A stretch of DNA of 64,000 nt from Siderastrea radians (Eukaryota; Cnidaria; Anthozoa; Scleractinia; Rhizangiidae). This document shows, in pieces, positions 1 through 64,000 of the stretch (its first letter is position 1; each line of letters opens with the position of its first letter). The stretch is taken from positions 2,132,881 through 2,196,880 of the forward strand of contig OZ024887.1 in the NCBI GenBank assembly GCA_964017195.1, read 5' to 3'. Position numbers and translations under genes: made by a program. Under the pieces are notes generated by a model. It saw nothing but the letters and a program-made list of their open reading frames with translations, was not told where the DNA came from and ran no database searches.

Positions 1-925
1 TACTGTTGTGGCGACGCTTAGCTCTTTCATACGTAACGTTTTTCTTTATTAACCAAATATGAAGACGAAGAAACCATTTCCAACGGATACGATTCACATA
101 AAGTAAAACGTGCTGTAAACCTAAAGTTTCTTTAAGATTTATTACTCGCAGCATTGTTCGAGAAGAAGCCATCTTCAATCTTTTTACACAAGGATGCCAC
201 ATGCAAATTAGGACAACTAGGTGATCACGCATTGCACATGCAGTGTCCGTCAAATTCGGCTTCTCATTGGTAGGTTTACCTGGGGAAAACAAACGACCCT
301 TCAATCCACATAGGGTTTTGCTTGGGGCATTTTCTATTGTTCTCAATCAATTCACCATGAAAGTGTGTACCTGGGTAAATTTTGCCAAGGTAAAATCGGT
401 TACACGGGAAAATATAACTTTTTCCAGGGAAACGTCATATTTACCTAGGTAAAGATGACTTTTGTAACCACGGCTAATATCTCGGACTAGACCCGAGATG
501 AGCAGAACGTATGCGCAGTAACAAAAGGAGGCGCCGTCCTTAAAGTGTTTCATAGTCACAGGGAGTGCATAAATATCGTAGCTCCCAGAGCAGGATACAG
601 GTGGGCGGACAAGTCTCCCTTCCAGCGGAAGGTACCAGCATTTTCATTGTCTTGACATGATATATGCTCATCTACAAATTGGTTCCACATAGTCTAGGAA
701 CTTTTTTAACAGTTAATGTCTGCTGGGGTAGATAGGATAACACGGAACTTTTTAAACGGGAAGAAGATCACGTATCGATGAACGCAAACTTATTAAACCG
801 GTTATTTTTAGCCAACTAGGTCGAACAGAGTTGTAAATTTCACAAATTAATAGACCCATCATGGCTTAACTAAAAGAAGGCCGGCTGCTACCTGACATAT
901 TGACAGTAAAATACTCTCTTAACAG
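1..925. other. Intron or intergenic DNA before the first visible EGF exon
   Basis: I see no convincing exon here. About 537-735 is an older copy of the sequence at 3339-3545; both contain the block around ttaaagtgtttcatagt. Small open frames are short, lack domain signatures and look like chance frames. Gene A must continue upstream, because no signal peptide or start exon is visible before the first EGF exon. Confidence 0.5.
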
Positions 926-1036
926 ATCGGAACGATTGCCATTCCCATCCTTGTCAAAACGGTGGAACATGTGTAGATGGTGTAAACAGCTTTACGTGCC
1001 AGTGTATGAGTGGTTACAAGGGAGCTCTATGCCAAG
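926..1036 (+). CDS. Gene A, EGF-like exon 1 (partial gene)
   Basis: This 111-bp exon lies between acceptor ttaacag and donor gtagga. It starts and ends in phase 1 and encodes one EGF module with six cysteines and the core [19 protein letters not shown] modules are extracellular protein-interaction units. The exon length, phase and boundaries are identical in the four later EGF exons of this gene, so it is part of a spliced gene and not a chance frame. The domain call is firm; which exons are joined in the mRNA is inferred. Confidence 0.75.
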
Positions 1037-1536
1037 GTAGGACCCAATGGAATTAACGATTGTCATAGTTATACTTCAGTAGTTCAGTATTTGTTTCTCG
1101 TTCTGTTGCGAGGACTCCCCTTACACTACCCAGCATAGGGAGCTATAACTTTCAACAATTTCTAAATCGACTCACTTTTGTTCAAAATGAAAAGTTATCT
1201 AGAGTTATCAATTTATGCATCGCTATATCGGTTACTTTCGGTCAGCGCAAGTCGCTTAAAAACGGTTATATTATTAACTGGAAGCTTGTCCTAGTAGTCT
1301 CAGTCGAGTTGCATAAACTCCCCAGGGAACTAGTGGTTTTTCATTGGTGTACTAAGAGCCAGAAATCCAGGAAGCAACAAACCTCACCTAGACTTTAACC
1401 CCTCAGGTAGGGTGTGGTTACGTGAGTTCCAGCAATAGGACTATCGAACACATGCACAGGAATACCACTTTCCATACTGAGTGGTTAATTAGTATTAATG
1501 ATTATACCTCCAGAAAGCTTTGTTTTGCCATTTCAG

Positions 1537-1647
1537 AGGTTGACGAATGCTACAGCAGTCCTTGCTTGAATGGAGGCAGTTGCACAGATGGAATGAACAG
1601 CTACACATGCACATGTTCTTCGCAGTTTAATGGAAATCTTTGCCAAA
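1537..1647 (+). CDS. Gene A, EGF-like exon 2 (calcium-binding type)
   Basis: This 111-bp phase 1-1 exon follows acceptor tttcag and ends at donor gtatgt. The module begins VDEC, the usual N-terminal signature of calcium-binding EGF domains, and continues [16 protein letters not shown]. It pairs with the EGF exon 500 bp upstream; the same two-exon module is found again at 12170/13524, so the pair was duplicated as a unit. Confidence 0.75.
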
Positions 1648-2527
1648 GTATGTAAAACAATTTTGTTTTATGTCTATAGAAAACAGATTTTTTCCTTGGT
1701 TAAGGTTATTTAAAGCAATTTCATAAGTGATATTATACGAAAGACCATACATAGGGCCTTATTCATATTTTCAGCCGTAATTTATTGCCTATTTGCCTGC
1801 GAGTGGGTAGTCTGCTCCCTAGTACTACCCCCTCAGGCTCGTCGGTTTGGTCACGCCTGAGCAGCTGGTTCTGCGCAAGCTCTTTGCTTCTCAATCACAG
1901 CCTAGTTCACAAACAACAGGAGAAATGTAGTGAGTATATTGTTCAGAAAGTAAACAATTTGTGTGTTTACCATCTACCATGTGGTGAATTTTGTTTGTTT
2001 GAAAATTCGGAAAGTAACCAAAAATGTTGCTAAAATATTCACCAGTATGTACGCATTTATTGTCTCGTCATATGCTTCGCGAATTGAAACCCTCAAAAAA
2101 TTTGTCTTATGGGCTTAGCTAAAAACAAAATTTAATTAAAATAATAAATTCCTTCAAAAATTGGTGTTACTCCCAAAGGTGGGCTATTGCTCTTCCAATT
2201 GTTCTTCCTCAACAAGAACTGTCTGGATATGCACATGACTACGAATTAAATTAAACCACGGCTCGTATCCGAATCAAGTGCCTTTTGACGTTCGATAGGG
2301 TAGTGGATTACTACGCTCGCAGCTTTGTGGCTATTGACTAGAGTAATTTTCAGGGTCTCAGTAACGCGTTTCTGAGAGTTCTTTATCCTTATAGATGCCA
2401 TTTTGAGAATGAATACATAAAATAATCGTGAACGTAAACTTCAGATGAAATAAGAAATGATGATGTCCCTCGCAGTTAAAGATATCAACTTAAGCAGTTG
2501 ATGAAAGAAAAACGTAAAAGAAATTCT

Positions 2528-2600
2528 GGCTTGAACGGGATTCGAACCTAAGACCTCTGCGATAGCGGTGCAGTGCTCTAACCAACTGAGCTATCAAGCC
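2528..2600 (-). tRNA. tRNA-like gene or tRNA-derived SINE head
   Basis: Read on the minus strand, this 73-nt segment starts GGCTTGATAGCTCAGTTGG and ends TTCAAGCC. The acceptor ends pair over seven bases, an A box (TAGCTCAGTTGG) and B box (GGTTCGAATCC) are present, and the D and T arms fold normally. The anticodon arm is imperfect (CTGC pairs with GCAG around an irregular loop), so I do not assign an anticodon. Nearby degenerate copies make a tRNA-derived repeat more likely than a working tRNA. Confidence 0.5.
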
Positions 2601-2730
2601 AACTGTGAAATGGTCATTTGCGAATATGTAGTGATCCTGTAGATGGTGAAACAAACTGAGAATAAATATATGAAATAATCGTATACGTGAGCTGCGGATA
2701 AAATAAGAAATGATGATGACCCTCCCAGTT

Positions 2731-2802
2731 TGCTTGATAGCCCAATTGGTTAGAGTGCTGCACGGGCATCACAGTCATAGGTTCGAATCCCGTTCAAGTT
2801 GT
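2731..2802 (+). repeat. Degenerate tRNA-like segment (SINE-type)
   Basis: It resembles the minus-strand tRNA-like segment 130 bp upstream, in the opposite orientation, with a recognisable B box (GGTTCGAATCC) and a damaged A box (tagcccaattgg). The acceptor stem no longer pairs fully. A third fragment (aactgagctatcaagcc) is at 11498-11514. Confidence 0.5.
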
Positions 2803-3338
2803 ACTTTTATCAATTGCTTAAATTGATACCTTTAACCGCACCAGAAGACGCCATTTTGTTTACCTGTTTTACTTTCCGGTTAAATAGTATTAACCAGTCT
2901 ACCAAATTATCACTAGCAAACGAACCCTGGTAGACTAGCAGCTCAGCCGTCACCAGTTTTACGAGCTTTGAGGGGGTAGTACTGAGGAACGGACTATCTA
3001 GTAGGTGAATCATTGGTAATGTTGACTTTATCTGCAGTTAAATAAAAGCTTCTCTCAAAATGATGTTTTTAACTTTCACAACAGAGTTTATTTTTAGTGC
3101 TGAAATGCTAACCACTAATTAAGCCGAACATAATATTTTTATTGACAAACCATTGACAAGTGATTTCAATTCTTCTAAACAACATCGTACCTGTTTCTCA
3201 AAATCACGCTGCGTAAGGCTGGGTGGAAAACGCGGAGTGCGGAGTGCAAATTGCGAAAAACACAGACTGTGATGGAAATACAGAAAAAAATCTCATTCAT
3301 TCAGTAAAACCCGACTTAAACTCGTACAGATTACAACG

Positions 3339-3545
3339 TCCCTTTAAAGTGTTTCATAGTCTTAGGGAGTGCATAAGAATCGCAGCTCCAAGAGTAGGGT
3401 TCAGATTTAACACAGTTGGGCGAACGGGTCTCCCAGCAGAAAGTGCCGGCATTTTCACTAGCTTAACGATATATGCTCATCTGCAAACCGGTTATACATA
3501 GCTGTCTAGGAGTTTTCCAACTGATAGTTTCTGCTGGGGTAGATT
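3339..3545. repeat. Dispersed repeat, second copy of 537-735
   Basis: Direct-orientation match to 537-735 with scattered substitutions. Just upstream (3216-3260) is a short block rich in gcggagtgc that recurs inverted at 16950-17080, typical of a small non-autonomous transposon end. Confidence 0.45.
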
Positions 3546-3816
3546 GGCGGATAATACAGGAAATTTTAAAGCTTGTAGCCAGCAAGAGCAAAGAATTAAT
3601 CAAGGAGGGAAAGTAACGGAGCTACCGGCGGCGGCAGCACACGACACACTCGTTATACTTTACGCAAATGAGAAAGTTGAGTGCCAAAACTGTCAAGGAT
3701 ATGCTGCGTCCTCGATATGCGCTCACGCTGTTGCAGCTACTTTGAAGAGTGATGGCCTTGAGGTGTATCTTAAGCGGCTGGCTTCGAAGAAAATAGAGTC
3801 TGAAGGACTAAACTAA
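3544..3816 (+). pseudogene. Fragment with SWIM-like zinc-finger signature
   Basis: A 90-codon open stretch contains CQNCQGYAASSICAHAVA, a Cys/Cys then Cys-x-His spacing similar to SWIM zinc fingers found in MULE-type transposases and other DNA-binding proteins. The stop lies one base before a transposon that begins at 3818, so the frame is cut by that insertion. It is probably a remnant of an older transposon gene. The family call is tentative because the first Cys pair is CxxC and not CxC. Confidence 0.35.
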
Positions 3817-4614
3817 ACAGGGTCGGCCAGGGGGGGTAGTGGTATACCAGCATACCCGAAAAAAAATCGCCAAAATACCCAAAAATACCCAAAATTCCTC
3901 CCAATATACCCAAAATAGATTGAAGCGTTGTATACTGTATACCCAAAATTAGTAGTAACAAAGCAAGCACTTATTTAGCACTTATTTAGCACTCCACCAA
4001 CAAGGAAGAGACATGCATCATTCGTGATCCATTTCATTGAGAACTGGCAATCAGTCAATCCACACTGGGGCCGGACTGTCATTACTTTCTCACGATAACA
4101 GATCACACGGTCACAAGGAATGGTCACGTGTCAGATTGAATAGAAAGATGGTTGGCTATGGTTCATGAATTTTAATCCTCATAGTAAGGGTACACTGATA
4201 TTTCTTGAGAAGACCATTGAACCACTGGAAAATGCCAAGAAAGAGGTCGTTGTTGTTCACAGTGAGAGTCTTGATCAATAAACTTTAGCTCCTCCCAAAG
4301 CGGATAATGGCCGGTCTCGTGGGCGTGCTCAAAAACGGCGGCGGTCTGGGTACGGGCGAGTCGTATATCTTTAATTCTTTCATGCATAGATCTTCCTGTT
4401 TCCCATGTCAGCGATGTAGACTTTGCCGCACTCATAGGAAATCCTGTAAACCACGCCATCTCGTTTATTCGGATCAACCGTTAGAAAATGTTCCTAGAAA
4501 TTTCATCATCCCTTGTTTTAGACGCACAAACGTTTTTTTGTTCTCTAATAATAATAAAAAAAATAGGTTCAAGTGCGATTTTGCCTTAAAACGCTTAATA
4601 AAACAGAAAGTCAC

Positions 4615-5077
4615 CTGCCGTTGCTGCCATTCTTCTGCTTCTTTTGGGTCTGCTGTGTTGCATGTCGGTTTCGTCCTCTCTTTCAATCAAATCATCACCA
4701 GCGGTAACTTCCGGTTCTTCAAAAGAGAGAACTTTGTCTTCTGATGCGTGTAACAACGCCAAGTAAATGTAATAATCATTTTCTTCAATCTCGATAGTGT
4801 CATCTGCAATCCACTTAACACTTACAGTTCCTTTTATGCCATCTTTGGAAACTATGTGTTCTTTCCCGGTGGTTGTAAACAGAAGGGGGTCCACAAGGTC
4901 CTGGCTGTACCACTCTGTTCGAACATCGGCAATATGGTCATCATCTGGCAGGTCTTCAAGAAGTTTCACGATGTAAAAGGAGCTTGTTTGCAAGGATCTT
5001 GGTCTACAGCTCTGCGGATACAACACATATGTTCCTTGGACCACTCTCAAGCAGCCGCTAAACCTTTGCTTCAGTCG
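4615..5077 (-). pseudogene. Captured exon 2 inside DNA transposon
   Basis: On the minus strand an open frame runs from a tttttaaag acceptor to a CAG|GTGACT donor and encodes about 150 residues, including WYSQDLVDP and an acidic then basic tail. The same exon is conserved in the second transposon copy (about 31880-32345). Conservation of splice-like borders in both copies suggests a host gene fragment carried by the transposon. I do not recognise the protein family; a BAH-like fold is only a guess. Confidence 0.4.
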
Positions 5078-5431
5078 CTTTAAAAATATTAGTGTTGAGT
5101 TTAAAAAAATGGCTGACAGCAGTTTCAACAGTGGTCTTGATCACCGACGTGTAAACGAAAGGTGTTACCGCATCGAAAGCAATGCTGTAACAAATGAATT
5201 AAACCGTGTCCGTGTAAACAGTTCCTTAAATGAACATTATTTCTAAAGTAGGTTATGCTTTGTACAAAACTTGAAAAAGCTTCTCCTCTTATTTGCTTTT
5301 CTGTAAAATTACATCGCCTGTTTTTCTCAGCCTGGATTCTCTGCTAAAACATTCAGCTAAAACTTTTGGTTTAAAAATTAACCTGGGTTTCTGGTTATTA
5401 GGATATTACACTACTAACCTGGAAAACTCAC

Positions 5432-5678
5432 CTACAAGGTCGTATTCTTTAGCGTTATCTTCCAACATAAAATCCTGGTATATTCTCCACTCGTCTTCTG
5501 AGCTGACAGTAAAAAGTCTGCCACTAGGGGAATCCGGCGGATCAGGCTTTTTATGCTTCACACCAAGTTTACCGATGCCATACTCGTCTGACTCGTGCGC
5601 TTTGTCTTGAAACCCTCCGTAGCCGTCCAGAACAAAATGCGTCTTAAAATCTGAAAAGCTTCCTTCACTTATTTTCAT
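5432..5678 (-). pseudogene. Captured exon 1 inside DNA transposon
   Basis: It begins with ATG at 5678 and ends at a TTGTAG|GTGAGT splice-donor-like junction. It encodes about 82 residues including LDGYGGFQDKAHESDEYG. The matching exon in copy 2 starts at 31303 and is interrupted there by small changes. Together with the downstream exon it forms a two-exon gene fragment; product unknown. Confidence 0.4.
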
Positions 5679-6269
5679 ATAAGATGACTACTTTTCGGTT
5701 GGTTTTGGTTCACCAAGCCGGTACAAAAAACAGGAAACCGGCAGAAAAATCGTTCGAGCGGTCAATGTCACGATCGGTCCGCATGCCATGTACTTTTACC
5801 GGATGTCACTGATGTCATGCCAGGTTCAGAATCACGGTACGTGTCCACGAAACATGAGTTCAGCGGTCGACATAGCCACGAGTTCAACAACCTCATGTAC
5901 ACGTCTCCATTGTCTCCTTTCGTTGTCTTTTTGACTCGGATTAAGACTTTCTTTCAGCTGAACTTTATTTTTAAATAACATGAACCGGTCTAAATTCATG
6001 CGTTTTGGGATGTGTAATCACAAGCTCAGGAAAGGTAAATATACTTTATACCTGAAATTCAAAAAACGTGATATACCGAATACCCATATTTCAGCTGAAA
6101 TATACCGTATACCCGATTTAAAAAGCCCCTGTATACCGTATACCCAAAAACCCTGGCCGACCCTGACTAAAGTAAGTCAGCAAAAAGAGAAAAAAAGGGT
6201 AGAAGTAGACGTGTTACACAGGCTAACACAGATGTAACTCAGTCGATGCGTGACACCAGTTATAACGAG

Positions 6270-7110
6270 GAAAAGTTAATACGTGAGTTAAACACGTTAA
6301 GGTGTCATAGTTTGCTAAAGCACAGACGTTTCGGGCATAGCCCTTCTTCAGTGTGCAGGAATATGCGCGTTGCGCCATACAAACGCCTAACTGAAAAATG
6401 CGCACGTAAAGCGCGCGCACAAGAAACGAACAACCAAAGCGCGTGCACGTGGAATGAACGTATTTAAATAAAACTGAAATTAATATTGAGTCCACCCGGC
6501 TTGAGCGTGCCGAGCTCAAAGATTAATTGCATCTCCCGTACATTACGTCTCAGACTGTTCTACATGGGCCCAAGAGCTCACATACCATCCAAAATCGCTT
6601 CACCTGTCAGTCTGAGAATGTGGTGTACTGCATCACTTGCCGCTGCTGCACCAGCATGTACATCAGTGAGACCGGAAGGCGCCTACGGGAACGCTTCAGT
6701 GAACACCTTCGTAGCATCTGCAACCGGTCTCCTGGGCTTCTTGTAGCTGAGCACTTCAACTCCGCCAACCACACTATAGATGACATTAGGGTCTGCGGAG
6801 TCAAGCAATGCAGCGGCAGTAACACCAGTCGAAAGCGGCGGGAGATGCAATTAATCTTTGAGCTCGGCACGCTCAAGCCGGGTGGACTCAATATTAATTT
6901 CAGTTCTATTTAAATACGCTCATTCCACGTGCACGCGCTTTGGTTGTTCGTTTCTTGTGTGCGCGCTTTATGTGCGCATTTCTCAGTTAGGCGTTTGTAT
7001 GGCGCAACGCGCATATTCCTGCACACTGAAGAAGGGCTATGCCCGAAACGTTTGTGCTTTAACAAACTATGACACCTTAATGTGTTTAACTCGCGTATTA
7101 ACTTTTAACA
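6270..7110 (+). mobile_element. Penelope-like retroelement 3' end with inverted terminal repeats
   Basis: Arms at about 6271-6540 and 6833-7104 are inverted copies of each other. Between and partly within them is the C-terminal GIY-YIG endonuclease region of a Penelope-like element. Inverted terminal repeats of this kind are known for these elements. Both arms carry CTGAAGAAGGGCTATGCCC followed by GAAAC (7025-7048, and inverted 6328-6351), which resembles a hammerhead ribozyme core. The reverse transcriptase part is missing, so this is a truncated copy. Confidence 0.65.
6527..6913 (+). pseudogene. GIY-YIG endonuclease domain of a Penelope-like element
   Basis: The frame contains CQSENVVYCITCRCC, then YISETGRRLRERFSEH, then KRREMQLIFELGTLKPGGLN. 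This is the CxxC plus YIG/ETGR signature of Penelope GIY-YIG endonucleases, with YIS in place of YIG. It lacks the reverse transcriptase and has no functional start. The last codons lie within the inverted terminal repeat. Confidence 0.65.
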
Positions 7111-9300
7111 CAGTTGTACTTCCGCGAATTCCACACCCATCTGCGACAGACCAAGAGTCAAATGTTTGCGCGAAAGACGCGTGTGTACAAAGATCATACC
7201 CGGTAATCTGCCATCCAAGTAATCCGCGGAGTGAGGCACAGCGATCATACCCGCCTATCTACATTCCAAGTCCATTCTCAAATGTTACCTTAAATGAAAG
7301 GCAGTTACATCAACCACATCCACCTATTCAGTATCATCCAGTTAGACTACCAGCATCGGCAAGGACATGTCGTTATCCAGTAACGTCAGGTAGTGCTACG
7401 GATGCAGTGACAGTTTTGTGGAAAAATTCTGGCAGCCACCGTACCATGTAGTCGTCAAACACATGGACCGAAGGGTAGCGCGAAGAGATAAAACTGCGGG
7501 AGTACTCGTTTACAATGCAGACTATACTAACACTGGAGCCTACAAGCACTGAAAGAGTGTGACTTGGATATAAATGTCATCAATTGAGAGGACAAAACTC
7601 TGTATTCGAATTGTTTAGGACACTACGTGTGTTGACATTCAGCGAAAAAACTCGAATTTTCAATGTCATGGTCTAAATAGATTCATTTTTTGGGATGAGC
7701 GTCCCATCCCAACTCAGGAACGTACGCAGTTCGTTTTAACTTTATCCTTGAAGGCGAAGAGTACGGGCTACGAGTACGCCATAATGAAAGGTATAACAAC
7801 AATCAATGTATGGAGGTGCAAGTGATTCGAAACTATCGTTGTTTTTGTGGCATATTTATCGGCAGGGTGTCACTGACATGTCCGACTATGGTGGCGTGAC
7901 AGCTCGTGAACAAGCTGGCGATTGTATGGTATGCTTTAAAATTCGATCGTTATCTACAAAACCAAATGTTTTTTGAATCGCTTGGTAATTCCAAACAAAC
8001 ATCAGATACCCCTGGGAGATTTAAATGAGAATTTCTCTGCAAATCTCACTACTGGCGGGTCAAACCACAACTTTTCTCCAAGTTCAACTAAGTGTCGATA
8101 ACATAGCGATTTTATACTAAAATTTGTTAACTACAAAACCGGAACGCTTTTCTGAGTGGCTTTACAATTCTAAACAAATATCAAATGTTTCCAGGACGTT
8201 TGAATGAGCCTTTCCTTGAAATTCTTCGAAAAATTCACATAAGGGCGCAATTTATTGTCGTTCCGCATAAATTACATTCCCCAGTCATAATTATGCCATT
8301 TCGCAACGCATGCCACATGAGTTGGCGCGCTCCAGCGTGCTCTCGTACTTCATTAGCTATTTTGACGCTGTCGACTGTGATAACTTCTCTTGCGAAAGGT
8401 TTGCATTTTCCCGTGCTGCTGTAATGCAAATTTATCGAACAATGAATTCGAAAAATCGATACACCAATGACTAATCACAGAGCCTATACGCGTACCCTGA
8501 ATACGAGGCAAATAAACAGGCTATCGAATTTCCAACCCTCTGGATTTTTCACGGATTTACAGATAACGTAAATCAGTTTCCTGGTACCACTAGTAAATCT
8601 GAACTACCCTAACAGTTAAACTATTTCCCCTTAGAAAAATAGAAGAAAATACAAAATAATCTTCCCTTTATAGCATTTTCTCACCTTCCCCTCTTCCTGC
8701 GCCTGCCATATTCTCGGAAGCTCCTTCCACCACTAGCCTCTGATTTGTAATTAGTTATTACGTTCCCGACAGCGTTTAAGGTGATTCCATTCAATTGCAT
8801 TGCGCATCCTTTCTGCGCATCATTTTTTGCGTGATTAGCGCGCGCACGAGCGCGCGCGCGTTCGGAACTTGATAGGTTTTCTATGAAGGCTGAGCTGTTC
8901 AGAGAAATAAATGGTCGTTTTCTCCTAAACTAACTCCGTGAGCCCACTTTTTTATTCCATTTATTTAAGGAAGATACGACTTTACATGATATATTCAAAT
9001 TTGAAGAACTTTTCGTTATTCAATTTTGAAATATTCCGGTTGATTCACTACTACAGCCAGATGTTAGGCGTTTTACTGGAACCGTGCGGACGCTCGATTT
9101 GCCTATTATTTCAAATTAGTTTCATTGTTACGGCAATTTTAAGACGTTATACTGTAACATTGTACTTCTATCATAAGAATAATGCTTATATTTCATTGCT
9201 AGTTATAACTTTGTTGAAGTAATGGGTGTCTCTAGTACAACGATAGGTTTTTTTAATATTGCTGTCTAAAGATAGCAAAGTACCTATATACTACAGCCCC
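7111..9300. other. Non-coding stretch with repeat fragments
   Basis: No exon with convincing splice sites was found. Around 7440-7640 is a repeat block that recurs near 14330-14520 and 16430-16520 (shared phrases such as aaacacatggacc and ataaatgtc). A run of alternating gc occurs near 8840-8860. Open frames here are short and lack motifs. Confidence 0.45.
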
Positions 9301-9319
9301 GTAGAATTATTTCCAAAAC

Positions 9320-9910
9320 TTGCATTTTAATAAGCCACTTACCTCTGACCAACAGAAAGTTGTTAGTGAGTTACGAAAACGAGAAGACACCCTAATGCAA
9401 TCACTCCCACTGGCCTACCCCATTACAGAAGCTGAAATACTCTCAGCAGCAAAAAATTTAAAAAACAGCAAAAGCGCATATTCGGACAAGATAAGAAACG
9501 AAATGATTAAAGCTAGCTTACCTGTGCTACTGCCTGTTTACCACAAACTTTTTAATACTATTCTCAGCTTAGGGACTGTACCAAATATTTGGTGCAACGG
9601 TATTATAACTCCAATATTTAAATCTGGTGCGAGAAAAGATCCCTCGAATTACCGCGGAATTTGTGTTTCAAGCTGTCTGGGAAAGCTATTCTTTTCAATT
9701 TTAAACCAAAGACTACTAGGTCATGCCGCTTCGCTGAACATAATTCATAAATCTCAAATCGGTTTCTTACCAAAAAATCGAACATCAGATCATGTTCTTA
9801 CCTTAAGGACCCTTATAGACAAGTACGTGCACGGTCATCGTGAAAAAATATACGTTTGTTTTGTTGATTTCAAAAAGTCATTTGACTCCGTCTGGCATGA
9901 AGGACTCTGA
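9320..9910 (+). pseudogene. Non-LTR retrotransposon reverse transcriptase, N-terminal part
   Basis: It encodes the fingers and palm start of a LINE reverse transcriptase: ITPIFKSGARKDPSNYRGI, then QIGFLPKNRTSDHV, then the motif A region CFVDFKKSFDSVWH. It stops at TGA just after motif A and the frame then shifts, so it is dead. It continues in the frames at 10027 and 10640. Clade is not assigned. Confidence 0.75.
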
Positions 9911-10026
9911 CATAAATTACTGCAAATCGATGTAGGAGGATGTTTCTATAAGTTGAGACAGAACCTATATTCAAACTCTTCATGCACCTTAAAAGTTGGT
10001 AGGAGCCAAACCAGACCTTCCATTAC

Positions 10027-10479
10027 TTGAGAGGAGTACGCCAGTGGTGCATCTTAAGCCCCTTGCTTTTCAATTTGTACCTTAATGATTTACCATATGC
10101 ATTTCAAAATACTTTATCAGATCCCATCATTCTTCCAAATGGTACCAAATTAAATTCCCTCTTATACGCTGATGACTTGATTATTTTATCCCGATCCAAA
10201 GTAGGTCTGCAAAATTGTCTAAACACGTTGTATTCTTTTAGCAGTTCTTGGATGTTAGATATCAATTCCAAAAAGACCAAAATTATGATCTTTCAAAAAC
10301 GTGCAAAGAAAAACTCCGATCTAGAATTCCACATAGGAAAACAGAACATTGATATTGTACACGAATACACATATTTAGGAACCCGAATCTCCTCAACTGG
10401 TAATTTTAATGTCTCTCGAACACTTGAAAGAGAAAGTTCTTCACGCTCTTTTCGGCTTAAGAAAAAACACAGACATTAG
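10027..10479 (+). pseudogene. Non-LTR reverse transcriptase, motifs B and C
   Basis: It contains ILSPLLFNLYLNDLP (motif B region) and LLYADDLIIL (catalytic YADD, motif C), followed by the thumb-type segment SSSWMLDINSKKTKIM. It is the continuation of the upstream fragment after a frameshift, and it breaks again near 10470. Confidence 0.75.
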
Positions 10480-10639
10480 TAGATTAAAACCTTCTTTGGC
10501 TTGTAAAATATTCGATACGATGATCACACCCCTACTATCCTACAACTGTGAAATTTGGGGAGCTTAGCAGAAACAGGATTTTAAAACGTGGGATAGCTCT
10601 CCAGTTGAAAAAACCCACTTACACTTCTGCAGGCGATAC

Positions 10640-11383
10640 TTGGAAGTAAGTAATAAGGCTTCTAACGCTGCATGTAGAGGTGAATTAGGTAGATTTCCAT
10701 TAATAGTTGGTATTAATGAAAAAATTCTTAACTACATTGTGTATCTCTTTGAGAAGGATGAAGACTCTATTGTAAGACAAGCATTACTTTTATCTATAAA
10801 TCTTCATTCTAATGGCATTATTATGGAATTATCCAAATCTTATAATCTACCGAATTTTGTTCCCAACAATTTAGATAAAACCAAAATATCAAGATATAAA
10901 GATATAATGAAACAGAATTATATCACTCAGTGGCGGCATGCAGTTAATTATGCAAGGAAATTAGAATTTTATAATACGTTTAAACATTGTTATGAAATTT
11001 CAAGTTATTTAAACCTAACTAGAAAAACAATCAATAGAAAGGCTCTGGTAAAATTACGCGTAAGCAATCATAAACTTATGATCGAAACTGGAAGGTATAA
11101 CCAAACTCCTCACGACAAAAGGTTGTCCAGTTTGTGACTCCAATGCAATTGAAGATGAAATTCACTTCCTCTGCTATTGCCCGAAATATTTCAAACTTAG
11201 AAATGAATTTTTCGCTCAAATGCAAAGTCATCTCCATAATTTTCAGCAGCTATCTTACTCGGACCTGGTGATTAAACTGATGAACTCCGAAGATATTTAT
11301 CTTAATTTACGATTGACGAATTATATTTCATTATTGAATAATTTGCGTGACAGTACCCTGTCATCTAAGAACGATGTCACTTG
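10640..11383 (+). pseudogene. Non-LTR retrotransposon C-terminal region with zinc knuckle
   Basis: An open frame to 11137 is followed, after a shift of frame near 11110, by a stretch encoding CPVCDSN then HFLCYCPKY, a Cys/His knuckle typical of the end of many LINE ORFs. A 3' tail with aataaagc and a (gtt)n run ends near 11755, the likely 3' end of this LINE copy. Confidence 0.65.
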
Positions 11384-12297
<914 letters not shown>

Positions 12298-12560
12298 TAA
12301 CGATTGTTATACTTCAGTATTTGCTTCTTGTTCTTTTGTCAGTACTCCCCCTATCACCACCCAGCGTAAGGAGATATAACTCTAAACATTTGCTAAGTCA
12401 AAGTTCATTTTTGTTCAAAATGAAAAGTTATCTAGAGTTATCAATTTATACATCGCTATACTAGTCACTTTTGGTCAGCGCGAGTCGCTTAAAAACGGTT
12501 ATATTATTAACTGGAAGCGCGTCCTAGTAGTATCAGTCGAGTTTCAGTTGAGTTGTATAA

Positions 12561-13293
12561 AGGCCGGCACACACTAGGGGACATGTTGCGGGGACATGTA
12601 GCGGGGACATGTTGCAGCGACAGTTTTCCTCGTGTGACATCCTCGTTTTTGCGACAAAGTTCTGTCGCGGGGACAGAATTTTGTCTCCGCAACATGTTGC
12701 ATGGAATTCAGCTGGTTTAAATTCGCGCGTCATGAGGCGGGGACAAAACGACCCCAATTTTCAATGTCGCATCGTGTGCCCTGCTCTTGCAAACTGTCCC
12801 CGATACAAAATAGTGAGAGCCAATAAAACGCGTCATTGGCTATCCCATAAGTCTTCAGTAGCAGTCTTTCAAGATGGTGGCCTCGGGGGACGAAGTTAAA
12901 AAAAACTCCTGAAGTTAGAAATTCTGCAAATCCTGGGGTCTCTTCCACTGCTAGCTCCTTAAAAATGGTGTAGTACGCTCCTTTTTCCTCTCTTCTTTTC
13001 AGCCACTCGCGTTTTCATCGTTTTCGGTCAATATAATTACACATTTCTTCGTCTAGTAACATCATTGACAGTGGTTGAAGCTTCTTTTTCTAACCATAGA
13101 GTCTACGATCTTTCTTTGCCCGTAAACTAGTTACCAGGCGCCCTCAGTGATTTCTGTGATTTTTATGCCTCAATTCGCTTTGTGTGCACCGGCTTGCGTA
13201 CTGTCCCTGCAACATGCGTCCAATGCAGTGCACACTAAGGAGCTTGTCGCCGCTACATGTCCCCGCAACATGTCCCGTAGTGTGTGCCGGCCT
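12561..13293. mobile_element. MITE (TIR AGGCCGGCACACACTA, TSD TAA)
   Basis: It begins AGGCCGGCACACACTA and ends with the inverse. TAA flanks both sides (12558-12560 and 13294-13296). Subterminal arrays of ggggacatgt lie at both ends. The orthologous intron at about 1310 in the other EGF module has the empty site, which defines the borders. The 3-bp TAA duplication fits PIF/Harbinger-type elements; there is no transposase inside. Confidence 0.75.
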
Positions 13294-13523
13294 TAAACTC
13301 CCCAGGGAACTAGTGGTTTTTCCGTGGTGTACCGAGACCCAAAATCCAGAAAGCAACAAACCTCACCCAGAGGTACGGTGTGCTTAGGTGAGTTCCTGCA
13401 ATAGGACTATATCAGCTAATAAATGAAAGATCGGACACATGCCCGGGAATACCACTTTCCATACTAACTGATTAATGAGTGTTAATGATTATGCCCCCAG
13501 AAAGCTTTGTTTTGCCATTTCAG

Positions 13524-13634
13524 AGGTTGACGAATGCCACAGCAGTCCTTGCTTGAATGGAGGCAGTTGCACAGATGGAATCAACAGCTACACATGCACA
13601 TGTCCTTCGCAGTTTAATGGAAATCACTGCCAAA
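13524..13634 (+). CDS. Gene A, EGF-like exon 4 (calcium-binding type)
   Basis: A 111-bp phase 1-1 exon, acceptor tttcag, donor gtatgt, beginning [13 protein letters not shown]. It is the duplicate of exon 2 at 1537; the two differ at a handful of positions and keep all six cysteines, which argues that both copies are under selection. Confidence 0.75.
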
Positions 13635-14609
13635 GTATGTAAAACAATTTTTTTCAGTTCTCTATTTTAGCTAGTTAAGGTTATTTTATAGGAATTTCAT
13701 AAGTGGTATTACAAGGAGGACCACACATTTTACCTGAGAGTAAACGCCGAACACAAAACCTTCAAAATCGCCAATATTCGCCATTTACTGCTGCGAGGAC
13801 GACAAAATACAACAATTGAGGTAAGTGTACGTTTATTTTGAAGAAAAATATCAACATTATCCCCAATATTTTGCTTTTAATACGAACCTTGTTATTTTCC
13901 CATACAAATCCTTCAAATTTCGAACAGATTGTCTGGTCCCCTGTGCGATCTACAAGTACAAACCTTTGTAATGCGAGAGCATTTGTATGACAACACACTT
14001 AATGAGAATGCTGTCAACTTCCTTGGAAAGGTAGAAAGCATTTTTATTGCAACTACAAATAATGCTAAAAGATTAAGACAACTAAAAAGCATAAACGTAT
14101 CAACTCATCTGATTCATCCTCAAACAAAAATAGTTTGATAAAGAATGTCGTTTTAAAAGAAATGAATTCAGAAAATTAGCAAACGAAAAACAAAGGGATC
14201 CCTTGAACATTGCTGTACATGAAGAATATTATACAAAATTAAACCGTTAGCCTGCGTGGCAGGCGCTAGAAGGAAAGGGAGTAGGGAAATTAGCAAGCGC
14301 GAGGACGAATACACTACATCACCGTACAATGTAGTCATCAAACACATGGACCAAACGACCGTGCGGACTACACTGACTATACCAACACATACTACCATGC
14401 AAGCACTGAAAGAGTGTGACTTGAATATAAATTATATGGATCGAGAGGACCCAAGGCTGTACTATAATAAATTAGAACACTACACGTGTTGACATTCAGC
14501 GAAAAAAGTAATTTTCAATGTCATTGTCTAAATACATTCAGTTTTTATCTTGTGGTTGCGATATCAACTACAAGATAATGCAGTGGAGCTGAGCGCATTC
14601 CAGAGCACA

Positions 14610-15491
14610 TTCCTGTGGTTATTTTCGTGAGCACTAGTGAAGATTCGCTATGTTGGCAAGATCATCGGTATTCCTAACAGAGTAACTTCGCTTTATCATC
14701 GGGCTGTGACGAAGACACTTTCGTTATTTTTAGGCGCTGATGTATCAGATAACTAAGGTGTCTGGGGTTCCTGCTGTTTAGAGTGATAACTTGTGTTGTT
14801 TACCAATGATTACACGCTCAGTAATATTCAATATATTGTGGTAGAATTTAAGAGAAATAGTGTTAGAGGACAACAAACAGCGATGTGTTCTTATATAGAA
14901 TAGGTTTTTGTCAGGAGTATATCGTGATCATACTTGTGTTGATTGTATAGCATACACAGTCATGAGAACAGTCGATTTCTAGTTTTGATTACATAATAAT
15001 CTTGTATGGTGCAATATCTGATTTTGCTGATGTGACTGAAAATGGAATTCTATGTTGGAACATTCAATTTCCCTTTTACATCTTCTGTCCATTGGCGATT
15101 GCTATTCAAGAGATCCATAGAAAGAATTGTTTTAACAAGAGAAAACAGGAAACACAAGTGGAATAATTTGTTCTTTTAAGAAGAGACGAAAAGGGACATT
15201 TTGATATTCTATTTTGAGGTAATACGAAGACCCTTGTTGAGTGTGCTAATCGTAGGTTACGTTTTCGGAAATCTAATACCCGTTCCAAGGGCAAGATCTC
15301 GTGGTTGTTGCACAGGGCACCCAGGCTGACGAGCAGACCTCTTTTAGTGGCAAAATATAAAAATTTGTAGGGAACTTGATCAGATAGAATATTTTCCTCG
15401 TGTTGTTTCTTGTCCGTCTCAGAGTCTTTCAACCGCATTTCAGCCAGTTTTTAGTAGTGGAGTTGAGCGCATTCCTAAGCACATTCCTGTG

Positions 15492-15553
<62 letters not shown>

Positions 15554-16170
15554 GTTTTCGTGTAGATTCGCTGATGTTCGCGAGATCTTCGCTATTCCCA
15601 TAACAGTAACTTCGCTTTATCATCGGGCAATGCCAGAGACACTTTCGTCATTTTTCGGCTAATGTATACATAACTAGAGTGTTTGGGGTTCCTGCTGATT
15701 AGAGTGATAACTTGTGTAGTTTATCGATGATATCACGCTCAAGAGTATTCAATATGTTGAGGTTAAATGTAAGAGAAATAGCATTAGGTCACAAAGAACA
15801 GCGATGTGTTCTTAGAATAGGTTTTTGTCAAGAGCATATCATATCACGACTTTTGTTGATTGTAAAGAATACACATTCGATGAGTACAGTCGATTTCCGT
15901 TTTGATTACATAATAATCTTGTATGGCGCAACACTGTTTAATTTTGCTGACTGTCTAAAATTGGAATTCTATGTTGGAACATGCAATTTACCAATTCACC
16001 CGTGTCTTCTGTCCATTGGCGATTGTTATTCAAGAGATACATAGAAACGATTGTTTTAACTAGAGAAAACAGAAAACACGGATGGAATAATTTGTTCTTT
16101 TAAGAACAGACGAAAAGTGACATTTTGATATTCTATTTTGATGTAAGACGCTTGTTGAGTGTGCTAATCG
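14610..16170. repeat. Tandem duplication, two diverged copies of about 600 bp
   Basis: Sequence at about 14610-15250 is repeated at about 15560-16170 in the same orientation (for example cttatcatcggg and gttcctgctg in both). The copies are separated by an AT microsatellite. No coding signal is seen in either. Confidence 0.55.
15493..15549. repeat. (AT)n microsatellite
   Basis: About 28 uninterrupted AT dinucleotides, in the linker between the two copies of the tandem duplication. Confidence 0.95.
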
Positions 16171-17340
16171 ATGATAAGGTTAACCGTTTCGAAAAACTAA
16201 AAGCTGGCTGAAATGCTATTGAAAGGCTTACAGGCGGTCAAGAAACAGCACAAGAAAAATATTTGTTCTGGTAGGTAAAGTTAATTGACTGTTTATTGTC
16301 ATTTTTAGTTTCCTGACTAAACAAGCGATCAAGTTCTATACAAACCCCTATATTTTGCCACTTAAGTGGTCTGCTCGTGAGCCTAGGTGGGCTGTGCAAC
16401 AGCCACAAGATCTCGTCCGTGGGACGATAATGTACAGTGCACTCAACATGAATATAAATGTCGTCAATTGAGAGGACTAAATTGTGTGTTAGATCAGCTT
16501 TGGACACTACACTTGTTCTAGGTAAGCGAATTAGGGTAATCATTCAGGAAAAGGGAAATCAGTCTCATGTTATCTATACGAATCAGGTCACCTAATCCAT
16601 ACACCTTTCAATTCATTCATTTCATAATGTTGTACGGCAAAGTAAATGGACTTAGATTGACATGTATCATGCAAGGGCACAGCTATTAACTCTATTTGTT
16701 AAATTATTGCTCTTTGAAGATAATGTTCTTACCAAAGTCTTTGTAATCGTTGTATTCTTCATTGTTGTGTTACTATATTATAAACACGAAAAGAGACAAT
16801 TTGATTGTGTTGTTTTCTGGTATTCTTCCGCTAACGACGCATTTCCCACACTCCGCAATTTTCACCATACACTTGCGTTTACCACTCTCTGCATCTGCCG
16901 CCACAACCTGCGTTTTTCTCGTTAACTACGCTAACTGATTTTTGCCGCATTTTCCACAATCCGCATTTTCTACCACACTGCGCACTCCGCGTTGTCCACA
17001 CTCTGCACTTTGAACTCCATGTTTTCCACACTCTGCACTCCGCACCCCTCGTTTTCCACCCAACCGCTGCGTGACGTGATGGCTAGGGCTGCTGACCTTT
17101 GCAGGTGAAGACGTAACTCTGGGCCTAATTATATAAAGCACAATCGGTATCATCTAGAATAAGCTTAGGGCTACTATTAAACTTGCGAGAAGGAAAGGTA
17201 TCGATTGTTGCAAACTCATGCTTAAACCGGTCCTTTTTTTAGATTTCAGAAAATAATAGGCCTGCTATGGCTCAACTACGAGTACGCCTACTAACACCCA
17301 TTTTAAGTGACATGTTGATGGTAGAATGCTCTCTCAACAG

Positions 17341-17451
17341 ATAAGAACGAGTGCCATTCCTATCCTTGTCTAAATGGTGGAACATGTGTAGATGGTGTGA
17401 ACGGCTTTACCTGCCAGTGTACGAGTAGTTACGTGGGACCTCTATGCCAAG
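17341..17451 (+). CDS. Gene A, EGF-like exon 5
   Basis: A 111-bp phase 1-1 exon with acceptor tctcaacag and donor gtagga, encoding an EGF module of the exon-1/exon-3 type ([16 protein letters not shown]). Its downstream intron is again related to those after exons 1 and 3, but no second calcium-binding EGF exon follows; the next exon is the linker to the lectin domain. Confidence 0.75.
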
Positions 17452-18260
17452 GTAGGACCCAATGGAATTAACGATTGCTATATTTCAGTATTTGCTGCTT
17501 GTTCTGTTGCCAGCTAGGCCTCCTCTTATATCAACCAGCGTAAGAAGCTAAACCCTGGGTGAGGCTCAGTGAGTCAAATGACAATTAGGATTTACAATTT
17601 TTACCTGCTAAATTTACCCAGTTTTCAGAATGTCCATAGGAAGCAGGGACGCGAACTGTGTACGTCATTGTAACCTGCTTTTAACTTTCAACATACTCAA
17701 AAACAGTTTAACGCGTTAAGTGATTACACATAGCCTATGAAAGAACATTAAATATTCAGAATTTTTTTCCAAGACTAAACAAAAGAAAACAATGGAAAAG
17801 TGGCTGATGGCTATTCACACAATTTTCTGAAATTGCCTTATTACGCGGGCTGAAAGAACAGTATAACTGTTCTCTGTTGGTTTTTGGTCACTATAACTTT
17901 GAAAGTTTGTTTAGTCAAGTCTCGTGTTTGTTCAAAATGAAAGTCAACTACAGTGATCAATTTATGCATTGCTATATTGATTATTTTTGGTAAGCGTGAG
18001 CCACTGATAAATGAATATATTACTGATTAGAAGCGCGTCCTAGTAGTCTCAGACAAGTTGCACAAACTCCCCAGGAAACTAGTGGTTTTTCATTGGTGTA
18101 CTGAGAGCCGAAAATCCAGGAAGTAACAAACCCCACCCAGATTTTAGCCCCTTAAAAACAAGGATCATCACACGAAGTTAATGTGTGCAAAAAGAAGCGC
18201 TAGTGTAGGTAATCTTGCTTGCCGGGTTTTCCTTACTTTCGAAAAAAAATTCTTTCGTAG

Positions 18261-18355
18261 CTCCAGCGGGAACGGCATCTTGTGCTGGCCTCTATTCAAC
18301 TGGACATCACTCAAATGGAGTATATTATATAAACACCGGAAGCTCTTCTTTCAAC
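18261..18355 (+). CDS. Gene A, linker exon before the lectin domain
   Basis: It runs from acceptor ttcgtag to donor gtgagt. It starts in phase 1, matching the EGF exons, and ends on a complete codon. It encodes a short Gly/Ser-rich segment ending SNGVYYINTGSSSFN. This is the strand leading into the VYCDM motif of fibrinogen-like domains, and the next exon begins exactly there. The paralogous exon in gene B is at 37607. Confidence 0.7.
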
Positions 18356-18501
18356 GTGAGTATTTTTTCTTGCTACAATTGTACTTGTAGTCTCAAAGCG
18401 TCTTGGAATAGTAGCACTAGTTGTACGAGTTCAAACCTGTTCAAATTCGTGGAAAGTAGTATAAAAGGGACCGGCTACTCCGTATTTTCGCGGGAGAAAT
18501 T

Positions 18502-19943
18502 CATAGGCTAGTGTCTGTATCTCATGAATAAAATGCTGTGGTTTTCCTTAAATTGCTATGGAATCGCTGGGGAATACATTAACTTGCTGTGGAATACAAA
18601 TGAGTGCCACTTACATACAATAGCAAAATACATTATTTCTGTGGTTCCTCATTAAGTTAAGGTTATGTCATGCTTTATTTTTAGCGTACCAATAGGTTTT
18701 GAGACGCTTTTACAGGTTTCAAATTTTTTTTATCCATGATGTCATAGCTTTTCTCAGTCTTGATCTTGATTTGCTGTCCTACTTTAGAGAGGCGTTTATT
18801 GGTGGACTCTTTTTGACGAAGCATTCTGGCTGGCTGCTGTGTTTTGAATTGTTTGAAGAGCATAAAAGCCTTATTTACTAACAAGGGCAGCCTCGTCCCC
18901 AGGCCTTAACGCGCTTATCGAGTGTCAACGTAAGGCTTGGGGCCGAACACGATAGCGCGAAGCGTCCTAGGCGAATCTTCCCGTCCGTTCTTCCCGTTCT
19001 CCCGAGCTGACGGGTGACGTCTCCTTTTCGCTTTCTCTTTAGTGAAGGTGATTTCACTGTGGAGCGGGGTGTCAAGATGGAAGAGGGAGGCGAGACTTTA
19101 ACGGAAGTCGTTTGTACTGTCACTGGTTCTTGAACAGTGACCTCTTGTACAGTCAATGGCTATTGTACTGTACTGGGTTCACTGTAACTGCTGCCGGCTC
19201 TTGAATGGGCGCTGGTACATTGTCTGCCAGACGATTACCTCAAATTTCTCTTTGTTCTTCAGAGTAGGGTGGACTTGACGTCAAACACTTGTCTTGCAAC
19301 TGCATGCACTACTTTGTTCTTTCATATTCTCCAACGTCTGTACGGAAGAAGAGACCATTCATAGAATGTTCTTTGAATGGTCTACTTTGCTGGAGGAACT
19401 GAACTATCGCTAGGTTCTGTTGCTTGAAATACTGCACTAGTTCCTACGAAATAACTCTGGTGCCCCTACGTTATCACATCGTTCCTCGCCAGGTGGTACA
19501 TCGGATTGTAGCCTACAGCTCTCTTGAGTGGTTATTTTAAGATCAACGAGAGGATACTAGTGACAAGTTGGTGCTTGTTAGTAAATAAAGCTTTCGTGCT
19601 CTTTAAACAATACAAAACACAGCAGCCAAGTAGAATGCTTGGTCAAAAGGGTTCACCAATGAGCGCTTTTCTATGTCAGACAGCAAATCAAGATCAAGAG
19701 AATAGCTATGACGTCATAGATTCAGACACCTGTTAAACCGGTTCAAAACTTGTTGTACGCTAGAAATAGAACATAACTTTACCTTATCTTAACGAGGAAC
19801 CATAGCAGTTATGTGTTGTGCTATTGTATGTAAGTGACGCTCATAAGTATTCCACAGCAGGTTAATGTATTTCAGTGCGATTCCACAACAGTTTAACGCG
19901 AAACCGCAGCATTTTATTCATGAGATACAGGCAATAGTCTATG
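18502..19943. mobile_element. Foldback element with about 400-bp inverted arms
   Basis: Sequence from about 18502 to 18900 recurs inverted at about 19560-19943 (for example ctgtatctcatgaataaaatg at both outer ends). The middle holds GC-richer sequence with several tgtac/cactg repeats and an open minus-strand frame (18878-19156) without a recognisable domain. It lies within the intron between the linker and lectin exons of gene A. Confidence 0.6.
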
Positions 19944-20348
19944 ACGTCATCCTCGTCCTGTATTCCCCTGCAAAAATGCATACATATATAAGTTAAGAAA
20001 GTATTATTTGACGTTGTTCTACAGTTGCACTTTGTAATCAGTTTGAACAATTGCCAGTCAAAGTTTAAAAAGCAAGAACACTAAAAAAAAAAACTAGTGA
20101 AATTCCCACAAACAGTTTACTGTAAACTACGATTAAATGTGCAAACGTACATTTAAAAAGGTGTTGAGAATTGGGGAAACTGCCTTGGAAAATATCCTTG
20201 GATATCCTCCAGTTTTCTTAGGACTATTTAGGAGCAGAGAGGGTGCCCCTAGGTAGTAGGATTACCCTAGGTAGTAGAATTTCCTTTCTTCTTTGTATTA
20301 CGCAGCTCGATTTACATGCGAGGGAGGGTGCCCCTAGGGGTAGGGTTT

Positions 20349-20381
20349 CCCTGCCATGTAGGGAAACCCTACATGGCAGGG
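20349..20381. repeat. Perfect 15-bp-arm palindrome
   Basis: CCCTGCCATGTAGGG is followed by aaa and then its exact inverse. It sits in a GC-rich island (20220-20450) where agggtgcccctag recurs several times, so it looks like part of a small repeat family. Confidence 0.8.
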
Positions 20382-21778
20382 GCAAGTTTTGTTTACATAG
20401 GCCCATGTAAAACCAAAAAGTAGGGCTAGACCTAGGGGGGAGGGCTATGCTTCGTTGTTCTCAGATTACCACTGGCTACGCGTAACGGCGCCAAATTCAA
20501 GCATGGCTTTTTTTTAAAACAATTTTTTGAAACAATTTTTCAAAACTCCCTGATGGGGTCCACTTTAGTCACAGTGCTGCTCACTAGTTTAGCTTTTCAA
20601 AAAAATTGTTTTAAAATATGACGCTATCTCTTGACCTTGCTAGGGAGGGTGCCCCTACCATGGTGGAACTTTGCATGTAGAACGACGGGATCTTCAACTC
20701 TAGGGTCACCCTCTTTCCATGTAAACGGGCTCTTAATGACACTGGAGAAATCAAATTTATCCGATGCCTGACAGCTTGCAACCATGACACCGACATTGAT
20801 AAACAAAGAGGCAGAAGAAAACATGAATTTGAATATCAGCTGTAGACAGACGGTTAAGTAGCCCCTTACAGCATGTAAAGGACAACAAGGTTATTACATT
20901 TAGAGCTAAGTTGAATTACATTATTCATTGGTGAGTTTATTACAATTAGTGTTGAAAAGTGTTACATTTACGGTAAAATAAGTTATTACATTCAGCACAA
21001 AGTTTTGTTACTGTTCATTTATGGTTGACATTACATTTAGCTTTGTTATACCTGGGTCATGCTAAGCTTGAAAGTGGAACTTCGTAAGGATTCCTTTGCA
21101 AGATTATATCGTGCAATACGGACCTTTTTTTATAAACTCAAAACCCGCCAAATAAGAAACGCGTGTTTTGCAACTAGACCGGCGGATCTAAAAGCGGAAC
21201 GCTTTTAGGTTGGAAGGGTGCTTAAAAAAGGAAACTTAAAGTATTAAACAATTTTTATTCTATAAAGAACGGATGCTTGCATGAGGGTGGTTTTTACGCA
21301 TTGACTGGATTGCGTTTCTAACTAAACAGACCTTTTGTTCAACAATTCAGAATAAAACTAGACCCAATCGTTACTTGGCTTGTGCGCGTTCTCTTGTGCT
21401 TGGCATCGGCACCTCGCTTTTCCTGCTATTTTTGGTTGGTTTCCCGTATTGTTGTGAATGTACGAATGTGTCTTGGTTTTGCTTATACGGCATTCAGTTA
21501 CGCTGGAAACCTTTTTTTATACATGCAGTGATAAAAACTTCACAAGCAAAGAATTTTTTTTAATGGGAAAGCTGTTTAGTCAAAACATTGAAAAAAGAGA
21601 ATTATAAAACTGTTGCAAAGTTGAGTGATCTTGAGGCATTATGACGAAACACGATAACTAAAGCTAAATGATTTGCGTTAGCTCAATGAATCACCAATGA
21701 GTTTGAACGTAAGAAAAGAATAAATTATTGAATAACAAGGTTTCGACTGGTTGACTAATGTTAGCTGTTACTTTAAAG

Positions 21779-22423
21779 GTTTACTGCGACATGTCTAATG
21801 GTGGCTGGACTCTGATCTCACGCTTTTCAAATGCTGACAGTTTAGACTGGATGCAGTATAGCGGCAACTGGTGGTATGACCGAACAACTTCTCACGGCAG
21901 CGATACCAGTCCATCAGACAACTATGACATGATATCACCCGCATTCTGGCTCGTTAAAGGCAATTACATCAAAATAACCCGCAGTGATGACAGCTCTCAC
22001 ACATACCTGTTATACACCCCTCATCACTGCGCGGGCGGGAAAACCTTCAGAAGCTTTATCACAAGTTTTGGTAACTTTAGGAATGGTGCTGTATGGAACA
22101 GCGACGCATGCCGAGGATCCTGTTATGCGTACTTTGGCGGAAGTTATTCATCCACAGTGGGCTTCAATGAAACATCTTGCAGCAGCAATCTTCAAAGTAG
22201 CAATTACTTGTCTTTCTGGTGTGACTGGAGTGGAGGTGACGGAGCTGTAATGATGATTGGCGGTGGAGGTGATTCATGCAATAGGGCTGATCATGGGATT
22301 GGCATCACAGAGGCTGACTCGGCTCAGTTCGGTACAGGGAACCAAGATGGAGACTTTGGTGACAACAACAACTTCATTTCCAACAATCCTACTGGTTACT
22401 CTCTCAACCTGTGGATTAAATAG
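21779..22423 (+). CDS. Gene A, terminal exon: fibrinogen/intelectin-like lectin domain
   Basis: This 645-bp exon starts right after acceptor tttaaag, in frame with the linker exon, and ends at TAG. The product begins VYCDMSNGGWTLISRFSN, the hallmark start of fibrinogen-related domains, and later has RADHGIGITE and a terminal SLNLWIK. Such domains usually bind glycans or acetylated groups outside the cell; that function is by family and not shown here. A likely poly(A) signal aataaa is at 22527. The paralogous exon in gene B has exactly the same length. Confidence 0.8.
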   Translation, partial: VYCDMSNGGWTLISRFSNADSLDWMQYSGNWWYDRTTSHGSDTSPSDNYDMISPAFWLVKGNYIKITRSDDSSHTYLLYTPHHCAGGKTFRSFITSFGNFRNGAVWNSDACRGSCYAYFGGSYSSTVGFNETSCSSNLQSSNYLSFWCDWSGGDGAVMMIGGGGDSCNRADHGIGITEADSAQFGTGNQDGDFGDNNNFISNNPTGYSLNLWIK

Positions 22424-22532
22424 CTGTGCTACAAACTTAATCAGTTCTATGCAGAATTAACTGGCCACAAAACCATGTACGACTCTAAGCTAAACAAACA
22501 AACAAACAAAATTTAAAACGAAACAGAATAAA

Positions 22533-23533
22533 AAAACAATGAAAAAAATCATTTTCAACGGTAGTAACCAATTAAATCTACATTAACTAAGATATGAAAG
22601 ATAGAAAGAACAGAATGTGCAAACATAAATGATATATATATGTAAAACCGATCCGGAGGACGAAACATATCGTGTTTTAGGGCGAAATGTTTGTTGAGAA
22701 AATTAAAAAGCGGAAAAACTAGTGGTGAAAGCAAAATGCCAAAACTAATTTAGCATAAGCATGTAATATTACATAATAATTGTGTGAATCATTATTAGAA
22801 AATTACAGAAATTTATGATTACCGTTATAGATCACCGAATACAGAATTACCGATAGGTCAAAAATGTTGTGAAATATTCACATTAAAGCACACGATAAAA
22901 GTAAACTTGTTCAGCTAATATGTTCTTTCCTTGTACATTGTGTCTCAAGATTGCCACGATCTAGTCTTGAGCGCTTATTTGTTGAGACGAGGGACAACCG
23001 GTTATGAAGGGATAGGGAGGAGTTAACCACTGAAGCTTTCGACTCTCTACACAAAACGCTCGTGTTATTTACTCGGCCACAACTCAATATAATCACAGGA
23101 ACGCCGCCCCATACTTTTACCATTAGTCTTGTTTAGACGAAATCCATTAAACGTGTTGAACCTCAAATATTCCAGAAAAGGGAAGGAAACAAGATACTCT
23201 TTCAAGACGTTTTGCTCGTTTCCCTGACTTTAATGATACGAGAGGCTTGACTCTAAATTCCACAACTATGATTGAGAGGAGTTTTCCTGTTTCCTTGTGA
23301 TTTACAGCTTAGTCTCGAGGTATAGAAGTAAAAACACATCATAGGGAGGAGCTGAAAAAAATCTACTTTAGTATGTACCCTCTCAATATTCAGAGAAATA
23401 ATATTCTTGGGACTGCCCTCAAAAGACTGTGTAGTTTGTTTTATAAAAATAGTTGCTGCTGAGCCAGAACGAGGCAGCACACCTATTCGTGTGATGATAG
23501 AGAGTCGGTGTTTGTCTGTCCCTCTATTAGCGA
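22533..23533. other. Intergenic DNA after gene A
   Basis: Nothing recognisable as a gene. The open frames here are short and lack motifs. The stretch ends at an inverted-repeat transposon. Confidence 0.45.
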
Positions 23534-25490
23534 GGCGCCCATCCTCGGAGACCCGGGGGCAGATAGTCGGGGTGAGAGGCAGATAAAACGGGCGAAATCG
23601 TTGCGAACTGAAGTCTGGTGCGAGCGAGAGTTTACAAGTCGGGCTGGAGAGCCCCTGAGAGGATACCTTTAACGGACTAGTTCAAGAGCCCATTTGCGTT
23701 CTTGCTTCTGATTGAGCACAAATTTTGAGGCATTGTATTTTTTGTGCCCAATCAGCGATCAGCTTATTTCCCCCGCTCCTTTCATGACGTCCTACACAGA
23801 GTGTAACTTTTCTCAATATTGTACCCAGATCTCATGCACTCATGCTTGCTGAAATCAACTTTTTGTGTAGCTCGTTCGATAGGCCTACAATCGAAAAAAG
23901 TTTTAGTAATATGCGAACCCAAAAAGTCGAGAAATCGCGAAATTTGGGAAGAGTAATCAAGGAAAAAGAAAATGGTATTGTGAAAAGTTCTCACCTTAGG
24001 TGTGAACTTTTAGAAGTGTGCAGTTTAAAACAAACGCAAAGACAAGATGTGGATCGAACGTAAATCCTAACTGCATGCTTCTTACGAACTTTTCACAGTA
24101 CCTCGATCTGATTTTCTCTTTGTTTTCTTTTTCCTTGAGTACCCTTGCCAAATTTCTTGATTTCTCGGCTTTGTGGGTCCAATTTTACTAAGACTTTCTT
24201 CGATGGAAGACCTATCAAACGAGCCAGACAGAAAGTTTATTTCAGTACGCACGAGTGCATGAGATATGGGGACAAGATGCAACGATTAACACGAAATTCA
24301 ACAACGAATAGTGCGATTTTACAAACAATTGCGCCCTTATCGCAGGCATTTAAAAAAAATTTATTTTAAAAAAAAAAGTGATTTTGCAGTTCTGGCTTGT
24401 GGCTTTTCAGCCCTCAATTTCTTCAACATTAATGCAGCGCGGTAAATAAGTCTGCGTAAATCTATGCCAGCTAGCACATTTCGCGGCGGCGATACTGCCA
24501 ATACAGCGCTGCAACGCTTACAGACGGTACATGTATTGAACTGTGTGTGGAAGTTGCCCAGTGTAAGCCCACGGTTTCTTGCTTCTTCCCTGTCGTCCAT
24601 CCTCACTTGTACGCCAGGCCTCGAAATATCTGCTTTGATGGCTGCCTTCAGACAACTGATTGACTGCTCAACGATGTTCAGAAAGGGGCTGTGTGGTGGT
24701 AACTTCTTCGGCTCCGTGTTAGGCCCAGGATTCTCCGGGTTCCGATGAGCTGGGCTCCGTCATAAATGAAAATCACTTGATCGTCTGGGTTAAGGTTGAG
24801 TTGTGATCGTTGAACCGTTCAACATTCATTCCCACTATAGTGGCAGTGTGGTGCACGAGCCAGAACTGCAAAATCACTTTTATTTTGAAAATAGATTTTT
24901 TTCTTAATGCATGTGATAAGGGCGCAATTGTTTGTAAGATCGCAATTCGCTTTAATCGTTGCATGGAAACGTTATTGAATATTATTCTTTGTAAAAAAAA
25001 TCTTATTGAATACGATATACTTTTAAGATGATTGTCTATTCGCGCACTTGCGAATGCGATTGCTGCTAATACTATTTTACACGTAAATGAAGTTAATGTT
25101 TTCTGCTTATGATTGGCAAAAAAAGCAAATGTTTGTCGCTTAGCGCTAATGAATGTTTAAGGTTATGTAAATTTCGCATAATGAATATCACATTCTCGTT
25201 AATGAATGTTTGTTGATGAAAATGAATGTATCTGCGCGTTATTGATTAAATTTTTGGCGCAAATGTATGCGTATTTCTTGGTAATTTCTTGGTAAAATTT
25301 GTGCTCAATAAGAAGCAAGAACGCAAATGGGTTCTTGAACTAGTCCGTTAAAGGTATCCTCCCAGGGGCTGTTCCTGCCCGTCTTGTAAACTTTCTCCCG
25401 CACCAGGCTTCAGCTCGCACCGATTTCGCCAGTTTTATCTGCCTCTCGCCCCGACTATCTGCCCCCGGGTCTCCGAGGATGCGAGGCGCC
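23534..25490. mobile_element. Inverted-repeat DNA transposon with a DDE remnant
   Basis: Outer arms (about 23534-23760 and 25285-25490) are inverted copies that include the GGCGCC ends and atcctcggagacccgggggc. Inside are further inverted pairs (about 23840-23950 with 24100-24290, and about 24280-24400 with 24840-24965), so the element is a nested palindrome. The centre encodes a transposase fragment on the minus strand. Confidence 0.6.
24361..24770 (-). pseudogene. DDE transposase C-terminal fragment
   Basis: The minus strand encodes a YDGAQLIG-type segment, then after a disrupted stretch PHSPFLNIVEQSISCLKAA, then MDDREEARNRGLTLGNFHTQ. The spacing of DGA and PFLNxxE matches the second Asp and final Glu region of IS630/Tc1-like DDE transposases. 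The first catalytic Asp is not visible and the frame is broken. Confidence 0.5.
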
Positions 25491-26295
25491 GTGAGACGTA
25501 GTCAGAGGTAATTTCACTGAGTTAGCCGGTACCACTCAAACTATGGAGCTTGAAGCGAATTTCTTTCGAAAGCAGACTGGGGAGTAAAATAAAGAAGAAG
25601 CGTTTTGTTTAAGCGTGTGGTCTGATTGTGGATCATCAAAAGAAAATGCCTCACTTTTGCGTTAGATTTACGCAGGTGTGTCGTAAGGATGCAATTTTTT
25701 ACGTTTCAAACTACTTTGCGCTAACCTTATACACAGGTCTATCTTTCGGTTTCGCACACTCTTTAAATTGTTTACTTTGCGTGAGCTGTTCACAGTTCAT
25801 GGGCATTCACATTGATCCCAGGAAAAATAAATTGAAAACTTCTTTTTAAGATTAAACGATCCTCATAAGGCCCAGTGCAATTTGAATCAACGTGAATTTT
25901 CCAGCTATTTAGCTTGTGATTGGGTTTTGAAGTTTTTCTGATTAACTCAATCCGAATTTGTTAACTTTCCGAGATCGAGAGCTTTTTAAAGTTTTTTTTT
26001 TTGCCTTCACTTTCTGTTTTTTTTTTTTTTTTTAACTGTCTCGTTAAGTTTTTCAGGTCGCGCATAACGGTCGTGATAATGAATATTCATATTTCAAATA
26101 ACTTGTGTAAGCTGAATCCGTGGATTTTATAAAGTCAATGGGGAAGTTGCGAGACTGTGCGAATCCCAATAAACTCTTTTAAGAGTTCGTAAAAAGAGTT
26201 CGTAAATAGTTAATTAAAATGACGTAGCTTAAAATTATGTCGTAAAAATCACACTAAATTACATTAATTTAAACTAAATTAAAATTAACTGTCTC
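25491..26295. other. Intergenic AT-rich DNA
   Basis: No gene seen. It includes poly(T) tracts near 25995 and 26020. Confidence 0.4.
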
Positions 26296-27229
26296 CTATG
26301 GCGTTCCGTTACGTATACGGCCAAAATCTTCAAGTCACAAAATAAACAAAATGAAACGCGTACAAACATTATTAAGCAGTCAAAAATAAAACGAAAATCG
26401 TTTACATAAAGTCAAAACCGCAAAAAGTCAATCCAACCGCTTAAAAATAAATCGAAACTCGTGCAAATAAATCCAACTTGCACAAATATAAATCGAACCG
26501 CCAAAAAGGTAATCAAACGTCTCAAAAATGAATCGAACCAAGCACAAATGTATTCAATTTGCACAAATCGCAATCGAACCAGCGAAAAATGAATCGAACT
26601 GTGCAAACAGGAACAAAACCGCTCATGTTAATGTCGAAACCGCACATTTCAATCGAACTGCACAAAAATAAATCAAAAGAAGGTCAGCGGTGAAACATGC
26701 CACCGGAAGTGCTGTAAAAGCGAAAGCGAGGGGCCATTATCCGGGACTTTCAAAACACTTTGCGCGGGAATCGGCCGGTCGGTTTGGCAAAATGGCAGAA
26801 AGATTCAGTCGTCCTCAAACGTTGTTTTCAGATAACATCGCAGATATAGTCAGAAGAGTGGTTGGTGCTTTTGGGAATCTTCCATCTAACCCTTCAAATG
26901 AAAGTGGGAGCGCTTAAGTAGCAGTGGATCTGGCTCTGGACCTTCTTACGTTGACACCCAACACGAACTTCATGATAGGTTTCGCATTCCAATGTGTAAA
27001 ATGGGGGTGACAGGCCTGCACGACTCCCACGCTCGTGTTTTAGCACGAGTATAAATGAAGACCCATTTTTTGTTTTAGCGGTTATTTGGCTTTTTTTTGA
27101 AAAATAAGCTTGAAATAGACAATACGCAGATCCGAGGCCTTGTCTCTATTTAGAGCACCTAACTGTCTATGTACTTTACCGTTTTTTTCTTCAGTTGATT
27201 CGTTTGTAATGTATTTGTAGCTGTTTATT

Positions 27230-27292
27230 AGTCTCCTTGGCAGCCGTTTTTAGGGTCGTCACGAACCTAAAAACGGCTGCGAAGGGGACTAG
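27230..27292. repeat. Long hairpin
   Basis: GCAGCCGTTTTTAGG (27240-27254) pairs exactly with 27266-27280 across an 11-nt loop, and the pairing continues outward through agtctcctt/gaaggggact. It abuts the end of the Penelope remnant. Confidence 0.75.
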
Positions 27293-28195
27293 CTGTTTAT
27301 CAGTTCATGTTTGTTTGTTTTGTTTTTGTTTCTATTGTAATGCGGCTGTAAACTATTTGTGGTGGTTAAATAAATTATGGTTATTAAAAAAAGTATATCT
27401 TTTAAGGACCGTCCTTTCTTATATGATATTAATGGCGGTTCCTTATCGTTGAGTAATGGTTGTTTTTTAATCAAATGGCATTTGTTCATGATGATCTGTT
27501 TCAAATTGGGCACTGATGGTTGATATTGAGTTACAAAAGGCAAGATTCGTTTCCTGTCCCTGCGTTTTTGTTGGAGGGCTAGCTTTCTGTCTTCAAAGTT
27601 TACTTCTGAAAGTGTATTTCGTATAAAACGTTCTGGGTAACCTCTCTCTTGGAGTTCTTTTTTGAAGTTTTTGATCATCTCTTCAAATAATGTCTTAAAA
27701 GAGTTTGTTCTCAATAGTCTCAAAGCCTCCCCTTTAATGAAACCTCTTTTGACACCGGTGGGTGGCATGAGGAAAATGTGTATACTGAACTGATGTTTCA
27801 GTGGGGTTAAAATGCGTGCGTACATCAAGTACTGCGGCTTTTTTTTAATCTCTCGCCTTTGTATACGTTAGCCGATCCAAGAACGTCGTTTCTGTTTCAG
27901 ATAATTCAGCCGTAAATTTGATTGCAGGGTGGTGTTTATTTGCTTGCTCAATGAACTTACTTATTTCATCTTTGCTACGTTCCAGAGTGAAAAAATGTCA
28001 TCTATGAAACGTTTTCAAACGAGCGGTTTTATCACGCTTTGGCTAAGAATGTCTGTTTCAACTTTCGTCATGAAAATGTTGGCAAAGGCAACTGCCATTT
28101 TAGTGCCCATGGCGGTTCCGTGTGTCTGTAGATAGTTTCTCCCATTAAATTGGAAGGAATTTTCCTGTAAGATAAGCCTTAGCGCTCGTTCTAGT

Positions 28196-29149
28196 TGTTT
28201 TTTTTTTTTTCAACACCTTTTACTTTTTATTTTGGATTGATCAATTCCATTCCGAATCACTGGAAAGTAAAAATTAAAAGAACTCCCCGGGAAACAGCAG
28301 AAAATGGAAATCACAAAACAAACATAATTTCTACCAAAAACGTCTACTCTGCTATGTTAAAAAAGGTTTTTTTACCCCCAACCGCTGAAAGCAAAATTTT
28401 GAGGTATGGTGTTAACCGAGCAATCTTAAACAAAGTTTACGAATTACCCTTCCAGATAAAAAATGACATAAAGATATCAATGTTTCAATATAAACTTATT
28501 CATAATATCCTTCCAACAAAAGTTAGCCTTTTCAAAGCCAAAATATCGGATAGTGATTTATGCCCTCAATGTCTCACTGACAGACATTCTTTAGATCACA
28601 TGTTCTTACACTGCTCTTCAACTTTATTATTTTGGAATTTATTTCAAAACTGGTGGTACAGCAAAACTAAAGAAAAGATCACATTATCAAACAGTATGAT
28701 TTTATATGGAATTCTTGACAAAAGGATGCACTCGTACTCCTTAAACTACACGCTTCTTATTGCGAAATACTCCATTTTCTGTAAATGTTTACACGACGAA
28801 AAACTATGCTTCGAAAGTTTTCTGTCACTCCTAAAAGAAAAACTTAAAATACAAAGAGAAATCGCAATCCAAAATAACAAACTGCCTGAATGCAAAGAAA
28901 TATATGGAAATCTTCTGTAGTTTTTTTTTTTTAATACTACTATTTCTATGTTTTCTTCAGCTTAGACCCTTGTATAAGTAAGTTTAGCGATAAATGTATG
29001 CACTGTTATGTAAAAGTAATTGTAACGCACGTCAATACCTTCATTATTTTTTTATTTTTTTTTTGCGTCTTGTTAGTTCATTGTTATTTTCTTGTACTGT
29101 AAGCACTAACACCAATAAAGCTTTTTATTGAAAAAAAAAAAAAAAAAAA
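28196..29149 (+). mobile_element. 5'-truncated LINE insertion with 11-bp TSD
   Basis: CTCGTTCTAGT flanks both sides (28185-28195 and 29150-29160). The insert ends with aataaag and a pure A tract, so it is on the plus strand. It begins with a T-rich stretch and then codes for a LINE C-terminus. The duplication is perfect, so the insertion is fairly recent and postdates the Penelope copy. Confidence 0.85.
28250..28920 (+). pseudogene. LINE ORF2 C-terminal fragment
   Basis: About 220 residues remain, with a zinc-knuckle-like CPQCLTDRHSLDHMFLHCS and the downstream helical segment, as in the C-terminal part of LINE ORF2 proteins. Reverse transcriptase motifs are lost through 5' truncation. The open frame itself is undamaged, in line with a young insertion. 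Confidence 0.65.
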
Positions 29150-29722
29150 CTCGTTCTAGTAGTGGCGTGGGGATGGGGATTTTATTTATTTACGGTATTT
29201 GTATAAAGGCTCGTGACGTCCATTGAGACAAGTAACGCCTTCTCCGGTACCTTAGTTCTTTCAATGAAGTTAATAAAAGCGGTTGTATCTTTTAGGTACG
29301 ACTTCTGTTGTTGTGCAATAAACTGAAGTCGTTTGTCAACAAAAGCTGATAGTTTCTCTGTTGGACCTTCACACCCTGATGTAGTAGATCTGCCAGTTCG
29401 AATTGGCTTATGTGTTTTTGTTAGGGTGTAGAATACTGGAATTCGAGGCTGATCTGGTGTTTGACAAAGCCATTTTTTTAGTCATTTCGCTTATGTGGTT
29501 TTTGCAGTAGAGCTTGTTAATGCCGAGTTGTGTAACCTTGCGGTTTGTCTCCACTACCATCAGCTGTTCAAGTGGCATGTAGTGGTCTTTGTTGTTCAGT
29601 TGGATTTGACGTTCGTTTATCTTATCTTGTTTGCTCAAAACCACAGTCGCTGTGCCTTTGTCCGCTTTTTTTGAGATTTATTTCATTGTTATTTTTTAAC
29701 TCTAGGCGCCTCAAGTTCTTTT

Positions 29723-29968
29723 CAGGGTCCCAAAGGGGGGGGGGGGGGGGGGTCTTTGGAGCCCTGGAGCCCCAATCTTTTTGTTTTGGAGCCCTGAGCC
29801 GAAATCCTTTCTTGAGTTGAAACCCGAACAAAAACGCTGATTCTGATTAAATGGAGCCCTGAAGTGAAGTGATGGAGCCCTAAAGCCCCGAATTTTCCGT
29901 TGTGGAACCCTGAAGCCCTGTATTTTTTGGGCTGGAGCCCTGGAGCCCTAAACCCCTTTGGGACACTG
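29723..29968. mobile_element. Small hAT-like MITE (TIR CAGKGTCCCAAAGGGG)
   Basis: It starts CAGGGTCCCAAAGGGG and ends with the near-exact inverse (CCCCTTTGGGACACTG). The inside contains a long G run and several ggagccctg repeats. The CAG-type end suggests hAT. A clean 8-bp target duplication is not visible. Confidence 0.6.
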
Positions 29969-30091
29969 TCTTTAAGCGGGGGTTATTCTTTGGCTTTGTG
30001 AGTTTGACCTCTGCTAGTTGTGTCTTAACCTTCTCTAAATAGGACAAGTTGACGTCGAGAGAAAGGGCTAACAAGAGGGTGTCAATGGGGT

Positions 30092-30170
30092 ATACCTCTA
30101 GTCAGTAAACAGTTAGAAAAATCCCTTTTAGTCAGTAAACAGTTAGAAAAATCCCTTTTAGTCAGTAAAC
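30092..30170. repeat. Tandem repeat, about 31-bp unit
   Basis: Units beginning agtcagtaaacagttagaa recur in tandem just inside the left end of the hAT-like element. Confidence 0.75.
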
Positions 30171-30340
30171 AGCAAACGGGGAAAAAAGTCAGTTAATAAT
30201 TAACGTTTACTAACTTTTTTCTCAAAATGTAGTCAACAGCGATGTTGATCACAACCTTTCATCTTCTTAGTGTTAGGAAAAAAATACCAGAATCGATAAA
30301 ACGGTCTTAAATAAATAAAAAAAAATAAACACGCTATATG

Positions 30341-30375
<35 letters not shown>

Positions 30376-30825
30376 TGTTTAGTCTGGGATAGGGTACGGA
30401 AATCAGAGAGTTTTGGTCTAGAATAGGGTATCATTTTCAAGGAAACTAATCAGTTGGTTGGAGAATTTAGTCTAGACTAGGTTTCCCGGCAATTGACACT
30501 AAAAAGAAATCAATTTGGCAAATTTACCAGCAACTAGCAAAGAAAGCGTTAATAGAGATGGGTTTAATACCCAGGATAGGTTATCACTGAAAACACTGCT
30601 GGATATCCTAGACTGTCAACATTCGGGATTTACACGGAAATCGGTGGTTTTTAACAATAGCTAAAAATAAACAGTTGATTGTTCTTCGTAATGCGTACGT
30701 ACGTGCTCGAGACAACTCAGCGTGTGACTGACGAGGTTAATACGGAGTCGAATAGCCAACCTGGGTCTTTTAATGGACGCTTTTGCCTCGATTTTGCCTT
30801 TGGTATTCCAACAACGTTCTGTTGA

Positions 30826-33800
30826 CAGGGTCGGCCAGGGTTTTTGGGTATACGGTATACAGGGGCTTTTTAAATCGGGTATACGGTATATTTCAGCTGA
30901 AATATGGGTATTCGGTATATCACGTTTTTTGAATTTCAGGTATAAAGTATATCTACCTTTCCTGAACTTGTGATTACACATTCCAAAACGCATGAATTTA
31001 GACCGGTTCATGTTATTTAAAAATAAAGTTCAGCTGAAAGTATTAATCGGAGTCAAAAAGACAATGAAAGGAGACAATGGAGACGTGTACATGACGTTGT
31101 TGAACTCATGGCTGACGACCGCTGAACTCATGTTTCGTGGACACGGTGATTCTGAACCTGGCATGACATCAGTGACATCCGGTAAAAGCACATAACATGC
31201 GGACCGATCGTGACAATGACCGCTCGAGCGATTTTTCTGCCGGTTTCCTGTTTTTTTGTACCGGCTTGGTGAACCAAAACCAACCGAAAAGTAGTCATCT
31301 TATATGAAAATAAGTGAAGGAAGCTTTTCAGATCTTAAGACGCCTTTTGTTCTGGACGGCTACGGAGGGTTTCAAGACAAAGCGCACGAGTCTGTGGCAT
31401 CGATAAACTTGATTTTTCGATTGGTGTGAAGCATAAAAAGCCTGATCCGCGGGATTCCCCTAGTGGCAGACTTTTTACTGTCAGCTCAGAAGACGAGTGG
31501 AGAATATACCAGGATTTTATGTTGGAAGATAACGCTAAAGAATACGAGCTTGTCGGTGAGTTTTCCAGGTTAGTAGTGTAATATCCTAATAACCAGAAAC
31601 CCAAGTTAATTTTTAAACCAAAAGTTTTAACTGAATGTTTCAGCAGAGAATCCAGGCTGAGAAAAACAGGCGATGTAATGTTACAGAAAAGCAAATAAAA
31701 GAAGAAGCTTTTTCAAGTTTTGTACAAAGCATAACCTACTTTAGAAATAATGTTCATTTAAGGAACTGTTTACACGGACACGGTTTAATTCATTTGTTAC
31801 AGCATTGCTTTCGATGCGGTAACGCCTTTCGTTTTGCTGTCAGCCATTTTTTTTTAACTCAACACTAATATTTTTAAAGCGACTGAAGCAAAGGTTTAGC
31901 CGCTGCTTGAGAGTGGTCCAAGGAACATATGTGTTGTATCCGCAGAGCTGTAGACCAAGATCCTTGCAAACAAGCTCCTTTTACATCGTGAAACTTCTTG
32001 AAGACCTGCCAGATGATGACCATATTGCCGATGTTCGAACAGAGTGGTACAGCCAGGACCTTGTGGACCCCCCTTCTGTTTACAATCACCGGGAAAGAAC
32101 ACATAGTTTCCAAAGATGGCATAAAAGGAACTGTAAATGTTAAATGGATTGCAGATGACACTATCGAGATTGAAGAAAATGATTATTACATTTACTTGGC
32201 GTTGTTACACGCATCAGAAGACAAAGTTCTCTCTTTTGAAGAACCGGAAGTTACCGCTGGTGATGATTTGATTGAAAGAGAGGACGAAACCGACGTGCAA
32301 CACAGCAGACCCAAACGAAGCAGGAGAATAGCAGCAACGGCAGGTGACGTTCTGTTTTATTAAGTGATTTAAGGCAAAATCGCACTTGAACCTATTTTTT
32401 TATTATTATTAGAGAACAATAAAACGTTTGTGCGTCTAAAACAAGGGATGACGAAATTTCTAGGAACATTTTCTAACGGTTGATCCGAATAAACGAGATG
32501 GCGTGGTTTACAGGATTTCCTGTGAGTGCTGCAAAGTCTACATCGCTGACATGGGAAACAGGAGGATCTATGCATGAAAGAATTAAAGATACGACTCGTC
32601 CGTACCCAGACCGCCGCCGTTTTTGAGTACGCCCACAAGACCGGCCATTATCCGCTTCGGGAGGAGCTAAATTAATTTAAAGTTTATTGATCGAGACTCT
32701 CACTGTGGACAACAACAACCCCTTTCCTAGCATTTTCCAGTGGTTCAATGGCCTTTTCAAGAAATACCAGTGTACCCTTACTATGAGGATTAAAATTCAT
32801 GAACCATAGCCAACCATCTTTCTATTCAATCTGACACGTGACCATTCCTTGTGACCGTGTGATCTGTTATCGTGAGAAAGTAATGACAGTCCGGCCCCAG
32901 TGTGGATTGACTGATTGCCAGTTCTCAATTAAATGGATAACGAATGATGCATGTCTCTTCCTTGTTGGTAGGGTGCTAAATAAGTGCTAAGGGACCGACC
33001 ATTAGAAAAGTGATGGGTGGGGTGGGGAAAAAACCCAAAAAAAATTCATGCAAGGGAAAATGTCCGAAAAAAAAAATTCATGCAAGGGAAAATGTCCGGA
33101 AAAAAAATTCATGCACAAGATGGGCCTCATTTTGATATGAAACCATAATTCGTTCTGCCAAAGTGCTCAAGTAGTGTCTCCAGTGTTTAAAAAATTGGAA
33201 ATTTTTGGGGCTCTGCCAGGATGCTATAAAATATTGTTTTCATAATTAATATTTCTTTTATCGGGAGTGGGATACCTTCGCCTGGAACAAATTTTTTGTT
33301 GTTTTTATAGTTATAGTTCAAAATATAGGGAGTTCAAAATAACCGATAGTAAATGAGTGAAGGGCAAATCCAGTGAGATCATTCTCACTACTATCTTATT
33401 ACCTTCAGTTAATGAATTCTGATGCATGTATGTACCCTGTTGTTGTTCAATTTTATCCCTGGTTTAATTTTTAGTGTCCTTTGTTCCTGGGTATGGTGAT
33501 GTCCGATAATGACTTTAAACCAAAAGGAAAAAATAAAAACAAGGATAAAATTGAACCACAACATGATACAATGGATGATTTCGGTTAGTGAATCGAAGCA
33601 GCTGTCACTAGCCACTTGGCTAGTTAGCAAAATAATTACTCTCGAGCCCTGACAGGGCTTTTGGGCTCCCTATAATTTTTATTACAGCACAACCCTGCAT
33701 TTTAAAGCGAGCATTATTAAAAAGTGTTTTGTAATAAAATAAACTTAAAAATGTAAAGTAACGTAACAGTACAAGCTATGTATTTAGTAAAACAAAGTTG

Positions 33801-34142
33801 CATTGTTTTTAATTAATTCAATAGCAAATTGTGCATAAGGAAAATATTTTCTCAAAAAAAAAAAATTCATGCATAGGGCTGTAGCCAAAAAAAAAATTCT
33901 TGCACTGGAAATGGGCCAAAAAAAAAATTCTGGCAGGCAAAAAATCCCCCATCCCCCCCATCTCTTTTCTAATGGTCCGTCCCTAAATAAGTGCTTACTT
34001 TGCTACTACTAATTTTGGGTATACAGTATACAACGCTTCAATCTATTTTGGGTATATTGGGAGGAATTTTGGGTATTTTTGGGTATTTTGGCGAATTTTT
34101 TTCGGGTATACTGGTATACCACTACCCCCCTGGCCGACCCTG
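30826..34142. mobile_element. DNA transposon, copy 2 (TIR CAGGGTCGGCCAGGG, 6-bp TSD)
   Basis: Same family as 3818-6165 but in opposite orientation. TGTTGA flanks both sides (30820-30825 and 34143-34148). Without the nested insert it is about 2.32 kb, against 2.35 kb for copy 1. It carries the same exon-like pieces (from 31303 and about 31880-32345), here damaged by small changes. Confidence 0.8.
32991..33983. mobile_element. MITE nested in transposon copy 2 (TSD TAA)
   Basis: The ends GGGACCGACCATTAGAAAAG and, inverted, CTTTTCTAATGGTCCGTCCC differ at one base. TAA flanks both sides (32988-32990 and 33984-33986). Copy 1 of the host transposon has the empty site, which confirms the borders. 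TAA duplication fits PIF/Harbinger. There are repeats of aaaaaaattcatgca near both ends. Confidence 0.8.
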
Positions 34143-36062
34143 TGTTGAGGACTGCATCGTGAAACGGGATTGTCAACATTTTACACCATTGTGATTAGGA
34201 GAAAGAAGGTAAGTGTTTATATATATATATAACTCCCCTATAAACCATATAATGAGAAATGATCGCCTATAAATAATTACCACGTGGACCATGTCTTGTC
34301 CCCGGTCTTGACCTCCCGGCCTGATATTGAGGTCAGAATTTGAAGTGTTTCACTAAAATAGATTCCCAGGACTACAGGTAGATTAGCTAAGGCTTTTCCA
34401 ATGCTATAACGGAGATGTAGAGCCAATATTTGATGGAAGTTGCACCCGAGATGTTGCAATCGCTGCGCTGGTGCAATCGGAAACTGTTTAGCGAACTGAA
34501 CACAAAAGCCTAAGAAAATGGTATATAAAAATTACTTGCTATCTCGCTTCCATTAAATATTAAGCGTTTTCAGTTATTTTCGAGGGCTTTAAAGCGAAAG
34601 AAAATTGAACATTATTTGATGCCCGGATTGAAATTTGAACATTATTTCATGCCCGGATTTCATCCAATGCCAGAGATTTTTTCTACCTCATTGTGACCTA
34701 GGACCCTGGGACGACCACCCAGTCTTCCTGGCGCGAGAGGGCGCCGAGAAATTGAGTGGTGAAACTATAAATCGCTATTTCTATCGCCTGTGTTAGTTAT
34801 TTTCCAAGGTTATTTTTCAATTGCTGTTGTATCCGAAAGGCAACACTCATGACGGTTCTTTATTCACTCAGGTTAACCTGAAATTGAGGACTTGATGGAA
34901 ACAAAAACTATTTTGAGAGCATTATTTAAAATGTGACGTAACATTTTGTTTTCGCTGGACTGTGTTAGTAATGGCGTTTCTCAAAAATAGCTAGTCTGGG
35001 ATAGGGTTACGGATTTTTGGTGTTTAGTCTAGTATAGGGTTGCAAAATGCACCTCAACTTGGTCTAGTTTAGGGTAAGGGTTTCAGAGTCCCAGCGGCAC
35101 ACCCCCGCCCAAAAATTTGCAGAGTATCCCCCCCCCGGGGGCCGGAAGGTCTTAGCAGGGTCGAAAATCGACTCAAAAATGATTTAAACGAAGTATTGGC
35201 AAACTCGATTTTTTATTTACACACAAAAAACGTTCAAAATTTGTCTTTTATGTACTGCATACGATAAGAAAACGGCTTCCTTTTATACGATAGTCAGCTC
35301 GTATTTTGTTATTTATACGGTTACGATAACAAAAATACATTGTTATACGCTAGTCAGTTAACCCCATTGACACCCTCTAACAAGTCTTGCAGTGGTCTAA
35401 AGAATTCTCCTAATTAATAGTCGCTAAGCTGGTTTCTAACCGACATATTCACAACAATAACAATACATGCTGGCGGTGAGAAATGCTATACTGGGTAAGA
35501 CCTCAAGCTAGTCAAGGGCTTCCAGTGCAACTATATTTCCGGTTCCGCTGACCTTCTTTCGATTTATTTTTGTGCAGTTCGATTGATATGTGCGGTTTCA
35601 TTTATGTGAGCGGTTTCGTTCCTGTCTGCACAGTTCGATCCATTTTTCGCTGGTTCGATTGCGATTTGTGCAAGTTGGATTCATTTGCGTTTGGTTCGAT
35701 TTATTTTTGAGGCGTTTGAATTGCTTTTTGGCGGATCGATTTATTTTTGCGCAGCTCGATTTATATTTGTGCAAGTTGGATTTATTTGCACGAGTTTCGA
35801 TTTATTTTTGAGCGATTCGATTGACTTTTTGCGGTTTTGACTTTATGTAAACGACTTTCGTTTTACTTTTGACCGTTTAATAATGTTTGTACGCGTTTCA
35901 TTTTGTTTATTTTGTGACTTGAAGATTTTGGCCGTAACGGAACGCCATAGTCTCCATTACAAGACTTAAGAAGAAAGTTACACTCCTTTTCACAGAAATT
36001 TTACAAATTTCTAATTCCATTTCATTGGGAACTAGTGTAGGCCTACAGGGCCTCCTATCAAG

Positions 36063-36209
36063 ATGCTGTCGCGGGAAACTTCGATCGTTATACTGGCTGT
36101 GTCCTTGGTTTTCGAATCAAGAATTTGTTATAGATTGACGACGGATGAATGCAGTTGGGGTTTTCTCTTTGCTAGCTACAGTAAACAGTACGTTTCTAAC
36201 AAATAATTT
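36063..36209 (+). CDS. Candidate signal-peptide exon of gene B
   Basis: From ATG at 36063 the frame encodes MLSRETSIVILAVSLVF, a basic start and hydrophobic core typical of a secretion signal, and continues about 30 codons to a stop. It lies 900 bp before the first EGF exon of gene B on the same strand, where a start exon would be expected. I could not identify a clear splice donor. Part of the region downstream (about 36200-36740) is repeated at 61570-61910. Confidence 0.3.
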
Positions 36210-37147
36210 TGAAACCCAACCTGCTCGTAGGTTAGTTCTAATCGAAGGGAATAGAAGACATCCGCGCCCAGGACAATAAAAACACAGTGACAAAATAATT
36301 TGGCAAACGTTTTCTCCAAGGCAGGATGGCGCCAGTTTTAGCGCTTTTATACATACCATTGTAATGGATGACATAGAGGCATTAATCTATGACAGGTATT
36401 CGTTTCATTTCCTCGAATATCGCACACAAAAACTGAAACCACACGTGGGTCCATCACATCGAGGAGCGAACAACGAAGTCTTCAACGAAGAGGATCGCTC
36501 TTTTGCTAATCCCTCCCCATTGCAGCCTGTTCCAGGTTCACCTGAACTAGTGCTATGAAGTAAACAAGAAAACAATACCCTGAAAGACAGAGTATGCAAG
36601 AGGTTGGCCTATCTTTACAAAGTTCTACGCATTTTATTTTCCCCTTCGCTTTCTCTATTTTCCCGCTTCCACTACCTTAGGGCTTGGCAGCTCGTTACAC
36701 AAAATTACCGTTCTGCTCGTACATCTGATCTGTAGAAAAGAGGAAGAAAGGCCCATGCCGGCATGTCCTTCACCGTTTTATGGCAACCAGTGTCAAGGTT
36801 AGGAAAAGAATTGAAATTAGTTAAATTAGTTACGCTTACATTATAATATCATTGTATTTGCAAACAAAAAACAATAACAACAACAACAACAACAGCAACA
36901 ACAGACAAAAACAAACAAAAACAAAACACAAGCAAACAAAACCATAAAACAAGTAACATTTTATTCCCAGCATGTGCCAACATTAGCTTCCAATGCTGGC
37001 ATTCTTTGCGCACGCGTCACGAGCCCTAAAGCGAGCCCTTTTGGGACTAGTTAATAAACTGAAAAACGACAGTTTGATAAAACAATTTTCCATATAGCTA
37101 ATTACTTAAAAATTAACATTCAAAAGTGTTCCACTTTTGTTTGTCAG

Positions 37148-37258
37148 AAACAAAAGAGTGTCAGTCCAAATCTTGTCAGAATGGCGGAACATGCATCGAT
37201 GGAGTGTACAGTTTCACCTGTCTTTGTACAAGTTCTTATGGAGGAACATTATGCCAAG
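37148..37258 (+). CDS. Gene B, EGF-like exon
   Basis: A 111-bp phase 1-1 exon after acceptor ttgtcag, with donor gtcagg. It encodes an EGF module with [16 protein letters not shown]. Same length and phase as the five EGF exons of gene A, but more diverged from them than they are from each other, so gene B is an older paralogue. Confidence 0.7.
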
Positions 37259-37606
37259 GTCAGGCCCTGTGCTATAATCCATATTCCTTAATATTTTCTC
37301 ATAAACGAAAATTCTCTGTAAACGGATGTACAAAGATACTATAATGGATCAAAACAGCGTAGTTTTACAGTACAGTCCGTTTTGCTCTCGTGAACTAGGT
37401 AACCTGGCCTTTCATCGTCCCAGTGTTCATAGCAAGTCTCAGCCGCCTACGATACTATACCGCTTTTAAAACTATCCCAAGTTGTTGAACGAAAGTTGAA
37501 GTTGGAAAAAAAATCACTTTAGAAACCGCACCCTAGTACGAATTAGGGTACTGTTTCCTGAGTCTAGCGTGTTAGAAAGTTTATCCTACCAAATATTAAT
37601 TTACAG

Positions 37607-37680
37607 CTCCAGCAGCAGCAGCAGATGGGCAACGCTCAAACGGAATGTATTACATCAACATTGGGGGCTTCTCTTTCAAA
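37607..37680 (+). CDS. Gene B, linker exon
   Basis: It runs from acceptor ttacag to donor gtaagt, begins in phase 1 and ends on a full codon, encoding an Ala-rich start and SNGMYYINIGGFSFK. It is the counterpart of gene A's exon at 18261. The next exon of the gene is 20.8 kb away because two transposons, one of them the Polinton, occupy the intron. Confidence 0.7.
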
Positions 37681-38002
37681 GTAAGTACCGATCCAGCCGG
37701 TATAATAGAGAAATATATTAGACAAATGCTACTAGTTGTTCATAATGTTAACCTTCCTCCGCAGATTAACAGCAGAATTCAGTTTACTCGTGCGTTTTAA
37801 GGTCAACTGAACAACGACAACAACATGAAAAATAACTCCATTTCTCCTCGTTTCTATAGTTGTGTTTAGTACGGGCTTGTAAACTTTTTAAGGGGCACGA
37901 TCAAAATGACTACTCTGTTTCTGGTCAAAATTTTGTTTCATTTATATCTAAGTACCAGGTTCGTACATGAATTGGCTTTTAGGCCCGCCACCAATGGGAC
38001 GA

Positions 38003-39968
<1,966 letters not shown>

Positions 39969-40456
39969 GGACGACACTAATTGTATCGTTAAAGGAGAAT
40001 AAACCACAATCAGTATTTTTTCCTAATGTTATCTTCAAGACACCAGGGGGAAAACATAACGAAGTCGACCCGACGTTTTCAGTTAGAATCAAGTTAAAAT
40101 CAAGTGGCCGAAGACACTTGTTCTGCTGTCCGACTCCCGCTCAGTCGAACTCAAGTGAACTTGAACCAAGCAAAAGCAGTTTCCCCTTCTTCACTGTTTT
40201 ACAGTAAGGGTCTCTTGAAAGGTTTTCGCATAAAGGCGTTCTAAGGGCGAAACCATTCTGGAACCAGAATGGGAACCGTTCTGGGATGAGAATATTGGAA
40301 TAGCTCAGATTTTGGCGTGTTTTTTCTTTTTCCGGAATCGTTAGAATGGCAGTTTATACCATTCCATGTATTCTGCTAATTGAAGCAGAATGAACAGAAT
40401 GAGTGTGATGAAAAAGTTCTCAATTACTTGGCAATAACAAAACGGCTGATGAAAAC

Positions 40457-41379
40457 AGTAGTTATATAGTTGGGGGTTCGAGCGCATTTTTCAAGTCAAG
40501 CTGTCAAGCTTGGCTTGAAAAATGCGCTCGTACCTACAACTATAACTACTTTCCATCTTATGGCTATCATTATATGGAGAACTATATTCGAGCGCATTTT
40601 TCAAGTCAAGCTGTCAAGCTTGGCTTGAAAAATGCGCTCGTACCCACAACTATAACTACTTTCCATCTTATGGCTATCATTATATGGAGAACTATATTCG
40701 AGCGCATTTTTCAAGTCAAGCTGTCAAGCTTGGCTTGAAAAATGCGCTCGTACCTACAACTATAACTACTTTCCATCTTATGGCTATCATTATATGGAGA
40801 ACTATATTCGAGCGCATTTTTCAAGTCAAGCTGTCAAGCTTGGCTTGAAAAATGCGCTCGTACACACAACTATAACTACTTTCCATCTTATGGCTATCAT
40901 TATATGGAGAACTATATTCGAGCGCATTTTTCAAGTCAAGCTGTCAAGCTTGGCTTGAAAAATGCGCTCGTACCCACAACTATAACTACTTTCCATCTTA
41001 TGGCTATCATTATATGGAGAACTATATTCGAGCGCAGTTTTTTGGATACTATATGTTTTTCTTCATCACGTGATCCTGGGGATGCCAGCGCATTTTTTCA
41101 AAAATCCGCTCTGAACTCCCCAACTATAACTACTTTACCATATGTTGGCACAATTTCATGGGAAATCTATTTGGTATTATCTCATGGAAAAATCTATATG
41201 GCATTATCTCATGGAAAATCTATTTGGTATTATCTCATGGAAAAATCTATATGGCATTATCTCATGGAAAATCTATTTGGTATTATCTCATGGGAAATCT
41301 ATTTGGTATTATCTCATGGAAAATATATTTGGCATTATCTCATAGTTGGGAGTACGAGCGCAGTTTGCCATCGGATGAA
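40457..41379. repeat. Polinton left terminal inverted repeat (923 bp)
   Basis: It matches the right end inverted. Outer part: five tandem 110-bp units (starting 40477, 40587, 40697, 40807, 40917), each with a 52-bp near-perfect palindrome of 24-bp arms. Inner part (41160-41342): about seven 26-27-bp units of the type ctatttggtattatctcat. Inside the right repeat there are only four 110-bp units; the 110-bp length difference between the arms is exactly one unit. Confidence 0.9.
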
Positions 41380-41438
41380 ATGGGACTTTCCCGATGAGTC
41401 ATCAGATTGTCATGTAATATCAGATGAACTTGTATTTG

Positions 41439-41516
41439 AAGTAAAGTTTGTCAGTAAAGTTTGGCAGTAAAGTTTGTCAGTAAAGTTTGTCAGTAAAGTT
41501 TGTCAGTAAAGTTTGT
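41439..41516. repeat. 13-bp tandem repeat inside the left Polinton end
   Basis: About six units of gtcagtaaagttt directly inside the left inverted repeat, with no counterpart at the right end. It lies between the end of the repeat and the 3' end of the polymerase gene. Confidence 0.8.
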
Positions 41517-41577
41517 AGTGAACAGAAAAGCAGAACTTGTATGGAGGCCAACACAGCTGTGGCGTGACGTCACATCT

Positions 41578-44500
41578 TCAGATTGCATAATGTCCGTAAG
41601 CGAAACTATTGATTCCATCGTTTGATATATATCTTTTGTCGTCAAAACAGCTGAGTGACACTTTATTAATTTCATAGCTTCCGAGTTGATGATTCATACT
41701 TCTGATTGTTTTCATGGTATGATGTATTTGTTTGTTATTAATTAATACATTTTTATAATCTTCATGTTTGATATTGTTCTTTATTATGTTCTTCTTGATT
41801 CCTTTGGCTGTTTTTCCTACTTTCTGGTTGTCTTTTATGTAACTATACATTTTTGATCGCAAACCGACAAATTCTGTGATTGGTATTCCAGCTGCTTCAT
41901 CCTTGAATTTACCAATTACCTTCTTGTTTGTCTTATCAAAATACGGAGAGTTTTCTGGGTATTCGCTGTTGTCAAATCGATCTTTGTCATTCCAAAAGTC
42001 TTGGTACACATCTTTGGTTTCAATCTCATATGTCAGACTGTCTGTGTCAGTGAATAGTAGTTTGGCTTTGCTTCCATACTTTTCTTTTATGTAGTTATAA
42101 TGAAAATCATACATTAATGTCTTGCTCAGATCAAGAATACACATACCTACATATGCTGGCCTGTTTAGAGTTAACGTTTCTTTGATCTTATGTACTGCTA
42201 CCAGATTTTCATTGAATATCTTACTGCTTACATAAGTTGGTTTGGAAGTCATTTTCAATAATTTCTTTTCATCTGTTATAAGTCGAACATCAACACGCTT
42301 TCTTATGTTTTCCATCGTTTTTCCAAATACTGAATTATTCATTAGCTTGAAGAAATCTTTTTCGAATGAATTTTTTGCTTGAGTACGTTTTTGTGTATTG
42401 AAGTCAATATATTGTTTGAGCCATGGAGACTGGTTGAATTTTAACACTCGGTGAACTTTCTTTAATTTCAAGCCAAGATCAAGATACAACTGCAGATTTC
42501 TATAGTGTAGAACATATTTTTCTTTGTCACATAAAGTAGGGATCAGTTTGTGTACTAGTCCTGTTGATATTTTGAACTTTTTCTGTATGTTCTTACAATA
42601 TTCAGACAACATATTATCAGTTACTTTCACTTTTTCTGACCCTAGAGGATAGTCATTATGAAGGTTATGTAACTCTTTGGGATATTCTAGATCAACTTCT
42701 AGTATCAATCCTTTATTGCTGTTTTCATTATACTGAGCTAAATTGATTTTATTAATTTGATTTTCTGTTAACCATTTGAAACTACCTGTAGGGAGGTATT
42801 GACTCATAGCCCAACCGTATAAATTATTAGCATCAAGATACATGATATACTTTGAGGGCGCCTTCTCATCGTATTCTTTCATGTACTTATTGTTTGCTTT
42901 TCCATATCGATTTGCTATATAAGATATACCACCTCTCATGCCTTTTTCAATGAATTGAAACATATCTATGTCTGTCATTAGTTCTAGTTGAATATTAGTC
43001 ATCTTTAACATAGCATCCCACGACAAACCAGGAGATGTGAAATAATGACAAGGATCAAGTTTGTAATACTGAAGACAGGTCTTACGGAAGTTTTCAAACA
43101 CGTCAGCTAATAGAAGTATATCAGACTTAAGATATAGATTGTGGTATTCACCCATCGTTTTTAATTGAAATGTATTCCACACTTTTTGAGCATGACTATA
43201 ATCCTCATCTGTTATATGCTCATTATTCAATATGCTGTAAAATTCTTCTTTAGTTGGCAATTCTGTTTTATTGAATTTCTCAAAACTGTCCATGTAATCA
43301 TACGGATAAACACCTTTTCGCGTCATAAGCTTGAATTTTTCTTTTTGGAATCTTTTGTTTGTATATTTTAAAGCTTCTGCTGGTAAGTTGCTAACTAATT
43401 TATCAAGACTAGAACTCATAAACTGGAAACTGTCAATGAATGTCAGATGGTTACCAAGCATGAACGCCATATATTTTTCCATATTGTTCGGTATGGCATT
43501 TATGTCCATTTTAATCTCTTTTCCGTTTTTGGTGTATGTATTATTCTTAACAATAGCTCCGATTTCTTGCATTATAAAATGGCTGTCATAACCTCTTAGA
43601 TTATGGAATATAACAGGAATTTTGATTTCTTCTGGATTTATTCTGAGTTTCAGATTGCATTCTTGGTGAGCAGAGCCTCTATATTTACCAGTTATATGAC
43701 AATGATCTCTGACGCGTATGTCTTTTTCTGTGTATTTTTTATCACAGATGTGGCATTCTTTTGCTTTTTCAAATTTCTCTTTATCATCTTTCGTCATTTT
43801 CAATGGCTTATCGAAATGCTTTTTCATTATATTCTTACAATATTTAACTTCTTTCAACATCTTTTCCATGAATTTGTAAACAGCCTTTTCATCTCTATAT
43901 AGTTGTATTGGTTTTGTATATTTGTCGTCATAACAACAAACTACTTTATAACCATATCCACAGTCTCTATGCCTTTGGTAAGCTTCAGTATATGATGACT
44001 CATTATTCTGTTGACATCCATGAATCTTCTCTGTTATAGCCTCAAAATCAGCATAGATAACAAATGGTACAGGCTGCTGCTTATGAAAATTATTGAATTT
44101 CAGTATGTTATTATCTTTGTCAGGCATTTTTATTGCTTGTTCGCCATTCACTTGAATGCAAATATCTTTATGATTGTTTAATACTCTTTCAGAACTGAAA
44201 CATTGTAGACAGTACATACAAAAGTGTTTCCTCTCTTTGTGTTTTGTTTGATTATACATGAACTTGTTGAAATCCTTTATGAGAACATAATGCTTGTTTT
44301 CATCTTTCGTTACTAGTAGTAGTTCCATATGATCTTCATACTTTTCTTTGGAAACATAGATGGGATACGGTTGTTTGTCTTCATATCCGAATACGTTTAT
44401 ATTGATACTGTTTTGCTTCTCAATTTTGTTGTAATGTTTGACATTGACTGGAAATTCAATTCCTGTGTAGTCTAACTTCTCAATATATGGTTTATCAACT

Positions 44501-45363
44501 TTTTTAATTCTTTGTGTGTCTTTATCTTGTGGATTCAAATGTCTTATGTGACACCATCTGAAACATTCATTATCCTCATTTTTCATGTTTATTAATCCCT
44601 TCATTCGAAGTTCGGAAGGTAGTTGGATATATGAGGATCCTTTCAATGGTTTGTATTTGACAATGTTGAGGTAATGGCTATCAACAGATTTAATTGTCCA
44701 ACCAGATCCTTCTGATATCCATTGGGCTATCTTATTCAGTATCTGTTGTTTTGATGATTGTAATGAATCAGCTATTTCCATTTGGTTGATTATTGTTTGA
44801 GGTGTACTATTGAAATATGCTGACTTTTCAACTATTTCATCACCTGAATTTTTTTCGAAAGTGACTTTCAATGTTTCAACGTATTTCAAGCCTTTCATTT
44901 CATTCAACAAAGCTATTACACGATGTTCTATAGCCTTTCTCGTGTTTTGCATTTGAGCTAAGGGGTCTTTATTGTTTTTGATGTTGATTTCATAAGACTT
45001 AGTGTAACCTTTTAAGGCTTTGTCTGTTTGTTCTATTTTGGTTCTTGGTGTTGGTATTGGTCTCCTTGGTTTGTATGTTCTTGACGCTGGAACTGGTTTA
45101 TAATTATCCCTGAATTCTGGAGGTGGAAGAATGATGTTTTCTTCATATTCTTTAGCCATCTGTTTGACACTCTTGCGAGGTGTTGGTACAGGTGGTCTTG
45201 GTTTATAAGTCCTTTGTGTTGGAACTGGTTTGGTATCATCTGCTAAGATGATTTCAGGCTTCCTTTTCTTTTGATTCAGAAGCAATTTGATAAGTTTTGA
45301 TTTGCTAAGTTTCTTCAAACTAGCTTTGTTCATTTCTATATAATTATATTCTTTTATTTCCAT
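41578..45363 (-). CDS. polB: Protein-primed DNA polymerase family B
   Basis: 1,261 residues. The N-terminal third has Pro-rich repeats (PTPR at about 60 and 104). A C2H2-like finger is near 382-402. The exonuclease motif YADFEAI is at 437-443, and an HNH/endonuclease VII-like Cys/His insert (CHIC to HQECN) at 537-570, then FHNLRGYDSHF at 586-596. Polymerase motif A YLDANNLYGWAMS is at 842-854, motif B region NSVFGKTMENI at 1010-1020 and motif C FTDTDSL at 1104-1110. It ends with the DDKRY...FAYGHY tail seen in Polinton polymerases. It would replicate the element from protein-primed ends. It starts with ATG at 45363 in a replication-type leader. Intact, with no missing catalytic residue. Confidence 0.95.
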   Translation of the reverse strand: MEIKEYNYIEMNKASLKKLSKSKLIKLLLNQKKRKPEIILADDTKPVPTQRTYKPRPPVPTPRKSVKQMAKEYEENIILPPPEFRDNYKPVPASRTYKPRRPIPTPRTKIEQTDKALKGYTKSYEINIKNNKDPLAQMQNTRKAIEHRVIALLNEMKGLKYVETLKVTFEKNSGDEIVEKSAYFNSTPQTIINQMEIADSLQSSKQQILNKIAQWISEGSGWTIKSVDSHYLNIVKYKPLKGSSYIQLPSELRMKGLINMKNEDNECFRWCHIRHLNPQDKDTQRIKKVDKPYIEKLDYTGIEFPVNVKHYNKIEKQNSININVFGYEDKQPYPIYVSKEKYEDHMELLLVTKDENKHYVLIKDFNKFMYNQTKHKERKHFCMYCLQCFSSERVLNNHKDICIQVNGEQAIKMPDKDNNILKFNNFHKQQPVPFVIYADFEAITEKIHGCQQNNESSYTEAYQRHRDCGYGYKVVCCYDDKYTKPIQLYRDEKAVYKFMEKMLKEVKYCKNIMKKHFDKPLKMTKDDKEKFEKAKECHICDKKYTEKDIRVRDHCHITGKYRGSAHQECNLKLRINPEEIKIPVIFHNLRGYDSHFIMQEIGAIVKNNTYTKNGKEIKMDINAIPNNMEKYMAFMLGNHLTFIDSFQFMSSSLDKLVSNLPAEALKYTNKRFQKEKFKLMTRKGVYPYDYMDSFEKFNKTELPTKEEFYSILNNEHITDEDYSHAQKVWNTFQLKTMGEYHNLYLKSDILLLADVFENFRKTCLQYYKLDPCHYFTSPGLSWDAMLKMTNIQLELMTDIDMFQFIEKGMRGGISYIANRYGKANNKYMKEYDEKAPSKYIMYLDANNLYGWAMSQYLPTGSFKWLTENQINKINLAQYNENSNKGLILEVDLEYPKELHNLHNDYPLGSEKVKVTDNMLSEYCKNIQKKFKISTGLVHKLIPTLCDKEKYVLHYRNLQLYLDLGLKLKKVHRVLKFNQSPWLKQYIDFNTQKRTQAKNSFEKDFFKLMNNSVFGKTMENIRKRVDVRLITDEKKLLKMTSKPTYVSSKIFNENLVAVHKIKETLTLNRPAYVGMCILDLSKTLMYDFHYNYIKEKYGSKAKLLFTDTDSLTYEIETKDVYQDFWNDKDRFDNSEYPENSPYFDKTNKKVIGKFKDEAAGIPITEFVGLRSKMYSYIKDNQKVGKTAKGIKKNIIKNNIKHEDYKNVLINNKQIHHTMKTIRSMNHQLGSYEINKVSLSCFDDKRYISNDGINSFAYGHYAI

Positions 45364-45493
45364 ATACTATATTATTGATATTCTTTTAAATAACTTTCAT
45401 TGCGCGTTTTAAATGGTCGAGAATTCAAATGATCCAAAACATAGGATCCCTTGAACTATATGAAAAAAGATTATCATGGATTTACTATCCGTT

Positions 45494-45718
45494 TTATTTC
45501 ATATTGATTTCATGGACATTTTTAATGTGCTTTTTTGCGTTCAAATGACACCATTTACCAGCTAGAGTATAATTACGACCAGTATTGCATATATCACAAT
45601 ACCATTCCTTATTTAGCATGTACTTCGATTTTTGTTGTTTTATAGCCTCCTTCTTCTCCTCTTCAGTTGAATACTTTTTTGGTCTACCTCGACCTCTCTT
45701 TACATTTTGATTTTCCAT
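45494..45718 (-). CDS. Small AT-hook and zinc-finger protein
   Basis: 74 residues: an AT-hook (RGRGRPKKY, 8-16), a charged helix, then a Cys/His cluster (C41, C44, H58, H64). Both parts suggest DNA binding. It lies just upstream of the polymerase gene on the same strand and shares its leader type (AATAATATATAG before ATGGAA), so it is probably a replication-phase regulator or accessory factor. Exact role unknown. Confidence 0.7.
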   Translation of the reverse strand: MENQNVKRGRGRPKKYSTEEEKKEAIKQQKSKYMLNKEWYCDICNTGRNYTLAGKWCHLNAKKHIKNVHEINMK

Positions 45719-45748
45719 ATATATATAATCTATATATTATTTTTCTCT

Positions 45749-46660
45749 TTATAAGTTTTTGTGTATGAATTTCAAATGATTGCTTAATGTTTCTGTTGAC
45801 TTGAATTTTCTGGAACAATGTTTGCATTTGATTCTTACACCCTGGAAATAAAGTATGATTTCTTTAATGATTTCATCATAATCGTTGCTGACTAATGTTT
45901 TGTAATTGTTGTTTTCATACTCTTGGAGCATCATCTTCTGTTCTTCTGAAAGCTTACCATTACCAGTTGGTGTTTTAAATTCGATTGCAAAAGCTGTGTA
46001 CTTCAAATGCATATTTCCAATGAATAGATCACAAGCTCCCTTCTGATAACCCATGTTGTATGATTTTATTCTCATGTTACCATTAATTTGGTTTTCACCT
46101 AATGTTGGGATTAGGATTGCTTTAGGATAATTGTTTCTAATAAAGTTGACTACCTTTTTATGTAAATCATATTCTGTGTTGATATTGAATGTCAGCATTT
46201 TGTATGGCCTGTTGTTGAATTCATACTTACCGGTTTTTCTGATTGATGGTAAAACCTTTTTTGTTACCCAACGTTTGAATTCTTTCGCTTTATCCATTTT
46301 GGATCTCAATATTAGGCTGTATAGTCCGGATTCATTTATATAAATAGTGTTTCCGGTGTTCCATGTTAAAGGTAACGATTCGTTACCCCTGGATTTGAGC
46401 CTCTTAAGTGAACATTTATCTTCAGAATCAACATGTTTGAAAATCGTGTTTCCGGTGTTCCCAGTCAGGGGGGACGAATCGTCCCCCCTGGATTTGAGCC
46501 TCTTACGTGAACATTTATCTTCAGAATCAACATGTTTGAAAATTGCTTTCTTGGTATCTTCATATCCCAAAATGTCGGCAACAGTTTTACCACGGAACCA
46601 TATGTCATCATCCTTTTTGATAATATTCAGTTTTTTTCCTTCATAAGTGAAAATTTCCAT
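45749..46660 (-). CDS. BRO-N, VRR-NUC-like nuclease and C2H2 finger protein
   Basis: 303 residues. Residues 1-145 form a BRO-N domain (WFRGKTVADILGY; INESGLYSLILRSK), a DNA-binding module of large DNA viruses. Residues 180-270 match a VRR-NUC/PD-(D/E)xK nuclease (CDLFIGN with D211, EFKTPTGNGKLSEEQ with E227 and K229). The C-terminus is a C2H2 finger (C279, C282, H295, H300). Residues 40-72 and 73-105 are an in-frame 33-residue duplication (99 bp) within BRO-N. A nuclease acting on element or host DNA is likely; target unknown. Confidence 0.75.
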   Translation of the reverse strand: MEIFTYEGKKLNIIKKDDDIWFRGKTVADILGYEDTKKAIFKHVDSEDKCSRKRLKSRGDDSSPLTGNTGNTIFKHVDSEDKCSLKRLKSRGNESLPLTWNTGNTIYINESGLYSLILRSKMDKAKEFKRWVTKKVLPSIRKTGKYEFNNRPYKMLTFNINTEYDLHKKVVNFIRNNYPKAILIPTLGENQINGNMRIKSYNMGYQKGACDLFIGNMHLKYTAFAIEFKTPTGNGKLSEEQKMMLQEYENNNYKTLVSNDYDEIIKEIILYFQGVRIKCKHCSRKFKSTETLSNHLKFIHKNL

Positions 46661-46804
46661 ATGTATCTGTTAATGCTATATATTATTTTCTGTTTAAATA
46701 AGATAGCCAGAAACAATTATATTTTTGGCTACCAAAAGCAAATAAACAGTATATACTGTATCAATCGATATAATATATGTTAGATAATATTTGCTTAAAT
46801 CATT

Positions 46805-47764
46805 TTATATATCCTTCAAGTCCTTGAACGGTATCCAACTGTTGAATTCATCACTATACCCCTTCCACTTAACCAAAGCTTGCTTCTTTTTATAATCCCT
46901 CCGAATGACTTTATCGATTCTGAATACCTCTTGTGTAGCTTTAAGCAATTCGGGTTCATAGAAACTCCCTTGAATGTCTTCATCTCTGAGATCCTTTAGT
47001 TTGTATGTGATTGGATTGGTGTATTGGATTTCATCAACTGTGAAAACTTCCTCAGACCAATTTGGTGTATAGCCCTTATCAAACACATTCCGTTTATACT
47101 TACTTATTCTAACCTTATCACCAACTTTGAATTTCGGTTTCTGTTTTGATGTTTCCATATCACCATATAGATTAAAGTAGACAGTTCCTTCATTCTTCTT
47201 TTTACTGGCTTCCGTTGGTGTCATCTTCGTGCTTGAATGTTTTGTATTATTGTATTCTTTCACTAATTTTGGTAACATATCAAGATACTTTGTATTACCT
47301 TTAACAGTAAACTGTTTCCACATCTTGGACTTGATTGTTCGATTCCATCGTTCACAAACTGACGACTTTTCCTCATTCTCAGTTGAGTACAAGGTTATTT
47401 TATTCTTATCAAGTAGTTCCTTAACATGTTTGTTGTAATACTCTTTGCCTTTGTCTGTCCATAAATATTTCGGTTTTCTACCTTCTTTAAGGATTGTTTT
47501 AAAAGCATTCATAACGGTTTCACCCTTTTTATCTTTTAATGGGACGATCCAACCGTATTTAGAGAATACATCTAAAACCATAAGAAGATATCTGTAGCCA
47601 GCGTTCCATCGACTGAACTTTTGCATCTCAACAATATCAGAGCACCATATCTCGTCAATGTGGTTTACAATAACACGCCGTCGAGTAAAATTTCGTTTTA
47701 TGGGCTTATGAAGCTCATCAGCTAATTTTTCTTGCCAGTTTTCTTCACTCGACGGCCTTTTACG
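46805..47764 (-). CDS. int: Retroviral-type integrase with chromodomain, no upstream ATG
   Basis: The frame is open from about 47800 to 46805. The catalytic Asp lies in the SDIVEM segment just before the first ATG (47626), so a protein starting there would lack it; the second Asp is in WTDKGKEYY and the Glu in CERWNRT. The C-terminus is a chromodomain (VKWKGYSDEFNSW). It would insert the element into chromosomes, with the chromodomain guiding it to chromatin. The full domain has no ATG. It lies in the -1 frame of the phospholipase gene, which overlaps it and carries A_AAA_AAC at 47770-47764. The start given here is the first codon after that site. Confidence 0.85.
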   Translation of the reverse strand, partial: RKRPSSEENWQEKLADELHKPIKRNFTRRRVIVNHIDEIWCSDIVEMQKFSRWNAGYRYLLMVLDVFSKYGWIVPLKDKKGETVMNAFKTILKEGRKPKYLWTDKGKEYYNKHVKELLDKNKITLYSTENEEKSSVCERWNRTIKSKMWKQFTVKGNTKYLDMLPKLVKEYNNTKHSSTKMTPTEASKKKNEGTVYFNLYGDMETSKQKPKFKVGDKVRISKYKRNVFDKGYTPNWSEEVFTVDEIQYTNPITYKLKDLRDEDIQGSFYEPELLKATQEVFRIDKVIRRDYKKKQALVKWKGYSDEFNSWIPFKDLKDI

Positions 47765-48381
47765 TTTTTTGTCCCAAGACCTAGTTTCTGCTTTGTGTTA
47801 ATCAAGAACCGAGCTGTTTGCCCCCATTTTGGCATCTGTCCATAAGGTATTCCATCCAATGACTTCACCATTTGTTTGTCACATTCACCTTTGTTTTTCC
47901 CCATATCATAACAAATATCGTGATGAGCTGCTATTTCATCCACTTTATTGTAAGGTTGTACATACCATTTAGTAACCTCACCAGTGTTTTTATCATATTC
48001 TAGCTGTTTTTCAAGAGGGTTATATGGTCCCATGTATTTATACTTTCCAGGAGTCCATCCAGCTTTTGGTTTTGGTATTTTCCCAATTAGTTTATGTATA
48101 TCAACACCAGCACCATCCAAATCCTTTCTGTCGGTTTTATACTTTCTATTTGGTCTGATTTTGGTTGATAATTGATCAAGAGCTTGACTTCCGACATTTT
48201 GAATCATTGGATTCAACTTATCCAGAGCATAATCGATAGCCTTTTTCTGCAGTTTTGGGTTTCTCAAGGCTTCTGATCCATAATATCTTCCCATTTCAAC
48301 TGCTTTTTTTCCAAGCCAAGGAATACCGTGGTGAATCAATAAATCAGCACCAGTCGATGCTACTGTATCTAGTACGTCCGC
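47722..48381 (-). CDS. Parvovirus-type phospholipase A2 protein, no ATG
   Basis: The clear part is about 205 residues from a TTG at 48339 to TAG at 47722; the frame is open from at least 48381. It has the calcium-binding loop YMGPYNPL (102-109 counted from the TTG) and the catalytic HD in KVDEIAAHHDICYD (134-145), as in parvoviral VP1 phospholipase A2, used to breach membranes during entry. An adenain-type cleavage motif LDGA|G occurs at 74-78. There is no ATG; the frame is -1 relative to the zinc-ribbon gene upstream. Its 3' end overlaps the integrase frame. Confidence 0.8.
   Translation of the reverse strand, partial: ADVLDTVASTGADLLIHHGIPWLGKKAVEMGRYYGSEALRNPKLQKKAIDYALDKLNPMIQNVGSQALDQLSTKIRPNRKYKTDRKDLDGAGVDIHKLIGKIPKPKAGWTPGKYKYMGPYNPLEKQLEYDKNTGEVTKWYVQPYNKVDEIAAHHDICYDMGKNKGECDKQMVKSLDGIPYGQMPKWGQTARFLINTKQKLGLGTKNVKGRRVKKTGKKN
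47764..47770 (-). promoter_or_regulatory. Candidate -1 frameshift site A_AAA_AAC (phospholipase to integrase)
   Basis: In the phospholipase frame the codons read ACA AAA AAC, giving the heptamer A_AAA_AAC used by several retroviruses. A -1 slip enters the integrase frame 46 codons before its first ATG. The -1 frame has a stop shortly upstream and no ATG in between. Spacer and downstream structure were not evaluated. Confidence 0.6.
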
Positions 48382-48554
48382 CCCTTTCGACGGGCTAACC
48401 CGTTTCCCGCCTGTTTGACGAATTTCGTCTTAGTGATTCCGCATTCAGAGCATTTGCATTTAAGCATAAGCCTCCCATTCTTAGCCTTTTCATATCTTTC
48501 ACTCCCAGGTACACATTCTGTGACCTTCTTTTGTTTCACGCAATAAGATTTCAT
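48369..48554 (-). CDS. Small zinc-ribbon protein
   Basis: 61 residues with ATG at 48554 and a structural-class leader (TCTAA 16 nt upstream). It starts MKSYCVKQKKVTEC and has a second Cys pair in CKCSECG, similar to the DUF5679-like zinc ribbons often encoded in Polintons. The basic C-terminus runs into the frameshift heptamer. It is probably the N-terminal part of a longer ribbon-phospholipase polyprotein made by frameshifting. Confidence 0.65.
   Translation of the reverse strand: MKSYCVKQKKVTECVPGSERYEKAKNGRLMLKCKCSECGITKTKFVKQAGNGLARRKGRTY
48381..48387 (-). promoter_or_regulatory. Candidate -1 frameshift site A_AAG_GGG (zinc ribbon to phospholipase)
   Basis: The codons CGA AAG GGG form an X_XXY_YYZ heptamer. 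After a -1 slip, the phospholipase frame follows directly. YYY = GGG is less usual in eukaryotic viruses than AAA or TTT, and the -1 frame is open for some distance upstream, so the slip point is less certain than at the other three junctions. Confidence 0.4.
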
Positions 48555-48565
48555 ATATAATATGA

Positions 48566-49105
48566 TTAGATATTTTTGAAATACCGTTCTAGAAACCTCT
48601 CATTCTTCATTGTATCATATATATCAAATACCTGAAGCAGATCAAAATATGATTTACCCTTATTCATCTCATTCAAAAAGTACAAACAGAAGTAACCGCA
48701 TGTTGTCGTCAGTAAATTTTGTATTTGATTGTTCTGATGAAGCAATGTTAAATTCTTTTTTCTCGCATGATTGACAATTTCTTGGAAGGGAGGCAAACCA
48801 AATGAATCAAAGTAATTGACGACGTTATCTTTCACATACGTGGATACCCAATGGCTACCGCTCATATATGATGGTTCAAGATTGTAAATGAATAGAGCCT
48901 GTTTATGATTGTGAGGAACATTTTCATCTCGAGACAGAACATCTTTGATTGGGATATTCAGATATTTACACCATTTTATTAAATCATAATTGCTTAATGG
49001 GACATTCTTATGGAATTTCGGTTTTACAATAGAATGTTTAGAAGAGGGACGTTTTTGAATGGTGAGTTCTTGCCCAATAGTAGACCGTTGCCCTTTTTGG
49101 GAGCT
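48566..49105 (-). CDS. pro: Adenain-like cysteine protease, no upstream ATG
   Basis: The catalytic set of the adenain/Ulp1 fold is visible: His in MSGSHWVS, Asp in NYFDSFG, and Gln then Cys in the NQIQNLLTTTCGYFCLYF segment. The conserved N-terminal part (LSNYDLIKWCKYL, then ALFIYNLEP) lies upstream of the only early ATG (48865), so the domain needs an earlier start. None exists: the frame is open to a TAA at 49114-49112. It is -1 to the core-type gene, which reads A_AAA_AAA just after that stop. It probably processes capsid precursors. Confidence 0.85.
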   Translation of the reverse strand, partial: SSQKGQRSTIGQELTIQKRPSSKHSIVKPKFHKNVPLSNYDLIKWCKYLNIPIKDVLSRDENVPHNHKQALFIYNLEPSYMSGSHWVSTYVKDNVVNYFDSFGLPPFQEIVNHARKKNLTLLHQNNQIQNLLTTTCGYFCLYFLNEMNKGKSYFDLLQVFDIYDTMKNERFLERYFKNI

Positions 49106-49866
49106 TTTTTTTTAGTCCCCATACCTAATGTTTGATCAGGCCAATTTCCATAAAAAGGTGGAGTTCTATACATTGGGACTAACAAACCACCATCTTGATT
49201 ATCATTGGTTAGTTGTGATATAGATCTGGGTGGTCTTTGTTTCGGTTGACCCATCTGAGGGGCACCTTTACCAGTCATCTTCTTTATTGCCTCAATAGCT
49301 AAAGGGACTCCAATTGATGCAAGAAGAGTACCTAAGAAACCACCTGTTTGTACTTTAGCCGGTTTTATATGAACACCAGAGCCTGTTTGTAGAGCATTTA
49401 ATATATCCTTCTTTTGTTTGGTTGTCAAAAGATGTTTATATGCTATCAACTGATCGATTTTATTTTGTGGTATGAGAAACCCACCGGTTTGAACACCTTT
49501 TCCGGATATCTTCTTAACAATCTGAGATGCTCCTTCACTAGCTGCTCCAGCTAAAGCCGACAATCCAAGAGTCTTAGCAATCGTTGGAGCAAAAGTTCTT
49601 CCAAGTGTTAGAACTGTAGACAGAAGAGATCCACCTAATTGCTTTCGAATGTTTGTTTTAGAAAGTTTAATGTCCATTCCCTTTTTCAATTTTCTATTTT
49701 TTTCCAATCGCTTAACTATATTCTGAGGTACATACAGAGTATCATTCCCAGATAGAGAGTCCTTCGTGAGCCTTAGAACTATTGTTTCTCTTTTATGATA
49801 CGCGTTACTAAGATTCTTTTTCTGGTTTGGTGATAAACTAACTTTAATTTCGTATAGTTGTGTCAT
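49024..49866 (-). CDS. Core or minor capsid-type protein with cleavage motifs
   Basis: 280 residues. A basic N-terminal domain is followed by a small hydrophobic Ala/Gly-rich helix (about 80-118), two adenain-type motifs ISGK|G (120-124) and MTGK|G (197-201), a second hydrophobic stretch (178-195), a Pro-rich region and a terminal GKNSPFKNVPLLNILL. This layout resembles adenoviral pVI or core precursors and proteins next to the protease in other Polintons. It probably acts inside the virion. ATG at 49866 follows a TCTAAC leader. Its 3' end overlaps the protease frame. Confidence 0.65.
   Translation of the reverse strand: MTQLYEIKVSLSPNQKKNLSNAYHKRETIVLRLTKDSLSGNDTLYVPQNIVKRLEKNRKLKKGMDIKLSKTNIRKQLGGSLLSTVLTLGRTFAPTIAKTLGLSALAGAASEGASQIVKKISGKGVQTGGFLIPQNKIDQLIAYKHLLTTKQKKDILNALQTGSGVHIKPAKVQTGGFLGTLLASIGVPLAIEAIKKMTGKGAPQMGQPKQRPPRSISQLTNDNQDGGLLVPMYRTPPFYGNWPDQTLGMGTKKKAPKKGNGLLLGKNSPFKNVPLLNILL
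49105..49111 (-). promoter_or_regulatory. Candidate -1 frameshift site A_AAA_AAA_G (core protein to protease)
   Basis: Three AAA codons (residues 252-254 of the core-type protein) are followed by G. The -1 frame has TAA directly before this site and stays open through the protease. The same arrangement occurs at 52826-52832. The nine-base A run could also be a homopolymer sequencing error. Confidence 0.6.
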
Positions 49867-49925
49867 ATAATATATGTTAGATAAATTCTCTTTTAAAAAA
49901 CATATTCAATGTAAAACTTATTTAT

Positions 49926-51215
49926 TTAAACTATCATCAATTCGTTTCCAACTGTCTTTACTACAACCTCACTCTCGTAAAATACGATGCTATGAGCTCG
50001 GACGTTTGCTGTCGGGGCTACATTGAGACGATAATGGAGAATCAACTGTTTAGGATCTCTCGTCACTACCTCTTTCTGATATGACAAATCGAAATACAAT
50101 AATCCATACAAACTAGTGAAATTGGATACATTAAGCTGTGTTCCTGAATTGTAATCGTTCTTACGAAATGCATATGACATGAGATCATTGAATATCCTGA
50201 TTTTTGAATCTGCATCATATTCGAGCTCTGGGTAAAATGTATTGTTTCCGTATTCTAAACGGCAGCTTGAGAGAGAGCTATTAGCGTCAGCGGCATTCAA
50301 CTTGAAAGTGTCAAACAAATACGGACTCCTCTCTGCTTCATCAGTATTTGGTGCGTCTGTCCTCTGGAGATATATAAAAACATGTTTAACGTCATCGATA
50401 GCTGGACTGATTTGAAACATATTCTGAATAGCTCTGGTATTTGCTGACTGATTGTAGAGATCTCGCATATATGTCCAGGTTGTTGGCTTGAGAAACTCTG
50501 AAACGAAATTACTATACATGCTGTCTTTTGGGATTAATCTTGGGAGCCAAAGATACAATCTCTTTACTACAACACGACCAGGGTCTGTGCCATTTGCCAT
50601 GTGAATCAGTTCACTGTCTTCGTTAAATGTAAGTTCAATTGTGAGCTGCATCGGAGGCAACATTTTTCTTTCTAATTCTTGAAAAAAGCTGTATCTGTTT
50701 AAGGGAAGCATCTCATTAATACTTTTAGCTCCCCCACCACCGTTGTTTTGTGCTGCTTGGGTTAAAATACGACGGGACTCAAAACCTGTGTTTGTATTTG
50801 CTGTTGTATCATCAGTATCAAGATACCAGAACGAATTCTTCCCAACAGATCTACTAAAATCATCACTGTATTCAAGGAGATTTTTAACATTCGTAATTCT
50901 ATGCAAATTATCACTCTCGTATACTATTTTACCAGACGATTTAATAACCATATGTCTGATTAGACTGTGAGATCCGTTTATCATAGTGATGCGATCCGCT
51001 TGAGCATATCCAGCACCATCTGCCCTTTTTTGAAGCTCTTTAGTTACTTCGAAATACCCATTAAAAAAATCGAACATAGTCGACCTATCGTTGATAGTGA
51101 ATCTGTAACCTGTCTTTTTCTGGCTTTGATTGTTAGCAGGTTGCTCAATGACATTATCCAAATGGAAACGAACGTATTCGTATCGTTGTAGATTTTCATT
51201 TGTTCTGAAACTCAT
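49926..51215 (-). CDS. mcp: Major capsid protein, double jelly-roll
   Basis: 429 residues, rich in beta-strand-type segments. Recognisable stretches are the N-terminal YEYVRFHLDN, the RKMLPPMQLTIELTF strand, the central LYLWLPRLIPKDSMY, and a C-terminus with LYGLLYFDLSYQKE, LILHYRLN and NELMIV. These match the capsid protein described for Polintons and adintoviruses, related to adenovirus hexon. It is at the short end of the family. ATG at 51215 sits 18 nt after TCTAAAC and directly follows ATATAA. No adenain-type motif was noticed in it. Confidence 0.85.
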   Translation of the reverse strand: MSFRTNENLQRYEYVRFHLDNVIEQPANNQSQKKTGYRFTINDRSTMFDFFNGYFEVTKELQKRADGAGYAQADRITMINGSHSLIRHMVIKSSGKIVYESDNLHRITNVKNLLEYSDDFSRSVGKNSFWYLDTDDTTANTNTGFESRRILTQAAQNNGGGGAKSINEMLPLNRYSFFQELERKMLPPMQLTIELTFNEDSELIHMANGTDPGRVVVKRLYLWLPRLIPKDSMYSNFVSEFLKPTTWTYMRDLYNQSANTRAIQNMFQISPAIDDVKHVFIYLQRTDAPNTDEAERSPYLFDTFKLNAADANSSLSSCRLEYGNNTFYPELEYDADSKIRIFNDLMSYAFRKNDYNSGTQLNVSNFTSLYGLLYFDLSYQKEVVTRDPKQLILHYRLNVAPTANVRAHSIVFYESEVVVKTVGNELMIV

Positions 51216-51233
51216 TTATATGAGTAGTTTAGA
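51216..51233 (-). promoter_or_regulatory. Structural-class promoter motif of the capsid gene
   Basis: TCTAAACTACTCATATAA abuts the ATG. The same TCTAAAC with 18-nt spacing and ATATAA end precedes the penton-like gene, and a close variant precedes the 117-residue gene. It resembles TAAATG-type late promoters of poxviruses. Confidence 0.55.
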
Positions 51234-51246
51234 TAAAATTCACTTT

Positions 51247-51600
51247 TTAATATCCAGTACCAGATATAAGTCTATTCAGAATTGTGTTGTAATCTTCTTC
51301 TTGTTTTGGTTTAGTAGGTTTGGTTGGTTTCATTGATTGTTTAGTTGAACCATGTAATTTTCTCATAATAAGCTCTCCGCTTTTTTCAGCTGCTTTTCTT
51401 CCAAGTTTGTCTCCAGCATGTGAAATACCAGATTCAAGCGCTTTTTTGGCAAAAGGTTTTAAAACCATTTCTGGAACTTTACTTAACACCCTTCCAACTG
51501 GTTTGAATATGTTATCAACAATAATCCCAGATCCTTTATGCTTATACACAAAACGACCTAGTTTCGGGTGATAAATTCGCTTGTATTCATACGACGACAT
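51247..51600 (-). CDS. Small basic protein with C-terminal cleavage motif
   Basis: 117 residues, basic, with an amphipathic middle (about 45-80) and a Pro/Lys-rich linker. It ends LISGTGY, so residues 112-116 match the adenain motif IxGx|G two residues from the end. Probably a DNA-binding or capsid-cementing virion component. It is encoded next to the capsid gene with a structural-class leader (TCTAAC 18 nt before the ATG). Function inferred from position and composition only. Confidence 0.6.
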   Translation of the reverse strand: MSSYEYKRIYHPKLGRFVYKHKGSGIIVDNIFKPVGRVLSKVPEMVLKPFAKKALESGISHAGDKLGRKAAEKSGELIMRKLHGSTKQSMKPTKPTKPKQEEDYNTILNRLISGTGY

Positions 51601-51618
51601 ATATAACTATTAGTTAGA
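51601..51618 (-). promoter_or_regulatory. Structural-class promoter motif of the 117-residue gene
   Basis: TCTAACTAATAGTTATAT abuts the ATG at 51600; same spacing as at the capsid and penton-like genes. Confidence 0.5.
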
Positions 51619-52380
51619 TTAATCTCTCTTCTCTCTTAAAATCAAACTGAATGAAGTGTCACTATGATTAAGATCTATGATTCTTCGTTTACCGTCGGTG
51701 ATATAAATCCGAATTTTATTAATCGTATTTTTATTACACGGGTTGTACTGTACTCGTCGAGGCTCTTGTGTGAAACTATAACTCGGTGTCAAAGTACTAG
51801 TACTGAAACTATATATAATATCTGACTCTTCACCATCGACAAGACTATCACTTATCAAATCACAATGAACATTCAATATTTCTCTGTCTTGTGAGAGATT
51901 AGGAATGTAATCTCCAACATTTACACTACTTGTTAGAATCTTTTTATTGAAACCAATAAGATCATTAAAATTACTTTTAGTGAGATCTAATCTGTAATTT
52001 GAGGCTAGTGTTATTATTGTCCTGAATACAGTATCGTTAAACTCCAGAGTGATTGGATATTGAGGGTTTGATGAAGTCCCTGTTTTTGTTTTTTCTTTGA
52101 TTAAATTGTCAAAATCAATGTAATTCCATACTCCAGGGTTGAATATAATTTCCGTCCAATTAGTACCACTATCAGATGAATATCTTATTTTCTGATTATC
52201 AAGTTCCCTTGTCACATTAAACCAAGTAAATGACATCGAAATGATTCGGTCTAGGCCTATTTCATATTGTCTGTTTGAATCTAGTATTATCGGATTACTG
52301 TATTTGATTGTGAAATCCGATGGTTTATTACCACTTATACCTTTGACGATATGACTGGATAATGCAAGTTGTCTATTCAT
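51619..52380 (-). CDS. Penton-like (minor capsid) protein
   Basis: 253 residues with a beta-rich pattern and no hydrophobic membrane segment. Features include the N-terminal MNRQLALSSHIVKG, DSNRQYEIGLDRII and SMSFTWFNV, and a C-terminal ILREKRD. Size, position between capsid and smaller virion genes, and sequence type fit the single jelly-roll penton described for Polintons. ATG at 52380 follows TCTAAAC at exactly the capsid-gene spacing. Confidence 0.65.
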   Translation of the reverse strand: MNRQLALSSHIVKGISGNKPSDFTIKYSNPIILDSNRQYEIGLDRIISMSFTWFNVTRELDNQKIRYSSDSGTNWTEIIFNPGVWNYIDFDNLIKEKTKTGTSSNPQYPITLEFNDTVFRTIITLASNYRLDLTKSNFNDLIGFNKKILTSSVNVGDYIPNLSQDREILNVHCDLISDSLVDGEESDIIYSFSTSTLTPSYSFTQEPRRVQYNPCNKNTINKIRIYITDGKRRIIDLNHSDTSFSLILREKRD

Positions 52381-52398
52381 TTATATGATTAGTTTAGA
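52381..52398 (-). promoter_or_regulatory. Structural-class promoter motif of the penton-like gene
   Basis: TCTAAACTAATCATATAA directly before the ATG, nearly identical to the capsid-gene motif. Confidence 0.55.
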
Positions 52399-52826
52399 CT
52401 AAAATAGTTTTTGTATATTTTGTTGTATTGTGGCTTATTGAGTATTGAATTTCTCAACAAGATGTCAAGAAGAGCGACGCCTGTGTTTCTTAGTTCGATG
52501 CTATTGTTACCAGCAACCTTTGATCCGATAATCAGTTCAAGTTTTTTCATCATTTCTGTTGGATTATTGAAAAACATTACCTGTCCACCTCTTTTTGTTT
52601 TTTTCTTCAAACCAGACCCTTTAATATTTTTCAGTTTTTGATTGTTGTAATTGATATAATCAGTAAGAACCTTTCTTGTATCTTGAATAATTTTTCTTCG
52701 ATATTGAGACTCAGCTTCAGTCATTAAACCACTATTTAATTTTTTAGTGATATCACTCCAATAACCATTGAGTTTCCAACGTTTCTCTTTAACATTTTTC
52801 AAGATTGTTTTCAGATAAGATTTACT
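52389..52826 (-). CDS. 137-residue Polinton protein, no ATG
   Basis: The frame is open from 52832 to 52389. A start at the TTG at 52802 would give 137 residues; the first ATG is 26 codons later, after the KRWKLNGYW segment. It has a basic linker with the adenain-type motif IKGS|G (60-64 from the TTG), then a GGQVMFFNNPTEMMKKLEL helical domain. Family unknown; probably a virion component. It is -1 relative to the gene upstream, which carries A_AAA_AAA at 52832-52826. Confidence 0.6.
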   Translation of the reverse strand, partial: SKSYLKTILKNVKEKRWKLNGYWSDITKKLNSGLMTEAESQYRRKIIQDTRKVLTDYINYNNQKLKNIKGSGLKKKTKRGGQVMFFNNPTEMMKKLELIIGSKVAGNNSIELRNTGVALLDILLRNSILNKPQYNKIYKNYFSLN

Positions 52827-53386
52827 TTTTTTTCATTCATATCTTCTTGTTGAAGTCGTAATTCAATATCATCATAGTTAGGAATTTGAAGTTCATCTAA
52901 AGCTTGATTTATTCTATCCTCCTCAAGGATTTCGTAATCTGGTACTTCTTCTTCTTCTTCGTATTCAGGTGGAAGATCTTCAGGTTCATACATGTATTCT
53001 GGGTCAATATGAATTCGTTTTTCACCTGATGCTAAATCCTTAAGGACATCTTCATAACTTGGAGGTTTTGGAACCAATTGTTTGTCATTTTGTGGTATAA
53101 CTTGATCACCAAATAGATCTTCCAATCCATAATCAGGCACTTCATCATCAATAGCTATTCCATAATCTGGAACAGGTTGCTTTTTCTTTGGTAATCTTCT
53201 CAACGGTGCTTTTGGGGCTGTAAGTTCCTTTAACTCAGATGTTATAGGTTTGAAAAGTTTCTCTGCCTCGACTTCACCCATTTGATCAGATATCGTTTTT
53301 TGTTTTATTGTCTCTCTTACTGTGTTAATCTTTTTACCAAGCTCGGATCGTTTCTCAGCTATTTCTTTCCATTTGAGTAAACTCAT
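52811..53386 (-). CDS. Acidic protein with PPxY late-domain motifs
   Basis: 191 residues, rich in Glu, Asp and Pro. It carries PPSY (108-111) and PPEY (139-142), plus three VPDY repeats (72, 83, 148). PPxY motifs recruit NEDD4-type ubiquitin ligases and the ESCRT machinery, and adenoviral pVI and many enveloped viruses use them. A role in trafficking, budding or entry is therefore plausible. Starts with ATG at 53386, sharing a 116-bp divergent promoter region with the ATPase gene. The 3' end overlaps the next frame at a slippery heptamer. Confidence 0.6.
   Translation of the reverse strand: MSLLKWKEIAEKRSELGKKINTVRETIKQKTISDQMGEVEAEKLFKPITSELKELTAPKAPLRRLPKKKQPVPDYGIAIDDEVPDYGLEDLFGDQVIPQNDKQLVPKPPSYEDVLKDLASGEKRIHIDPEYMYEPEDLPPEYEEEEEVPDYEILEEDRINQALDELQIPNYDDIELRLQQEDMNEKKVNLI
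52826..52832 (-). promoter_or_regulatory. Candidate -1 frameshift site A_AAA_AAA_G (191-residue gene to 137-residue gene)
   Basis: The upstream frame reads GAA AAA AAA G close to its stop. The -1 frame has TGA at 52835-52833, immediately before the heptamer, and is open from there to 52389. The layout is the same as at the core/protease junction. Confidence 0.6.
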
Positions 53387-53502
53387 TATATCATTTGTTT
53401 ACATAAAATTTCGTATTTTGTTCGGAAAAATTAGGGTTATTATATATAAAAACGCTCGCATAGCGTGTCGTCATGCAATAAAATTGTATAACATAATATC
53501 AT
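53387..53502. promoter_or_regulatory. Divergent promoter region between the PPxY gene and the ATPase gene
   Basis: This 116-bp AT-rich gap is the only place where minus- and plus-strand Polinton genes diverge. Leader motifs TGTAAAC (minus) and TGTATAAC (plus) precede the two ATGs at about 17-18 nt, variants of the TCTAAAC class. Confidence 0.45.
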
Positions 53503-54144
53503 ATGAAGATTCAAAATTACGACATTCAAGATGATGAAAACAACGATTTTGTTCAATTAAAGAGTTTCATGCCAAACCGATGTTTCAGGATGCTTATTTG
53601 TGCTCCCTCTGGTGGTGGCAAGACTAACCTTTTGCTTGATATGATATATAGACTATTGTTCTTTGACAAGATATACCTTTATGCTCGAAATCTCCAACAA
53701 AGCAAATATAAGCATCTGTTGAAATCTCTTGAACCAATATCAAAAGAGGTCGGTTATGACGTGATAGAAGCAAGTAACGATGAAATCATCCCTCTGACAG
53801 ATTTGTCTGATGAAAACCAAAAATTAATCATATTTGATGACTATTTGAATACAGGTAAGAAAAATGACGAACGGATACGAGACTACTTCACCAATTCAAG
53901 AAATAAAAATTGTTGTTGTATATATTTGAGTCAAAGCTATTACGGAACCGATAAAACAATAAGACTGAATAGTTCACATTTTTGTGTTTTTGATTTTCCT
54001 TCTATAAACGAGCAATCCATGATTTGCCGAGAATTGGGTGTTAACAAAGAGTATTACCAAAAGGCCACTAAGGATCCATATAGTTTTCTGTATGTTGATA
54101 AGGTCAAAAAAAAGGTAGCCCGAAATTTCGATGAAAGAATCTAA
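53503..54144 (+). CDS. atp: Packaging ATPase, A32/FtsK-HerA type
   Basis: 213 residues. Walker A APSGGGKT is at 34-41, Walker B LIIFDD at 108-113 and a sensor-type YLSQSYY at 141-147, in the order found in the A32-like genome-packaging ATPases of Polintons, virophages and large DNA viruses. It would drive packaging of the linear genome into capsids. Length is normal for the Polinton form. ATG at 53503 in a structural-class leader; the fibre-like gene starts 12 bp after its stop. Confidence 0.9.
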   Translation: MKIQNYDIQDDENNDFVQLKSFMPNRCFRMLICAPSGGGKTNLLLDMIYRLLFFDKIYLYARNLQQSKYKHLLKSLEPISKEVGYDVIEASNDEIIPLTDLSDENQKLIIFDDYLNTGKKNDERIRDYFTNSRNKNCCCIYLSQSYYGTDKTIRLNSSHFCVFDFPSINEQSMICRELGVNKEYYQKATKDPYSFLYVDKVKKKVARNFDERI

Positions 54145-54155
54145 ACCATTAATAT

Positions 54156-56261
54156 ATGAGTTATACTAACGGTATCCTTAATCATGATGATTCTCAAGGA
54201 CTAGGTAAGGTAGGTACAAGAGGTTTACCTGGTATTGGATTTAAATTAGATGCTAACAATGATTATGATATGCAGAATAAAAAACTGGTTAATGTAAAAC
54301 AGGGAACTAATAATAATGATGTGGTCACAAAAAGTCAGTTAGATAGTGAAATAGCCAAGATTCCAAGTGTGGATACATCTAAATTCATGCTAAAAGCAGG
54401 TGATACGATGACAGGGTCACTCATTGTCCCAAAAGACAATTATCCAGTTCATGGTAATCTCAACAAGGTTATCAGTTATGAATCGCAAAGAGAGATATTC
54501 TTGTCAAAGAAGGAAGGAGGCCGAATGGAGCAACATATTGACATGGGTGGTTCAAACATCGTAAATCTGAAATCACCAACTGCTTCTAATCACGCTAGTA
54601 ATAAGGCGTATGTCGACAATTCAGTAAAAAATAAAGCAGACCTTTCAAAGACAGCAACACAAACATTTCAAGGTAGAGTACAGGTACCTGATTTCAATTC
54701 AGGGCAACATAATGGATCAGATATCGTGAACCTCCGTTATATTGATGGTACATTTCTGAATAAAAAAACGGGAGGTACTCTTAGCAATCCGATATCATTT
54801 CTCAGTTCTCTACCAAATAATCAAAAACAGATTCACAGCCTCGGGACACCTCAATACAATAGTAGTGCTGCTAACAAACAATACGTTGACAATTCAGTAA
54901 AAAATAAAGCAGACCTTTCAAAGACAACAACACAAACATTTCAGGGAAGAATACAAGTACCAGATTTTGATCCATCCTCTCACTCAGAATCAGATATTGT
55001 CAATCTCAAAGATATTAACGACGCCTTTTTGAATAAAAACAAAGGAGGTGTCATGAAAAATCCTATCACATTTCTATCTTCATTACTAAATAATCAGAAA
55101 CAGATTAACAACCTCGGCACACCTCAATACACTAGCAGTGCTGCTAATAAGAGCTACGTTGACGAAACATTGGCACAATCTCATATCGATTCCAGCAACA
55201 AAAAGAATGCATTTAAGTACCTCCTTGATGCAGACGAGAGCTCCAGTGAGAATAATATAGTGGTTATTGGCATCTCTGATTTCGCACAAAGCCCTCACAA
55301 GAATAAATTAGCTTACAAAGTCGGACTGCAAAAAAATCCTAATATCAATGATTATCAATCGAAAATCGGATTCAGTCTATATCCTCTCAGTATCGGCAAA
55401 TTCACATCGGTCTTGGAATATTATCCACTAGGGTCACATACCAACATCCAACTATCCGCTCAGGCTACCACAGCTAATATTCACAAAACAATCCAAAAGA
55501 GCTTCTCAGATCACGTAAAGATTCTCGTACAATTCAATAATGGAAGTAGGGATGCCCTTGATTACATCTATTTCAACCTACATGGAAGCTCAACATTATC
55601 CTCACCACAGGCTTTTCTCATCATTTATGGTGTGAAAGATTGGCAAGACACTGTCAATCCAGAAGTGTACGACTATGATCACAACAACCATGTAATGAGA
55701 ATCGTTAAGTATACAAATAAGATTATTTCCAATATTGCATGGTTAACAGATGGTCCTTGGCAAGACCTATCCAACTATTATGTGAATTTCAATTACCCAA
55801 CTGTTGGCAATATCGGGAAACTGGTAACATATCTACAGGTAAGTAATGATAAAAACGGAGGCAATCTTTGGTGTCGTTGGGTTGCCAATATTATCAACCC
55901 AGTAACAAAGAATGTGGAAAATACCCGTATAATACAAGTCAATACAACTAGCTCCATTTTATTAGGAAATAGATTCCGGTCTGGTTTTGGTATTCAGTTG
56001 GCTCCAGACTATGAAAACATCGTTACACTCTCAAACGCTTCTTTTTTCACAGTTGTAGACAAAAACAAGCTTCATAAATTTCAATTACAGGTAAGAGTAA
56101 CAGATGGGGGGACATTCACAGTGAATTCCATCGCTAATAATATAAATGCAGATTGGAACAGTTACACTGTGAGCATAATTGAGGTTCAAGAGATAGCTGG
56201 TTTAAAATTGGACACAAATTCAGGTCTCCCAGCTGATGTCATAACTTTCACCAGTGAATAA
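54156..56261 (+). CDS. Fibre-like protein with collagen-type start and tandem repeats
   Basis: 701 residues. Residues 16-28 include a short Gly-x-x stretch (GTRGLPGIG). Next come repeats of about 91 residues (from about 149 and 240), each with YVDNSVKNKADLSKT and NPISFLSS or NPITFLSS type segments, resembling phage tail-fibre repeats of the VTKSQLD/NKAYVD type. Residues 350-701 form a separate beta-rich domain without a recognised family. It is probably a receptor-binding spike. ATG follows TCTAAAC at 16 nt. The repeats are nearly identical at DNA level in places, suggesting recent duplication or conversion. Confidence 0.55.
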   Translation: MSYTNGILNHDDSQGLGKVGTRGLPGIGFKLDANNDYDMQNKKLVNVKQGTNNNDVVTKSQLDSEIAKIPSVDTSKFMLKAGDTMTGSLIVPKDNYPVHGNLNKVISYESQREIFLSKKEGGRMEQHIDMGGSNIVNLKSPTASNHASNKAYVDNSVKNKADLSKTATQTFQGRVQVPDFNSGQHNGSDIVNLRYIDGTFLNKKTGGTLSNPISFLSSLPNNQKQIHSLGTPQYNSSAANKQYVDNSVKNKADLSKTTTQTFQGRIQVPDFDPSSHSESDIVNLKDINDAFLNKNKGGVMKNPITFLSSLLNNQKQINNLGTPQYTSSAANKSYVDETLAQSHIDSSNKKNAFKYLLDADESSSENNIVVIGISDFAQSPHKNKLAYKVGLQKNPNINDYQSKIGFSLYPLSIGKFTSVLEYYPLGSHTNIQLSAQATTANIHKTIQKSFSDHVKILVQFNNGSRDALDYIYFNLHGSSTLSSPQAFLIIYGVKDWQDTVNPEVYDYDHNNHVMRIVKYTNKIISNIAWLTDGPWQDLSNYYVNFNYPTVGNIGKLVTYLQVSNDKNGGNLWCRWVANIINPVTKNVENTRIIQVNTTSSILLGNRFRSGFGIQLAPDYENIVTLSNASFFTVVDKNKLHKFQLQVRVTDGGTFTVNSIANNINADWNSYTVSIIEVQEIAGLKLDTNSGLPADVITFTSE

Positions 56262-56290
56262 AAATTATCTATCAATATAATATATATTCA

Positions 56291-56779
56291 ATGGATAGAC
56301 GTAAAAGCATATTCTACTGGAACCATGTGTCAGAAAAATTAACGGAAGATCAAATATCTGAGTTGAAAGCATTGTATAAATTCTATCATAAGAAATACTG
56401 GCTTTTCAAAATGACTTACAAATATTTCAAAAAAGCAGAACTTGCATGTAATATCGGATCTGCTTTATTGGTAGTAACAGGAACAGTAGTTGGTGGTGTA
56501 ACACTAAACCCTATTCCTCTTGGAGTAATATCTGGTACTGGTATATTGCTTAAAACATATTCGGAGGCTAAAAATTACAAAAGAAAGATTGAGATGTGTA
56601 AATTCGCGTACACCTCATATGAAAAGGTTTTAACAGATTTGCGGTCGTTTATGAGAGGACTGGAGTATGATGACAAAGAATTTCTTGATTATGTCAAAGT
56701 TCTCGATGATAAAATCATTGATATGTGTCCGTTAACTGACAAATTTGAAAAGAAATATAATAAGGTGTTCATCCAATAA
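56291..56779 (+). CDS. Two-helix membrane protein
   Basis: 162 residues. Charged helices surround a hydrophobic hairpin (about 52-86) with a Pro-containing turn (NPIPLG), then a helical C-terminus. The helix/two-TM/helix layout resembles SLATT-type or holin-like membrane proteins, but I see no decisive signature. It is the last plus-strand gene of the element and its stop overlaps the convergent transcription-factor gene by 11 bp. Possible roles are membrane permeabilisation or an internal virion membrane. Confidence 0.45.
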   Translation: MDRRKSIFYWNHVSEKLTEDQISELKALYKFYHKKYWLFKMTYKYFKKAELACNIGSALLVVTGTVVGGVTLNPIPLGVISGTGILLKTYSEAKNYKRKIEMCKFAYTSYEKVLTDLRSFMRGLEYDDKEFLDYVKVLDDKIIDMCPLTDKFEKKYNKVFIQ

Positions 56780-57329
56780 TAGATTTTATGTTATCACCAA
56801 TAAGAAACATAATTTTTGCCCAATATTGATTGTAAAAAGCTAATGTTTTTTTCGATTTACTAATTGGGATTTGTTTGTAAGGTATTCCCATCATCTTGAA
56901 TATCATTCTCATAATAAAATTAACGCTAATCATTCTTTTCCTAGTTCCATTAACTTCATTAAAAACCTTACCTATCTCAACATATATAGAATCAATCTTA
57001 TTTTTCTGACTATTGGATAGTTCAATGCCGTACTTTTCTTGAATTTTTAATATATTATTATTGACATGATATTTTCTATTATATACACTTTTTCTTATAA
57101 ATCTATGTCTATTCTCATAGAAATCAACATATTCTTTTACATAAGTATATCCTTGTATGACTCCACAACTTCGACAAACTTGCATTCCATCAGTTGTTAT
57201 AACCTCCTGATTATCACAGCATTCATCATCTTTCGGTTTTTTATTAGAATCTTCTATTTTTTCGTCACAAAAAGGACAAACAACTTCTGATTCTTTCAGG
57301 TAATCGTGAATATCTGAGTTACAATACAT
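56769..57329 (-). CDS. VLTF3/TFIIB-like zinc-ribbon transcription factor
   Basis: 186 residues. An N-terminal CPFC pair (18-21), a CC pair (37-38) and a TFIIB-type ribbon pair in VCRSCGVIQG (52, 55) are followed by a helical part with YNRKYH (83-88) and NNILKIQEKYGI. The ribbon plus YxR segment resembles the poxvirus late factor VLTF3 and its relatives in large DNA viruses; plain TFIIB is an alternative. It probably switches on the structural-gene promoters. It starts at ATG 57329 with an AT-rich leader lacking TCTAA. Confidence 0.6.
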   Translation of the reverse strand: MYCNSDIHDYLKESEVVCPFCDEKIEDSNKKPKDDECCDNQEVITTDGMQVCRSCGVIQGYTYVKEYVDFYENRHRFIRKSVYNRKYHVNNNILKIQEKYGIELSNSQKNKIDSIYVEIGKVFNEVNGTRKRMISVNFIMRMIFKMMGIPYKQIPISKSKKTLAFYNQYWAKIMFLIGDNIKSIIG

Positions 57330-57366
57330 TCTATACTATTATATGATATTATATTTTTAAGTAATA

Positions 57367-58179
57367 TTCATCCGATGGCAAACTGCGCTCGTACTCCCAA
57401 CTATGAGATAATGCCAAATATATTTTCCATGAGATAATACCAAATAGATTTTCCATGAGATAATACCAAATAGATTTTCCATGAGATAATGCCATATAGA
57501 TTTTTCCATGAGATAATACCAAATAGATTTTCCATGAGATAATGCCATATAGATTTTTCCATGAGATAATACCAAATAGATTTCCCATGAAATTGTGCCA
57601 ACATATGGTAAAGTAGTTATAGTTGGGGAGTTCAGAGCGGATTTTTGAAAAAATGCGCTGGCATCCCCAGGATCACGTGATGAAGAAAAACATATAGTAT
57701 CCAAAAAACTGCGCTCGAATATAGTTCTCCATATAATGATAGCCATAAGATGGAAAGTAGTTATAGTTGTGGGTACGAGCGCATTTTTCAAGCCAAGCTT
57801 GACAGCTTGACTTGAAAAATGCGCTCGAATATAGTTCTCCATATAATGATAGCCATAAGATGGAAAGTAGTTATAGTTGTAGGTACGAGCGCATTTTTCA
57901 AGCCAAGCTTGACAGCTTGACTTGAAAAATGCGCTCGAATATAGTTCTCCATATAATGATAGCCATAAGATGGAAAGTAGTTATAGTTGTGGGTACGAGC
58001 GCATTTTTCAAGCCAAGCTTGACAGCTTGACTTGAAAAATGCGCTCGAATATAGTTCTCCATATAATGATAGCCATAAGATGGAAAGTAGTTATAGTTGT
58101 AGGTACGAGCGCATTTTTCAAGCCAAGCTTGACAGCTTGACTTGAAAAATGCGCTCGAACCCCCAACTATATAACTACT
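57367..58179. repeat. Polinton right terminal inverted repeat (813 bp)
   Basis: Inverse of 40457-41379. It has four 110-bp palindromic units where the left end has five; the inner 353 bp has the same length on both sides. The frames encoding FGIISW repeats within it are by-products of the 26-27-bp tandem repeat and not genes. Confidence 0.9.
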
Positions 58180-58433
58180 GAAAACAACAAATTTTAAAAA
58201 TTCTCCTGCCGAGCCTGAGGAAAAAACCGCGGTCAGTTTTCAGTCCATTTTTGGAACGATCATTTTTTTTCTTGTTTAATATTCCAAGAGGTCGAATTAT
58301 TCCCATTCTGCCTATTCTCATTTCAGCAGAGACCAAGAAAACGCGCCTTAAAATTATTACATCACTTCTTTAAATGAAATCAAAGTTAAAGAATTTTGAC
58401 AGAATGTGTGATTGGTTTGGTATATACATTAGC

Positions 58434-58462
58434 ACAACAACAACAACAACAACAACGACGAC
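58434..58462. repeat. (CAA)n microsatellite
   Basis: Short run of caa/cga triplets just before the last exon of gene B. Confidence 0.85.
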
Positions 58463-58521
58463 GTGAGTAATCAAATACAGAGGTATTGTAGTGAATTTGT
58501 CTTTTCTCTTACTTTCACAAG

Positions 58522-59166
58522 GCGTACTGTGACATGTATAATAATGGCTGGACTCTGTTCTCACGTTTCTCAAATGCTGACGGTGCAAACTGGATGCAGT
58601 ACAGCGGTAGCTGGTGGTATGACCGAACATCAGCTTACGGCAGCGTTACCAGCACACCAGACAACTATGACATGACATCACCCGCATTCTGGCTCGTTCA
58701 AGGCGATTATCTCAAAATAACCCGCAGTGATGATGGCTCTCACACATACTTGTTATACACTAATAATGGCTGCACTGGCGGAAGAACTTTTAGAAGCTTT
58801 GTCACAAGCTTTGGCAACTACAGAAATGGTACCATCTGGAACAGTAACTCATGCAGACACTTTTGTCACACGTGGTTTGGGGGAAGTTATTCATCCACAG
58901 GAAGCTTCAGTACAGTTAGGTGCGGAAGCAATCTTGGCCCGTATGGTGATAATAACTTGGGATTCTGGTGTAACTGGAGTAGTGGAGACGGAGCTGTGAT
59001 GATGATTGGTGGAGGAGGTGACTCATGCAACAGGGGCGATCATGGGATTGGTATCACAGAGGCTGATGAGGGTCGGTTCGGCACGGGAAACTGTGATGGC
59101 GACTTTGAATTTGGCGATAACTGCAACTATCCTAGCAGTTATTCTCTCAATCTGTGGATTCAATAG
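58522..59166 (+). CDS. Gene B, terminal exon: fibrinogen/intelectin-like lectin domain
   Basis: This 645-bp exon follows acceptor ttcacaag and ends at TAG. The product starts AYCDMYNNGWTLFSRFSN and contains RGDHGIGITEADEGRFG and a terminal SLNLWIQ. It is collinear with gene A's lectin exon and exactly the same length, with two additional Cys near the C-terminus. Family-based role: secreted glycan binding. A poly(A) signal aataaa is at 59176. The Polinton ends 343 bp upstream in the same intron. Confidence 0.8.
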   Translation, partial: AYCDMYNNGWTLFSRFSNADGANWMQYSGSWWYDRTSAYGSVTSTPDNYDMTSPAFWLVQGDYLKITRSDDGSHTYLLYTNNGCTGGRTFRSFVTSFGNYRNGTIWNSNSCRHFCHTWFGGSYSSTGSFSTVRCGSNLGPYGDNNLGFWCNWSSGDGAVMMIGGGGDSCNRGDHGIGITEADEGRFGTGNCDGDFEFGDNCNYPSSYSLNLWIQ

Positions 59167-59181
59167 CTTTGTTTAAATAAA

Positions 59182-62100
59182 AGACGAGGACAAGCACGAT
59201 ATACTTATTAAACCAATTTTGTTTACGTTGAAACAGATAAGGAATCTTCTAGAATGGCACTGTGTCTGATGAGTTAAAATGTAACTAATTAATAATGCAA
59301 AATATTTGTGATCATAACCAATTAGCACTGTATTTGGAAAGATAGTTGACGTTGTTTGTTCCTGAAAAAAGTAATGGGAAAACAAGCAACGGAAAATTTT
59401 CGCAAATACTATTTAGGAAATATTACAATAGCTTCGCGAATGAGTAATTTGTTACCTCAAGAGAAATGATAAGAAATATTTGAGAATTACCGATGGCACA
59501 AAGTACAATGAAAACAAAATTACCTTGGCTGATATTGCCGATTTTTTTAGCGCTGAGCCAGAATCAGAGCGTGAGCTTTTTCATCGGGGAGGGGGAGGGT
59601 ATTGACCACTGACTCACTTGAGGCCACTTTAGACATGCTTTACTCATATTACTGCGTCTTCAAAGGACGCTTGTTTAGCAAAAAAAGTTGAAATCGTCTA
59701 GCTAAGTGCACCTGATCATGAATCACTTGGTATAACAGCAGGAACGCCGTGTTTCAGCGCGCTGGTATTTAGGGAGTTTCTGGTTGAACGTTTTGTGGAA
59801 CATCTTGTGCCAAAAACATAATAGCGCCGGGAATCATGCTGTCATACAGCGCTGACATCAATCACAGAGAACTAAGTTTGCTGATTAGCAAAATTTATAA
59901 TAGTCGTGTTTTAGTCTTGTTCAACCGGAACACAACTCAGACAAAAAGCAAGGAAACAAAGTTTTCTGACAAATGATTTTGTCACTAGGAAAGGAGGCAA
60001 AAATAAAATTGTAATGAAGCAGCTTAAAAACACAGTAGTTTAGTTTTATTTAGTGAAACTATGCGGCCTCATGATTAAAAAAAAAAAAAAACCTGTCGTG
60101 AATGAGAGTAAATTCACAAGAGAGAAACACCACGGATCACCCAAATAAAAATGTCTTGACGGCTTGCTAGTATTCCAACGCACATCCCTTAGAGAGTCTC
60201 TCGAACTTTTTTCTTTGAAGTACCAAAGACTATCAACAAATAATTATCATTCAGGGTAAATCTTTACTTAATTGCATTCACTTTTACGATTTATTCAACA
60301 CTTTGCATTGCAATGTGGTGCATCCGTCTTCAACTAGAAAAGTAGCTAAGGCTAATCTTGAAAGTTACTTTTATGACGACAGTCTTTAACATCTTGAGAC
60401 ATCTTTAGATGTCGTGAATGACAAGGTTTACCCACTAAATCGATGCTAATGTTCACTTTAAAATATTAGAAAATGAATTCTCGCGGAGCAACTGAACAAT
60501 AATGCTTCGTGCACTTTTTATTTCCTTGGTGGATTTCCTAAGTGGAGAAGATTGGAATGATTGCGACACATTCAGTAGTTAACTTTGCAAAACTAAATAA
60601 AGTTGATCGACAATCGATGCTTACCAAAATAGCCACCATCAGTCCAGCGTTACTGAAGATAACTTTCAATAAGATAGGAGAGCAGTCATAACATGTAACA
60701 TCCTGAGCGTAAGAGAAAAAAAATTGAGACATGTCTTAAAGAAGGATATCTTCTTGAGTGAAGGAGCAAAACTTTTAATTTAATTCTCAGAATGGGAGAT
60801 TTCTATGAATATCAGTCAAGAGGCTCTAACGACTTCGGATAGCTTTCTTGAATCGGCTATCGCAAAAGTCCGAAAATATCGTCATTGCAAAAGGCCATTT
60901 TTTCTTCATTACGGGACTGACCGCGTACCTTTGCTGTAGAATAAATGATTCTGGACTAGAGCCAAAATATCGTTAATTTTCTCCATTTTGAACTTGTTCT
61001 TTTAATCTAGTTGGAAGACTGCTATGTATGCTTCGTCAAATAATTATTAGTTTTAAATTTCATGGATTTAGCCGAGAATTATGTCAAATCTTACATTTTA
61101 TTAGTAAAAATCAAAGCTGTATGTCTTATTAATTCTAGTAGTAAATGTTATTAGATAGAACACTAACCCATAAGCATTACTATGCTTAAACCATTGTCTT
61201 GTTTAAAAAAAAGATTTGTATTGTATTGTATTGTATTGTATTGCCGAGTCAACGAACAGTTGCGACGGTTATGTTACGCGTTAAATTAACTCTCAGTCTA
61301 TTATCTACGTCACAAACGCGCGAAGGTCGTTGGGTTCAATTACACTTTTCGAATTCTATTTCATTAAGAAATGATGTAGACCTCCTATGGCCTTTTGTTT
61401 CGATGGTGTGGCGAGGGACTTCGCTTGTTGTACCAGTTCTAGTCCTGTTATGTTTTGAATCTAGTATCTGTTGTAGTTTGACTACTGTCAAGTCAAGTCA
61501 ATATGCAGGTTAGAGTTTTTTGTTTGCAATACCAGTGAACTGTTTGTAAACCTATACTGCGTGTAGTCGACTTCTACTCAAAGGGAATAGAAAACGTCCG
61601 CGCGCAGGACTGATACCCATGCAGGGAAGATATTACTTGAGAGTCGTTATGGTGTCCGAGGCAGGTTGAAAAAACTTTGAGCTAGTTTCTTTTGCACTTT
61701 AATTTATACCATTGTTACTGTTGACATCCGTGTGTTGGCCTTGGCCAAGTAGTCTTTCAGTTGTTGCACACAAAAATTAAGCGACAAGTGGGTCCATAAC
61801 ATATCAAGAAGGAAGCGGCAGAACCCCTAACGGCGAGGATCACTCTCTCTCTCCTCCTGTTTCTTACCCGTAATTACATAAAATTATCGTCCCCACGTAC
61901 ATGGAATCTTTAGAAAAAAGGAGCACTACTCGGAGTCTACGAGTCTTTATTTGAACTTAATGGTGTTATATAATATATTAGCATTAAAAAAAATACTCTT
62001 GAACATATCGTTTAGGTATAATACTGTGAAATAAGAAATAAAACTCTGGCTTGACCGTCTTTCCGGTCAAAATAGACAAATCTTCAAGAGCATCAGCTAG

Positions 62101-62824
62101 ACATACATGTGGGAGAGAGAGAAATGTTGAGCAAATAACAAGGAAAAGTGTACGCCATGCAGGGAGCATGGCAGTTTTCTCCCTTTTTACTAGTCAAAAA
62201 AGAGTGATGTAGCGATCCTCAGTACGTACATGGTTGTATGTGACTTCATATTATTGGTGTAATATTTGCTACTTACAAACAAAGAACAACAATAGGGGAA
62301 ACAACTATGACATGATGCTCTGTATGCTGATGCGTTTAATTCTTTTAAAAAAAGATGAAAACAACACACTCGGCTGTCTTTAATTTTTAAGTGCCATAAA
62401 TACCCCTACGCCTTTTATTTTTGCGATGAGTTTACGTAGTTTATTTTGCATTTTATGTAAAAGTTCGCGCAAATTGGACCCATGAGAATCTAATCCAGAG
62501 AAATGGTTCGCCTGGGATAACATAAAATGATTGGTACACGAAAGCTTGTACGTTTACACAAAATCCATTTTGAATCCTGATAAGGCAACTGTTTTTTAAA
62601 ATGTTTAATTTCCTACGGCTGTCTCTGTAGGTTTTGGTGTGAAAACTGTTCTTTTCTTTGTCTCGCTTTATTTTTTCATCGAATATAACGTAAAAATTTT
62701 ACCACCAAATTTTCAATGATTTTTTGGCCAATTCTAAACCCACTAAAGAAGGAGACATGCGTTTATTGTCTTTCTACGTTAACGTCACAGTGAATTGGAA
62801 CATTAATGTTAGTTGTTCTCTCAG
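59182..62824. other. Intergenic DNA after gene B
   Basis: No gene found. About 61570-61910 repeats part of the region upstream of gene B (36200-36740), as expected if an ancestral gene unit was duplicated in tandem. A (TATTG)n run is at 61218-61244. Confidence 0.4.
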
Positions 62825-62887
62825 ACGAGCAGGAAAACACAGACGAGAATGAACTCCAGGTTAAACATCACGTTAGAAGAGGAGTCG
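62825..62887 (+). CDS. Gene C, short acidic exon
   Basis: A 63-bp exon between acceptor ttctctcag and donor gtaggt, phase 1 at both ends, encoding DEQENTDENELQVKHHVRRGV. It joins exactly in phase to the exon at 63610, which supports both. No family recognised. Confidence 0.45.
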
Positions 62888-63609
62888 GTAGGTACCAAAC
62901 AGTTCTACACCCAGTAATACTGAAATGGTAGTCCCTTGGGATATTTTGCCGCCAAAAATTCCAGTCGAGGGCTTTAATCTGTTAAAACGAGCAGGTACTT
63001 CACCTCCTACGACCGCACCCGGAACATTATGTGAACGCAGATAGTTATCCAGATTAGAAAACATGTACTTCTGTCATCTTTAGTTCACCTGGCTTTGTGC
63101 GTCTTGGTCGAAATCTTATCCAGGAGGCCCCTTAAGCAACAAAGAATTGAAATCGACGTCCGAAGTGGTATGTTCCCCAGCGTAATTTTGCTTCTCGTCA
63201 CGTTTAAAAAAACACTTGCTTTGACGCCGTTCCATGTTTTAACCTGATGACGCCAAAACGCGTCAGAAGAGAAGGTTAGATCCTTCGGTAGCCTCAAGCG
63301 TTCTTCTTACAAGTTAAAATCCCTAATATCATGGACCCATACCCCTATCAGTACCTCACTTGTATCGTGTGGATAACACTTCCTAATTCCCAAAACGTTG
63401 GGGAAGACGTCGAAACTTGGTAACATGTGCGAGATAACACGAAATATGGTTTTTAATATATTCACATTCATAACATGTTACTTATTATGGTATATTTATT
63501 TTATTCTGCTTTTTTCGGTTGCTTGTAAACTCTCAGACCATGTTTATCATGGTCAGGTCCAAAGGACACTGCTGCTTTTTTATACCCATTATTTATCATT
63601 TTGTTCTAG

Positions 63610-63766
63610 GTGATGAGCTGAATGCGCTGAAGGACAAAGCCAAAAAAGCAAACTCCGTTTACAAATGGCTGAAAGAGAATTGGAAAAAAATATTTGTGAT
63701 CATTGTTGCCATATTTGCATTAATCGTAGTTGTGGGGATTTACCGAAGGTGCTTCTCTGATTCAGG
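63610..63766 (+). CDS. Gene C, transmembrane exon (gene continues past window)
   Basis: A 157-bp exon from acceptor tgttctag to donor gtaagg, phase 1 in and phase 2 out. It encodes a charged helix (DELNALKDKAKKANSVYKW), then a single membrane segment (IFVIIVAIFALIVVVGIY) and a short Arg/Cys tail. The hydrophobic stretch is about 18 residues, enough for one pass. With the preceding exon it looks like the juxtamembrane part of a type I membrane protein. Confidence 0.5.
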
Positions 63767-63848
63767 GTAAGGATTCTTTAAGATGAATTAACTTTAAATG
63801 ACTGAACGTTTTTGAAGAGACTAATTTTGAAGCAAGTTTTACAAAAAA

Positions 63849-63868
63849 GGGGGGGGGGGGGGGGAGGG
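63849..63868. repeat. Poly(G) tract
   Basis: About 20 consecutive G residues with one A, in the intron after the transmembrane exon; the rest to 64000 holds nothing recognisable. Confidence 0.85.
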
Positions 63869-64000
63869 GCAAAAATAAGTAAACCAGAGTTAAATGAATA
63901 AATAGAGCACATGTAGCACCTTATTGTATTTGCGCCTTGTCTAGTCACGTGAAGACAAAAGTTTGAATTGCAGGGCAGTCGATTCTGCGTTCAGTTGTAG

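Follow-up and report, generated by a model that had tools for sequence, protein, structure and literature searches.

We found that the phospholipase A2 (PLA2) and the integrase (INT) of a Polinton in the scleractinian Siderastrea radians are very probably expressed through two serial -1 programmed ribosomal frameshifts, as judged from sequence comparison. The features that point to this arrangement were observed directly: the frame relation of the ORFs, the slippery heptamers, the confinement of the shift, the downstream stems, sequence conservation, naturally occurring exchanges of heptamer and of stem, and in-frame fusions elsewhere. An initial annotation had proposed frameshifting at four junctions of this element; the count now becomes two, probably three.

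The element lies in a window of 64,000 nucleotides (contig OZ024887.1, positions 2,132,881 to 2,196,880), to which all coordinates refer (Table 1). Its terminal inverted repeats (TIRs) and the 6-bp target duplication GAAAAC on both sides (40451-40456 and 58180-58185), together with matches to PF00665, PF00385 and PF04665 above the Pfam cut-off (integrase, chromodomain and packaging ATPase), identify it as a Polinton/Maverick. The 1261-aa ORF, which from its motifs we take to be the putative protein-primed PolB, had a single, weak Pfam match (PF02945, E = 0.01), and the 429-aa and 253-aa ORFs, presumably the major and minor capsid proteins, had no Pfam match at E 0.1. No reverse transcriptase was seen among the element's Pfam matches. 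The window copy was compared with 87 other loci at 86 places (L070 and L044 coincide) in the same 805-Mb genome; because these copies come from one genome and some are near-identical, with long identical stretches common to L018/L019, L010/L011 and L055/L062, the DNA rows are not independent. Relatives outside this genome were compared as proteins only; when viral contigs were searched with PLA2 and with alignments of PLA2 and of the integrase, none turned up.

Table 1. Positions in the window of the element, its junction genes and the candidate slip sites.
Feature	Position	Strand	Basis or remark
Whole element	40457..58179	.	inverted repeats and ends read; TIR starts AGTAGT
Integrase ORF with rve core plus chromodomain; -1 relative to PLA2	46805..47797	-	PF00665, E 1.4e-11; PF00385, E 2.3e-7
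3' arm of 14-bp stem, within integrase coding region	47677..47690	-	fold
5' arm of 14-bp stem, 7 nt past A_AAA_AAC	47743..47756	-	fold
Slippery heptamer A_AAA_AAC, 0-frame codons AAA AAC	47764..47770	-	row comparison
PLA2-domain ORF, -1 frame of ZNR	47722..48429	-	PF08398, E 1.2e-7; stop-to-stop frame
Zinc-ribbon protein ZNR, 61 aa, 0 frame before first shift	48369..48554	-	translation
7-bp hairpin, 6 nt past G_GGA_AAC	48376..48395	-	folding
Slippery heptamer G_GGA_AAC, 0-frame codons GGA AAC	48402..48408	-	row comparison
Adenain-like protease ORF, -1 frame of 280-aa gene	48566..49111	-	weak PF00770, E 0.014, under cut-off
A-run, possible protease slippage site	49090..49111	-	A_AAA_AAA 49111-49105; A_AAG_GGC 49096-49090
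280-aa virion-type gene, upstream of protease	49024..49866	-	conserved 0-frame tail GLLLGKNSPFKN.PLLNILL
137-aa ORF, second part of one ORF	52389..52832	-	out of frame in window copy only
PPxY protein of 191 aa, first part of that ORF	52811..53386	-	continuous with 137-aa ORF in other copies

In the window, the 137-aa, protease, PLA2 and integrase ORFs are each in -1 frame relative to the ORF upstream and have no ATG near their opening, and at 52832 and 49111 the -1 frame opens directly after a stop, all as initially described. The 13 other ORFs do begin with ATG; TCTAA was found within 45 nt upstream of the ATG in 6 of the 13, and it is absent within 60 nt of all four openings. To see how often heptamers occur by chance, we scanned the 13 ATG genes (4205 codons) for in-phase heptamers of canonical form (Y either A or T, Z any base but G): there were 20, including the zinc ribbon's own G_GGA_AAC, and no A_AAA_AAC. 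The junctions exceed chance in their open frames too: no stop interrupts the -1 frame across the PLA2 overlap in 21/21 distinct sequences (vs 22% under synonymous 0-frame recoding), through the integrase overlap in 13/13 (vs 8%) and through the protease overlap in 22/23 (vs 9%); this test used rows with a -1 relation only, and deviant overlap lengths were dropped (7 at ZNR-PLA2, 18 at PLA2-INT). When the related copies were aligned, the -1 relation and a heptamer proved conserved at ZNR-PLA2, where the heptamer had to be corrected, and at PLA2-INT, but not at 52832. The four heptamers originally named are all present in the window, but the one at 48387 is not conserved and the one at 52832 is not a frameshift site.

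At the first junction, ZNR (weak match to DUF5679, PF18930, E = 3.2e-4, under its gathering score) is followed by PLA2 in the -1 frame in 65 of 73 rows (the window and 72 loci), and G_GGA_AAC stands in phase in 64 of these 65. The row without it, L025, was omitted from alignment A4 because its sequence past the heptamer is unrelated. L036 is the only clear in-frame fusion; the in-frame or +1 assignments of L021, L035, L044, L045, L069 and L070 come from matches that stop short of the junction. Across 34 rows the shift is restricted to 13 nt, from -6 to +7 nt of the heptamer, the latest -1 opening lying 6 nt ahead of G_GGA_AAC and the earliest 0-frame stop immediately past it. The A_AAG_GGG at 48387, which had been taken as the slip site, is not conserved (it is absent in L010, L011, L015 and L020, for example).

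The hairpin downstream of G_GGA_AAC folds at -8.3 kcal/mol in the window, where a substitution has weakened it (69-nt fold, z -1.0), vs -10.2 to -16.4 kcal/mol in 22 other distinct sequences. Against synonymous recoding it scored z -4 to -6 in eight other copies and -2.3 in the window; it was equalled by 0-1 of 1000 recodings in eight of nine copies and by 19 of 1000 in the window copy. Overall, 95.7% of cells are paired. L010 and L044 carry a differently spelled hairpin with a two-sided GC to CG change at one pair only, a thin signal that was reached by 82 of 500 shuffles. The cassette is retained in L021 and L040 despite unrelated sequence past it, and no raised identity was found around the site (0.83-0.84). 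A conserved 0-frame heptamer with a structure 6 nt downstream, albeit weak in the window copy, fits the signature expected of a -1 site, in which the structure lies about 5-9 nt downstream, and the sequence case for programmed -1 frameshifting at G_GGA_AAC is convincing.

The second junction, PLA2-INT, shows the -1 relation in 75 of 88 rows (63 of 73, and 12 of 15 further pieces), all with an in-phase heptamer: A_AAA_AAC in 67, U_UUA_AAC in 5 and A_AAA_AAA in 3. The other rows of the 73 comprise seven +1, two in frame and one split, and those of the 15 further pieces two +1 and one in frame; we read the +1 rows as decay, and the +1 assignments of L042, L046, L072 and L075 come from matches that stop short of the junction. 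Here the shift is restricted across copies to 19 nt, -12 to +7 nt of the heptamer, with the -1 frame opening 12 nt ahead in L026 and L039 and a 0-frame stop immediately past the heptamer in L085 and L091-L093. The 14-bp stem begins 7 nt downstream in most copies, folds with z -2.9 vs dinucleotide shuffles and is paired in 96.6% of cells over 25 distinct sequences, one pair being mismatched in 10 of the 25. Against synonymous recoding, z ranged from -1.3 to -3.8 in 10 copies, and the stem barely beat recodings in L018 (45/400) and L021 (28/400). No two-sided change was seen in the 25 distinct sequences, a comparison made uninformative by its shuffle control (500/500). Identity directly past the heptamer is 0.96-0.97, equal at all codon positions, vs 0.79 at PLA2 third positions; part of PLA2 is equally conserved (0.97-0.99). 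Natural replacements of the cassette were also found: L089 has an integrase start of a different sequence type yet retains the heptamer with its own hairpin, and L081, L083 and L087 combine A_AAA_AAA with a different hairpin. A conserved 0-frame heptamer followed at 7 nt by a structure again makes a convincing candidate for -1 programmed frameshifting.

PLA2 and integrase might instead be started independently, by leaky scanning, re-initiation or a non-AUG start, the frame relation being incidental; we consider this unlikely. In L021, L023, L024, L084 and L085 the integrase ATG overlaps the PLA2 stop (ATGA), so that re-initiation is possible in those copies, and an out-of-frame ATG within the zinc-ribbon GAATGY (Glu-Cys) codons opens a frame that runs into PLA2 in some database proteins. 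However, that frame is closed between the GAATGY ATG and the heptamer in many copies, including the window, where PLA2 has no ATG ahead of its conserved N-terminal region. The first window ATGs of both PLA2 and integrase sit within conserved domains, that of the integrase (47626) past the conserved WQEKLADELHKP...CSD stretch. Integrase entries starting MSEEENWQ or MSNYDDW probably represent TTG starts assigned by a gene finder for bacteria (cf. L089, P0145). Independent starts would also leave the conserved heptamer, the hairpin at fixed spacing and the A_AAA_AAC/U_UUA_AAC swaps unexplained. Splicing that joins the ORFs is conceivable in a eukaryotic host but scarcely credible here: the frames open up to both sides of shift windows of 13 and 19 nt, which leave no room for an intron-sized segment, and splicing too would not explain the heptamers.

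At the protease junction, the 280-aa gene and the protease are in the -1 relation in 32 of 41 rows, and in-frame fusions occur in 5 of the 41 as well as in 28 of 120 homologs among the matches listed; the A-runs therefore do change. Indeed, run length varies among the near-identical copies L010, L011, L023 and L024, which include -1, +1 and in-frame versions. The 0-frame tail given in Table 1 ends 84 of 120 homologs among the matches listed. No stem was found past the heptamer (window copy, fold z +1.1). An apparent lack of a heptamer in 10 rows was discarded, as those pieces are cut within the junction. Transcriptional slippage, in which RNA polymerase adds or drops an A and yields mRNAs in both frames, is a tentative alternative, and mainly here, where A-runs are many, stems are lacking and run length differs between near-identical copies. 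It cannot account for G_GGA_AAC or U_UUA_AAC, because these hold no long run, and in 20 rows from two virion-gene families, the window among them, A_AAG_GG[ACT] stands at a constant 70 nt ahead of the 0-frame stop, which fits a translational site too. The protease is probably expressed by the same logic as the other two enzymes, through translational or transcriptional slippage at a stem-less A-run.

The fourth proposed junction was refuted by comparison of sequences: among 20 copies, 5 of them without one piece, the 191-aa and 137-aa ORFs form one continuous ORF in 15/15 informative copies, and the window copy is broken at 52832. This agrees with indel decay or assembly error, in which the frame is lost by single-base changes, and so do the changeable A-runs of the protease fusions. 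As a general explanation, however, decay is contradicted by the -1 relation shared by 65 of 73 rows at ZNR-PLA2 and 75 of 88 at PLA2-INT; the window copy moreover has TIRs complementary at 99-100% and an intact target duplication, and we regard decay or error as very improbable. The argument that random indels would give both directions does not hold in general, because the 137-aa break is specific to one copy and yet resembles a -1 shift, and because single copies have +1 and in-frame variants of the remaining junctions.

The gag-pro-pol-like double shift suggested by the initial annotation is thus supported, and strengthened at both sites, with the first slip site corrected to G_GGA_AAC. On this model, a ribosome that initiates on the ATG of the zinc ribbon would meet G_GGA_AAC 6 nt ahead of a stable hairpin; the majority would terminate 0-42 nt past the heptamer and a minority would slip back one base and continue in the PLA2 frame. 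Where PLA2 ends, A_AAA_AAC (U_UUA_AAC or A_AAA_AAA in some copies) ahead of the stem would again let most ribosomes terminate soon, while a minority slip and append the integrase. The predicted products, in falling amounts, are ZNR, ZNR-PLA2 and ZNR-PLA2-integrase, like gag, gag-pro and gag-pro-pol. We infer the slippage, its efficiency and a role of the fusion in loading enzymes into the particle. The fusion products are supported by proteins elsewhere in which the same domains are fused in frame: 24 of 120 homologs among the matches listed are in-frame PLA2-INT ORFs by the anchors used, and in P0127 and P0184 these are also joined to the zinc ribbon. Among the matches listed, the C-terminal tail of PLA2 homologs with the anchor carries KN in 86/108 and LN in 17/108.

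More broadly, there is perhaps an even chance that Polintons evolved a gag-pro-pol-like plan independently of retroviruses. A zinc-ribbon carrier would receive PLA2 and then integrase as graded minor extensions for particle entry, a third slip (translational or transcriptional) would append the protease to another virion protein, and the slip cassettes would be portable, outlasting domain exchange as lineages alternate between frameshifted and in-frame fused states.

The initial annotation knew of no such description in Polintons, which is nearly right. The sole earlier proposal that our literature search found, in the parts of the source available (PMC11071296, a preprint), puts forward, as hypothetical, -1 frameshifts for the penton and hexon-adenain of adintoviruses; they are KnotInFrame predictions, treated there in a few sentences. 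It involves the same virus/transposon group and a virion-gene -1 shift that includes a protease fusion; unlike the present work, it covers, in those parts, neither PLA2 and integrase sites nor a comparative test.

If true, our reading would explain how Polinton particles could be loaded, in controlled doses, with an integrase and an enzyme that breaches membranes, and would represent convergence with retroviruses, whose integrase fold the element has although it does not replicate as they do. It also cautions that Polinton PLA2, protease and integrase can be overlooked or cut short by gene finders, and the short slip cassettes supplied here are suitable for testing. To our knowledge, Polinton virions are inferred and have hardly been seen.

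Retroviruses of the MMTV and HTLV type use gag-pro-pol double -1 frameshifting. The element resembles them in two predicted serial -1 shifts, similar canonical heptamers, a downstream stem and enzymes, the integrase included, that would be minor C-terminal extensions; it differs in being a DNA element whose shifts would link zinc ribbon, PLA2 and integrase, with the protease in a separate gene pair. IS3-family insertion sequences make their OrfAB transposase by a -1 frameshift, and here too an rve-type enzyme of a DNA element would be reached by a -1 slip at an A-rich heptamer. Unlike these small bacterial elements, which have one shift and no phospholipase, the Polinton has two predicted shifts and PLA2. 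With Polintons/Mavericks generally it shares TIRs, the 6-bp duplication, an rve-chromo integrase, an A32-like packaging ATPase and an adenain-like protease, but its PLA2 and integrase, rather than being free-standing, form with a zinc-ribbon ORF a series of -1 overlaps.

The initial annotation inferred programmed -1 ribosomal frameshifting at all four junctions of the Polinton at which a gene lacking a start codon lies in the -1 frame of the gene overlapping it upstream, a slippery heptamer being present in each overlap. The four -1 frames in the window are real, and related copies share them where the downstream gene is the protease (junction 2), phospholipase A2 (PLA2; junction 3) or the integrase (junction 4), but not where it encodes the 137-aa protein (junction 1). 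Sequence comparison strongly supports junctions 3 and 4 as two -1 frameshift sites.

The 804.8-Mb assembly (439 contigs) was searched with the integrase, and 141 places of 2827 candidates were scored. The integrase open frame spanned 324-363 aa in 130 of these, a length at which it appears to run through the slip region and not through PLA2; it was longer in two (519 and 547) and shorter in nine. The comparison set for the window (C1:2132881-2196880) consisted of 20 copies of 6.9 kb (L009-L028), 20 of 2.0 kb (L029-L048), 20 of 1.4 kb (L049-L068), 12 loci found with PLA2 as the query (L069-L080) and fifteen 501-nt pieces around more divergent integrase matches (L081-L095), in total 87 loci at 86 places, L070 overlapping L044. 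All come from one genome and share common ancestry; they were taken from the top and bottom of capped match lists, not at random, and some have long identical stretches in common.

From PLA2 to the integrase, the -1 relation was found in 63/73 rows (the window copy or one compared locus each) and in 12 of the 15 further pieces, and every one of these 75 rows carried an in-phase canonical heptamer (A_AAA_AAC in 67, U_UUA_AAC in five and A_AAA_AAA in three), which supports the original proposal for this junction. Because the -1 frame opens 12 nt before the heptamer in L026 and L039, and the upstream (0) frame stops directly after it in L085 and L091-L093, the shift would be confined to 19 nt. 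A 14-bp stem begins 7 nt downstream, its 3' arm inside the integrase gene. It is stable in the window (z -2.9; 3/200 shuffles as stable) and, against synonymous recoding, reaches z -1.3 to -3.8 in 10 copies. Across 25 distinct sequences 96.6% of 350 cells are paired, compared with 27-53% in slid controls; variation is one-sided only, one pair is mismatched in 10 of the 25, and a column-shuffle control was uninformative. Where the stem is lost (L081/L083/L087 and L089), another hairpin replaces it. Directly downstream of the heptamer, pairwise identity reaches 0.96-0.97 without differing between codon positions, compared with 0.79 at PLA2 third positions, although the PLA2 N-terminal region shows equal conservation (0.97-0.99). 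The C-terminal anchor is present in 108 of the 120 PLA2 homologs listed, and the tail following it contains KN (86), LN (17) or neither (5), as would be expected of AAA AAC and UUA AAC. Two observations count against frameshifting: an ATG overlaps the PLA2 stop in some copies, and other frame relations occur in some rows at junctions 3 and 4. L089 has a different integrase N-terminus behind a kept PLA2 slip cassette, a domain exchange; in L013 the PLA2 and integrase parts lie ~4.5 kb apart, which suggests an insertion inside PLA2.

At the zinc ribbon-PLA2 junction the -1 relation held in 65/73 rows, but the slip site first named, A_AAG_GGG, is missing from L010, L011, L015, L020 and others, whereas G_GGA_AAC, 21 nt upstream, is kept and in phase in 64 of the 65 (the exception is L025). 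In 34 rows the latest -1-frame opening lies 6 nt before G_GGA_AAC and the earliest 0-frame end directly after it (L010, L011), limiting the shift to 13 nt. Six nucleotides downstream is a 7-bp G+C-rich hairpin. Its folding energy is -8.3 kcal/mol in the window, where the 69-nt fold after the heptamer has a z of only -1.0, and lies between -10.2 and -16.4 kcal/mol in the remaining 22 distinct sequences. When synonymous codons were shuffled with the PLA2 protein kept (1000 variants per copy), 0-1 recodings were as stable in eight of nine copies, and 19 in the window copy. Pairing is found in 95.7% of cells, as against 38-58% in slid controls. Covariation is thin: the hairpin has another sequence in L010 and L044, with a two-sided change at one of seven aligned pairs, and 2/500 shuffles reach the covariation score and 82/500 the number of two-sided pairs. 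Identity around the site is not raised (0.83-0.84). In L021 and L040 unrelated sequence follows a kept zinc-ribbon slip cassette with G_GGA_AAC, apparently a domain exchange.

Junction 2 is a plausible slip site. In the window and 40 copies, the protease is in the -1 frame of the 280-aa gene in 32, in frame in five, +1 in two and missing in two. A_AAG_GG[ACT] lies 70 nt upstream of the 0-frame stop in 20 of the 32; L042 has A_AAA_AAA instead, and 11 are not judgeable, the retrieved piece starting inside the junction. Of 23 distinct sequences, 22 keep the -1 frame open throughout the overlap, as would only ~9% of recodings, and the relation and the 0-frame tail persist in copies with virion genes of another family. 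L025 and L026 have four virion-type proteins at only 32-49% identity, and L041, L042 and L046 show the same junction form; these five, with a protease junction of another family yet the same integrase, point to module exchange between Polinton lineages. Among 120 listed of 3411 matches to the 280-aa protein, 84 have the 0-frame tail as their C-terminus, 28 continue in frame into the protease and eight are other. On the other hand, the A-run length differs between near-identical copies, and the window copy has no stem after the slip site (z +1.1). A fused product is likely made at some frequency, plausibly by ribosomal or by polymerase slippage.

The frameshift proposed between the 191-aa and 137-aa genes is ruled out: both pieces are present in 15 of 20 copies, as one ORF in all 15, and five lack one piece. 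The window copy is broken or misread here; no stable fold follows (z +0.5). The 191-aa protein, which runs on into the 137-aa part in those copies, has PPxY-like motifs, reminiscent of viral late domains.

Positions of features in the window
Feature	Position	Observation
Element	40457-58179	6-bp duplication GAAAAC
Terminal inverted repeats	40456-41379; 57367-58180	99-100% complementary; ~110-nt tandem units (from repeat-pair spacing); frames open but repetitive
Putative PolB ORF	41578-45363	endonuclease VII-type match PF02945, residues 518-572
303-aa ORF	45749-46660	BRO-N domain PF02498 (E 1.1e-27); weak VRR-NUC match below cut-off
Genes with TCTAA ~15-20 nt ahead of ATG	upstream of 48554, 49866, 51215, 51600, 52380, 54156	
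Junction 2	49111	280 aa to protease
191-aa protein	52811-53386	PPSY, PPEY
Junction 1	52832	191 aa to 137 aa
186-aa ORF	56769-57329	match to poxvirus late transcription factor VLTF3, PF04947, 26.4 bits (cut-off 25)

Pfam matches above cut-off in the element include an integrase with chromodomain, a PLA2-like domain and an A32-like ATPase; those of the zinc ribbon and protease are below cut-off only. TCTAA occurs at most 45 nt upstream of 6/13 ATG-started genes and within 60 nt of none of the four -1 ORF openings in the window. The motif resembles TCTA, which serves mavirus and CroV as a late promoter; the VLTF3 match would fit a motif of that kind. A BRO-N-VRR-NUC fusion was reported as new in a polinton-like virus (PMC12721341, in the part consulted).

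Hypothetical slippery sites have been suggested for adintovirus penton genes, with a similar relation for hexon-adenain fusions (PMC11071296). In the portions consulted of the literature on Polinton, Maverick, virophage and adintovirus frameshifting this was the only relevant source, and none concerned PLA2 or integrase; frameshift passages in PMC10120064, PMC8097293, PMC12567637, PMC12721341, PMC12945077, PMC6431247, PMC8363768, PMC6905037, PMC11253617 and PMC2871265 dealt with mutations, search settings or other viruses, and the excerpts of PMC8547959 had no mention.

By anchors, 24 PLA2-integrase ORFs were found among 120 listed of 7778 integrase matches, and P0127 and P0184 join the zinc-ribbon family to PLA2-integrase as well. 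At least nine in-frame zinc ribbon-PLA2 proteins were found among the PLA2 matches listed (P0003, P0036, P0043, P0045, P0048, P0050, P0055, P0075 and P0078). These database fusions, whose sources may include kin of this genome (one, P0191, is from Oculina patagonica), indicate that the domain order and fusion are real in relatives. Frameshifting would be the natural way to the same fusion where the frames differ; retroviruses and IS3 elements likewise make integrase-type enzymes by -1 frameshifting.
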